Shown: piece by piece, positions 1 to 39,386 of the stretch | Position numbering within the stretch: the stretch's first letter is position 1 | Layout of the letters: each line of letters starts with the position of its first letter | Source: Alphaproteobacteria bacterium | GTDB lineage: Bacteria > Pseudomonadota > Alphaproteobacteria > Sphingomonadales > Kordiimonadaceae | Length of the DNA stretch: 39,386 nt | NCBI GenBank assembly: GCA_021774695.1 | Contig: JAJFIU010000026.1 | Location: 1 to 39,386 of the forward strand | Reading direction: 5' to 3' | Program-made: the position numbers and the translations under genes | The notes under the pieces: model-generated | The model's database searches: none | What the model was told of the DNA's origin: nothing | Seen by the model: only the letters and a program-made list of their open reading frames with translations

Positions 1-2
1 TG

Positions 3-398
3 AAGTTGGTCAGAAGAATGGCGGAAAGCGGCGAGCTTTCTATTCAGTTTCTATTGAACGCGCTTCGACAACAACGGGTTGCTGTTTTTGTCGCAGGCAT
101 GGGCGAGTTGGCGGGAGTGAACTTCCGCACAGCGTGGAGAATTTTCTCCGACACCGGCGGTGAGAGCTTTGCGGTTCTGGCAAAAGCGGTCGGAATTGAA
201 CGCAATCAATTTACCAGTATTTATTTGTTGGTGGTTCAGGCCCGTGACGGCGGTGCACCTAAATCACCGGGTGTAATTAAAGAAATTCTTACGCTTTTTG
301 ACGCAACTTCCGAAGCGAATGCCCGTGGTGCACTGCAGGTGTGGCAGCGGGATAGCGCATATCAGGAAGCGATTGAAGAGCTCGATAAAGTAAGTTAG
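3..398 (+). CDS. DUF2336 family protein, C-terminal part (cut by window edge)
   Basis: The reading frame is open to the left edge of the window, so only about the last 131 residues are present. They are helical and Leu/Ala-rich, with the repeating pattern (GELSIQFLLNALRQ, FVAGMGELAGV, LAKAVGIERNQF) that I associate with the DUF2336 family, common in alphaproteobacteria. No catalytic motif, signal peptide or membrane segment is seen. Its function is unknown. It ends 42 bases before the start of a soluble PAS histidine kinase on the same strand, so the two are probably co-transcribed; a role in that signalling pathway is inference from position. The family call rests on pattern recognition and could be wrong. 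Confidence 0.65.
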   Translation, partial: KLVRRMAESGELSIQFLLNALRQQRVAVFVAGMGELAGVNFRTAWRIFSDTGGESFAVLAKAVGIERNQFTSIYLLVVQARDGGAPKSPGVIKEILTLFDATSEANARGALQVWQRDSAYQEAIEELDKVS

Positions 399-440
399 GG
401 GGCGCTGTTTGCGCGGCAAACGGCGAAATTGGAGCACATA

Positions 441-2141
441 ATGGCAAAGCCTACGATTGAAGACAGCAAAGTCATCGACTTATATATGCGGCGTGGCAAA
501 CAGGTGTCGGCAAAAGATGCATTTGGCGCAACCATCGAACGCGGTGCCAATCATGAGGTGCCTGCAAACGAACAAATATTGGGATTGCTATCCAACATAT
601 TGGTGGACGAATCTCTGCCATTTTATGTGGCGGCACTTGATGGCACGGTTATGCATACCAATAAGCATTATAATAAAGTCGATGCATCGCTGGGCGAAAT
701 GACTTTGGCTCCAGGAGCTGCGGACTGCGTCGGCCAATTCCGAGTGCCCTCCCTGAAACCAGTGATCGATGATGTACTTGTCAGTGATACCACTGTGCGT
801 GCTGAAGAAATTGTTTCAATCAATGATCGCGATCGGGTTTTCCTGGGACGACACATTCCAGTCCGAAACGAACGCCGTGAAATTATTGCGGTCGCGGGTA
901 CCTATGAAGACGTTACGATGCAGATAAGGGGCATCGAAGAAGCAAATAAAACCCAGGCACAGTTTCAGGACTTTGCCCGCGCCAGTTCGGACTGGTTCTT
1001 CGAATGCGATGCAGATTTGAGGGTTTCCTCCCTTTCGGATAGATTTACCGCAATTGTTGGTCAACCAGCATCGTTGTTTATTGGTTCTCGTTTTGAGCAG
1101 TTTGGCCGTTTTGAGAAAAACCTTGAAGGTCGTTTTGATGGACCACGTGCCCTAACATCTAGGAAACCGTTCAGAGAGCAGTTGTATATTGTGTCTGACC
1201 CCAGCGGATCAGAGCTTAAATTTCATCTGTCAGGCGTGCCGGTTTTTGATCGAAAGTCCGGAAACTTTAAAGGATTTCGTGGTGTAGGCATGGATATCAC
1301 AAGCCTGTACGCCCAATCTGATGAACGGCAAGCAGCCAAGGATGAATTGGAAAGTCTTTTTGCAGAGCTTACTCGCAATAACATTGCTCTGGACGTTGCA
1401 ACCGAACAGGCTAAGAGCGCGCTGCGTGCAAAGAACGAGTTTCTTGCCGCAATGAGCCATGAGCTGCGTACGCCGCTCAATGCTATTATCGGGTTTGCAG
1501 AAGCTTTCCAGCATGAAACATTTGGTGATCTTGATGATACATATATCGAATATTCAAAGGACATACGGACGTCTGGCGAACATTTGCTGGGGCTGATTAA
1601 TGACATACTGGATGTGGCTGTTATCGAGGGCGGCGGGTTGTCGCTTCAGCTGGATCAGATTGGTGTAGAGCAACTAGTGGCAAAAGCAGTCAATATGAAT
1701 ATTGAGGCTGCAAAATTAAAAGGGCTCAAAACTTCGGCGTTGGCCTTGTCCACAAATTTATGTGTTTTCGCAGATGACCGTCGGGCAACCCAGATACTGG
1801 TTAATTTGTTATCCAACGCGATTAAATTTACTCCCGAAGGCGGTGAAATTGGTATCGAGATGATGAAAACTGGAAACTCGCTTTCGCTGACGGTCTGGGA
1901 CACCGGAGTTGGGATTTCCAAGGAGCAGCAAGCCCGAGTGTTTGAGAAATTCCATCAGGTTACAGACCATATCTATTCACGCAGGCAAGAGGGAACTGGC
2001 CTTGGTTTGCATATTTCCAGGGAATTGGCGCGGAAAATGGAAGGGGAGCTTTCAGTAGACAGCATCGAGGAGCAAGGTAGCCGGTTTACGGTCACATTGC
2101 CGATTGCCACTCGCGCCAATGTAGATGGTAGTTTTATTTAG
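441..2141 (+). CDS. Soluble PAS-PAS sensor histidine kinase
   Basis: Signal-transduction kinase of about 566 residues without a membrane segment, so it should sense a cytoplasmic or membrane-proximal cue. Two PAS-like domains lie at about residues 45-160 and 175-290 (the second closing in GFRGVGMDIT). A HisKA domain follows with phospho-acceptor His340 in SHELRTPLN, then a HATPase_c domain with N-box Asn459 (LLSNAIKF), G1 motif DTGVGIS at about 487 and G2 motif GTGLGL at about 518. I chose the ATG at 441 because GGAG lies six bases upstream; a TTG at 429 in the same frame is less likely. There is no receiver domain in the protein and no response regulator nearby, so its partner lies elsewhere. 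The architecture resembles alphaproteobacterial PleC/DivJ-type kinases, but I cannot assign a pathway. Confidence 0.9.
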   Translation: MAKPTIEDSKVIDLYMRRGKQVSAKDAFGATIERGANHEVPANEQILGLLSNILVDESLPFYVAALDGTVMHTNKHYNKVDASLGEMTLAPGAADCVGQFRVPSLKPVIDDVLVSDTTVRAEEIVSINDRDRVFLGRHIPVRNERREIIAVAGTYEDVTMQIRGIEEANKTQAQFQDFARASSDWFFECDADLRVSSLSDRFTAIVGQPASLFIGSRFEQFGRFEKNLEGRFDGPRALTSRKPFREQLYIVSDPSGSELKFHLSGVPVFDRKSGNFKGFRGVGMDITSLYAQSDERQAAKDELESLFAELTRNNIALDVATEQAKSALRAKNEFLAAMSHELRTPLNAIIGFAEAFQHETFGDLDDTYIEYSKDIRTSGEHLLGLINDILDVAVIEGGGLSLQLDQIGVEQLVAKAVNMNIEAAKLKGLKTSALALSTNLCVFADDRRATQILVNLLSNAIKFTPEGGEIGIEMMKTGNSLSLTVWDTGVGISKEQQARVFEKFHQVTDHIYSRRQEGTGLGLHISRELARKMEGELSVDSIEEQGSRFTVTLPIATRANVDGSFI

Positions 2142-2170
2142 AACAAAAACCCGATAAGGGACGGGTGATG

Positions 2171-2200
2171 GGCCTCTGCCAGCAATGGTGGAGGCCTTTT
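2171..2200 (+). terminator. Intrinsic terminator after the histidine kinase gene
   Basis: The inverted repeat GGCCTCTGCC / GGTGGAGGCC (10 pairs, two of them G-U) encloses the six-base loop AGCAAT and is followed by TTTT. It sits 29 bases after the kinase stop codon and before the convergent nadK gene. Confidence 0.8.
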
Positions 2201-2216
2201 AACTAGTCGGTTTTGG

Positions 2217-2975
2217 TTAATGTATAAACTGTTCGGTAAATATCCGCTCGGCCAGTGAATGCTCCGCATCAAACATAATCTGCAGATTGCGGTCCCGCGC
2301 TTCCTCAATCAATACATGGCGCACATCGCGTACTTCATGCATATCAGCAACCGCTGATACCGGCCGTTTTTGGGGTTGATTGATGGTCACTTCAACGGTG
2401 ACATTATGGGGTAAAAGTGCTCCACGCCAACGGCGAGGTCGAAAAGCGGAGAGCGGTGTCAGTGCAAGCAAGTCAGAGCCAAGCGGTATGATCGGACCGT
2501 GCGCAGACAGATTGTAGGCGGTGCTTCCAGCGGGGGTAGCAACCAAGACGCCGTCACCAACAAGTTCAGGAATACGCACTTTGCCGTCGATGGCAACGCG
2601 CATGTGCGCTGCTTGGCGTGTTTCCCTCAACAATGACACCTCATTAACAGCCAAATATTCAACAACCTCACCGTCACACCTAGTTGCACGCATCCTCAAC
2701 GGGTGTAGCGTGAAGGTATCTGCTTTGCCGATGCGTTCTTGCAGATCGTCCGCTGAAAACTCATTCATCAAAAAACCCACAGTGCCTTTATTCATGCCAA
2801 ATATTGGCTTCCCGAAGTCCATATAGGCGTGCAAAGTTTGCAGCATGAAACCGTCGCCGCCGAGGGCGACAATTACATCTGCGTCACGAACGCCGACAGA
2901 TTTTATTTTGTTTTTCAATGCCTTGGCGGCTTTACTGGCTTCGCCGAAATCACTGGCAATGATAGCTAATTTCAT
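2217..2975 (-). CDS. nadK: NAD kinase
   Basis: Phosphorylates NAD+ to NADP+ with ATP (or polyphosphate in some members) in the cytoplasm. The 252 residues contain the family signature GGDG at 39-42 (ALGGDGFML), the conserved NE pair at 111-112 (AVNEVSLLR), and the glycine-rich segment [17 protein letters not shown] at about 146-162 that closes the NAD site. The length matches the short alphaproteobacterial NAD kinases. The gene begins about 80 bases downstream of moaA on the same strand, so they may share a transcript, but no functional link is obvious. It converges on the histidine kinase gene, separated by a terminator hairpin. Confidence 0.96.
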
Positions 2976-3056
2976 AAAATATCCGATTGTGGCTTCACTT
3001 TATTATAGTCATATCTCGCCGTCATGCGAGCGTAAACTATCGACTGTGTTGTTGGG

Positions 3057-4085
3057 TTAGCCGCCAGTTTGGCTCATATGACGGTCAACTTTTCCGACCA
3101 TTTGACCGTTACTCATCGCAAAATCATGACCCTTGGGCTTTAGTCCCATCGCGGTGTCGAGGGCTGCGGAAAGCTCTTCCTCTTTGCCTTGCGACCTTAA
3201 AGCCGCACGAAGGTCGATATGATCGTCTTGCCCGAGACACATGTAAATTCTGCCGGTGCAAGTAACCCTGACGCGGTTGCATCCGTCGCAAAAATTGTTA
3301 GTCAGCGGCGTAATCATGCCCAGGCGACTTTTGCTGTCACCAACAGAAAAATAGCGGGCAGGACCACCAGTTTTATGAGTGCTAGGCTCAAGAGTAAATC
3401 GTTGCTCTAACGCGTTTTTTACGGCTGTGAGTGGGAGGTAACTAGACTCTCGTGCATCTTGAACTTCGCCGAGAGGCATGGTCTCAATAAGTGTCAGGTC
3501 AAGGCCTTCCTGCACCGCCCACTCAACAAGGTCAGGAATTTCAGTTTCATTGAAGTTGCGCATAGCTACGGTGTTGATTTTCACACGCAGCCCGGCTGCT
3601 TTCGCCGCCTGAATGCCCTCAAGGACCGTTTCTAGTTTGTCGCGGCGACTAATCGCCTTGAAGCCTTCCGCCGACAATGTATCCAGCGATACATTGATGC
3701 GTCTTACGCCAGCCCTGTATAGATCTTCGGCCATCGTGGGAAGCTGGGTACCGTTAGTCGTGAGTGTGACTTCGTCCAACAGTCCTTGCTCAACTTTGCT
3801 GCCGAGCGCTCTGACCAACCAAAGAATGTTTTTACGCACCAAGGGTTCGCCGCCGGTAAGCCGGATACGCCGAACGCCCCTGGCGATAAAGGCCGAACTT
3901 AGTTCGCATAATTCCTCAAGGGTTAATACATCACTTTTGGGCAGAAAAGTCATGTCTTCTGCCATGCAATAACGACATCTCAAGTCGCAGCGATCCGTAA
4001 CCGACAAACGCAAGTAATTAATTGTCCGACCAAATTGGTCCGTCAATTGTTTGTTCTCGCTTGAAGATTTAACCGGTACATCCAT
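3057..4085 (-). CDS. moaA: GTP 3',8-cyclase MoaA (molybdenum cofactor synthesis)
   Basis: Radical SAM enzyme for the first step of molybdopterin synthesis, converting GTP to 3',8-cyclo-GTP for MoaC. Numbered from the ATG at 4085 (342 residues), the radical-SAM cluster is bound by Cys33, Cys37 and Cys40 (CDLRCRYC). The second, GTP-binding cluster is bound by Cys266, Cys269 and Cys283 (CxxC-x13-C). The protein ends in the family's conserved Gly-Gly tail, which is needed for activity. The frame also has a TTG at 4094; neither start has a strong ribosome-binding site, so I prefer the ATG. No moaC or moaE is adjacent. Two more molybdenum-cofactor genes lie about 29 kb away, at 33025-35582. Confidence 0.96.
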   Translation of the reverse strand: MDVPVKSSSENKQLTDQFGRTINYLRLSVTDRCDLRCRYCMAEDMTFLPKSDVLTLEELCELSSAFIARGVRRIRLTGGEPLVRKNILWLVRALGSKVEQGLLDEVTLTTNGTQLPTMAEDLYRAGVRRINVSLDTLSAEGFKAISRRDKLETVLEGIQAAKAAGLRVKINTVAMRNFNETEIPDLVEWAVQEGLDLTLIETMPLGEVQDARESSYLPLTAVKNALEQRFTLEPSTHKTGGPARYFSVGDSKSRLGMITPLTNNFCDGCNRVRVTCTGRIYMCLGQDDHIDLRAALRSQGKEEELSAALDTAMGLKPKGHDFAMSNGQMVGKVDRHMSQTGG

Positions 4086-4178
4086 AGCCCGCAATGTTGG
4101 GGCTAATCATTTGTTCGTCAAGACAAACCGACGTGATATTTTAAAAACCGAAGCATAATTGACGATGTGGGACTGCAA

Positions 4179-4499
4179 TCAGCCTTTTTTGTCCACCAGC
4201 AAACCGAGCGAAACCTCAGCACTTTCAGCAATCCGCTTAAAAGCAAAGGCGCTGGCTCGAAACTGTAACTCGGTCAGCTTAAAATCGGATATCTGTTGGA
4301 TCAGTGGATTGGTTTGTGTTGCCCCGTGGGTTTGGGCGCCTGAAGCGACTTTGGTGTGGTTTTTCCCATTTCCCGGCTCAAGCGGTTGGCCTGTTGTGGT
4401 TTTGAGTATGTCACCTGCCAGCTCAGTCGCTCGTTTTTGTGCCTTCAACATTCCCATCGCTGCTGTGTCGAGTGCTTTAATCATCACAATGCCCGCCAT
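4179..4499 (-). CDS. Small protein resembling flagellar rod/hook termini (putative)
   Basis: A 106-residue protein without signal peptide or membrane segment. The N-terminal part (IKALDTAAMGMLKAQKRATELAGDIL) has the heptad-like small-residue pattern of the N-terminal helix of FlgB/FlgC/FlgE-type axial proteins. The C-terminal part (DFKLTELQFRASAFAFKRIAESAEVSLGLLVD) resembles their C-terminal helix, where a run such as NAYKAN precedes a final helix. The middle is short, polar and Gly/Thr/His-rich. Such short rod-like proteins occur singly in alphaproteobacteria. No other flagellar gene is in the window. An ATG at 4484 is an alternative start. The assignment rests on pattern only, and a generic coiled-coil protein is the main alternative. 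Confidence 0.5.
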   Translation of the reverse strand: MAGIVMIKALDTAAMGMLKAQKRATELAGDILKTTTGQPLEPGNGKNHTKVASGAQTHGATQTNPLIQQISDFKLTELQFRASAFAFKRIAESAEVSLGLLVDKKG

Positions 4500-4586
4500 T
4501 TCTTGCCCAAACCACCATAGCGAACTAAGTTGAAGCTACTGTAAATAATCCGCTAAAAATTTAACAAATTGGTTGAGGACTGTTGA

Positions 4587-5219
4587 ATGGAAATTGATGT
4601 TGTCATCGATGTGGTGTGCCCATGGTGTTATGTGGGAAAAAAACAGTTGGACAAGGCGCTGGCGCAGCGCCCGGGCCTGGTATCGGCTGTTCGTTGGCGG
4701 CCTTATCAGCTTTCCAGCGAGACCCCGACCGAGGGCGTTGATCGCGCAGAGCATTATGCTAAAAAATTTGGCGATAGTCCGCAGTATCGGGCCGCACGCG
4801 AGCATTTGCTTACAGTAGGAAAAAGCCTTGGCATCGCGTTTGATTTTGAGAGCAAGTGCCGGATAGCCAATACGCTCGATGCTCACCGTTTGATCAAATG
4901 GGCCCTAACTGCTGGCGTGCAAAGTGCGGTGGCGGAGGGCTTGATGAAAGCCTATTTTGAGGACTGTGCCTTTTTGGGGGACCACACTCTTTTGGTTGAT
5001 ATTGCTGCCAAGGCGGGGATGGATGCAGATTTGGTAAAAGATCTGCTCGCAGGTGATAAAGATAAAGACCTGATCGCGGTAGAAGTGCAGCAAGCCCATC
5101 AAATGGGTATTCAGGGCGTTCCCATGTTTATCTTTAACGGAAAATCCGGTGTTTCCGGTGCGCAGGAGGCCGCAGTTTTGGTGGAGGTCATCGATAAAGT
5201 GCAAGCAGAAGCTGCATAA
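4587..5219 (+). CDS. DsbA/FrnE-like thioredoxin-fold oxidoreductase
   Basis: A 210-residue cytoplasmic protein of the DsbA family, FrnE subgroup. The active-site motif CPWC is at residues 11-14 (VVCPWCYVGK), and the cis-proline loop is GVPMFIF near residue 180, with a helical insertion between them as in DsbA/2-hydroxychromene-2-carboxylate isomerase-like proteins. There is no signal peptide, unlike periplasmic DsbA, so a role in cytoplasmic thiol exchange or in isomerisation is more likely than protein export folding. Known FrnE members have been linked to polyketide synthesis or oxidative stress; nothing nearby supports either role here. A strong bidirectional terminator follows the gene. 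Confidence 0.88.
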   Translation: MEIDVVIDVVCPWCYVGKKQLDKALAQRPGLVSAVRWRPYQLSSETPTEGVDRAEHYAKKFGDSPQYRAAREHLLTVGKSLGIAFDFESKCRIANTLDAHRLIKWALTAGVQSAVAEGLMKAYFEDCAFLGDHTLLVDIAAKAGMDADLVKDLLAGDKDKDLIAVEVQQAHQMGIQGVPMFIFNGKSGVSGAQEAAVLVEVIDKVQAEAA

Positions 5220-5248
5220 CACAAATTCTTGGCATTATTTGCCAGCAT

Positions 5249-5276
5249 AAAAGGGACGGTTTTAACCGTCCCTTTT
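5249..5276. terminator. Bidirectional intrinsic terminator
   Basis: A near-perfect palindrome: AAAAGGGACGGTT at 5249-5261 and AACCGTCCCTTTT at 5264-5276, with only two bases between the arms (a wider loop in practice). It has a T-run at the 3' end on either strand. It lies between the convergent DsbA-like and beta-barrel genes and can stop transcription from both. Confidence 0.88.
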
Positions 5277-5364
5277 GCGCCACGCGGGAGGTGCGTGAAA
5301 GTGGCCGGGAGCATAAAGGGAACGATGGGGACCAAGCTCCCGGCTTAAGGCTGTGGGTGCAGCC

Positions 5365-5907
5365 CTAAAACTTTAGCAGCAGGCCGCCTTTGGCTTGCCA
5401 CTGGCCGGTATCATTGCCGTAGGTGGTGTAATCACCGCCCAGCCGAAAACTTATGCTCTCACTTAGTGCGCGCTCATACCCGCCGCCAAATCGCCAGCCG
5501 CCGTCGGTGAAACTATCGTTCGGCGTACCAACCGGGTTAAAGGCAGTTTGAGCATAACCTGCCTTCGCAAAGAGAAGATTGCTGCCGTCGCCGAAAGTCT
5601 GGCCGAGGGTAAGCGATGTGCTCCATTCATATTCAGACTTAAGTCCGAGTGCGTTGTTTTCATACCCGCTGTCGCCGAATGTGCCTTCAAGACCCATAAC
5701 AAGACCATTGTCCATTTGTTGGCGGTAACCAATTACACCGCCGTAATAAAGGCTGCGGTCCCGTTTCAGATCACCAGATACTTTGGTCCAGTCGACGCCG
5801 GCTTCAATGCCGCCGTATAGGCCGCTAAAGGGTTTGTCTTCCTGTGCTGTTGCAGGGATGGTAAGTGCCGTTCCAACTACGGCTAATATAAGGATCTTCG
5901 ATTTCAT
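5365..5907 (-). CDS. Small outer-membrane beta-barrel protein
   Basis: A 180-residue exported protein. Taking the ATG at 5907, which has GGAGGA five bases upstream, it starts with a classic signal peptide (MKSKILILAVVGTALTIPATAQ, cleaved after about residue 22). The mature part alternates aromatic and polar residues in short strands (LYGGIEAGVDW, LYYGGVIGYRQQ, LVMGLEGTFG, FRLGGDYTTYG) and ends in a C-terminal Phe (LLLKF), the usual signal for barrel insertion by BAM. It fits the 8-stranded OMP_b-brl/Omp25-like group. Its ligand or function is unknown. The longer frame up to 5970 would put 21 non-signal residues in front of the signal peptide and is unlikely. Confidence 0.82.
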   Translation of the reverse strand: MKSKILILAVVGTALTIPATAQEDKPFSGLYGGIEAGVDWTKVSGDLKRDRSLYYGGVIGYRQQMDNGLVMGLEGTFGDSGYENNALGLKSEYEWSTSLTLGQTFGDGSNLLFAKAGYAQTAFNPVGTPNDSFTDGGWRFGGGYERALSESISFRLGGDYTTYGNDTGQWQAKGGLLLKF

Positions 5908-6080
5908 TATTTTCCTCCAGAATCCTATGCTGTCAGTCGTTGACACAGCGAGTATGTTCGCTGCCAACACTGATGAAACTGGTCCCAGAGTGCGGCAATG
6001 AAATGAGCAGCAAGTGGCGAAAAAAAGAAAAATTATGGCGGATTAAGGCCGCGATACGCAAATGTGGCGGCGATGCCTTT

Positions 6081-7247
6081 TTAGGCGTTGTTTAATAAGC
6101 TGCTTTTTTCTGGCGCCGAGCGAAGAACTAACCAGCCAAGTATTGCCGAGAGCAAACTGGCGATTAAAATACCAATACGCACCTGTGCTATTTGCTCGCT
6201 GTCGCTGAAGGCGAGGCTGCCAATAAACAGGCTCATGGTGAAACCTATGCCAGCTAAATGCCCGGCTCTCCATATGTGGCGCATCGTCATGCCTGTGGGC
6301 AGGCTTGAACGCAGGAAATAAAATGCCAAGGCTGCACCAGCCACAACACCCAGTGGCTTTCCAATAACCAACCCGAGCACCACGCCCATGCTGATAGGCT
6401 GCATAATGGTATCAAAATCGATACCGGCGAGATTTACACCAGCGTTTGCCAGTGCAAACAGGGGTAAAATAATAAATGCCACCGGGTAATGCAGGTTATG
6501 CTCCATCTCGGTGAGCGGTGAATGTCCGTCTTTGTCTTTAGATCCCGGGATTGCCAGTCCCACCGCAACACCAGCCAATGTTGCGTGTACGCCTGATTTC
6601 AACACGCAAATCCAGATGAATAGCCCAACGAATAGGTACGCTGATGTGTTGCGTATGCCGTATCTGTTCAACGCATATAAGGCGAGGCAACCGGAGAAAC
6701 CGAGAACAAGAGACAATAGCGAGAGTTCTGAGGTGTAAAAAGCGGCAATGACAATAACCACGCCGAGATCATCAATGATGGCTACCGTCAGGATGAAAAC
6801 TTTTAATGCAGTAGGGGCACGACTTGCAAACAATGCCAATATTCCGATGGCAAATGCAATATCTGTGGCGGTTGGAACAGCCCAACCATTGAGGACGCTG
6901 GGGTCACCCATGTTAGGAACGGCGAACAATAGTGCAGGCACAATCATGCCGCCTGCCGCAGCCAAAATCGGAAGTGCAATATTCTTGGGATCGGACAAGC
7001 TGCCTGTTTGGATTTCCTGTTTGATTTCAAGGCCAACTAACAGGAAGAAAACCGCCATCAACCCTTCATTGATCCACAAGAGAATAGGTTTTGAAAGCCC
7101 GTAGCCGCTGACTGAGATCGTGCCTTGGGCTTCCAGAAGCGCATTGTAATAAGGAGCAAGCGCAGAATTATCCCAAATCAATGCAATCGCAGCTGCAGCG
7201 ATCAACAGAAGGCCGCCAATGGCGTCCTGTGACAGGTTGAGTTTCAT
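6081..7247 (-). CDS. nhaA: Na+/H+ antiporter NhaA
   Basis: Inner-membrane antiporter that exports Na+ (or Li+) in exchange for protons, important for salt and alkali tolerance. With the ATG at 7247 (GGAGGGG just upstream) it has 388 residues, the same length as the E. coli protein. The key acidic residues are present: Asp129 in TATDIAFAIG and the Asp159-Asp160 pair in AIIDDLGVV, corresponding to E. coli Asp133 and Asp163/164. About twelve hydrophobic segments are visible, including the motif VFFLLVGLEIKQE. A longer frame starting at 7307 adds 20 polar residues and is rejected. The window holds a second, unrelated antiporter (NhaB) at 35842. Confidence 0.97.
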   Translation of the reverse strand: MKLNLSQDAIGGLLLIAAAAIALIWDNSALAPYYNALLEAQGTISVSGYGLSKPILLWINEGLMAVFFLLVGLEIKQEIQTGSLSDPKNIALPILAAAGGMIVPALLFAVPNMGDPSVLNGWAVPTATDIAFAIGILALFASRAPTALKVFILTVAIIDDLGVVIVIAAFYTSELSLLSLVLGFSGCLALYALNRYGIRNTSAYLFVGLFIWICVLKSGVHATLAGVAVGLAIPGSKDKDGHSPLTEMEHNLHYPVAFIILPLFALANAGVNLAGIDFDTIMQPISMGVVLGLVIGKPLGVVAGAALAFYFLRSSLPTGMTMRHIWRAGHLAGIGFTMSLFIGSLAFSDSEQIAQVRIGILIASLLSAILGWLVLRSAPEKSSLLNNA

Positions 7248-7341
7248 GGCCCCTCCGAACAGATTTTTTAGTATCTTCTGTGTGCCACAAACTTGGTGCA
7301 CATGCACGATATTACAATTGTCTAAGCGCTAATTTGGGAGA

Positions 7342-10300
7342 TCAAACAGCTATTGCTACTGCTGCCAACTTGCGGGTGATGGCGGAGGCCGATTTAAGGC
7401 GAGTGCTCACCTTGTCCATTCGGGCAAAATACACCAGTTTGTGGTCTGGGCGAAGTTTAGCGGTTTGGCCGGTTGCCGAGATGAAATCGACAAGACCAGC
7501 CGGGTTGGCAAATTTGTCGTCGCGGAAGCTGAGAATTAACCCTTTAGGACCAGCCTCAAGCCTGTCAATACCGGCGCGTTTGCTGTGCCCCTTAATAATC
7601 ATGATAGCCGCCAACTGTTTAACCTCGGAGGGTAGGGGACCAAACCGGTCAATCAATTCGGCGCAGAAGGCGTCTACATCTTCACGGGTTTCCAGGTCAG
7701 CCAAACGACGGTACAAAGCCATCCTCTGAGTAAGGTCAGGCACATATTTTTCTGGTATCATGACAGTGGCGCCCAGGTTTATCTGCGGCGACCAGCTGCT
7801 TTCCGTAAAGTCGTCTTCCGACTGGCCTGCGCGCGCTTCGGCAACGGCCTCTTCCAGCATTTTTTGGTACAATTCGACACCCACCTCACGGATATGTCCT
7901 GATTGTTCGTCGCCCAACAGATTGCCTGCACCGCGAATATCCATGTCGTGACTGGCGATAGAGAAGCCTGCGCCCAGCGTATCCAGCGCTTGTAATACCT
8001 GAAGCCTTTTGTCCGCGTTTTCTGTCAACCGACGACCTGGAGGTGTTGTCAGGTAAGCATAGGCCCGGGTTTTTGACCGCCCCACACGCCCGCGAAGCTG
8101 GTATAGCTGTGAAAGGCCAAACATGTCTGCACGGTGGACAACCATGGTATTGGCGGTCGGAATGTCGATGCCAGACTCGATTATTGATGTGGAGAGCAAC
8201 ACATCGTAGCGCCCTTCATAATAGGCCGTCATAACATCTTCGATGGTTTTTGGCGCCATCTGGCCGTGCGCCATGATGAACTTCACTTCGGGCACCTCTT
8301 CGCGCAGGAAGGTGGCTGCTTCCTCTAGGTCTGCGATGCGCGGGCACACATAAAAGCTTTGGCCGCCGCGATAATGCTCCCGCAGCAGTGCTTCGCGTAC
8401 CACCATAGTATCGAAAGGCAGAACAAATGTTCTGACGGCAAGCCGGTCCACAGGCGGTGTGGCAATAAGCGAAAGGTCGCGAATGCCGGACATGGCCATT
8501 TGAAGCGTGCGTGGGATAGGTGTTGCCGTCAGTGTCAAAACATGGACATTGGCCTTGAGTTCTTTGAGTTTCTCTTTGTGTGCCACGCCGAAATGTTGTT
8601 CTTCATCAACAATAAGCAGGCCCATGTCCCTAAATTTGATATCTTTAGCCAGCATTGCGTGGGTACCAATCACTATATCGGTCGTGCCTTTTTGCATTTC
8701 ATCTTTGGTTGCTTTCATGGTTTTGCCAGGAACCAACCTTGAAAGCTGACCAATGCGAACCGGAAGCCCTTTGAAGCGTTCGGTAAAGTTAAGATAGTGC
8801 TGACGGACCAAGAGCGTGGTTGGTGCAACTATCGCAACCTGATGGCCTTCCATGACCGTAAGAAAGGCTGCACGCAGCGCAACTTCGGTTTTGCCGAAGC
8901 CCACATCGCCGCAAATCAGGCGATCCATTGGCTTTCCGGAAGCTAAATCACCAATAACGTCGGTTATTGAGCGAAGCTGGTCGTCGGTTTCGGTATAAGG
9001 GAAGCGTGCGCAAAATTCATCGTACATGCCTTCCTGAATTGTGATGCGTTGGCCTTCCTTAAGTGCGCGGGCGGCTGCCAATTTAATCAACTGATCCGCC
9101 ATCTCGCGGATGCGCTTTTTCATCTTGGCTTTGCGGCCCTGCCACGCTACGCCGCCGAGTTTGTCTAGTTGGCCGCCGGCATCTTCACTGCCGTAGCGCG
9201 AGAGTATTTCGATGTTTTCCACCGGCACATACAGCTTGTCGCCGCCCAGGTAAGACAGCAGCAGGCAATCGTGGCTAGCACCGGACACAGTGATTGTTTC
9301 CAGGCCTATGAATTTGCCGATGCCGTGACTGACATGAACAACCAGGTCGCCGGGTGCAAGTGTGCTGGCTTCCTTCAGGAAGTTATCTGCTCGCTTGTTG
9401 CGGCGAGACTTGCGTACTAAACGGTCACCCAGAACGTCTTGCTCAGAAATTATTGCAAGATCATCGGTCTCAAATCCGCTTTCCAAAGGCAAAACCGTTA
9501 CCGCGATACCGGTTTTGCTCTCAGTGCGTATGCTTTCCCAGGTTTCCGCTAACCCAACAGGGGTCAAGCCGTGGTCTTCCAGAACGCCTTTCATCCTGTC
9601 GGCTGCACCCAACGAGTAGCAGGCAAATACCACGCGTTTTTTGCTGCTGCGAAGTGCTGTTACATGGTCTCGCACCGCATCGTAAACATTAATGTCTTTA
9701 TTGTTGCGCTCGGGGCCAAAGTTTCTGCCTTGGCGTGCCGCGAAGGAGACCACGTCCAGCGCTGCAGGCTCCTCGAAAGGTGTCAGACGCTCCACATTCA
9801 GCTGCTCAAGCTGGTCCTGCCATTCTGCCTCGGATAAATAAAGTGTGGCTGTCGGTACTGGCTTGTAGGGCGGTGTTCTGTTGTCCCGGTTTTGCCGCAT
9901 GATTTCCCAGGCTTGTTGCCGGCTGTCATGATAGTCATTGATCGCTTTCTGGCGTTCGCCCGCTGCTTCATCAGCCTGATGGTCAAGGGTAAGCACAGGG
10001 TTTTTAATATACTCAAAAAGTGACGACAGGTTTTCATGGAACAAAGGCAACCAGTGTTCCGCGCCCTGGTATTTCCGTCCCTCGCTGACAGATTCGTATA
10101 ACAAGTCGTCGGAACGCGCGGGCCCAAACATTGCGACATAGTTTTTGCGAAACCGGGTGATTGCGTCTTCGTCCAGCGCATATTCGCTGGCAGGTTTTAG
10201 GTGCAAAACATCCGTTGTGCCGGTTGTGCGTTGGTCCAGCGGGTCGAAGCGGCGGATGGTATCCAGTTCGTCGCCGAAGAAATCGAGCCTTAGCGGTTCT

Positions 10301-10842
10301 TTGTGGGCTGGTGGAAACAAGTCAATCAGGCCGCCCCGAATGGCAAACTCGCCCGGTTCCATGACCTGGCTTGAACGATTGTAGCCGTTGGCAGCCAAGA
10401 AATTGGTCAACTCTTTCATATCAACCCGGTCACCGGGGACTGCGTGGAATGTTGCCGCTTTCAGAGCGCCTCGCGCAGGCATGCGCTGCAGTGCCGCGTT
10501 AACGGTGGTCAAAACTAGCCGAGGCTTTTTCTGGTTGCTTGATGTTAGCGCAGACAGCGCGGCCATACGGCGCGCGATAATGTCAGCTTGAGGGCCAACC
10601 CGGTCGTACGGCAAACAATCCCAGGCGGGCAGGGTAACAATATCAAGTTTTGGTGCAAAAAAACCAATCGCAGCCTGAAGCATAGAAAGGCGAGCATCGT
10701 CTCGGGCAATGTGCAGCAAGGGCCGTTTGGCGCTTGCAAACGCCCGTTCGGCAAGGTCCGCCAGCAGCATAGCATCAAAGCCGCTTGGAACATGCGCCAG
10801 TGTCAGTGGCTGCTCATTATCGATCAGATCGTCAAAATTCAT
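7342..10842 (-). CDS. mfd: Transcription-repair coupling factor Mfd
   Basis: DNA translocase of 1166 residues that removes RNA polymerase stalled at lesions and recruits UvrA. In order: a UvrB-like region (about residues 1-330), the RNA-polymerase-interacting CarD-like domain (LAPGDLVVHVSHGIGKFIGLE, about 490-560), the superfamily 2 helicase core with Walker A GDVGFGKTE and Walker B DEEQHFG, the RecG-like translocation motif after LRGRVGRSKTRAYAY, and the C-terminal TRCF domain. The length fits the family. It starts 16 bases after sdhE ends on the same strand, and recG diverges from sdhE, an arrangement I know from many alphaproteobacteria. Confidence 0.98.
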   Translation of the reverse strand: MNFDDLIDNEQPLTLAHVPSGFDAMLLADLAERAFASAKRPLLHIARDDARLSMLQAAIGFFAPKLDIVTLPAWDCLPYDRVGPQADIIARRMAALSALTSSNQKKPRLVLTTVNAALQRMPARGALKAATFHAVPGDRVDMKELTNFLAANGYNRSSQVMEPGEFAIRGGLIDLFPPAHKEPLRLDFFGDELDTIRRFDPLDQRTTGTTDVLHLKPASEYALDEDAITRFRKNYVAMFGPARSDDLLYESVSEGRKYQGAEHWLPLFHENLSSLFEYIKNPVLTLDHQADEAAGERQKAINDYHDSRQQAWEIMRQNRDNRTPPYKPVPTATLYLSEAEWQDQLEQLNVERLTPFEEPAALDVVSFAARQGRNFGPERNNKDINVYDAVRDHVTALRSSKKRVVFACYSLGAADRMKGVLEDHGLTPVGLAETWESIRTESKTGIAVTVLPLESGFETDDLAIISEQDVLGDRLVRKSRRNKRADNFLKEASTLAPGDLVVHVSHGIGKFIGLETITVSGASHDCLLLSYLGGDKLYVPVENIEILSRYGSEDAGGQLDKLGGVAWQGRKAKMKKRIREMADQLIKLAAARALKEGQRITIQEGMYDEFCARFPYTETDDQLRSITDVIGDLASGKPMDRLICGDVGFGKTEVALRAAFLTVMEGHQVAIVAPTTLLVRQHYLNFTERFKGLPVRIGQLSRLVPGKTMKATKDEMQKGTTDIVIGTHAMLAKDIKFRDMGLLIVDEEQHFGVAHKEKLKELKANVHVLTLTATPIPRTLQMAMSGIRDLSLIATPPVDRLAVRTFVLPFDTMVVREALLREHYRGGQSFYVCPRIADLEEAATFLREEVPEVKFIMAHGQMAPKTIEDVMTAYYEGRYDVLLSTSIIESGIDIPTANTMVVHRADMFGLSQLYQLRGRVGRSKTRAYAYLTTPPGRRLTENADKRLQVLQALDTLGAGFSIASHDMDIRGAGNLLGDEQSGHIREVGVELYQKMLEEAVAEARAGQSEDDFTESSWSPQINLGATVMIPEKYVPDLTQRMALYRRLADLETREDVDAFCAELIDRFGPLPSEVKQLAAIMIIKGHSKRAGIDRLEAGPKGLILSFRDDKFANPAGLVDFISATGQTAKLRPDHKLVYFARMDKVSTRLKSASAITRKLAAVAIAV

Positions 10843-10858
10843 GAGGTTTCCGGTGCGG

Positions 10859-11161
10859 TTAGCGTGCTTTTAGCACCATAAAATCCAGTTTTTGTAGCCG
10901 ACGCATCATCGCCCCCTGAAACTGTTCTGGCACGTCGGTGCCGTCGGTTACCCATTTTAGAATCTCATGGTCTTGTTCCTCAAACAGGCTTTCGAACCAG
11001 CTGCAATCATCGTCATTGAATGATTGAACGTTAGCGTCAATAAAATTCCCGAATATCAGGTCCAGCTCTTTAATGCCGCGATGCCATGCCCGAAAAAGCA
11101 ACCGCCGTTTGCGGTTTTCAAGGCCGATTTCTTTATGCGGATTGTAGGTCAAGTCAGTCAT
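10859..11161 (-). CDS. sdhE: Succinate dehydrogenase flavinylation factor SdhE
   Basis: A 100-residue soluble protein of the SdhE/YgfY (CptB, mitochondrial Sdh5/SDHAF2) family, which promotes covalent FAD attachment to the succinate dehydrogenase flavoprotein. The conserved motif is present as RAWHRGIKELDLIFGNF (RGxxE core at about residues 28-32), within the expected small helical bundle with many acidic residues. Family members are 80-100 residues, so the length is normal. It lies immediately upstream of mfd and diverges from recG. The sdhCDAB genes are not in the window, which is usual for this gene. Confidence 0.92.
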   Translation of the reverse strand: MTDLTYNPHKEIGLENRKRRLLFRAWHRGIKELDLIFGNFIDANVQSFNDDDCSWFESLFEEQDHEILKWVTDGTDVPEQFQGAMMRRLQKLDFMVLKAR

Positions 11162-11274
11162 TTACAGTGCCTGTTAACAGAGCCATTGGCTGGCGGCACA
11201 CCATAAGCTATGGTCTTGCATCGTAAAAGCGAAACTTTGATTTCAAGACCGATTTTTGGGGAATGATACCGACC

Positions 11275-13359
11275 ATGCGGCCAGAGGCACTCTTTGATTA
11301 TTTCGCAGATGTGGAGCGCTTGCCCGGTATTGGCAAACGCAACCGCGTAGCACTTGAGCGTCTGCTTGGTACGCGGCTGGTTGACCTGCTTCTTCATTTG
11401 CCAACCGGGCTGGTTGATCGGCGCTACCGGCCAAAGATCAACGATGCCGTGCCCGGCGGCATTGTAACACTAGAGGTGACAGTTGACGAACATGTCGCCA
11501 GCCTCAACCGGCGTATGCCGTACCGGGTTCATTGTCACGATGAAAGCGGCGAGCTGACGCTGGTGTTTTTTAACCCGCGCGCTGATTGGCTTGTGCGCCA
11601 ACTGCCAGTGGGCGAGCAGCGTATCATCAGCGGCAAGCTTGAAGAGTATCAGGGCAAAGCCCAGATCACACATCCTGACTATATGGTCTCGAAGGATAAC
11701 GCTGATGAAATGCCCGATTTGGAGACGGTTTATCCGCTTACGGCCGGCCTTTCAGGAAAAATTCTCAGAAAAGCCACGCAGGCCGCCGTGGATATCGTGC
11801 CCGACCTGCCTGAATGGCTTGATGGCCCACTAATCAAGCGTGACAAGTTGCCAGCCTTTGTTGAAGCACTCCGCGCTGTTCACAGCCCCACTTCGATTGA
11901 GGATATTGCGCCGTCTTCATTGGCACGCAGGCGGCTTGCTTGCGACGAACTGCTTGCGACCCAGTTGGCGTTGGCGATTGTACGCGAACGCACTCGGCGA
12001 AAGCGCGGCCGGTCACTGATGGGTGATGGTACTATTTGCGAGCGTCTGTTTAATGCTCTGCCCTACACCTTAACAGGAGACCAGCAAACCGCATTGCGGG
12101 AGATTGTTGCCGACTTGAAAAGCGAGAAAGCCATGCTGCGGCTGATGCAGGGCGATGTGGGTAGCGGTAAAACCATTGTGGCGTTGGCCGCAATTTGTGC
12201 TGCGGTGGAAGCGGGCGTGCAAACAGCGCTGCTGGCACCAACTGAAATTTTGGCCCACCAGCATTTGGATACAATCGCGCCGCTCGCCGAAAAAACCGGG
12301 TTGAAAATCGCGCTGCTGACCGGGCGAAATAAAGGCAAGCCCCGCGCAGCCTTGCTGGAAGCGTTGGCGAACGGCGAAATAGACCTGCTGATCGGCACCC
12401 ATGCAATCATCCAGCAGGATGTGCATTTTAAAGACCTGGGGTTTGCCATTATTGACGAACAACACCGGTTTGGGGTGCAGCAGCGGCTGGCTCTGGCCGC
12501 CAAGGCTGATCACGGCGTTGACGTGCTGGGCATGACCGCAACGCCGATACCGCGCACGTTAACGCTTACTGCATACGGCGACATGGATGTGTCGCTGATC
12601 CGCGAAAAACCACCGGGCCGGAAGCCTGTGGACACGCGGGTTGTCGCACTTGACCGGCTCGCAGATGTGGCAGCAGGCATTGGCCGGGCGGTGAAAGCCG
12701 GTGCACGGGCTTACTGGGTGTGCCCGCTGGTTGAAGAAAGTGAATTATTGGACCTTGCGGCGGCGGAGGAGCGATACGGCACCCTCAAGCACATGTTCGG
12801 TGATCATGTCGGCCTAGTGCACGGCAAGATGAAAGGCGCGGACAAAGACGCAGCGATGGCCAAATTCCAAAGCGGTGAGATCACAATACTCGTGTCCACA
12901 ACAGTTATCGAAGTGGGCGTTAATGTACCCGAAGCTACCATTATGGTTATCGAGCACGCTGAGCGGTTTGGCCTTTCGCAGTTGCACCAACTTCGGGGCA
13001 GGGTTGGCCGCAGTGATCAGAAATCCAGCTGTTTACTGCAGCGCGCCAATGAGAAAGGTGAAGTGGCGAGGAAACGGCTAAAAATTATGCGCGAAACCGA
13101 TGATGGTTTCGTTATTGCCGAGGAAGACCTACGCCTGCGCGGTGGCGGTGAAGTGCTTGGCACCAAGCAAAGCGGCCTGCCTGAGTTTAAACTGGTTGAT
13201 TTCGCCGAACATGCCGACCTGATCGAGCTCGCCCGCGATGATGCCCGTATGATTGTAGCCAAAGACCCGGAACTGACCGGCAAACGAGGGCAGGCGCTGC
13301 GGCATTTGCTATATCTATTTGAACGCGACGAGGGCGTGCGTCTGATGCAATCGGGTTGA
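11275..13359 (+). CDS. recG: ATP-dependent DNA helicase RecG
   Basis: Branch-migration helicase that remodels stalled replication forks and recombination intermediates. It contains the N-terminal helix-hairpin-helix-like segment (RLPGIGKRNRVALERLLG), the OB-fold wedge domain (about residues 55-150), and a superfamily 2 core with Walker A GDVGSGKTIVAL, DEQHRFGVQQR, GMTATPIPRTL and QLRGRVGRSDQ. The full length of about 694-698 residues is typical. The start is uncertain: ATG at 11263 has GGGG too close, while ATG at 11275 gives the N-terminus MRPEALF that is usual for the family, with a long spacing. I prefer 11275. Several long antisense frames inside this gene are shadows. Confidence 0.97.
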   Translation: MRPEALFDYFADVERLPGIGKRNRVALERLLGTRLVDLLLHLPTGLVDRRYRPKINDAVPGGIVTLEVTVDEHVASLNRRMPYRVHCHDESGELTLVFFNPRADWLVRQLPVGEQRIISGKLEEYQGKAQITHPDYMVSKDNADEMPDLETVYPLTAGLSGKILRKATQAAVDIVPDLPEWLDGPLIKRDKLPAFVEALRAVHSPTSIEDIAPSSLARRRLACDELLATQLALAIVRERTRRKRGRSLMGDGTICERLFNALPYTLTGDQQTALREIVADLKSEKAMLRLMQGDVGSGKTIVALAAICAAVEAGVQTALLAPTEILAHQHLDTIAPLAEKTGLKIALLTGRNKGKPRAALLEALANGEIDLLIGTHAIIQQDVHFKDLGFAIIDEQHRFGVQQRLALAAKADHGVDVLGMTATPIPRTLTLTAYGDMDVSLIREKPPGRKPVDTRVVALDRLADVAAGIGRAVKAGARAYWVCPLVEESELLDLAAAEERYGTLKHMFGDHVGLVHGKMKGADKDAAMAKFQSGEITILVSTTVIEVGVNVPEATIMVIEHAERFGLSQLHQLRGRVGRSDQKSSCLLQRANEKGEVARKRLKIMRETDDGFVIAEEDLRLRGGGEVLGTKQSGLPEFKLVDFAEHADLIELARDDARMIVAKDPELTGKRGQALRHLLYLFERDEGVRLMQSG

Positions 13360-13420
13360 TTGACTATCTGCGCGGCGCACTAATTCAAGTAAGAGACTAA
13401 GATCAAACGGGAATTCTTCT

Positions 13421-14944
13421 ATGGCGTGGAAAAAAGAGCTGGCGGAAAAAGCGAAACGTGAGGCGCTCGCCGAAAAGATGGGCGGCGAGGAAAAAGTTGC
13501 GCGCCAGCACAAGCGCGGCAAAATGGATGTTCGCGCTAGGGTTCACAAAATGGTAGACCCCGGGTCTTTCCGTGAAATAGGCAAGCTGGCCGGTAAAGGT
13601 CATTACGATGACGGCGGCGAGCTGGGAGACTTCACACCAGCTAACATGATTTTTGGCAAAGCTGAGGTCAATCAACGGCCCACAGTAATTGTTGGCGATG
13701 ATTTCACTGTGCGCGGCGGTGCTGCAGACGCCGCTATATGGCGCAAGGGCATTTTGGCCGAGCAAATGGCGGGTGAGTATGGCTTACCGCTTATCCGGCT
13801 GATTGATGGCACTGGCGGTGGTGGTTCGGTTAAATCGCTTGAAGATATGGGCCTTACTTATGTGCCGTGGCTGCCGGGTTGGGAACATGTGGTTAAAAAC
13901 CTGGAAACGGTGCCTGTTGTTGCACTGGCGCTGGGCTCGGTTGCGGGGCTGGGCGCCGCGCGCGTTGTTGCTAGCCACTACAGCGTCATGGTCAAGGGCA
14001 TGTCGCATATGTTTACGGCCGGGCCTGCAGTTGTTGCGGCAATCGGTGAGGACTTAGATAAAGAAGCATTGGGCGGCGCTGACATTCATGCGCGCAACGG
14101 CGCGGTGGACGATGTAGTTGACAGTGAAGAGGCGGCTTTTGAGGCCGCAAGAACTTTCCTTTCTTACCTGCCGCAGGCGGTTGGCAAAAAGGCAGACCGC
14201 GTCGAGGTTTCGGACGGCGTTGAGCGGCGGGATGAAAGTTTGCTATCGGCTGTGCCCGAAGACAGAAAAAAAGCCTATTCAATGCGCAAAATACTGAAGT
14301 CGGTTGTCGATAAGGGAAGCCTGTTTGAAATGGGCCGCTTTTGGGGGCAGGCGGTGGTTACGGCTTTTGCCCGGCTTGATGGCTGGCCAGTGGCGGTATT
14401 GGCATCAAACCCAAGTTACCTGGGCGGATCCTGGACTGCTGACACCGCGCGCAAAGTTGAGCGTTTTGTTAAGCTTGCCAACACGTTCGGCCTGCCGGTG
14501 GTGCATTTTGTTGATAACCCCGGCTTTATGATTGGGCTTGAGGCTGAAAAGGCCGCTACAATCCGGTTCGGTGTTGATGCACTGAACGGCATCTATAAGT
14601 CCAGCGTGCCGTGGGCGACAGTTATCGTGCGAAAGGCATACGGCGTGGCCGGTGCGGCCATGAGCGACCACACGAAGTTTCAATATCGCTTGGCATGGCC
14701 TTCGGGGGATTGGGGCAGCCTGCCGCTGGAAGGCGGGATTGAGGTTGCCTACAAAGCTGAACTGGAAGCTGCGGAAGACCCGGCGGCCCATCTGGCCGAT
14801 ATTCGCGCGCGGCTTGATAAAGTACGCAGCCCGTTCCGCACTGCGGAAGCCTTCATGATTGAAGACGTGATCGACCCGCGCGAGACCAGACCGTTGTTGT
14901 GTGAGTTTGCGAACTTGGCGCAAGCAAAGCTAGACCATTGTTAA
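13421..14944 (+). CDS. Acyl-CoA carboxylase carboxyltransferase (beta) subunit
   Basis: A 507-residue crotonase-fold carboxyltransferase of the biotin-dependent acyl-CoA carboxylase family (propionyl-, methylcrotonyl- and geranyl-CoA carboxylases). It transfers carboxyl from biotin to an acyl-CoA. Both halves of the domain are seen: the N-terminal half with VRGGAADAAIWRKG, RLIDGTGGGGSV and AARVVASHYSVMVKG, and the C-terminal half with LASNPSYLGGSWTADTARK, FVDNPGFMIGLEAEK and AYGVAGAAM. No biotin carboxylase/BCCP alpha subunit is adjacent, so the substrate cannot be read from context. The family commonly starts with a helical MAWKKE-type segment, which supports the ATG at 13421. Methylcrotonyl-CoA or a related branched acyl-CoA is possible, but not shown. 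Confidence 0.92.
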   Translation: MAWKKELAEKAKREALAEKMGGEEKVARQHKRGKMDVRARVHKMVDPGSFREIGKLAGKGHYDDGGELGDFTPANMIFGKAEVNQRPTVIVGDDFTVRGGAADAAIWRKGILAEQMAGEYGLPLIRLIDGTGGGGSVKSLEDMGLTYVPWLPGWEHVVKNLETVPVVALALGSVAGLGAARVVASHYSVMVKGMSHMFTAGPAVVAAIGEDLDKEALGGADIHARNGAVDDVVDSEEAAFEAARTFLSYLPQAVGKKADRVEVSDGVERRDESLLSAVPEDRKKAYSMRKILKSVVDKGSLFEMGRFWGQAVVTAFARLDGWPVAVLASNPSYLGGSWTADTARKVERFVKLANTFGLPVVHFVDNPGFMIGLEAEKAATIRFGVDALNGIYKSSVPWATVIVRKAYGVAGAAMSDHTKFQYRLAWPSGDWGSLPLEGGIEVAYKAELEAAEDPAAHLADIRARLDKVRSPFRTAEAFMIEDVIDPRETRPLLCEFANLAQAKLDHC

Positions 14945-15210
14945 TACAATGGTTTTTCTTCTGAATTTGATTTAGGTTGCTATTTTTGGGCAACCATGAC
15001 CTTATGCGCGCACAAATGCAGCGCGAAGATAACGAAAACCTCGTTGGCAGCATTTGTTTGGAGAGGCGACTAATTTGATTGCTGCTCCGTTTTGATGCCC
15101 AAGGCATCTGATATACGGTGGTTCATCTCCGCAAACCCCCCTGAAGAAAAAGACAGCCTTACTGTGCAGTGCAATGCGTGCTGCGCCTGTTGTCTTATGA
15201 AAGTAAACAC
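14945..15210. other. Intergenic region upstream of rhlE, nothing firm
   Basis: About 266 bases without a coding frame. Two small hairpins can be drawn: GGTTGC/GCAACC at 14975-14995 with a nine-base loop, and GATGCC/GGCATC at 15094-15108 with a three-base loop. Neither is followed by a T-run. It may be a long 5' leader for the helicase gene, as cold-regulated helicases often have, but I cannot show this. Confidence 0.35.
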
Positions 15211-16563
15211 TTGAAAAATTTTAATGATCTCGGCATTTCCGAGGTTCTACTCCGCGCTGTATCCGAAGCGGGCTACACGCAAGCTACCCCTATTCAAACC
15301 AAAGTTATTCCTGCGATGATCGCGGGCAACGACATTGTTGGCATCGCGCAAACCGGCACCGGCAAAACCGCGTCATTTGTGCTGCCTTTGCTGCACCATA
15401 TTCACGAGCAAGCTCGCAAACCGCAGCCAAAAACATGTGGCGCGCTTATTTTGGCACCAACGCGAGAGTTGGCAGCGCAAATCCACGACAATGTCCGCCT
15501 TTACGCCAAATTTATGAATGTATCGTCGGCACTGGTTGTTGGTGGTGTGAAGCCTCAAAAGCAAATTAAAGCGCTGGCGCGCGGGCTCGATATTCTTGTC
15601 GCCACGCCCGGCCGTTTGGAAGACCACCAGTCAACCGGTGTGATCCGGCTAGATGCAACAAGCACTATCATCCTCGATGAGGCTGATCAGATGCTGGACA
15701 TGGGTTTCATTCCGGCCATCCGTCGAATTTTGGGTTCATTGCCCAAGCGGCGTCAAACCATCCTGATGTCGGCGACTATGCCAAAGCAAATCAGAAGCCT
15801 GTCCAACGATTTCCTGACAAGACCACAAGAAATTGCAGTTACACCGGCGTCAAAGCCGATTGAGAAAATCGAGCAGCGGCTGATGTCAGCAGCGGGTCAA
15901 AACAAGCGTCAGATGCTGGTTGACCTGTTGAAAAACGAGCCGATTGAGCGGGCAATTGTATTTTCGCGCACCAAACACGGCGCAAACAAAATTGTACAAC
16001 ATCTTGAAAAGGCCGGGCTTTCTGCAGCTGCTATCCACGGCAATAAAAGCCAGGGACAGCGCGAAAAAGCGTTGGCGGGCTTCAAGAACGGATCAATCAA
16101 AACATTGGTGGCCACTGATATCGCTGCACGCGGCATTGATGTGGACGGCATCTCACATGTGATCAACTTGGACTTGCCGCAAGTTCCTGAAGTGTATGTG
16201 CACCGGATCGGACGCACGGCACGGGCTGGGAAAAGCGGTATAGCAATATCGCTATGCGGCGAGGCTGAGCTTGACCTGTTGAAGGCAATTGAAAAGCTAG
16301 TCGGGAGGATACCGGGCACGCGACCAGATGGATCAACTGCACCGGCCGAAGAAAAACAGGCAAACAATCCACTATCTGAAAGTCAGCGGCGCAACCAGCG
16401 CCGCCGCAGAAATGGACACCCAAATAACGCTCAGCCAGAGCGGCAGGGGAAATCTGGTCGTTACAACGGCGGTGGGCGCCCTAATGGCAGGCCAAACACC
16501 GGTAGCAACAATAATGGCGCCAATAGCAACGAGCACCGCTCGAATGCGCGGCGCTCAGCATGA
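15211..16563 (+). CDS. rhlE: DEAD-box RNA helicase, RhlE type
   Basis: ATP-dependent RNA helicase acting in RNA decay or ribosome assembly. The motifs appear in order: Q motif (TPIQTKVIP), Walker A AQTGTGKT, PTRELA, DEAD box (LDEADQMLDMGF), SAT (MSATMP), and HRIGRTARAGKSG. The last 75 or so residues form a disordered tail rich in Arg, Asn and Gly, as is usual for RhlE. The frame is open from an ATG at 15169, but that gives 14 residues absent from the family. The TTG at 15211 gives the family-like N-terminus MKNFNDLGIS, with GAAAG about eight bases upstream, so I prefer it with modest confidence. The stop overlaps the start frame of the next gene (ATGA at 16560-16563). Confidence 0.92.
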   Translation: MKNFNDLGISEVLLRAVSEAGYTQATPIQTKVIPAMIAGNDIVGIAQTGTGKTASFVLPLLHHIHEQARKPQPKTCGALILAPTRELAAQIHDNVRLYAKFMNVSSALVVGGVKPQKQIKALARGLDILVATPGRLEDHQSTGVIRLDATSTIILDEADQMLDMGFIPAIRRILGSLPKRRQTILMSATMPKQIRSLSNDFLTRPQEIAVTPASKPIEKIEQRLMSAAGQNKRQMLVDLLKNEPIERAIVFSRTKHGANKIVQHLEKAGLSAAAIHGNKSQGQREKALAGFKNGSIKTLVATDIAARGIDVDGISHVINLDLPQVPEVYVHRIGRTARAGKSGIAISLCGEAELDLLKAIEKLVGRIPGTRPDGSTAPAEEKQANNPLSESQRRNQRRRRNGHPNNAQPERQGKSGRYNGGGRPNGRPNTGSNNNGANSNEHRSNARRSA

Positions 16564-17372
16564 CGGGTTCCGCAGCAATACCTCGCAATGTTCGTTTCAC
16601 CAAATGGAAGACACAGATTATGATTGCTCAGTTATCGCTGTTAATTCTTTCACTTGGTATTCTTACTAGCGCTGCCTTTGGGCAAGATACAGACATTCCT
16701 GAAAATGCAACGGCCAAACGGTTTGGTTCTGGCTGGGACTGCAATCTGGGATACCGCAAGGCCGGTGCGGCGTGTGCGGCTATTAAGATACCGGTTAACG
16801 CCTACCCGACCAATAAATCATATGGTACGGGCTGGGAGTGTAGCCGCGGTTTTCTGAGAAGTGGGTCCGAATGCGGCGCTGTGATTGTGCCGGAAAACGC
16901 CTATTTGAATGATCGCGGTGATGGATGGAAGTGCGTTAGAGGCCACAAGATAATCGCGAATGAATGTGATCTTGTTACGGTGCCAGAAAATGCTTTCCTG
17001 TCCGACAGTCGCAGTGGCCCAGGTTGGGATTGTTTCGAGACGCACCGAATGGTGGGAGACGCATGTGAGCTGATAGTTGTGCCGCAAAACGCTTATTTTG
17101 ACAGGGGAACCTATCTGACAAACTGGAAGTGCATTCGTGGATTTCAGCCTGAGAACAGCGCGTGTGTTGCGATTGCAGTTCCTGCCAACGGGTATCTGTC
17201 TGAAAGCTCCTACCAGTCTGGCTGGAAATGTGAACGTGGCTACAGCGCAAGCAATTCTCTTTGTGTTGCCATAAGGTTACCGAATAACTCTCATTTAGAT
17301 TCTTCAGGTAACGACTGGAAATGTGATCCGCAATATATCAAACGCGATGGCGCCTGCGTTATTCAAAGTTAA
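16560..17372 (+). CDS. Exported protein of seven tandem Cys-pair repeats
   Basis: I do not recognise a named family. After a signal peptide (hydrophobic core IAQLSLLILSLGIL, cleavage near SAAFGQ), the mature protein consists of seven repeats of about 32-37 residues with the consensus GWxCxRGY...xxCxxIxVPxNAYL. Each repeat carries two Cys about 11 residues apart, giving 14 Cys in the mature part; the seventh repeat is cut short at the C-terminus (GACVIQS). The regular pairing suggests one disulfide per repeat in an extended periplasmic or surface rod. An ATG at 16620 with GGAAG nine bases upstream is the likelier start for a normal signal peptide; the ATG at 16560 would couple translation to rhlE. 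Function unknown. Confidence 0.85.
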   Translation: MTGSAAIPRNVRFTKWKTQIMIAQLSLLILSLGILTSAAFGQDTDIPENATAKRFGSGWDCNLGYRKAGAACAAIKIPVNAYPTNKSYGTGWECSRGFLRSGSECGAVIVPENAYLNDRGDGWKCVRGHKIIANECDLVTVPENAFLSDSRSGPGWDCFETHRMVGDACELIVVPQNAYFDRGTYLTNWKCIRGFQPENSACVAIAVPANGYLSESSYQSGWKCERGYSASNSLCVAIRLPNNSHLDSSGNDWKCDPQYIKRDGACVIQS

Positions 17373-17394
17373 AAGATTACCTGCACGTGTTTTG

Positions 17395-18618
17395 TTACAC
17401 AATTCGCTTTTCGTAAACGCGGTAAGTTTTATAAACGACACATCCAATTTCCTCGAGGATCGAGCGCATGCCATCATTATCCTCGAGGATCCAACCCAAT
17501 TCGCCCCAGTAAGCGCCGCGTTTTTCCACATGCTGGCGGCTGACATCGATCATCCACATCGACATGGCGGCCCCCAGAGGCCCACGTTGGAACTTTTTGC
17601 GCACACCCATTAAGGGCACCCGGCACCGGTTTTCCTTGCCGTTTAGCATGCGGTAAGCCAGCTTAAAAATGCCGAACGGAAACAGTTTGCCGTCCAAATC
17701 GCTGATTTTATGGTTCACATCGGGGATAGTTAACATGAATGCCACCGGCTCGCCGTCATACTCGCAGATATAGGTGCGGTAGGGTTTAACTACCGGTTTC
17801 AAGCTTTTGGCGCCGTGGGCGACCTCTTTATCGGTGAAGGGCACATAGCCCCAGTTGTCGCTCCAGGCTTCATTGTAAATGTCCAGTACTACAGCAACTT
17901 CTTCATCAAATCGTTTCATGTCTATGGGGCGCATGGTAACGCGCTTGTTCTTTTGGGCCATTTTAACGATGCGCATGGCCCGGTCCGGCATTGGGATGGT
18001 CAGGTCCAGCGAATAGGCAAACATATCACGGGCTTTTTCCAATCCGTGGTTGTTCAGCCAGCCATCGTAAGATGGGCGCCCATGCGGCATCATCACGCAA
18101 GGCGGCGTGTCGAAGCCGTCTACCAACGTGCCGACTTCTTCGGCAGACGATAGCGACCACGGGCCTTGCATGCGCGTCATGCCGCGAGCTTTTAACCAAT
18201 CTTCCGCCGTTTTTAAAAGGATCTCGGCCGTTTCCTGATCCAGAGCTTCAAAAAAACCGAAGTGTCCCAGGTTTGGACCCCATTTTTCCTGTGCCAAATG
18301 ATCAATTTGTGCACTGATACGGCCAATCTGCTGTCCATCCCGTTCTGCTATCCACATGGATACATCGGCGTGGTCAAAATAGGGGTTTTTGTCTGCTCTC
18401 AACGCATCCATTCGCTCCATCATCAACGGCTGGACCCAATGAGGGTCGTCTGCATAGACAGTGCGGGTCACATTGACAAAGTCCTTCAGGCCCTTGTTAT
18501 CAACAATCTCACGGATTTGGGTGCTGGTGGCTGGTGAAGCAGAAGATGACGGCACAGGAGCGTTCCCACTATTGTTCTTGTATAGCGTCTTGGATAACTT
18601 ACTGGCGTAATTTTGCAA
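17395..18618 (-). CDS. bcerS: Bacterial ceramide synthase (bCerS-like, GNAT fold)
   Basis: A 407-residue soluble protein that I recognise as the GNAT-type family including Caulobacter bCerS, which N-acylates the sphingoid base to give (dihydro)ceramide, unrelated to eukaryotic ceramide synthases. Visible features: a polar low-complexity N-terminus (about 1-33), an N-terminal GNAT-like half (WIAERDGQQIGRISAQIDHLA, MQGPWSLSSAEEVGTLVDGFDTPP), and a C-terminal GNAT half (YNEAWSDNWGYVPFTDKE, CEYDGEPVAFMLTIPDVN, GELGWILEDNDGMRSILEEIG) ending KTYRVYEKRI. No signal peptide or membrane segment is seen. It is the last gene of the lptF-lptG-flippase-desaturase operon, and the spt operon lies within 10 kb, which strongly supports the role. 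A generic acyltransferase is the fallback. Confidence 0.85.
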   Translation of the reverse strand: MQNYASKLSKTLYKNNSGNAPVPSSSASPATSTQIREIVDNKGLKDFVNVTRTVYADDPHWVQPLMMERMDALRADKNPYFDHADVSMWIAERDGQQIGRISAQIDHLAQEKWGPNLGHFGFFEALDQETAEILLKTAEDWLKARGMTRMQGPWSLSSAEEVGTLVDGFDTPPCVMMPHGRPSYDGWLNNHGLEKARDMFAYSLDLTIPMPDRAMRIVKMAQKNKRVTMRPIDMKRFDEEVAVVLDIYNEAWSDNWGYVPFTDKEVAHGAKSLKPVVKPYRTYICEYDGEPVAFMLTIPDVNHKISDLDGKLFPFGIFKLAYRMLNGKENRCRVPLMGVRKKFQRGPLGAAMSMWMIDVSRQHVEKRGAYWGELGWILEDNDGMRSILEEIGCVVYKTYRVYEKRIV

Positions 18619-18678
18619 GCTCGATCCAGAGAAGGGAGCAAGAACCGACTATGGAATGTTTTGGAGTATTGCCGGATG

Positions 18679-19785
18679 CTAGGTTTTTTGAGCCGCCCGT
18701 GCTTCTCGCCATAACTGCGTAACTGCTGACAACAGGCTCCTGCGTGTCGCAGCCAGAAACAAACGATTATCAGGCAGGTCGGTCTTGAGGCGAAAATAAG
18801 CTTTTTCCAGCGAGTGGTAGGGCATGCCAGGAAACAAATGATGTGTGGCATGAAAGCGAAGACCAACCGGAGCCCAGAGGCTTGAAATATAGCGGTTTCC
18901 CGGGATATCCACGCTATCGAGAAACTCTTCTTGCCGGTTCATTCGCTCCCTGCCTGCGTTCCTGTATGCGTGCGCTGCCAGCGTGCGCAGCCCGTTCAGC
19001 ACGAAAACTGAAAATGTCACCAGATACCAAACAACAAAAAAGACCAGTGGTAAAATATCCATATAAAACAGCGCGAAGGCACTGTATGCGTATAGTCCGG
19101 TTAAGATGTCTTCTACCAACCAACCGCTGGCCTGATCTTTCTTTGGATGTGGCCGGATGTAGGCGAAATCAATAACAAGGCTGCTGGCGCGCTGCCATAT
19201 GTAGTGTCTAAATTTGGCGCTGACGAGCGTGAGCGGCATCAAAACGGCGTAGCGGGCCACAAGAAGCAGGGGCACGATGAATGCCTGCGCGACAAAAGCA
19301 ATGATCTTCCAGGGTTTATCAACGGCAAACGGCAGATACTCACCGTCTTCAGCCGTGCCGTAATGTTGGGGCTTGTGGTGATCAATATGTACGTCAGCGT
19401 AGGTATAGGCTGGAACCATTAACGGCATGCCGCATGCCGCATTCCAGAAACGACGAAATCCAGTGAAAGTACCTTTACGAAAATGGGCTAATTCGTGAAT
19501 GAAAATCACCGCACGGTATAGCGCCAACATAGCCACAAGAAGTGCTGCAATCTGGATGAACGAGGCAACAGGTGATAAAACAGCAACCGCTACCGCCGCC
19601 CAGCCGATAAGAGTGCTCAAACTGAAGTCAATCCAGTAGATGCGCGCGTTTGGTGTCCAAAGGTCCTTCACCAATCGGCGGGCCTCTTTCAAGGGAAAAT
19701 CAGCTGCTTCAGGGTGCGCGCCTGACACGGCTCGAGTTTGCCTGTTTGCCTCAAGCTGATTGTTTTCTACCGCTGCATCAATCAT
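18679..19785 (-). CDS. Membrane fatty-acid desaturase/hydroxylase
   Basis: A 368-residue integral membrane di-iron enzyme of the fatty-acid desaturase family. All three histidine boxes are present: HELAH at 97-101, HIDHH at 133-137 (with His141 nearby), and HATHH at 312-316 (with His324 nearby). Hydrophobic segments sit at about 55-95 and 160-270. The family includes acyl-lipid desaturases, sphingolipid desaturases/hydroxylases and carotenoid ketolases. The position between the flippase and ceramide synthase genes, with 60-base gaps on each side, suggests that it modifies the sphingoid base or the N-acyl chain. Whether it inserts a double bond or a hydroxyl, and at which carbon, cannot be read from sequence. 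Confidence 0.88.
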   Translation of the reverse strand: MIDAAVENNQLEANRQTRAVSGAHPEAADFPLKEARRLVKDLWTPNARIYWIDFSLSTLIGWAAVAVAVLSPVASFIQIAALLVAMLALYRAVIFIHELAHFRKGTFTGFRRFWNAACGMPLMVPAYTYADVHIDHHKPQHYGTAEDGEYLPFAVDKPWKIIAFVAQAFIVPLLLVARYAVLMPLTLVSAKFRHYIWQRASSLVIDFAYIRPHPKKDQASGWLVEDILTGLYAYSAFALFYMDILPLVFFVVWYLVTFSVFVLNGLRTLAAHAYRNAGRERMNRQEEFLDSVDIPGNRYISSLWAPVGLRFHATHHLFPGMPYHSLEKAYFRLKTDLPDNRLFLAATRRSLLSAVTQLWREARAAQKT

Positions 19786-19845
19786 TTCAGTTTCGCCTCA
19801 ACGACATAAGTTCCCTGCCGTTTCAATGTTAGTGACAGTCGCCTG

Positions 19846-21402
19846 CTACTTCGTCACACGACTGAGCCAGCGGCCCGGTTTGCCGAGCGCAGCTGCGTCT
19901 TCCGCTTTTAGACCATATCGCACCAGAGCAAGCAGCGCCACAATAAGCCCAAATATGGCGGTTATAAGACCTGTTGGCGCGGGAAAGCGTGGCCCAATCT
20001 CCGCCAGTGAAACAAGCACTGTCGCAGAAATAAGAGAAACAAATGCAGGTTTCAAGGTCTCGCTGGTGTAAGGCCATAGTTTGAAGATCAAGGCAGTTTG
20101 CGCGAATGCCAGGTAAGCGGTGATGTTCAGTCCTATGGCGGCAGCAATGGCCGCGCCAGTAACACCGTGTACGGGAATAAGCATCCAACCGAGATAAATG
20201 AATACCGTCAGGCCAATCAATCCGTTGACCGGCGGTAGCAGTCGGTGGCCAAGCATTTCGACAATTGATTGCGACGGCCCGCTTGCAGCCTCCAACACGC
20301 GCCCAGCGACTAGAATGGCAATGGCTGCCGCAGCAGCCTGAAAACCGGGCTCAAGCGCGCTTAAGATGTCGGCCCGGGCAAGATAAAGCGCTGCACCAAA
20401 GGGAAGGGCGAGACACAGGGACATTCTTGTTGCGAAGGAATACATATGCTGAAGGCGATGTTTGTCGCCTTTGCCGTCTTTTTCCGCCGCCAGTGGCGCC
20501 ATGACATATTCAAATGCCAGACGCACAACCTGCAATGCACTCGCTAGTTTTCGCGCGATAGCATAATAGCCACCAGCCGCGGCGCCTGCTGCTCCAGGCA
20601 GCATAAAGTTGAGCAGCATTACTGGAAATTCACTGAACAGTTTTTTAATCAGGTTGGACGGCATGACTGTAAAGCCGTATTTGGCCATATCCTTGGCAAT
20701 TCTTCCGGTGAATTTTGCCCGCAATACGTCAGACATATCATAGTGCAACGCAACCAGCCTTAGCGCCAAAATTGCTGCGAGAACAACGCTCAATAGATGA
20801 GCGAGAAAAAGACCGTATGTATTTAATCCAAAATAGAAAAATGCGACTGCAGCCACCAATCTAAGACCTTGTTCGTAAAAAATACGAACCCGAATTTCCG
20901 GGCCAAACTTCCGGCGAGCGCGTATCGCTGCAGTGCCAACTTCAACGATTGTCCAAAAGGGCAGCACCCATACGTATATGCGGATAACATTGGTCAGATG
21001 AACCTGGTCTTCTGCGCCCACATTGATGAATTGTGATATGGCTGGAGCATAATAAGTGCCAAGACCGGCAAATGCGCAGGCGAGTAAAAAGCTGAGTTTG
21101 AGGGCAAATCCTGCGACCGATGCTTCGTCTTTTTTCGCAACGCGCGGTACAAACCGCTGCAGTGCAGTGGTCATAGCGGCGTCGGACAAGGCAGTGGAAA
21201 CCTTCACATAACTCCATAAAACAGCGAATAGGCCGAAAGTCTCAGCGCCGTAGGCCCATGTGAAAACAACAACTGAAAGTGCTTCGATTAGCGCGCCCAA
21301 CCGTCCGACAAACGCAAGGCTGGCACCACCAGCAACCTGACGCAGATCATCTGCAGTTTCTTCACTTGACGGTGGAGTAGGTTCAGATGAGTTCTTGGTC
21401 AT
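19846..21402 (-). CDS. MATE/MVF-type lipid or polysaccharide flippase
   Basis: A 518-residue polytopic protein with about 14 hydrophobic segments, of the Wzx/polysaccharide-synthesis branch of the MOP (MATE, MurJ, Wzx) flippase superfamily. The N-terminal 20 residues are polar and acidic (SSEPTPPSSEETADD), followed by LRQVAGGASLAFVGRLGALIEAL, the usual start of the first helix pair. Family members flip lipid-linked sugars across the inner membrane. Its start codon overlaps the lptG stop by four bases (ATGA), so the two are translationally coupled. No glycosyltransferase is near, so an undecaprenyl-linked glycan is not an obvious substrate; a sphingolipid is inferred from operon context. The family is certain only at the superfamily level. 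Confidence 0.85.
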   Translation of the reverse strand: MTKNSSEPTPPSSEETADDLRQVAGGASLAFVGRLGALIEALSVVVFTWAYGAETFGLFAVLWSYVKVSTALSDAAMTTALQRFVPRVAKKDEASVAGFALKLSFLLACAFAGLGTYYAPAISQFINVGAEDQVHLTNVIRIYVWVLPFWTIVEVGTAAIRARRKFGPEIRVRIFYEQGLRLVAAVAFFYFGLNTYGLFLAHLLSVVLAAILALRLVALHYDMSDVLRAKFTGRIAKDMAKYGFTVMPSNLIKKLFSEFPVMLLNFMLPGAAGAAAGGYYAIARKLASALQVVRLAFEYVMAPLAAEKDGKGDKHRLQHMYSFATRMSLCLALPFGAALYLARADILSALEPGFQAAAAAIAILVAGRVLEAASGPSQSIVEMLGHRLLPPVNGLIGLTVFIYLGWMLIPVHGVTGAAIAAAIGLNITAYLAFAQTALIFKLWPYTSETLKPAFVSLISATVLVSLAEIGPRFPAPTGLITAIFGLIVALLALVRYGLKAEDAAALGKPGRWLSRVTK

Positions 21403-22589
21403 TTAGGTTTAGGTGTAGCTGGAGGAGAGGCTGGCCTTTTTCGCAACCGGTTGGTCGTACGCAATTGAGGTTTACCTTCCTCTGTGTAGAAAATGACTGT
21501 GTAGCCCACCAATAAAAACAGGAAAAACGGCGCCCAGGCGGCCAAAAATGGTGGAGCAACACCAAATTCGCCCATTGCGAGCATGAAATTATCGGCAACA
21601 AAAAAACTGAAGCCTAGCGCCATGCCGAATACGAGTCGGATGATCAAACTGCCGCCCCGCGAGACGCCAAATGCTGCCACTGCTGCAAGTAAGGGCATAA
21701 GCAACGTTGAAGCTGGTGCTGCAATTTTTTGCAGAAAACTGGCCATCAATCGGTCGGTCGACAGGCCTTCCGCTTCAAGGCGTTGCATTGATTGCCAAAG
21801 CTCGCCGAAAGACACCTGATCGGCCTTCACGTTGAGGGCAAGAAATCTTTCAGGGCTGGTTGGTATTAACCACCGGACTGAAGGCGTGACAGACAGCAGG
21901 TGGGAATTTGCGTCAAACCGCCGAACTTCGTGCAGGGTCCACTCACCGTTCTGATGCCAGGCAAAATCTGCTTTAACCATCGCTTGCACACGGCCGAGCT
22001 CATCGCGTTCGAAGATGGAAACACGGTCTAAGATAACTCTGTTTCTCACGGTGCTGACAGATTCGACCAAAACAATGCTGTCGCCTTCACGCACCCACGT
22101 CCGCCCGGCCAAATTAGTGTTTGTCGGCAAGTCAACGGCATAACCGTTGGCTTCCCAATATTGCAGGTCTCGGTTTGCGTCGTTTACGATGGTTTCGTTG
22201 AAAATGAAATGGGCGACGCCTATCAACAATGAGGCGATACCGAGGGGTAACAAGATGCGGTGGGCCGACAGCCCGCTTGCCTTCATTACCGTGACTTCAC
22301 TGCTTTGGTTAAGGGTTGCCAGTGTCAGCAAAGTAGCTAATAGGGCAGTGAACGGCGCAAATTGGCTTATCAGCTGCGGTGCGCGCATGCTCACGTAAGA
22401 CACGATAGACACCCAGGTTGCGCCGTCTGCAGCCATGATATTGTCTGCAGTTGCCAACAGGTCGAGCATTTGCAGGACGACGGTGAGCCCAATGAGAATG
22501 CCGAAAAACCTGCTCAGGTGCATGCGCACCATATAGCGCGCTAGGGTTCTCGAGGGGATTAGAGCGCGACGCAGAGAGCGAAATATCAT
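21399..22589 (-). CDS. lptG: LptG-like permease of an Lpt lipid exporter
   Basis: A 396-residue inner-membrane protein of the YjgP/YjgQ family. Three hydrophobic segments in the N-terminal part (about 27-130), a periplasmic domain of beta-rich character (about 140-270, RTWVREGDSIVLVES, WTLHEVRRFD) and three C-terminal segments match LptG. In known systems LptF and LptG with the ATPase LptB2 extract LPS from the inner membrane and pass it to LptC. The C-terminus carries a basic, proline-rich cytoplasmic tail (RKRPASPPATPKPK). It overlaps lptF by four bases and the flippase gene by four. The usual neighbours (lptD, surA, pdxA) are absent and ceramide genes take their place, which raises the question of its cargo. 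Confidence 0.9.
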   Translation of the reverse strand: MIFRSLRRALIPSRTLARYMVRMHLSRFFGILIGLTVVLQMLDLLATADNIMAADGATWVSIVSYVSMRAPQLISQFAPFTALLATLLTLATLNQSSEVTVMKASGLSAHRILLPLGIASLLIGVAHFIFNETIVNDANRDLQYWEANGYAVDLPTNTNLAGRTWVREGDSIVLVESVSTVRNRVILDRVSIFERDELGRVQAMVKADFAWHQNGEWTLHEVRRFDANSHLLSVTPSVRWLIPTSPERFLALNVKADQVSFGELWQSMQRLEAEGLSTDRLMASFLQKIAAPASTLLMPLLAAVAAFGVSRGGSLIIRLVFGMALGFSFFVADNFMLAMGEFGVAPPFLAAWAPFFLFLLVGYTVIFYTEEGKPQLRTTNRLRKRPASPPATPKPK

Positions 22590-23797
22590 GTTTGCTCTCC
22601 TATGCCCATAATACGTTTGCCGAGCCGTTTGATTGGCCCGGAGACAGCGCTGACGGCGGCATCGATGTAGGCCAGCGGTTCGCCGCCGACCTTAAATGCG
22701 ACGATGCGAAATAGAAGGAAACTGATAAAGGCGAAAGCCAAAAATAGTGCCCAAATGGTAAAATAGGGCGATGAGCCGGTTTTCACGGCTGTTTCCATGG
22801 CTTCCATCAATTCATTGTATACGACAAGCAACGACAGACCGATAACGATGCCTGAACCGCGGCCAGTTCGTTTGTTGGTAATACCCATCGGTATCGCCAG
22901 GAATGGCAGGATAAAAAAGGAAAATGTATGCATTAGTCGCCAATGGAAATTTCCCCTGAAGGCTGCACGTTCATCCAGCGAATTCAGGGGGTTATCCATT
23001 TCCGTGAAGAGCTCCGGCAAGGTCAATTCGAGTTCTTGGCCGCCCCTATCACGGAAAACTTCTCTCGCCGGCAGTTTGATGGTCAAGTCCTGACGCTCAA
23101 AATTTAGAACTCGAGGTTTATTTTGGCTCTCATTAAGGTCAATCAAGACACCGTTAAAAAGCCGCAGCAAAATTGTCTGATCATCATCGGTTGCAAAAAA
23201 GCCGCCCCGCTCAGCGGTTACAGTAATGCTGCCGCCTGCGCTGCGTCGTTCCAGGAAAATACCGGCCAATTCGGCTCCCTGGTTACGGGATTCCTCAATC
23301 ATCAAGGTAATGTCATCGCCGATCTCTACGAATTCACCAACCCGGATGCTGGCGCCGAGTGCGCCACTTCTCAGATCAAAAACTAAACCACGGTAGGCAT
23401 ATTGGCTGTATGGCTGCACCCAGCCCACCAGAACTGTGTTCACCACAGCTAGAAAAGCCGCCAAAAACAGGAGTGGACGTACAAGTTGTGACAGGCTCGT
23501 GCCAGCCGACGTAATGGCGTCATACTCGCTCGACAGGGATATTTTACGGAATGCGACCAGCACACCAAGCAGCAAACCAACCGGCAATGCCAACCCCATA
23601 TAATGCGGCGTCAAGTTTGCAAGCATGCGGAACACAACTTCCACCGGACCGCCCTGATTGACTACAAAGTCAAATAACTTGAGCATGCGTTCCAAAATTA
23701 GCAGCAGTGCTGCGACACCCAGTGTAATAAACATGGGCGTCAGAACTTGCCGCAAAATATAGCGGTCGATGCTGGTAAATAAGGAACGACTAGACAT
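22586..23797 (-). CDS. lptF: LptF-like permease of an Lpt lipid exporter
   Basis: A 403-residue partner of the LptG-like protein, same fold: N-terminal start IDRYILRQVLTPMFITLGVAALLLILERMLK typical of LptF, three hydrophobic segments by about residue 125, a periplasmic beta domain (about 140-270), then three C-terminal segments, with the loop PLAIPMGI-like motif FFILPFLAIPMGITNKRTGRG. It is the first gene of the operon lptF-lptG-flippase-desaturase-ceramide synthase, all joined by overlaps or gaps of 60 bases. The gene diverges from the DUF2141 gene, with the shared control region at 23798-23981. Whether this is the only LptF in the genome, or a second copy for sphingolipids, cannot be seen here. 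Confidence 0.9.
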   Translation of the reverse strand: MSSRSLFTSIDRYILRQVLTPMFITLGVAALLLILERMLKLFDFVVNQGGPVEVVFRMLANLTPHYMGLALPVGLLLGVLVAFRKISLSSEYDAITSAGTSLSQLVRPLLFLAAFLAVVNTVLVGWVQPYSQYAYRGLVFDLRSGALGASIRVGEFVEIGDDITLMIEESRNQGAELAGIFLERRSAGGSITVTAERGGFFATDDDQTILLRLFNGVLIDLNESQNKPRVLNFERQDLTIKLPAREVFRDRGGQELELTLPELFTEMDNPLNSLDERAAFRGNFHWRLMHTFSFFILPFLAIPMGITNKRTGRGSGIVIGLSLLVVYNELMEAMETAVKTGSSPYFTIWALFLAFAFISFLLFRIVAFKVGGEPLAYIDAAVSAVSGPIKRLGKRIMGIGEQT

Positions 23798-23981
23798 AGA
23801 ATGGCGCTACACTGGTTAGAGAGATGTTTCAAGAGACATTTCTGTATCTTCCATCCTAAAATCATGGCAGAAAAAAGAGAGTGTTTCGTCTTATTGTATT
23901 TATTTGGGCCACAATTTTGCCACCATCCGGCGCTTATTTCTAATGTATCAAAGGGTTGCAAGGCTAGTGCCGGAGATTTTA

Positions 23982-24563
23982 ATGACTAAAACTGTGTCGT
24001 ATTTTACAGCGAAACAAAATAGCGCACTGCGATTTGCAACATCAATTACCGCGTTGCTTTTAGTGACCACTGGTTCATGGGCCGATGAAACACCGACCAA
24101 ATTGGTGAACCAAGCTACGGACATTGAAAGCCAATGTATGGTTGAGGCCGGACAAGCTGCGCTTGAGGTTACTGTTGATAATCTTCAAACAACTGAAGGC
24201 CAGATGCGCGCGCAAATATACAGCTCCAATCCTGATGATTTTCTAGCTAAAGGCAAAAAGTTAGTAAGGGTTGATGTGCCGGTTAAAACATTAGATGGAC
24301 CAGTAATTTGCGTTCCACTGCCCGCGCCTGGGACATACGCACTTGTTGTCATGCATGACAAAAATGCCAACGGCAAAGCAGATATTTTCTCAGAAGGTTT
24401 CGGCTTTTCAAATAATCCGAAGTTATCGATGGCGCCGCCGGACGGTGAAGAAGTGATGTTTGTTGCAGACGCTGGCGTCAGCAAGCACATTATCGAACTC
24501 ACGTATATTTTTGGTGGTGATGACAAGAAAAAGGAAAAACGTCGCAAGTTAAAACGACGCTGA
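23982..24563 (+). CDS. Exported DUF2141 protein
   Basis: A 193-residue secreted or periplasmic protein. The ATG at 23982 has GGAG six bases upstream and gives a signal peptide (hydrophobic core FATSITALLLVTTG, cleavage near SWA). An upstream ATG at 23904 would add 26 unlikely residues. The mature part matches DUF2141: LEVTVDNLQTTEGQMRAQIYSS, then PGTYALVVMHDKNANGKADIFSEGFGFSNNP, an Asn/Asp-rich turn that may bind calcium, closing in a beta strand (KHIIELTYIF). The C-terminus is strongly basic (KKKEKRRKLKRR). The family's function is unknown. Position next to a ceramide-kinase-like gene and opposite lptF suggests a part in sphingolipid handling outside the inner membrane; this is inference. 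Confidence 0.82.
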   Translation: MTKTVSYFTAKQNSALRFATSITALLLVTTGSWADETPTKLVNQATDIESQCMVEAGQAALEVTVDNLQTTEGQMRAQIYSSNPDDFLAKGKKLVRVDVPVKTLDGPVICVPLPAPGTYALVVMHDKNANGKADIFSEGFGFSNNPKLSMAPPDGEEVMFVADAGVSKHIIELTYIFGGDDKKKEKRRKLKRR

Positions 24564-24568
24564 GATTG

Positions 24569-24598
24569 AAAAAAAATTGGAATGCCGTTATGCATTCC
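24569..24598 (-). terminator. Minus-strand intrinsic terminator signal
   Basis: The inverted repeat GGAATGC / GCATTCC (24579-24585 and 24592-24598, six-base loop) has eight A on its 5' side. Read on the minus strand it is therefore a stem followed by AA and eight T. No minus-strand gene ends here, so it would only stop antisense transcription through the DUF2141 gene. Confidence 0.55.
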
Positions 24599-24618
24599 GT
24601 CAAATAGCCGACCAAAAT

Positions 24619-24643
24619 GGGGCCACACGGTCCCTTTTGTTTT
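24619..24643 (+). terminator. Intrinsic terminator after the DUF2141 gene
   Basis: Stem GGGGCC / GGTCCC (one G-U pair) with the four-base loop ACAC at 24619-24634, followed by TTTTGTTTT. Flanking ACCAAAA and TTTTGGT can extend the stem. It separates the DUF2141 gene from the lipid kinase gene, so the two may be transcribed separately. Confidence 0.7.
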
Positions 24644-24714
24644 GGTCAGATGGTTAAATTGACAAACTTTGGTTCACCGTTGGTTGTGGCCATAAAGGCA
24701 GAGTTAGCGCTTTC

Positions 24715-25716
24715 ATGCAGGTTCAAACACATACTATCAACAGCGGCGCAACGGTGCCGCTTGTGGTGATAATTTCCAATCCGTTGAGTTCGACAAATGC
24801 GAAAAACATGGATGGCATTCGTGCGATCGTGAATGCCAGTGCAAATGTTGTTCATTACGAAATGGACGGAATTGACTCGTTAGGCGATGCAATGGAGCTT
24901 TTTTCGCGCGCGAACCCGGCAATGCTAGTTATCAATGGTGGGGACGGCACTATTGGCGCGGCATTGGCGGCGCTTTTGTACAAAAATCCATTTAACGTTA
25001 TCCCGCCAATAGCATTTTTGCCTGGTGGAAAAACCAACATGACAGCAGCCGACTTGGGCTTTAAAGGTCGGCCAGTTAAGGTGTTGAAAAAATTGTTGAA
25101 ATTGGCCCAAGCAGGCGAAATTCCAAACCTGTTGACGCGCCGAAATTTGATTGAAATGGATATGGGTGATGGCGGTCAGCCCAAAGTAGGAACTTTTTTT
25201 GGTACAGCCGGCATTGTTCGCGGTATTTTCTGGTGCAGGGAAAACGCTTACGCAAAAGGCTTACCCAATTCCGTCGCACATGTTTGGTCGGCCTATAGGC
25301 TGGTCATATCGGCTTTGGGCCTGTCCAGAAACAAGGGTCTAATGGTCTCAAACCCCATGTCGATTACGGTTCCGGGCAGCGCCCGAATGAGCGGTCGCTA
25401 TTCAATTGTCATGTGTACCACGCTCGACAGATTACTGTTCGGTACCAAACCATATGGCAGAGAAGGTAAGGGCGGATTGCGGTTTTCGGCACTGGAGGCG
25501 GGCCCCGCCACTCTGATCCGGTCGTTTATAGGTTTGATTACCGGGCGTTTTGGCAATAGTTCGATTGAAGGGCTTCATGTGCGCAAAAGCGATGAAGTCA
25601 GAATTGATGGAACCGATCCGGTAACGCTGGACGGAGAAATTTATCAGCCATTGCCAGATAAACCTGTGGTGCTAAGAGGCAATCGCTCGTTAACCTTTAT
25701 AACCCTGAAAAAGTAG
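24715..25716 (+). CDS. cpgB: Lipid kinase of the diacylglycerol-kinase fold, probable ceramide kinase
   Basis: A 333-residue soluble lipid kinase. The DAGK_cat nucleotide motif is at 75-79 (INGGDGTIG), the second glycine loop at 103-110 reads PGGKTNMT where diacylglycerol kinases usually have PxGTxND, and the C-terminal catalytic loop has LDGE at 305-308. In Caulobacter a kinase of this type (CpgB) phosphorylates ceramide for ceramide phosphoglycerate synthesis. As I recall it lies just before spt with one gene between, and the same order is seen here. Ceramide 1-phosphate formation is therefore the leading call; diacylglycerol or sphingosine are the alternatives. The TAM41-like gene follows 13 bases later, so the two are almost certainly one operon. 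Confidence 0.82.
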   Translation: MQVQTHTINSGATVPLVVIISNPLSSTNAKNMDGIRAIVNASANVVHYEMDGIDSLGDAMELFSRANPAMLVINGGDGTIGAALAALLYKNPFNVIPPIAFLPGGKTNMTAADLGFKGRPVKVLKKLLKLAQAGEIPNLLTRRNLIEMDMGDGGQPKVGTFFGTAGIVRGIFWCRENAYAKGLPNSVAHVWSAYRLVISALGLSRNKGLMVSNPMSITVPGSARMSGRYSIVMCTTLDRLLFGTKPYGREGKGGLRFSALEAGPATLIRSFIGLITGRFGNSSIEGLHVRKSDEVRIDGTDPVTLDGEIYQPLPDKPVVLRGNRSLTFITLKK

Positions 25717-25729
25717 AACCAATAATTCG

Positions 25730-26704
25730 ATGAAGCGAAAATCAACCATTCAAGACGAGAACTCCGTCCCAACGACGCTTGTCGAATTTGTTCTTCAGGA
25801 ATGGAATAGGGACGTGCCTGATGCTGTTTCAACCGCAGCAGAGAGTATCGCTGCAGGATACGGCGATAGCGTGCAAGGCATTCTTTTTTACGGCTCTTGT
25901 TTGCGGACCGGCGAGATTGAAGACAAAATCCTCGATTTCTACGTCATTGTTGACAGTTATGCGGCCGCATATTCCAAGCGTTGGCTGGCGGTTGCTAATC
26001 AATTTATTCCGCCAAACGTGTTTTATCACGAGATGGATGTGGACGGCCTCACCGTACGGTCAAAATATGCGGTTATTTCGATAAAAGATTTTGGGTTTAG
26101 GGTAAATAAGGCATGTCTCAATGTTTCCATATGGGCGCGGTTTTGTCAGCCCAGCATGTTTCTGTTACCGAAAGATGATTGCGCTACAAACCGCGTTGCC
26201 CGTCATATCACGACATCAATTGAAACGATGCTAGGCAACCTGTTGGACCTTAAACCTTGGGCTGTTGCATCCCGGGATCTCTGGGTTGCAGCGTTTGAAG
26301 AGACATATGCTGCTGAACTTAGGTCTGAACGTGGTGGCAAGGGTCTGGAAATATACTTGCTTGATCAATCGCGTTACGATGATGTCACGCCGATCGCGCT
26401 GGCTGAGCTGGGCATAAACCCTGGTGATACCACTTCAACGGCACCCGTAACGCAGCCCTCTCGCACTGATAATTTTCAAGCTAAGCTGATGTGGTTCTAC
26501 AGGCGATTTAACGGGAAAATTGTCAGCTTTTTGCGATTAGTGAAGGCTTCGATGACATTTGATGGCGGGATTGACTATTTGGCTTGGAAAATTCGCCGCC
26601 ACTCTGGCGTTGAGGTTGAAATCAAATCGTGGATGCGAAAACACCCGATTGTCGCGGGTGTTGTTCTTTTCTGGAATTTGCGCCGCAAGGGTGCATTCCG
26701 GTAA
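25730..26704 (+). CDS. TAM41-like nucleotidyltransferase (CDP-lipid synthase candidate)
   Basis: A 324-residue soluble protein with a nucleotidyltransferase fold. The GS motif is at 55-56 (FYGSCLRTG), followed by the acidic strand DFYVIVD at 69-75. The second acid of the usual DxD is Tyr71, a pattern (DFxF/YxV) I know from mitochondrial TAM41, which makes CDP-diacylglycerol. Further agreement is PPNVFYHEMDVDGLTVRSKYAVISIKDF at about 94-121, matching TAM41's PN-(Y/F)F...KYGV(V/I)S run. The last 60 residues are basic with one hydrophobic stretch, suggesting membrane contact. Next to a ceramide kinase it could make CDP-ceramide, or activate the head group. In Caulobacter the gene in this place is one of the cpg genes, as I recall, but I do not assign a symbol. 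Confidence 0.72.
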   Translation: MKRKSTIQDENSVPTTLVEFVLQEWNRDVPDAVSTAAESIAAGYGDSVQGILFYGSCLRTGEIEDKILDFYVIVDSYAAAYSKRWLAVANQFIPPNVFYHEMDVDGLTVRSKYAVISIKDFGFRVNKACLNVSIWARFCQPSMFLLPKDDCATNRVARHITTSIETMLGNLLDLKPWAVASRDLWVAAFEETYAAELRSERGGKGLEIYLLDQSRYDDVTPIALAELGINPGDTTSTAPVTQPSRTDNFQAKLMWFYRRFNGKIVSFLRLVKASMTFDGGIDYLAWKIRRHSGVEVEIKSWMRKHPIVAGVVLFWNLRRKGAFR

Positions 26705-26712
26705 GGCGTTAT

Positions 26713-27909
26713 TTAGACTTTTAGTCCTACCTTTTCCGCAGTGCGCTTGAAACGCGCAATAATTTCGGCAACTTGCTGGCTGGTATGCTGGGCACAGACG
26801 CTGATGCGCAGTAAAAACATACCTGCTGGTGTTGCTGGCGGCGCCGCCATATTGGTATAAACGCCCTCCATCAGCAGCTGTTCCCAAAATTTTGTGCCAA
26901 TCATTACGTCAGGCAAATGCACAGCAATAATGGGGCTTTCAGCCGTTTCGGTGCACATGGCAAAGCCAGCCTGTTTCAATCCGCTATGCAACTGGCGGGC
27001 ATTTTCCCACAAGTGGGCGCGGCGGTTACCGCTGCGACTTATGGCTTTTATTGAAGCCGTTGCAGAGGCGACGACACTTGGGGGCAGGCTAGCGGTAAAT
27101 ATGTAGGGACGGCTTACAAACCGCAGCACGTCGAATTTCGGATGGTTTGATACTGCAAAACCGCCCATCGTTCCAACGGATTTGGAGAATGTGCCGACGA
27201 TAAAATCTGCCAGATGTTCAACGCCTAACTCTTCAGCGATGCCGCGTCCGTTTTCACCGCAAAACCCCATGGAGTGGGCTTCGTCGACAAGCGTCATACA
27301 ACCATATTGCTTAGCAACTTCAAGAAGTTCTTTCAGCGGAGCAGCATCGCCGAGCATAGAATACATGCCTTCAACCACAACAAGCTTCCCGGCATCGGCG
27401 GGAAGGCGCTTGAGACGGCGTTCCATTTGAGCCACATTATTATGCTTGAAGCGGACAATTGTCGCGTTGCCCATCGCGCAGCCATCATAAATAGATGCAT
27501 GGCAGTCGGCGTCAATAATTACGAAGTCGTCTTTGCCACCAAGCGCGGAAATCATGCCCAAATTGGCTTGGTAGCCGGTAGAAAAAACCATACATTCATT
27601 CATGTCGTAAAAATCAGCGATGGTTGCTTCCAATGCTTTGTGACCACCGTAAGTGCCGTTCAAGACGCGTGACCCAGTTGTACCGGTTCCAAAATCATCC
27701 AGCGCTTTTTTCGCAGCTTCGATCGCCTCTTCGTTGAACGTCATACCCATATAATTATTGGTGCCCGCAAGAATGGTACGTCGGCCGCCAATGATGGCTT
27801 CTGTTTCAGAAATGACTTCTTCAATTACGACCTTGAAAGGGTCGGCTTTTTCGAATGGAAGCGATGCCCGTAAATCAGTTATATTATCAAATTTATCTAG
27901 TAAATCCAA
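26713..27909 (-). CDS. spt: Serine palmitoyltransferase
   Basis: PLP enzyme of the alpha-oxoamine synthase family that condenses serine with an acyl thioester to give 3-ketosphinganine. All key residues are visible in the 398 residues: Lys243 (TFSKSVGTMGG) for the PLP Schiff base, Asp209 and His212 (LVDEAHSMG), His137 (DADCHAS) that stacks on PLP, and the GTG-rich loop at 74-80. Soluble, homodimeric bacterial SPT is the expected form; there is no membrane anchor. The gene is 4 bases downstream of a dedicated acyl carrier protein, so the acyl donor is likely acyl-ACP. KBL or AONS (glycine C-acetyltransferase, BioF) are family alternatives, but the surrounding ceramide genes argue for SPT. Confidence 0.92.
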   Translation of the reverse strand: MDLLDKFDNITDLRASLPFEKADPFKVVIEEVISETEAIIGGRRTILAGTNNYMGMTFNEEAIEAAKKALDDFGTGTTGSRVLNGTYGGHKALEATIADFYDMNECMVFSTGYQANLGMISALGGKDDFVIIDADCHASIYDGCAMGNATIVRFKHNNVAQMERRLKRLPADAGKLVVVEGMYSMLGDAAPLKELLEVAKQYGCMTLVDEAHSMGFCGENGRGIAEELGVEHLADFIVGTFSKSVGTMGGFAVSNHPKFDVLRFVSRPYIFTASLPPSVVASATASIKAISRSGNRRAHLWENARQLHSGLKQAGFAMCTETAESPIIAVHLPDVMIGTKFWEQLLMEGVYTNMAAPPATPAGMFLLRISVCAQHTSQQVAEIIARFKRTAEKVGLKV

Positions 27910-27913
27910 TTAT

Positions 27914-28159
27914 TTAGCCTTTTGCAACGATTGTGTCTACTGCATCTGCAACCTGCTCAATGGTTTCCAGATCAGGCAACATATTAAGCGGTAGGATAAT
28001 ATCGAAATCATCTTCAATGTCTGCAACCAGATCCATGACGGTCAGGCTGTCCAACTCCAGATTAGCCGCGAAGGTTGTCGCGGGTGTTAGATCGATGTTC
28101 TTTTTGTTCAAAGGGCCGATCAAGCCGTAGATTAATTCCAGTGTCGCTGTTTTAGCCAT
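27914..28159 (-). CDS. Acyl carrier protein dedicated to sphingolipid synthesis
   Basis: An 81-residue acidic carrier protein with the phosphopantetheine attachment Ser38 in LELDSLTVMD and the helix II-III pattern EDDFDIILPLN. It lies between the CerR-like gene and spt, 4 bases before the latter. The usual housekeeping ACP travels with fab genes and has the motif GADSLD, so this is a specialised paralogue that should carry the fatty acid loaded by the acyl-AMP ligase at 29200 and offer it to serine palmitoyltransferase. The same ACP-SPT pairing is known in Caulobacter and Sphingomonas. Confidence 0.92.
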   Translation of the reverse strand: MAKTATLELIYGLIGPLNKKNIDLTPATTFAANLELDSLTVMDLVADIEDDFDIILPLNMLPDLETIEQVADAVDTIVAKG

Positions 28160-28228
28160 TTTTTTTACCTACCTGACCAGCCCACTTGGGCGATTATATT
28201 TCTATTCGTTATATCGGTATGTGCCGGA

Positions 28229-29185
28229 TCATAAAAGGCCATTTTTTCGATACCATTCAATGGTGTCTTCTAATCCGGCTTTTAGGCCAAATTGCGGGGA
28301 CCACTCAGTATGCTTAAAGCGCCGTGGTTCTTTCACTGTCCAATCTGGGTGACACAAGTATTTTGCTGTCGATAATGTCAGCATGGCCGGACGGTTAAGG
28401 ATATTTGCGATCACACCATTAACCGCACCTATGCCGCCAAGCACGGGAAACGGTACTGGAATAGTGCGAATATTTTTTTTGCCGGTATCGGGCAGGGCGT
28501 TTACTACGTCTTTAACTGTATAACCGCCATTTTTTCCGTCATCAATTTCAACAATAGCCTGTCCGTTGCTTTTGTCGCACAGTGCGACCAATGCGTGTGC
28601 CATATCAACGGCGTGGATCATTGAAAATCGATTTCCTGTGCCGCCAGGCGCGGGAAGCAGGCCGTAACGAGTTGCTTTAAGGAGTTTTAAAATCTCCTTG
28701 TCACCCGGGCCGTATATTGCGGGCGGGCGCACGATGGTCCAGCTGAAAGCCCACTTTCGTGCTGTGAGAAGTAATTCAGTGCCGGCTTTGCTGGCTCCGT
28801 AATGTGATAATTTGGGCTCTCGGGCTGAGAGACTGGAAACATGTACAACATGGCTGATGCCAGCTTCTTGGGCGGCGTTAAACAGGTGCTTGCTGCCGCC
28901 GACATTAACATCAAAAAAAATATCTCGGTTCAGCGCTTTGGTGAGCCCGGCTAAATGTAGCAGTATTGTGCAGCCACCCATGAGTTGTTTCAGGCTCTCG
29001 GCATCGTCAAGGGCACCTTCAACCCACTCTACGTTGGTCATTTCTGCTTGGGGACGGCGCGTAAGAGCTTTGACTTTATAGCCTTTTTCAACCAGCGCAT
29101 GAAGAGTGTGCCCGCCAAGAAATCCGGTTGCCCCGGTCAAGGCAATCGTTTGACCGGTATTAGTTTTGTTTGTTTTTTTTGGCAT
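28229..29185 (-). CDS. cerR: NAD(P)-dependent reductase, CerR-like (3-ketosphinganine reductase)
   Basis: A 318-residue extended short-chain dehydrogenase. The Rossmann motif GxxGxxG is at 18-24 (LTGATGFLGG), and the catalytic triad is Ser118 (HVSSLS), Tyr129 and Lys133 (YGASK). The sequence is of the epimerase/NDUFA9-like class. In Caulobacter the gene in this position, cerR, is required for the keto reduction in ceramide synthesis, and the gene order spt-acp-cerR-ligase is the same here. Direct reduction of the 3-keto group is the leading role. No membrane segment is obvious. Other sugar-nucleotide epimerase functions are possible for the family but fit the neighbours poorly. Confidence 0.86.
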   Translation of the reverse strand: MPKKTNKTNTGQTIALTGATGFLGGHTLHALVEKGYKVKALTRRPQAEMTNVEWVEGALDDAESLKQLMGGCTILLHLAGLTKALNRDIFFDVNVGGSKHLFNAAQEAGISHVVHVSSLSAREPKLSHYGASKAGTELLLTARKWAFSWTIVRPPAIYGPGDKEILKLLKATRYGLLPAPGGTGNRFSMIHAVDMAHALVALCDKSNGQAIVEIDDGKNGGYTVKDVVNALPDTGKKNIRTIPVPFPVLGGIGAVNGVIANILNRPAMLTLSTAKYLCHPDWTVKEPRRFKHTEWSPQFGLKAGLEDTIEWYRKNGLL

Positions 29186-29199
29186 GGTTCGCCCGGTGG

Positions 29200-30948
29200 C
29201 TAGCTGGCAATTGCTTGCAGATGGCCCGATAAATATTGGTTTCGTGCTTTTGTGCGGCTAAGTTTCCCAGAGGACGTGCGAGGCAACGACTTAGGCGGCA
29301 CGAGCTCGATCACACAATTTATACCGGTTTCCGACTGAATTTGCTTCTTGAGCGCATCAATTAACTGCATACGTTCGCCGTCGCCTGATATGCGGCATTG
29401 CGCCAGTATCATTGGGATTTCTTGGGCATTATCGCCGGGTACGGAAATCGCAGCAACATCGCCTTTTTTAAGACCTTCAACTTGTTCCGCCGCCCATTCG
29501 ATATCTTGAGGCCAGTGGTTTCGGCCATTAACGATAATCATGTCTTTGGCGCGCCCGACAATATAGATACAACGCTCTTTCATATATCCCATGTCGCCAG
29601 TGTCCAGCCAACCTTCAGGGCTTAAGACTTCGCGTGTGGTTTCGGGATCATTGAAATACTCGCGCATGACAGAAGTGCCGCGTAGGTAAACCCTGCCAAT
29701 CTGGCGGTCCGCCAAAGGTGTGTCACCTTCGTCGCGAATTTCAATTTCATACTCAGGCAGAAGTTTGCCGCAATTGACAACTTCGCGCATGCGCTTGTCA
29801 TCTGAACTTTGTACAAGAATTTGCTTGTCGCCCGTGAGTGCGGCCTCTTCAATCAAGTCAATTTCGATACCCTTGCCAACTTGGCCGAAACTTACGCCCA
29901 ACGTACACTCCGCTAGGCCGTAGCTTGGTAAAAATGCCTTATCGGAAAAGCCTATTTGCGCAAATGTATCGTGAAATTCCTGCATAACTTCCGGGCGGAT
30001 CATTTCCGCTCCGATGCCAGCAACCCGAACCGCGCTTAGGTCCAGTCCCTCCATTGCGCTGGCGCGCATGGCTGCACGGCGGGTGCAAATATCAAACCCA
30101 AATGTGGGGCTGTAGGTAATGGTGCCTTTGGTCGCGCTTAATACCCGAAGCCAACTCATGGGGCGCCTTGCGAATTCCTCGGTTGGAATAAAATCAACCG
30201 ATAACTGGCAGGTAATAGATGTAAGTAACGTGCCAACCAAACCCATGTCGTGGTAAAATGGAAGCCAAGAGACGCAGCGATCAGTATCTACCAGGCGCAC
30301 GCCGTGAAAACTCATGCCGTGGGTATTGGCCAGAAGCGAACGATGAGTAACTGATACACCGTGCGGAAAGCGAGTGCTGCCAGACGAATATTGCAAGTAA
30401 GCAAGGTCATCAGGCGTCGGCAATCTAGGCTCGCCTTCACCTTCAGCGTTTAAGTAAGCATCAATGTTACCGCAAAAAGTCAGTTCAAGTCCGGATGTGG
30501 CCTCGCCCACAATTTCATCCATGAAAGAAGGAGCCATAAGACCGTTAGCCTTGCAACTTTCCATTTGCATGCGAAGCTGCGAGACGTAGCCTTCTTTGCC
30601 GCCGAACGATGTGGGCAGGGGCAGGGGAACCGGCAGTACGCTTGCATACTGGCAGCCAACAAAAAAGCAGACGAAGTTTGCACTGGTTTCCGCGATCAAG
30701 GCAACACGATCACCTTTTTGAAAACCCATTCCTACGAGCTTGCTGCCAATAATCTCGGCGCGGTCTCGTATTTGTTTCCAGGTGATACTTTCGGTAACAT
30801 CGCCGCGGGCATTGAAAAAGTTAACGCCGCGTGCGCCTTTAGCCGCATATTCGATTGCGTCGACTAGGGTATCAAAGTCAGAATATCGGCGATCAAGTGA
30901 CGGATCTAGTGTTGGTGTCACCCCAATCTGTGCGTTTGAATCGACCAT
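29200..30948 (-). CDS. Fatty acyl-AMP ligase / acyl-ACP synthetase for sphingolipid synthesis
   Basis: Adenylating enzyme of about 582 residues in the FAAL subgroup. The P-loop-like motif reads SSGSTRFPHGV, the form typical of FAAL rather than acyl-CoA ligase (SGTTGxPKG). The hinge region is DTGDMGYM followed by GRAKDMIIVNGRNHWPQDIE, and the C-terminal catalytic Lys is in TSSGKLSRTK, about 20 residues before the end. It should activate a fatty acid with ATP and load the ACP at 27914. In Caulobacter the equivalent gene lies in the same place (from memory, named aasR or fadD-like). The ATG at 30948, five bases after GGGG, is preferred to the GTG at 30954. It is the first gene of the synthesis operon. 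Confidence 0.88.
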   Translation of the reverse strand: MVDSNAQIGVTPTLDPSLDRRYSDFDTLVDAIEYAAKGARGVNFFNARGDVTESITWKQIRDRAEIIGSKLVGMGFQKGDRVALIAETSANFVCFFVGCQYASVLPVPLPLPTSFGGKEGYVSQLRMQMESCKANGLMAPSFMDEIVGEATSGLELTFCGNIDAYLNAEGEGEPRLPTPDDLAYLQYSSGSTRFPHGVSVTHRSLLANTHGMSFHGVRLVDTDRCVSWLPFYHDMGLVGTLLTSITCQLSVDFIPTEEFARRPMSWLRVLSATKGTITYSPTFGFDICTRRAAMRASAMEGLDLSAVRVAGIGAEMIRPEVMQEFHDTFAQIGFSDKAFLPSYGLAECTLGVSFGQVGKGIEIDLIEEAALTGDKQILVQSSDDKRMREVVNCGKLLPEYEIEIRDEGDTPLADRQIGRVYLRGTSVMREYFNDPETTREVLSPEGWLDTGDMGYMKERCIYIVGRAKDMIIVNGRNHWPQDIEWAAEQVEGLKKGDVAAISVPGDNAQEIPMILAQCRISGDGERMQLIDALKKQIQSETGINCVIELVPPKSLPRTSSGKLSRTKARNQYLSGHLQAIAS

Positions 30949-31213
30949 TTTCACCCCAGGGCTGTTAACTAACTAGCCTAAAACAACACAGCAACAATGG
31001 TTTATATCACCATTGTCACAAAAAACTATACAAAAAACACGTTACTCTGGGCTAAATAATACTTGCATTTAACCCGTTTTCTACAGTTCATAACTGCTTG
31101 ATCGCCCATGCAATTATTACGGTTGGATTACAGTTTGTTTTTCCACTTCGCAAGATAATTTTGGCTACTTGCATGTGCGGTAATGGCAAATAGAGTAGGA
31201 ATACGGCTAAAAA
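30949..31213. other. Divergent control region of the sphingolipid operon and a PLP-enzyme gene
   Basis: 265 AT-rich bases between divergent genes, with no coding frame. The most distinct element is the inverted repeat at 30994-31016, listed separately. I could not place convincing -35/-10 boxes; AT-rich TATAAA- and TATAGT-like hexamers occur on the minus strand near the repeat, but none has a well-placed partner. Confidence 0.5.
30994..31016. promoter_or_regulatory. 8-7-8 perfect inverted repeat, candidate operator
   Basis: ACAATGGT, seven bases, then ACCATTGT, with all eight arm bases matching. It lies 46 bases upstream of the ligase start on the minus strand, within the likely promoter, and about 200 bases from the opposite gene. 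A 23-base dyad of this size suits a dimeric repressor or activator. No regulator gene is adjacent. The identity of the binding protein is unknown. Confidence 0.45.
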
Positions 31214-32410
31214 ATGACAGTAGAAGCTGCAGGCTTATCGCCGAAAACAGTAGTGGCTGTGCGAGATTTAACCCCCGGGGTGAAGGGGCGTATCCATTTG
31301 GATAACTGCGGTTCAGCACTGATGCCCAGCCCTGTGATTGCTGCAATGCAGAATGCGCTTCAGCGAGATGCGGCCTTCGGCGGCTATGTTGCTCAGGAGC
31401 AACAGGAAGGTAAATTGGAAGCGGGTTATTCGTCTCTAGCCCGTTTGTTGGGCGGCGATGTATCTGACTATGCGTTTGTCGGCAGTGCCGTGGACGGTTG
31501 GACCAAGGCCTTTTATAGCCTGCCACTTCAGGCAGGTGACAATATCGTCACCGCTTATAATGAATATTGCAGCAATTATATCGCCTTTCTCCAAGTGAAG
31601 AAGAATCGAGGCGTGGAAATTCGCGTTGCACGACAGGCACCGAGTGGCAGGATTGATCTGGCGCATCTGCAGTCGTTGATAGATAAACGCACAGCCCTGA
31701 TCAGTATCAGCCATATGCCGTCATCAAGCGGTGAGATCAATCAGGTTGAAAAAGTCGGGGAAATCGCCCGGTCTGCAGGCGTGCTCTATCAGTTGGATGC
31801 CTGCCAGTCGGTCGGACATGTGCCGGTTGACGTTGGCCGCATTGGTTGCGATATCCTGACGGGTACGTCCCGAAAGTTTTTGCGTGGGCCTCGGGGTATT
31901 GGCTTTTTGTACGTAAACGAGAAGGCGCGTTCTGTGATGGAACCGGTAGTTTTGACAAACCAATCGGCAGAATGGAGCAGTGCTGATGACTATTCTTTGC
32001 GCCAGGACGCCCGCGTTTTTGAAGCTTGGGAGCGCAGCGTTATTAATCAGTTGGGTTTCTCTGCAGCTATTGATTACCTGCTTGAGTTGGGCGTGGAAGC
32101 GGCAACCCAGCAGATAGCAAAGAATGCGACATATTTGCGAAAGCGATTGCCCGACCTGAAAAATGTCACCGTTGAATGTCCGCCTGGCGCTGTGTCGGCT
32201 ATTATAACGCTGAATATCGCAGGGCGATTGCCATCAGATGTTAAATCAATTCTGGAAGATCAACATATTGCAGTGAAAACGGCTAGCGTTGTTCATACCC
32301 GCCTGGATATGGAGCACCGTGGTATAGAATCCGCAGTGCGAGTATCGCCTCACTATTATACCAGCACCGAAGATATGGACACGCTTTTAACCGCCTTGGA
32401 AGCGTTGTAA
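31214..32410 (+). CDS. Class V PLP-dependent aminotransferase-like enzyme
   Basis: A 398-residue fold-type I PLP enzyme of the NifS/IscS/isopenicillin-epimerase superfamily. Lys221 (GTSRKFLRGPRGIG) binds PLP, Asp195 and Gln198 (YQLDACQSVGHV) contact the ring, and the N-terminal HLDNCGSALMP is the usual LDNAG substrate motif. I see no cysteine in the C-terminal loop where desulfurases carry the catalytic Cys; the nearest, in VECPPGA, sits in a beta strand region. It is therefore more likely an aminotransferase, epimerase or C-S lyase than a cysteine desulfurase. Ribosome-binding site is weak (AGGA 13 bases upstream). RecX starts two bases after it stops, so they are co-transcribed, without an obvious functional link. 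Confidence 0.85.
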   Translation: MTVEAAGLSPKTVVAVRDLTPGVKGRIHLDNCGSALMPSPVIAAMQNALQRDAAFGGYVAQEQQEGKLEAGYSSLARLLGGDVSDYAFVGSAVDGWTKAFYSLPLQAGDNIVTAYNEYCSNYIAFLQVKKNRGVEIRVARQAPSGRIDLAHLQSLIDKRTALISISHMPSSSGEINQVEKVGEIARSAGVLYQLDACQSVGHVPVDVGRIGCDILTGTSRKFLRGPRGIGFLYVNEKARSVMEPVVLTNQSAEWSSADDYSLRQDARVFEAWERSVINQLGFSAAIDYLLELGVEAATQQIAKNATYLRKRLPDLKNVTVECPPGAVSAIITLNIAGRLPSDVKSILEDQHIAVKTASVVHTRLDMEHRGIESAVRVSPHYYTSTEDMDTLLTALEAL

Positions 32411-32411
32411 A

Positions 32412-33044
32412 GTGGACAGTGAATACAATAGCGATTTGGAAACGGGCAGATTTGCGGCCAGAGAAAAATCAACGCAATCAAAGCCTAAAAAGCCCAAAAA
32501 AGTAACTGCGGGGTATTTAGAGCGGGCCGCTGTGCATTATTTGGGGCGCTTCAGTAGTTCAGAACAGAACCTTCGCGGCGTCTTGGAGCGAAAAATTCGC
32601 CGGAGAAATGAAAACCATGCACCGGCAACTGAGGAGCAGCAAGGCTGGATATCTGATGTTGTGGCAAAATGTGTGCGCTACGACTATGTGGATGACAATC
32701 GGTACGCGGCTCAGCGCGCGGAAATGCTACTCAGGAAAGGCAAGCCGGTTCGCATGATCAAACAGGATCTCAGGCACAAAGGCATATCAGCCGATATTTC
32801 CGCTGTGGCTTTGGCTCAGTTAGGGGGCGAAGATGCTGCTGCAATCGACCAGAAAGCTGCTGCTGCCTATATAAAAAGGCGGCGGTTTGGCCCTTTTCGC
32901 CGAGAGGTTGGTGCTGACAGTGTGCTAATTGCGGCAAAAAGGGAAAAGGAGCTGGCCTCAATGGCTCGCGCAGGTTTTGCGTACGGACTGGCCACTGAAA
33001 TGCTGGATTGGTCAGCGGATGGCATTATTGATCTTTTGGCATAA
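32412..33044 (+). CDS. recX: Recombination regulator RecX
   Basis: A 210-residue basic helical protein of the RecX family, which limits RecA filament extension. The three-helix repeats are recognisable: AVHYLGRFSSSEQNLRGVLERKI, then YVDDNRYAAQRAEMLLRKGKPVRMIKQDLRHKGI (the conserved DDxxYA-type motif followed by RHKGI), and a third unit in the C-terminal half. The N-terminal 35 residues are polar with a Lys-Pro-rich stretch (KPKKPKKVT), a common alphaproteobacterial extension. GTG is the start, two bases after the preceding stop. recA is not in the window. The 3' end overlaps the convergent MobA-like gene by 20 bases. Confidence 0.9.
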   Translation: MDSEYNSDLETGRFAAREKSTQSKPKKPKKVTAGYLERAAVHYLGRFSSSEQNLRGVLERKIRRRNENHAPATEEQQGWISDVVAKCVRYDYVDDNRYAAQRAEMLLRKGKPVRMIKQDLRHKGISADISAVALAQLGGEDAAAIDQKAAAAYIKRRRFGPFRREVGADSVLIAAKREKELASMARAGFAYGLATEMLDWSADGIIDLLA

Positions 33045-34629
33045 TTCCAAACTGCGCCAACATTTCCGGCGTATCCAAGTCAATCAAAATGCCTGGGTCA
33101 TCCACAGCCACTTCAATGATTTTTTCAAAATTGTCTCTTAGTAGTTTTTTTCCGCCGGCGTCGCCGCTCAAATGTGTCAAGTCGGCAAAAAATCTTTGAT
33201 GCCAAAGAACTGGGTGCCCGCGTTTACCGTGGAATGTTGGGACAAGAATGACTGCTCCCTCGGTTTCCCCGGCAGTAATCAGCATTTTTTCAATCGTTGA
33301 TTTTTGAACAAATGGCATGTCGCCCAGACAGATAAACGCATATTTGACGTTGCTTTCCAAAGCCCCAATGCCTGCCGCGAGGCTGGTGCCCATTCCCTGC
33401 TTGAAATTTGGGTTATGCACTACAGATACTTGTTTCGCGGGCAGGCATGCCTCAATTTCTTGCGCTCGGTGGCCGGTAACAGCAAGTACTGTTAGACCCT
33501 TTACCGCAAGCAAGGCATCGACTGTAGTGCGTATAACGCTCTTATTGCCCAGCACGGAGAGCAATTTGTGAGCATTTTTAGCCCGCGACGATTTTCCTGC
33601 TGCCAAAACAACTGCCCCGGCGATTGCTGGCTTGTCGCCGGGTGGTTGGCCGGTCTTTACGGCTCGGGGGGTGGTCCGGCCGGCGGGCTCTTTCAACAGC
33701 CCTCCGGTTCCCATTTTGGTCAGGACCTGCGCATTCAAAGGTTCCTTCGCCGCAAAGAGTTCTAACACCCAGTCAAACCCATTGAGGGCAGGGGATTTTG
33801 CACAACCCGGTAGTCCGATAATGGTTTGGCTGCCAAGTTTACCCAGCATGAGAAGGTTCCCCGGATCAGCTGGCATTCCAAGCTTGATCAGGTCGCCGCC
33901 AGCATCCGCCAGCGCCGCAGGAAAAATGTCGCGTTTGTCGCTGATTGCGGAAGCACCGAGCATCAATATGAGGTCTTGCCCATCCACCTTGGCTTGTTCA
34001 AGGGCGGCGGTAACGCTCTCCTTATTGTGCAATACTGGCTCGCGGATTTGCAATTGGCCCTTAACTCGTTCCATACGAGACGTCAGGCTTGTAAGTGCGC
34101 GTTCTTTTAGTGCTTCGCCGGTTACAACTAGGGTGGCGGTAAATTCCTGATACGATTTAACGGCTAACCGCGACGTCGTGTTGCGAATATTATCTAATTT
34201 CGCCGCAGCTAACCCGTAGGGAACAAGCTTGATTGTTGCCACCAGTTGCCCTTCGCGAACTGTCGTATGTGGGGCCAGGGAAGCAGCGGAAAAGGCGTCA
34301 TCAGTATTATTGACCGCATCAATGCCGCCACCCGGAACAAACAAACCATCTTGCGTGGAAACTATGTTGGCCCGGCCTCTGCCAGCTAGCTCCACTTTTA
34401 ATCCTGATCCGGTGATACTTTCTGCCGCAAGTCTTGCTGCTTCGTTTTCGTCCAAATCGTTATCTTCCAGCAAAAATATCTGGGCCTTTTCAACGCCTGC
34501 GGCCGTCAACTCGCCAATAAGAGTGCCGGTGATGAGCGTTCCCTTGGATATTCGCTTTGGGCCACACTTGATACTGTGTGCAAGTGTCCAGCCTTCAGAG
34601 TTTATTAGGGCTCGCTCCTCAAACTTCAC
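33025..34629 (-). CDS. Molybdopterin-binding / MobA-like cytidylyltransferase fusion
   Basis: A 534-residue two-domain protein. The N-terminal part (about 1-335) is a molybdopterin-binding MoeA/MogA-like domain with GTLITGTLIGELTAAGV and a glycine-rich LMLGASAISDKRD segment. The C-terminal part (about 340-534) is an NTP-transferase of the MobA/MocA class with VVLAAGKSSRAKNAHKLL, CLGDMPFV for metal binding and HGKRGHPVLW. The family converts molybdenum cofactor to its cytosine dinucleotide form (MCD) for xanthine-oxidase-type enzymes. It overlaps xdhC by four bases, forming a cofactor maturation pair. No molybdenum hydroxylase gene is in the window, so the client enzyme lies elsewhere. The exact role of the N-terminal half in this fusion is not established to my knowledge. 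Confidence 0.88.
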   Translation of the reverse strand: MKFEERALINSEGWTLAHSIKCGPKRISKGTLITGTLIGELTAAGVEKAQIFLLEDNDLDENEAARLAAESITGSGLKVELAGRGRANIVSTQDGLFVPGGGIDAVNNTDDAFSAASLAPHTTVREGQLVATIKLVPYGLAAAKLDNIRNTTSRLAVKSYQEFTATLVVTGEALKERALTSLTSRMERVKGQLQIREPVLHNKESVTAALEQAKVDGQDLILMLGASAISDKRDIFPAALADAGGDLIKLGMPADPGNLLMLGKLGSQTIIGLPGCAKSPALNGFDWVLELFAAKEPLNAQVLTKMGTGGLLKEPAGRTTPRAVKTGQPPGDKPAIAGAVVLAAGKSSRAKNAHKLLSVLGNKSVIRTTVDALLAVKGLTVLAVTGHRAQEIEACLPAKQVSVVHNPNFKQGMGTSLAAGIGALESNVKYAFICLGDMPFVQKSTIEKMLITAGETEGAVILVPTFHGKRGHPVLWHQRFFADLTHLSGDAGGKKLLRDNFEKIIEVAVDDPGILIDLDTPEMLAQFGIMPKDQ

Positions 34630-35582
34630 GGCAGTTTCCTCGCCGTTTGAATAATTTCGGCTAGCACAGAGGCGGCGATTTCTGCCGGTGTCGCCGAGCC
34701 AATATCCAAGCCGATTGGTGCGTTGATTTTGCTGGTATGCTCGTCACTAAAACCAGCGGTGCGGAGGCGGTCTACTCGTGCCTTATGTGTTTTTCGACTG
34801 CCAAGGCACCCTATATAAAATGCATTTGATCTAAGAGTCTCCTGCAGTGCCGCATCATCTAGTTTAGGATCGTGGGTCAGCGTTACGACGGCTGTTGTTT
34901 GGTCTGGAACATTGTTGCGGAAATAATCGTCAGGCCATTCGCAGTAGAGTGTTGCATTGCCGAATGATCGACTTTCTGAAAAGGCGTTGCGGGGGTCGAT
35001 AACTCGGACAATAAAATCGCATTCAGACGCCATAACCGCCAAGTGCTTCGCAATATGAACGGCGCCGACTATGTCCAACCGGATCGGTGGCATAAACGGA
35101 ACAATAAAGCTGTTTTCAGTGGTGAGCGGCATTGGCTTTCCTGCCGCGGCACTGGGGCTGTTTACCAGGAGTGGTTCGCTGTGTAGGGGCAGGGACAAAC
35201 TGGCAGACTTTCTGGCGGCTAGGTTTGATTGCAACTGTTCAAAAACGGTATGGTCAGACGGTGATAGGCAAAATAGAAATATTCCAATTTCACCACCGCA
35301 AGCCAGTCCGACCTCCCACGCCTGCTCAGAGGCTACAGCAAATTCAAGCGATTTGAAGGCATGGGGCGTTGTCTCACGGCTGATTAAATCTACAGATTCC
35401 GCGATCACCGCCCCCTCAATGCAGCCGCCAGAAACTGAGCCCTCGAATAGGCCATCATCTCTTACAACCATTATGCTGCCAGCCCGGCGAGGGGCAGAGC
35501 CCCAAGTTTTGGCGACAACAGCGATCACCGCTTTATGCCCCAGCTTCAGCCAATCCTGGACTATGGATATCTCTTTTGTCAT
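34626..35582 (-). CDS. xdhC: XdhC/CoxF-type molybdenum cofactor maturation protein
   Basis: A 318-residue soluble protein with the N-terminal XdhC_CoxI domain (WGSAPRRAGSIMVVRDDGLFEGSVSGGCIEGAVI at about 28-61, the GGCIEG motif being characteristic) and a C-terminal Rossmann XdhC domain (LDIVGAVHIAKHLA, VVTLTHDPKLDDAAL, YIGCLGSRKTHKAR). XdhC binds mature molybdenum cofactor, protects it and aids sulfuration before insertion into xanthine-dehydrogenase-type enzymes. The typical GGGHVA motif of the Rossmann half appears here as VGAVHIAKH. It precedes the MobA-like fusion by a four-base overlap. Gene symbol is by family resemblance; whether the client is xanthine dehydrogenase is not known. Confidence 0.9.
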   Translation of the reverse strand: MTKEISIVQDWLKLGHKAVIAVVAKTWGSAPRRAGSIMVVRDDGLFEGSVSGGCIEGAVIAESVDLISRETTPHAFKSLEFAVASEQAWEVGLACGGEIGIFLFCLSPSDHTVFEQLQSNLAARKSASLSLPLHSEPLLVNSPSAAAGKPMPLTTENSFIVPFMPPIRLDIVGAVHIAKHLAVMASECDFIVRVIDPRNAFSESRSFGNATLYCEWPDDYFRNNVPDQTTAVVTLTHDPKLDDAALQETLRSNAFYIGCLGSRKTHKARVDRLRTAGFSDEHTSKINAPIGLDIGSATPAEIAASVLAEIIQTARKLP

Positions 35583-35841
35583 CCCAGTTTAATCATCCTA
35601 GGCATCCTCGCATAAAATTGAGCCTTCATTTCGGCAGGTAAACTAGTCACGTCAAGCATAGAGAGGTGCAATTTTTCGACAAGCCGAATATTTGTCACGA
35701 CTGACAGCATTTTTTTGTTTGAAGGCACGACTCTGGGTTCAAATTGGCGTAAGTTGGTTCATTAGCTTGATTTGCATGTGAGTGCTCGCTAGAAGCAAAG
35801 TAGAGCTAGAGGTTACAGCGTATCTGTTTAAGGGGACACTC
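35583..35841. other. Intergenic region upstream of nhaB, nothing firm
   Basis: 259 AT-rich bases between the divergent xdhC and nhaB genes. No coding frame, tRNA or strong hairpin. It must hold promoters for both genes; I could not identify the boxes with confidence. Confidence 0.4.
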
Positions 35842-37428
35842 ATGGCACTTTTCGCCAATCCAGCGGGAAGAAATTTTCTCGGCAATTCAGCGGAGTGGTA
35901 TAAAACCACCATTCTTGCATTTTTAATTATCAATCCAATCCTGTTTTACACGGTCGGCCCATATATTTCTGGATGGGTTCTGATATTGGAATTTATTTTC
36001 ACGCTTGCGATGGCGTTGAAATGTTATCCGTTGCAGCCAGGCGGCTTACTTGCCATTGAAGCTGTGGCGCTGGGCATGACATCGACCACCACGGTGGTCC
36101 ATGAAATTCAGAGCAATCTGGAAGTGATCATGCTGTTGGTCTTTATGGTTGCCGGCATCTATTTCCTGAAAAACATGCTGTTGTTTGTGTTTACCAAAAT
36201 TCTGGTGCACGTACGAAACAAGGTGGTTTTATCGCTGATTTTCTCGGCAATGGCCGCTTTGTTGTCAGCGTTTCTTGATGCGCTAACAGTAACTGCGGTA
36301 GTTATCGCGATTTCGGTTGGTTTCTTCTCAATATACCACAAGGTAGCGTCCGGTAAGGAATTCCACCACGACCATGATTATTCAGGCGACGGTGAAGTTG
36401 ATGCGCTGAACCATGATGACCTTGAACAGTTTCGCGCATTTTTGCGCAGCCTGATGATGCATGCGGCGGTTGGTACAGCGCTCGGCGGTGTGATGACACT
36501 TGTCGGCGAACCGCAAAATATTCTGATTGGTGACCGCGCCGGATGGGCGTTTGATGAGTTCTTCTTCAGGATGCTGCCGGTAACATTGCCTGTGCTTTTC
36601 GCTGGCTTGATTACCTGCGCAATGCTTGAAATTACTGGAAAGTTTGGTTACGGCACCAAAGTTCCGGCCAAAGTGTTAAATATCATCATTGACTATGATA
36701 AATACCAAACTGAGCGCCGCACCACACGCGACAATGTTGCGTTGATCATGCAGGGGATAGTGGCTCTGTGGTTGGTGGTTGGCTTGATTATCCATATCAG
36801 CCCCGGTCTTGTCGGACTGTCAGTTATCGTATTGGCATCGGCGCTTAACGGCATCACAGAAGAACACCAGATAGGTCACGCATTTGAAGAGGCTTTGCCG
36901 TTCACAGCCCTGTTGGTGGTGTTCTTCTCGATTGTCGGTGTAATCAGTGACAACGGACTGTTTAAGCCGGTAACAGATTTTGTGCTTAATCTTGATACTG
37001 CGTCCGCACAGATAACGGCCCTGTATGTGGCGAACGGGATATTGTCGGCGATATCAGATAATGTGTTTGTGGCAACCATCTATGTAACTGAAACGACCAA
37101 TGCACTCGCGGAAGGCATAATTAACCGCGATACATACGACCTGATGAACGTGGCGATCAATACCGGCACAAACATTCCGTCTGTTGCTACACCAAATGGT
37201 CAGGCAGCGTTTCTGTTCCTGCTGACTTCAGCGCTGGCACCGCTTATCCGTCTTAGCTACATGAAGATGGTAGTGATGGCGCTGCCCTATACAATTGTAA
37301 TGTCAATCGTCGGGTATATTGGGGTGGCAAACTTCCTGCAGCCGATGACAGACAAAATGTATGACATGCATCTGATTGAACATCATGTGGCCGTTCCTGG
37401 CGCTGAAAGCGAAGGTTCAGGACACTAA
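35842..37428 (+). CDS. nhaB: Na+/H+ antiporter NhaB
   Basis: Inner-membrane antiporter exchanging Na+ for H+, with 528 residues and about 12 hydrophobic segments. It is closely similar to E. coli NhaB (513 residues): both share NFLG.S..WYK at the start, [37 protein letters not shown] and [10 protein letters not shown] charged loop rich in His and Asp ([19 protein letters not shown] at about 193-211) is a cytoplasmic or periplasmic insert seen in the family. The ATG at 35842 has AGGGG six bases upstream; the frame is open 20 codons further up, but without a good site. A terminator follows at 37478. It is a separate family from NhaA, also in this window. Confidence 0.96.
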
Positions 37429-37477
37429 ACCAACGCTTACTATTTAAAAAATAGACCTCTAATCAAGAGGTTGCCAT

Positions 37478-37516
37478 ACGGTACCCGTGACAAAATAGTT
37501 GCGGGTGCCGTTTTTT
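37478..37516 (+). terminator. Intrinsic terminator after nhaB
   Basis: ACGGTACCCG at 37478-37487 pairs with CGGGTGCCGT at 37502-37511 (one G-U pair) around a 14-base loop, followed by six T. A small hairpin, CCTCT/AGAGG, lies just before it at 37456-37470. Confidence 0.85.
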
Positions 37517-37581
37517 ATGACTAGCATACTGATATAAATAGAGAGTTTGAGCAGGTTCAGCGTTTCTGAAGGGGGAAACTA

Positions 37582-38133
37582 ATGGACGGCCGCAGTTTGT
37601 CGGATTCAGGCGATTTAGCTGAAGATATCAGCTATAATATTGCCGGAAAAGTAAAATGGTTTGATGCTGTCAAAGGATACGGTTTTGTCGTGCCGGATGA
37701 TAGTGGAACCGATGTATTGCTTCATTTCTCAGTTCTGAGGGATGTTGGTAGGCGGTCTGTGCCTGAAGGTACCACCGTAATTTGTGACGCTGTTGCGCGT
37801 GATAAAGGTCGTCAGGCAACCGTTGTTCATTCATTAGACCTTTCAACTGCAGTTGCACCAGAAGACCTTGGACGGTCATCTTTCTCCCATCCGGGCATGG
37901 ATGTGGACGTTTCTCCTGATTTTGAAGATGTGATGGTCAAATGGTTCAACCGGACCAAAGGCTACGGCTTTGTATCGCGCGGAGAAGGCACTCAGGATAT
38001 ATTTATTCATATTGAGACACTGCGTCGCGCTGGGCTGACTGATCTGGAGCCGACACAGGAAGTGCGGGTTCGTATAGGCACGGGTGAGCGAGGGCTGCTT
38101 GTGGCGCAAATAGCATTACCCGGTGATGCCTAG
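37582..38133 (+). CDS. Double cold-shock-domain protein
   Basis: A 183-residue nucleic-acid-binding protein with two cold-shock domains, at about 15-75 ([25 protein letters not shown]) and 114-178 ([25 protein letters not shown]). Each keeps the RNP1-like KGYGFV and RNP2-like (V/I)(L/F)(L/I)H motifs. An acidic linker separates them. Two-domain cold-shock proteins are typical of alphaproteobacteria, where they act in stationary phase or cold adaptation. GGGGG six bases before the ATG is a strong ribosome-binding site. The DUF192 gene downstream is probably co-transcribed or has its own promoter around the 12-base repeats. Confidence 0.93.
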
Positions 38134-38179
38134 GTAACCTGCGGCGGTTCAGCTATGGTTCATAGCGGTTGGTTATATT

Positions 38180-38218
38180 TTACCAGAATAGTTACCAAGA
38201 TAGTTACCAGTTTAGTTA
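38180..38218. repeat. Three tandem 12-base direct repeats upstream of the DUF192 gene
   Basis: Exact period of 12: TTACCAgaaTAG at 38180, TTACCAagaTAG at 38192, TTACCAgttTAG at 38204, then TTA at 38216. Nine of twelve bases are constant. The array ends just before the ribosome-binding site GGGAGG at 38222-38227 and the ATG at 38235. It is non-coding and could be a regulator-binding array or a leader-RNA element. Confidence 0.6.
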
Positions 38219-38234
38219 GCCGGGAGGCAGTTTA

Positions 38235-38726
38235 ATGCAGTTATTTAGGTTTGATAGGAGGTTGCTATCTTTGCAGCCTCTTTTTTTGTTTGTGGTATTG
38301 CTATTTACTTCGACTCAAGCTTCATACAGCCAGCAGGAGAAGCTGCCGATCGAGCCGGTTACCGTTCGGATGAGCGATGGCACTGAACATATTTTTCAGT
38401 CAGAAATGGCGTTAACGCCAGAACAACAGGCGCAGGGCATGATGTTCCGGACACAGATGGCACCTGATGAAGGTATGCTGTTTATATTCGGGGAAGTTAG
38501 GCGTGCGTCTTTCTGGATGCATAATACATTGATCTCTTTGGATATTATTTTTGTGCGGGCTAATGGTCGAATTGCAAATATCGTTGCAAAAGCAGCTCCG
38601 GAAACTGACAGCCACCGCCGCTCCACCGGACGGGTGGCCGCAGTGCTCGAAATTCCAGGGGGGCGCGCGGCCGAACTTGGCATTAAGGCCGGCGACCTGG
38701 TTATTCATCCGCTCCTAGGTAAATAA
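38235..38726 (+). CDS. Exported DUF192 protein
   Basis: A 163-residue protein with a long signal peptide (hydrophobic core FLFVVLLFTSTQASYS, cleavage near residue 32). The mature part is a DUF192 domain with its usual signature: the RxxG(L/M)MFR-like QAQGMMFRTQM, GMLFIFGEV, FWMHNTLISLDIIFVRANGRI and the final IKAGDLV. The fold is a small beta barrel; function is unknown, though exported copies are common in bacteria and archaea. GGGAGG lies about seven bases before the ATG. It is followed after five bases by a PaaI-like thioesterase gene, so they form one operon. Confidence 0.9.
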   Translation: MQLFRFDRRLLSLQPLFLFVVLLFTSTQASYSQQEKLPIEPVTVRMSDGTEHIFQSEMALTPEQQAQGMMFRTQMAPDEGMLFIFGEVRRASFWMHNTLISLDIIFVRANGRIANIVAKAAPETDSHRRSTGRVAAVLEIPGGRAAELGIKAGDLVIHPLLGK

Positions 38727-38731
38727 AGCTT

Positions 38732-39181
38732 GTGAAAACTGAAGCCAGACGCGCTACCCTGGAAATGATTGCCGCCGCTAACCCGCCGGAAGGTTATTCG
38801 TCCATCTTATCCACGTCGCCTTTTGGATGGGAAAATGGGCCCATATTCAATCGGGTGGACGGTGATGGATTCAAACGCGGTTTTCGGATTGCACCCAAGC
38901 ACCTGAACGCAGGCGGTGTGCTTCACGGTGGTATGGTGATGACCTTTGCAGACATTGTATTAGCGCAGGCTGTTAGCAAAGTTGCCGAACCACCATTTGT
39001 CACGATACGGTTAACAAGCGATTTCATTGGGATTGCGGTTGAAGGTGATTGGGTAGAGGGCACAGCGACCGCTGAAGCGCCTAAGGACGGCATAGTTGCG
39101 GTGCAGGGCATCATTGAGGTTGGGGGCAGGGTTATCGCGTCTGCGCAAGGTTTATTCAAGACGCTGCGGCGCAGTGTTTGA
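38732..39181 (+). CDS. PaaI-type hotdog thioesterase
   Basis: A 149-residue hotdog-fold enzyme of the PaaI/YdiI thioesterase group, hydrolysing acyl-CoA or aryl-CoA thioesters in the cytoplasm. The signature HLNAGGVLHGGMVMTFADIVLAQA holds the conserved HGG and Asp of the active site, followed by the strands VTIRLTSDFIGIAVEGDWVEGTA. It begins at a GTG five bases after the DUF192 stop. The substrate cannot be told from sequence. Confidence 0.9.
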   Translation: MKTEARRATLEMIAAANPPEGYSSILSTSPFGWENGPIFNRVDGDGFKRGFRIAPKHLNAGGVLHGGMVMTFADIVLAQAVSKVAEPPFVTIRLTSDFIGIAVEGDWVEGTATAEAPKDGIVAVQGIIEVGGRVIASAQGLFKTLRRSV

Positions 39182-39191
39182 GGTGTAGGCT

Positions 39192-39386
39192 ATGAACAAC
39201 AAGTCGTTTGAGGGGTTTAACCAAGGCACGTTGGATTTTCTGGGGAGTTTGAAGAAAAACAATAACCGGGATTGGTTCAGCACCCACAAACAAGATTTCG
39301 AAACCCATTACAAACAGCCGGCCAGTGATTTTGCTGCTGAGTTATCTTTGGCGCTAACCGGTCTAAGCGAGCATTTGAATATCCCA
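39192..39386 (+). CDS. DUF2461 protein, N-terminal part (cut by window edge)
   Basis: The first 65 residues run off the right edge. They begin MNNKSFEGFNQGTLDFLGSL and continue KKNNNRDWFSTHKQDFETHY, the opening of the DUF2461 (TIGR02453) family: an Asn-Asn-x-x-Trp-Phe motif after an initial LxFL helix. The full family is about 220 residues, with unknown function. The start is ten bases after the thioesterase stop, so it belongs to the same operon. Confidence 0.82.
   Translation, partial: MNNKSFEGFNQGTLDFLGSLKKNNNRDWFSTHKQDFETHYKQPASDFAAELSLALTGLSEHLNIP

Follow-up and report, generated by a model that had tools for sequence, protein, structure and literature searches.

The closest known system to the locus described here is the CPG/CPG2 locus of Caulobacter crescentus, which comprises CC_1168-CC_1152 (CCNA_01210-01226) (PMC11324152). 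In that organism CpgB and CpgC are required for CPG (PMC11324152, PMC12275187), cells lacking LPS survive at least in part thanks to anionic sphingolipid (PMC12275187, PMC10964400), and LptF2/LptG2 were proposed in 2024 to be sphingolipid carriers (PMC11324152). The route that sphingolipids take to the outer membrane in bacteria is described as unknown in one paper, and according to another no flippase or transporter had yet been identified (PMC11324152, PMC11087976). The literature on LPS-less Kordiimonas or Lpt-borne sphingolipid was searched mostly among papers open without subscription, and within the text available there only PMC11324152 proposes such transport.

The window, which is the whole analysed stretch of 39,386 nucleotides from a member of the Kordiimonadaceae, contains at 17395-30954 a block of 12 ORFs in which ceramide, head-group, and transport genes lie together:

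17395..18618, minus strand: bCerS-type GNAT ceramide synthase (PF00583; in 48 of 49 relatives)
18679..19785, minus strand: membrane fatty-acid desaturase/hydroxylase (PF00487, E 1.6e-25)
19846..21402, minus strand: MATE/MOP-superfamily flippase (MatE match in 15 of 18 family members; in 38 of 49 relatives)
21399..22589, minus strand: LptG, sphingolipid-linked type (TIGR04408 above cut-off)
22586..23797, minus strand: LptF, sphingolipid-linked type (TIGR04407 above cut-off)
23904..24563 (start perhaps 23982), plus strand: DUF2141 protein (PF09912, E 2.9e-22; in 37 of 49 relatives)
24715..25716, plus strand: DAGK-type lipid kinase, candidate ceramide kinase (CpgB) (PF00781; GGDG; in 44 of 49 relatives)
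25730..26704, plus strand: Tam41-fold nucleotidyltransferase (fold from a predicted model), candidate CDP-ceramide synthase (CpgC)
26713..27909, minus strand: serine palmitoyltransferase, SPT (NF047599 above cut-off; PDB 2x8u, E 6.5e-162)
27914..28159, minus strand: AcpR-type acyl carrier protein (PF00550; DSL motif)
28229..29185, minus strand: CerR-like NAD(P)-binding reductase (PF01370; in 42 of 49 relatives)
29200..30954, minus strand: AasR-type fatty acyl-AMP ligase (NF006624 above cut-off; in 40 of 49 relatives)

Gene counts among the 49 relatives exclude eight genomes whose regions were judged to be cut by contig ends (G009, G022, G029, G030, G036, G037, G056, and G058) and one without SPT (G040). 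The family matches confirmed the original prediction that this is a real block of sphingolipid genes, and chance assembly was ruled out because the gene order is preserved across most families of the order. All five ceramide genes (aasR, acpR, spt, cerR, and cerS) are present by family and position in the locus of this genome, which is 90.7% complete. The bCerS family profile matched a Roseomonas protein from a sphingolipid locus at E 5.9e-136, and a PDB sequence search with bCerS gave no match. When phage records were searched with SPT as query, four matches of 33-35% identity were obtained; a pair of these bear the annotation 2-amino-3-ketobutyrate CoA ligase, and the others are unannotated.

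The block is likely to serve both synthesis and export of an anionic sphingolipid, as a make-and-export unit, in an organism that lacks the lipid A genes LpxC and LpxB. In this scheme AasR would charge AcpR with a fatty acid, SPT would join the AcpR-borne fatty acid to serine, bCerS would attach the second chain, CerR would reduce the keto group, and the desaturase/hydroxylase would alter one tail. The kinase would then form ceramide-1-phosphate, which the Tam41-fold enzyme would convert with CTP to CDP-ceramide, leading to a phosphoglycerate-type (CPG-like) head group. The flippase may assist inner-membrane crossing, after which LptF/LptG would extract the sphingolipid together with LptC and a presumed LptB, whose genes lie outside the locus, and the Lpt bridge would hand it to LptD for placement in the outer leaflet, the position of LPS in other bacteria. 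The analysis shows the gene content, the conserved order, the absence of LpxC and LpxB, the single lptFG, the separate LptFG branch, and the Tam41 fold of a predicted model; the individual reactions, the head group, the cargo of Lpt, the identity of the lipid, and the action of all genes of the locus on that one lipid are inferred.

The desaturase/hydroxylase probably acts on the ceramide tails. A PF04116 fatty-acid hydroxylase adjoins bCerS in 16 of the 49 relatives and the desaturase is found in 12, with both in none (chance of zero overlap 0.0038, hypergeometric, uncorrected for kinship); the desaturase is accordingly placed outside the core of the locus, the slot being filled by the hydroxylase elsewhere, and is a lineage-specific stand-in for that enzyme. 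The original prediction had counted it among the genes of the locus; the neighbourhood comparison shows that it is not conserved there. For the flippase a PDB sequence search gave no match. The DUF2141 protein is probably secreted, its N-terminus resembling a signal peptide by eye, and it may be a partner of Lpt. A profile search of the PDB found no relative for it, its predicted model is weak (pLDDT 64.8), and the best fold matches were adhesin-like at E above 0.001, with LptA and LptC absent among the best 50 matches listed. Some relatives have solitary LptF paralogues near DUF2141, and the three such loci that were checked also contain glycosyltransferases.

The predicted model of the nucleotidyltransferase at 25730..26704 has the Tam41 fold. 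PF09139 did not reach its cut-off: it gave no match to the window protein, and 1 of 24 members of the Tam41-like family matched at E 0.021. Genes of CpgB and CpgC type are both represented in the block, their orthology to the Caulobacter genes being assigned by position and family. A Roseomonas CpgA-type CDP-alcohol transferase, for which nine of the 59 genomes gave strong matches (E 1e-71 or better), had no match at E 0.001 in the genome of this organism, which was therefore not classed as a CPG2 producer; no head-group transferase was found. Of the ten class genomes with a sphingolipid-type LptF/LptG pair, nine also have kinase and Tam41-like genes (in G084 on two contigs), and the tenth, G032, has neither in the region. 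Both were also absent from the fetched loci of G123 and G136, the judgeable SPT-positive genomes without a sphingolipid-type pair. In the fetched regions of group f5, five of the six genomes, G032 included, show the sphingolipid-type pair but neither a kinase nor a Tam41-like gene, and in those of group f8 the Tam41-like gene is missing from four of the five genomes. The tie of the pair to a phosphorylated head group is therefore not strict; restriction of the pair to loci with kinase and Tam41-like genes was ruled out by the five f5 genomes, which also slightly lowered our confidence in the make-and-export explanation.

These five genomes, in which lptFG stand with cerS, speak for a different cargo: LptFG would carry another surface lipid, such as a glycosphingolipid or an unknown glycolipid, and the anionic sphingolipid would reach the outer membrane otherwise. 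The glycosyltransferases near solitary LptF paralogues and DUF2141 point in the same direction, as does the note of glycosphingolipids in Sphingomonas (a title cited in PMC10964400), but a glycosyltransferase was not found in the window locus and the kinase and Tam41-like genes accompany the pair in nearly all of the ten class genomes, so that this explanation is considered unlikely. It is less probable still that the cluster combines phospholipid with sphingolipid genes, the kinase using diacylglycerol and the Tam41-fold enzyme making CDP-diacylglycerol or acting on a different phospholipid. Tam41 is a CDP-DAG synthase according to the title of 6ig2, and the only solved-structure matches of the kinase, which are weak, are YegS-type lipid kinases; against this, the Tam41-like gene adjoins the kinase near SPT in relatives, lies within 16 kb of SPT on plasmid records of Roseomonas marmotae, Diaphorobacter, and Pseudomonas JS425, and has, like the kinase, a Caulobacter counterpart that is needed for CPG (PMC11324152, PMC12275187).

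The lipid A genes, as judged by the two families LpxC and LpxB, are missing from the genomes of the order that were searched: neither was detected above cut-off in any of 59 genomes, that of this organism included, and the controls E. coli and Caulobacter were positive for both. In the same survey SPT was found in 58, LptF/LptG in 56, LptD in 55, and LptC in 47 genomes. The organism has LptF, LptG, LptC, and LptD, and its single LptC match is located on another contig (C160), outside the sphingolipid locus. Counting against the make-and-export explanation, the search for LptF/LptG gave no match in G036 (95% complete), G047 (93%), and G056 (78%), all of which keep SPT; G047 has lost the pair from its usual place but retains the flippase, DUF2141, kinase, and Tam41-like genes. 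Across 115 genomes of the class LpxC was detected in 93, and it was missing from 10 of 14 SPT-positive versus 12 of 101 SPT-negative genomes (Fisher p 5.6e-6, uncorrected for kinship). Of the eight genomes with SPT and LptF/LptG and without LpxC, seven carry the pair and SPT on one contig, no more than 15 kb apart; the eighth (G137) and G128 were left unjudged, with contigs of 5.8 and 4.2 kb. Two genomes with both SPT and LpxC (G083 and G084) each carry an LPS-type and a sphingolipid-type pair. The presence of this LptFG type in every sphingolipid producer was ruled out by G123, a one-contig genome with SPT in which LpxC and LptF/LptG were not found, and by G136, in which SPT occurs together with an LPS-type pair. 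LptF/LptG are retained in 6 of the 12 class genomes lacking both LpxC and SPT, and the two looked at (G116 and G144) are of LPS type, so that LptFG without LpxC is by itself no proof of a sphingolipid cargo. Among plasmid records with an LptF match, 15 of 16 also carry SPT; on Pseudomonas pPNP1 sphingolipid genes adjoin LptFG that cluster with those of E. coli.

A single LptF/LptG pair was found in the genome of this organism, the one inside the sphingolipid locus. Among the 55 relatives bearing LptF/LptG, the pair or one member lies within 15 kb of spt, cerS, the kinase, or the Tam41-like gene in 54 (49 from the neighbourhood table and G009, G022, G039, G040, and G058 read individually); in the remaining one, G030, LptF/LptG are on a 3.5 kb contig, adjoining DUF2141 and a low-scoring kinase fragment. 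The original prediction had assigned transport to the non-enzymatic members and named lack of co-occurrence with spt as its test, and this part of its interpretation survived, in distinction to the desaturase part. It had overlooked that the lptFG pair is the only one in the genome and that both tested lipid A genes are absent, two observations that make sphingolipid export the likeliest role. In two trees, the sphingolipid-linked sequences separate from the LPS-type ones, with branch support of 0.906 and 0.981 for LptG and of 0.982 and 0.993 for LptF. Groups were labelled beforehand and ORFs of 750 bases or fewer, or 250 residues or fewer, were dropped; the LPS-type reference consisted of 15 of the 89 LpxC-positive, SPT-negative genomes, chosen among those listed, and the pairs of G083, G084, G136, G116, G144, and E. 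coli. At the sites matching E. coli LptG K40 and K41, which touch LPS at its inner core and 4'-phosphate (PMC6744409), 19 of 21 LPS-type sequences have a basic residue in each case, and 47 and 45, respectively, of the 61 sphingolipid-type sequences have an acidic one; at LptF position 30 a basic residue occurs in 58 of 63 sphingolipid-type versus 1 of 21 LPS-type sequences. This charge switch is only suggestive, because growth of E. coli is unaffected by K40E/K41E (PMC5548808) and the LPS-type LptG of Alphaproteobacteria carries mostly acidic residues where E. coli has K34, R133, and R136. Ordinary LPS export by a pair that lies in this locus by accident, with lipid A made by unrecognised enzymes, is highly improbable: NCBIfam labels both proteins LPS export permeases above cut-off and LptD and LptC are retained, but LpxC and LpxB are missing above cut-off from all 59 genomes although most genomes of the class have LpxC, the linkage to sphingolipid genes is nearly universal, and the branch is separate.

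Lpt in this organism thus most likely exports a sphingolipid, which has probably replaced LPS on the Lpt route to the cell surface. Such export by LptF2/LptG2 was already proposed for Caulobacter (PMC11324152), where LPS and a second LptFG set obscure the transport question; new here is the absence of LpxC and LpxB from all 59 genomes while SPT, LptF/LptG, and LptD are widely kept. Since the only pair is sphingolipid-linked, the tested lipid A genes are missing, and relatives are held in culture collections, the Lpt cargo is testable free of LPS. If the proposal is true, the Lpt bridge is not restricted to LPS, and a sphingolipid-based Gram-negative outer membrane is possible across a large clade. 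We suggest more tentatively, with slightly more doubt than belief, that the whole order swapped lipid A for an outer-leaflet sphingolipid, keeping the Lpt bridge and changing its cargo via a dedicated LptF/LptG lineage, and that DUF2141 works in the periplasm as a partner of these non-LPS LptF proteins, near which it is found in the sphingolipid locus and in separate glycosyltransferase loci. Life without lipid A, which in Caulobacter is seen only in mutants, would then be naturally fixed here.

Plasmid-borne loci resemble that of the window in part. Sphingomonas parapaucimobilis plasmid NZ_CP155753 likewise clusters an NAD(P)H-binding protein, ACP, SPT, LptF, LptG, a desaturase, and an N-acetyltransferase, but its desaturase is on the opposite strand and the kinase, Tam41-like gene, DUF2141, and flippase are not annotated in the stretch. 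Roseomonas marmotae plasmid p1318-4 has 10 of the 12 window families by profile in similar order, the desaturase and flippase families being without match, and carries in addition a CDP-alcohol transferase, two NTP-transferases, a metallophosphoesterase, and a HIT gene, which correspond to a Caulobacter-like CPG2 set. Compared with Caulobacter from its published description (PMC11324152) rather than its sequence, the window shares AasR, AcpR, SPT, CerR, bCerS, the ceramide kinase, the CDP-DAG-synthase-like CC_1161, the flippase, LptF2, and LptG2. It differs in that the locus lacks LptC, the phosphoesterase, and a CpgD-like gene, the genome has no match to a CpgA-like transferase, and a desaturase lies within the locus. 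Its lptFG, in a genome without LpxC and LpxB, are the only ones present, whereas those of Caulobacter are second versions beside an LPS system (PMC11324152).

In the source genome (GCA_021774695.1, Kordiimonadaceae) and its relatives, two lipid A genes are absent, the searched Lpt parts are retained, and LptF/LptG lie near sphingolipid genes. The searched set comprised 59 genomes, the source together with others of its genus, family and order. No LpxC over the cut-off (one match was sub-threshold) and no LpxB was found in any of the 59, and the same searches detected E. coli and Caulobacter; lipid A absence was judged on these two gene families. SPT was found in 58 genomes, LptF/LptG in 56 (exactly two matches in 43 of those), LptD in 55 and LptC, with low scores, in 47. 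LptF/LptG were near sphingolipid genes in 54 of the 55 relatives having them, and no match besides the pair in the block was detected in the source genome. This pair would probably carry an anionic sphingolipid along the Lpt route; against such export stand three order relatives that retain SPT and lack LptF/LptG. Sphingolipid loci without lptFG were observed in G036 (L138) and G047 (L139), with SPT present and LptD elsewhere in the genome; in G047 the pair is gone from the slot between flippase and DUF2141.

The block and its neighbours are as follows:
17395-30954: 12 ORFs, including the sphingolipid genes, lptF and lptG.
16560-17372 (+): 270-aa protein with cysteine-rich repeats (W-x-C...C...VP-x-NAY), adjoining an RhlE-type helicase; searches of Pfam and NCBIfam assigned it to no family above cut-off.
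31214-33044, just outside the block: class V aminotransferase, cysteine-desulfurase-like but below cut-offs among the NCBIfam matches listed, then RecX.

SPT-centred regions were taken from 57 same-order relatives, and counts use the 49 whose regions were judged free of truncation at contig ends. Ceramide-synthesis genes were SPT (49), bCerS (48), ACP (48), CerR (42) and ligase (40); head-group-type genes were the kinase (44) and the Tam41-like gene (40), and DUF2141 was present in 37. Co-occurrence of the transport genes and the desaturase with spt, as expected in the original prediction, held for lptF (47), lptG (47) and the flippase (38) and failed for the desaturase (12). Every block family except the desaturase was present in all 26 genomes of the source family, with the proviso that lptF and DUF2141 of G012, a congener, were counted from loci other than its sphingolipid locus. 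That locus (G012; L034, L117, L118) retains lptG and shows neither lptF nor DUF2141, and the genome has additional LptF/LptG copies of this type at other sites. In four genomes of f5, a family of the same order, bCerS and lptFG were located in a second region with SPT apart, and in each of these genomes no more than 2 kb separates lptFG from bCerS.

Beside bCerS, a PF04116 fatty-acid hydroxylase (16/49) or the desaturase (12/49) was found, and never both (0/49); six hydroxylases were assigned by Pfam and the rest by a profile made from those six. This mutual exclusion points to one shared job, oxidising the lipid tail. Hydroxylation of the N-acyl chain in Caulobacter is attributed to CC_0202, an enzyme of the DesA family (excerpts of PMC11324152).

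Sphingolipid-linked and LPS-type sequences formed two groups with zero exceptions in trees of the first sets (84 LptF, support 0.982; 82 LptG, 0.906), and two groups again with extra copies and plasmid sequences (103 LptF, 0.993; 91 LptG, 0.981), where one plasmid pair, from pPNP1, fell on the LPS side. The order-derived LptF profile gave 264-710 for sphingolipid-type versus 73-133 for LPS-type members of the first sets; for LptG the ranges touch (146-658 versus 75-149). E. coli LptG K40 and K41 are reported in contact with the 4'-phosphate and inner core (excerpts of PMC6744409). The matching sites were basic in 19 of 21 LPS-type sequences at each, and acidic in 47 and 45 of 61 sphingolipid-type sequences, most of them from one order. 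This charge switch hints at a different cargo and is not proof, because E. coli tolerates K40E/K41E (excerpts of PMC5548808).

Among 115 genomes of the class, SPT was present in 14 and LpxC missing in 22, namely in 10 of 14 with SPT versus 12 of 101 without (counts ignore kinship). Eight of those ten carry LptF/LptG, near SPT in seven, and the eighth could not be judged; none was found in G123 or the incomplete G128. Of the four genomes with both SPT and LpxC, G083 and G084 carry LPS-type and sphingolipid-linked pairs, G152 a sphingolipid-linked pair plus two further matches, and G136 an LPS-type pair only. Kinase and Tam41-like genes were found in the fetched regions of 9 of 10 class genomes with a sphingolipid-type pair (on two contigs in G084); none was found in those of G032, which holds such a pair, and both genes as well as the pair are missing from the sphingolipid loci of G123 and G136. 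This association leans towards a phosphorylated, anionic cargo. Five of six f5 genomes, without these genes nearby, are a misfit unless the genes lie elsewhere. The export reading is also opposed by the complete genome G123, in which SPT is present and both LpxC and LptFG are missing, and by six class genomes retaining LptFG with neither LpxC nor SPT. The G123 genome (L088) is one 5.4 Mb contig with SPT and bCerS.

Ceramide would be made as in the Caulobacter scheme, by AasR, AcpR and SPT (excerpts of PMC9386255) with bCerS and CerR, whose step order and compartments have been described (excerpts of PMC11087976). The block kinase would then yield ceramide-1-phosphate like CpgB (excerpts of PMC10331486). 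CpgC turns ceramide-1-phosphate into CPG by a "yet unidentified mechanism" (excerpts of PMC12275187), and CDP-DAG-synthase-like activation was already suggested for CC_1161 (excerpts of PMC11324152). The Tam41 fold in the predicted model of the block's Tam41-like enzyme, which would produce CDP-ceramide, supports this compound as the putative missing intermediate between the two. CpgA is needed for CPG2; no CpgA match was found in the source genome and no strong one in its genus (best 3e-21, G012); matches were strong in 9 of 59 genomes. Our best guess for the product is accordingly a CPG-like lipid, not CPG2.

Solitary LptF-type permeases near DUF2141 were observed in four relatives without LpxC (G011, L132 6325-9326; G012, L118; G031, L136; G044, L137). 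GT4 glycosyltransferases adjoin them in the three loci classified (G011, G031, G044), and these permeases perhaps export a glycosylated lipid. No DUF2141 was found in the fetched stretches beside the solitary LptF of G001, G021 and G028 or the second copy of G031. On a Roseomonas plasmid, DUF2141 lies between the LptF and kinase genes. Our proposal is that DUF2141 partners LptF in the periplasm; the predicted DUF2141 model was too weak for further claims. CC_1157 and CC_1167 were deemed probably unrelated by the Caulobacter authors (excerpts of PMC11324152).

LptF matched at least 16 of 72,556 plasmid records, 15 of them among the 25 with SPT; 13 of the 16 are Roseomonas, many with identical match values, and the list is incomplete because pPNP1, whose LptF is annotated, escaped the query. 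The sole match without SPT, Acetobacter pSH1, has a single permease near a glycosyltransferase. One stretch of a Sphingomonas parapaucimobilis plasmid encodes an NAD(P)H-binding protein, ACP, SPT, LptF and LptG (annotated as "LPS export permeases"), desaturase and N-acetyltransferase. Sphingolipid loci with their own lptFG were also observed on Pseudomonas sp. JS425 pPNP1 (L141), Roseomonas marmotae p1318-4 (L124) and Diaphorobacter pDCB2 (L142), a conjugative IncP plasmid with SPT and LptF/LptG together. The pPNP1 pair was the one plasmid pair on the LPS side of the enlarged trees, beside E. coli, and so perhaps reflects separate recruitment.

The locus type and the idea of export by LptF2/LptG2 are already known from Caulobacter. 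In the variant described here, the presumed exporter is the genome's sole LptFG, and LpxC and LpxB are missing from the relatives as well, an arrangement not found in the literature searched. The transport question is therefore directly testable in cultured Kordiimonas, and compared with Caulobacter the present case is the cleaner one, the block pair being the only LptFG.
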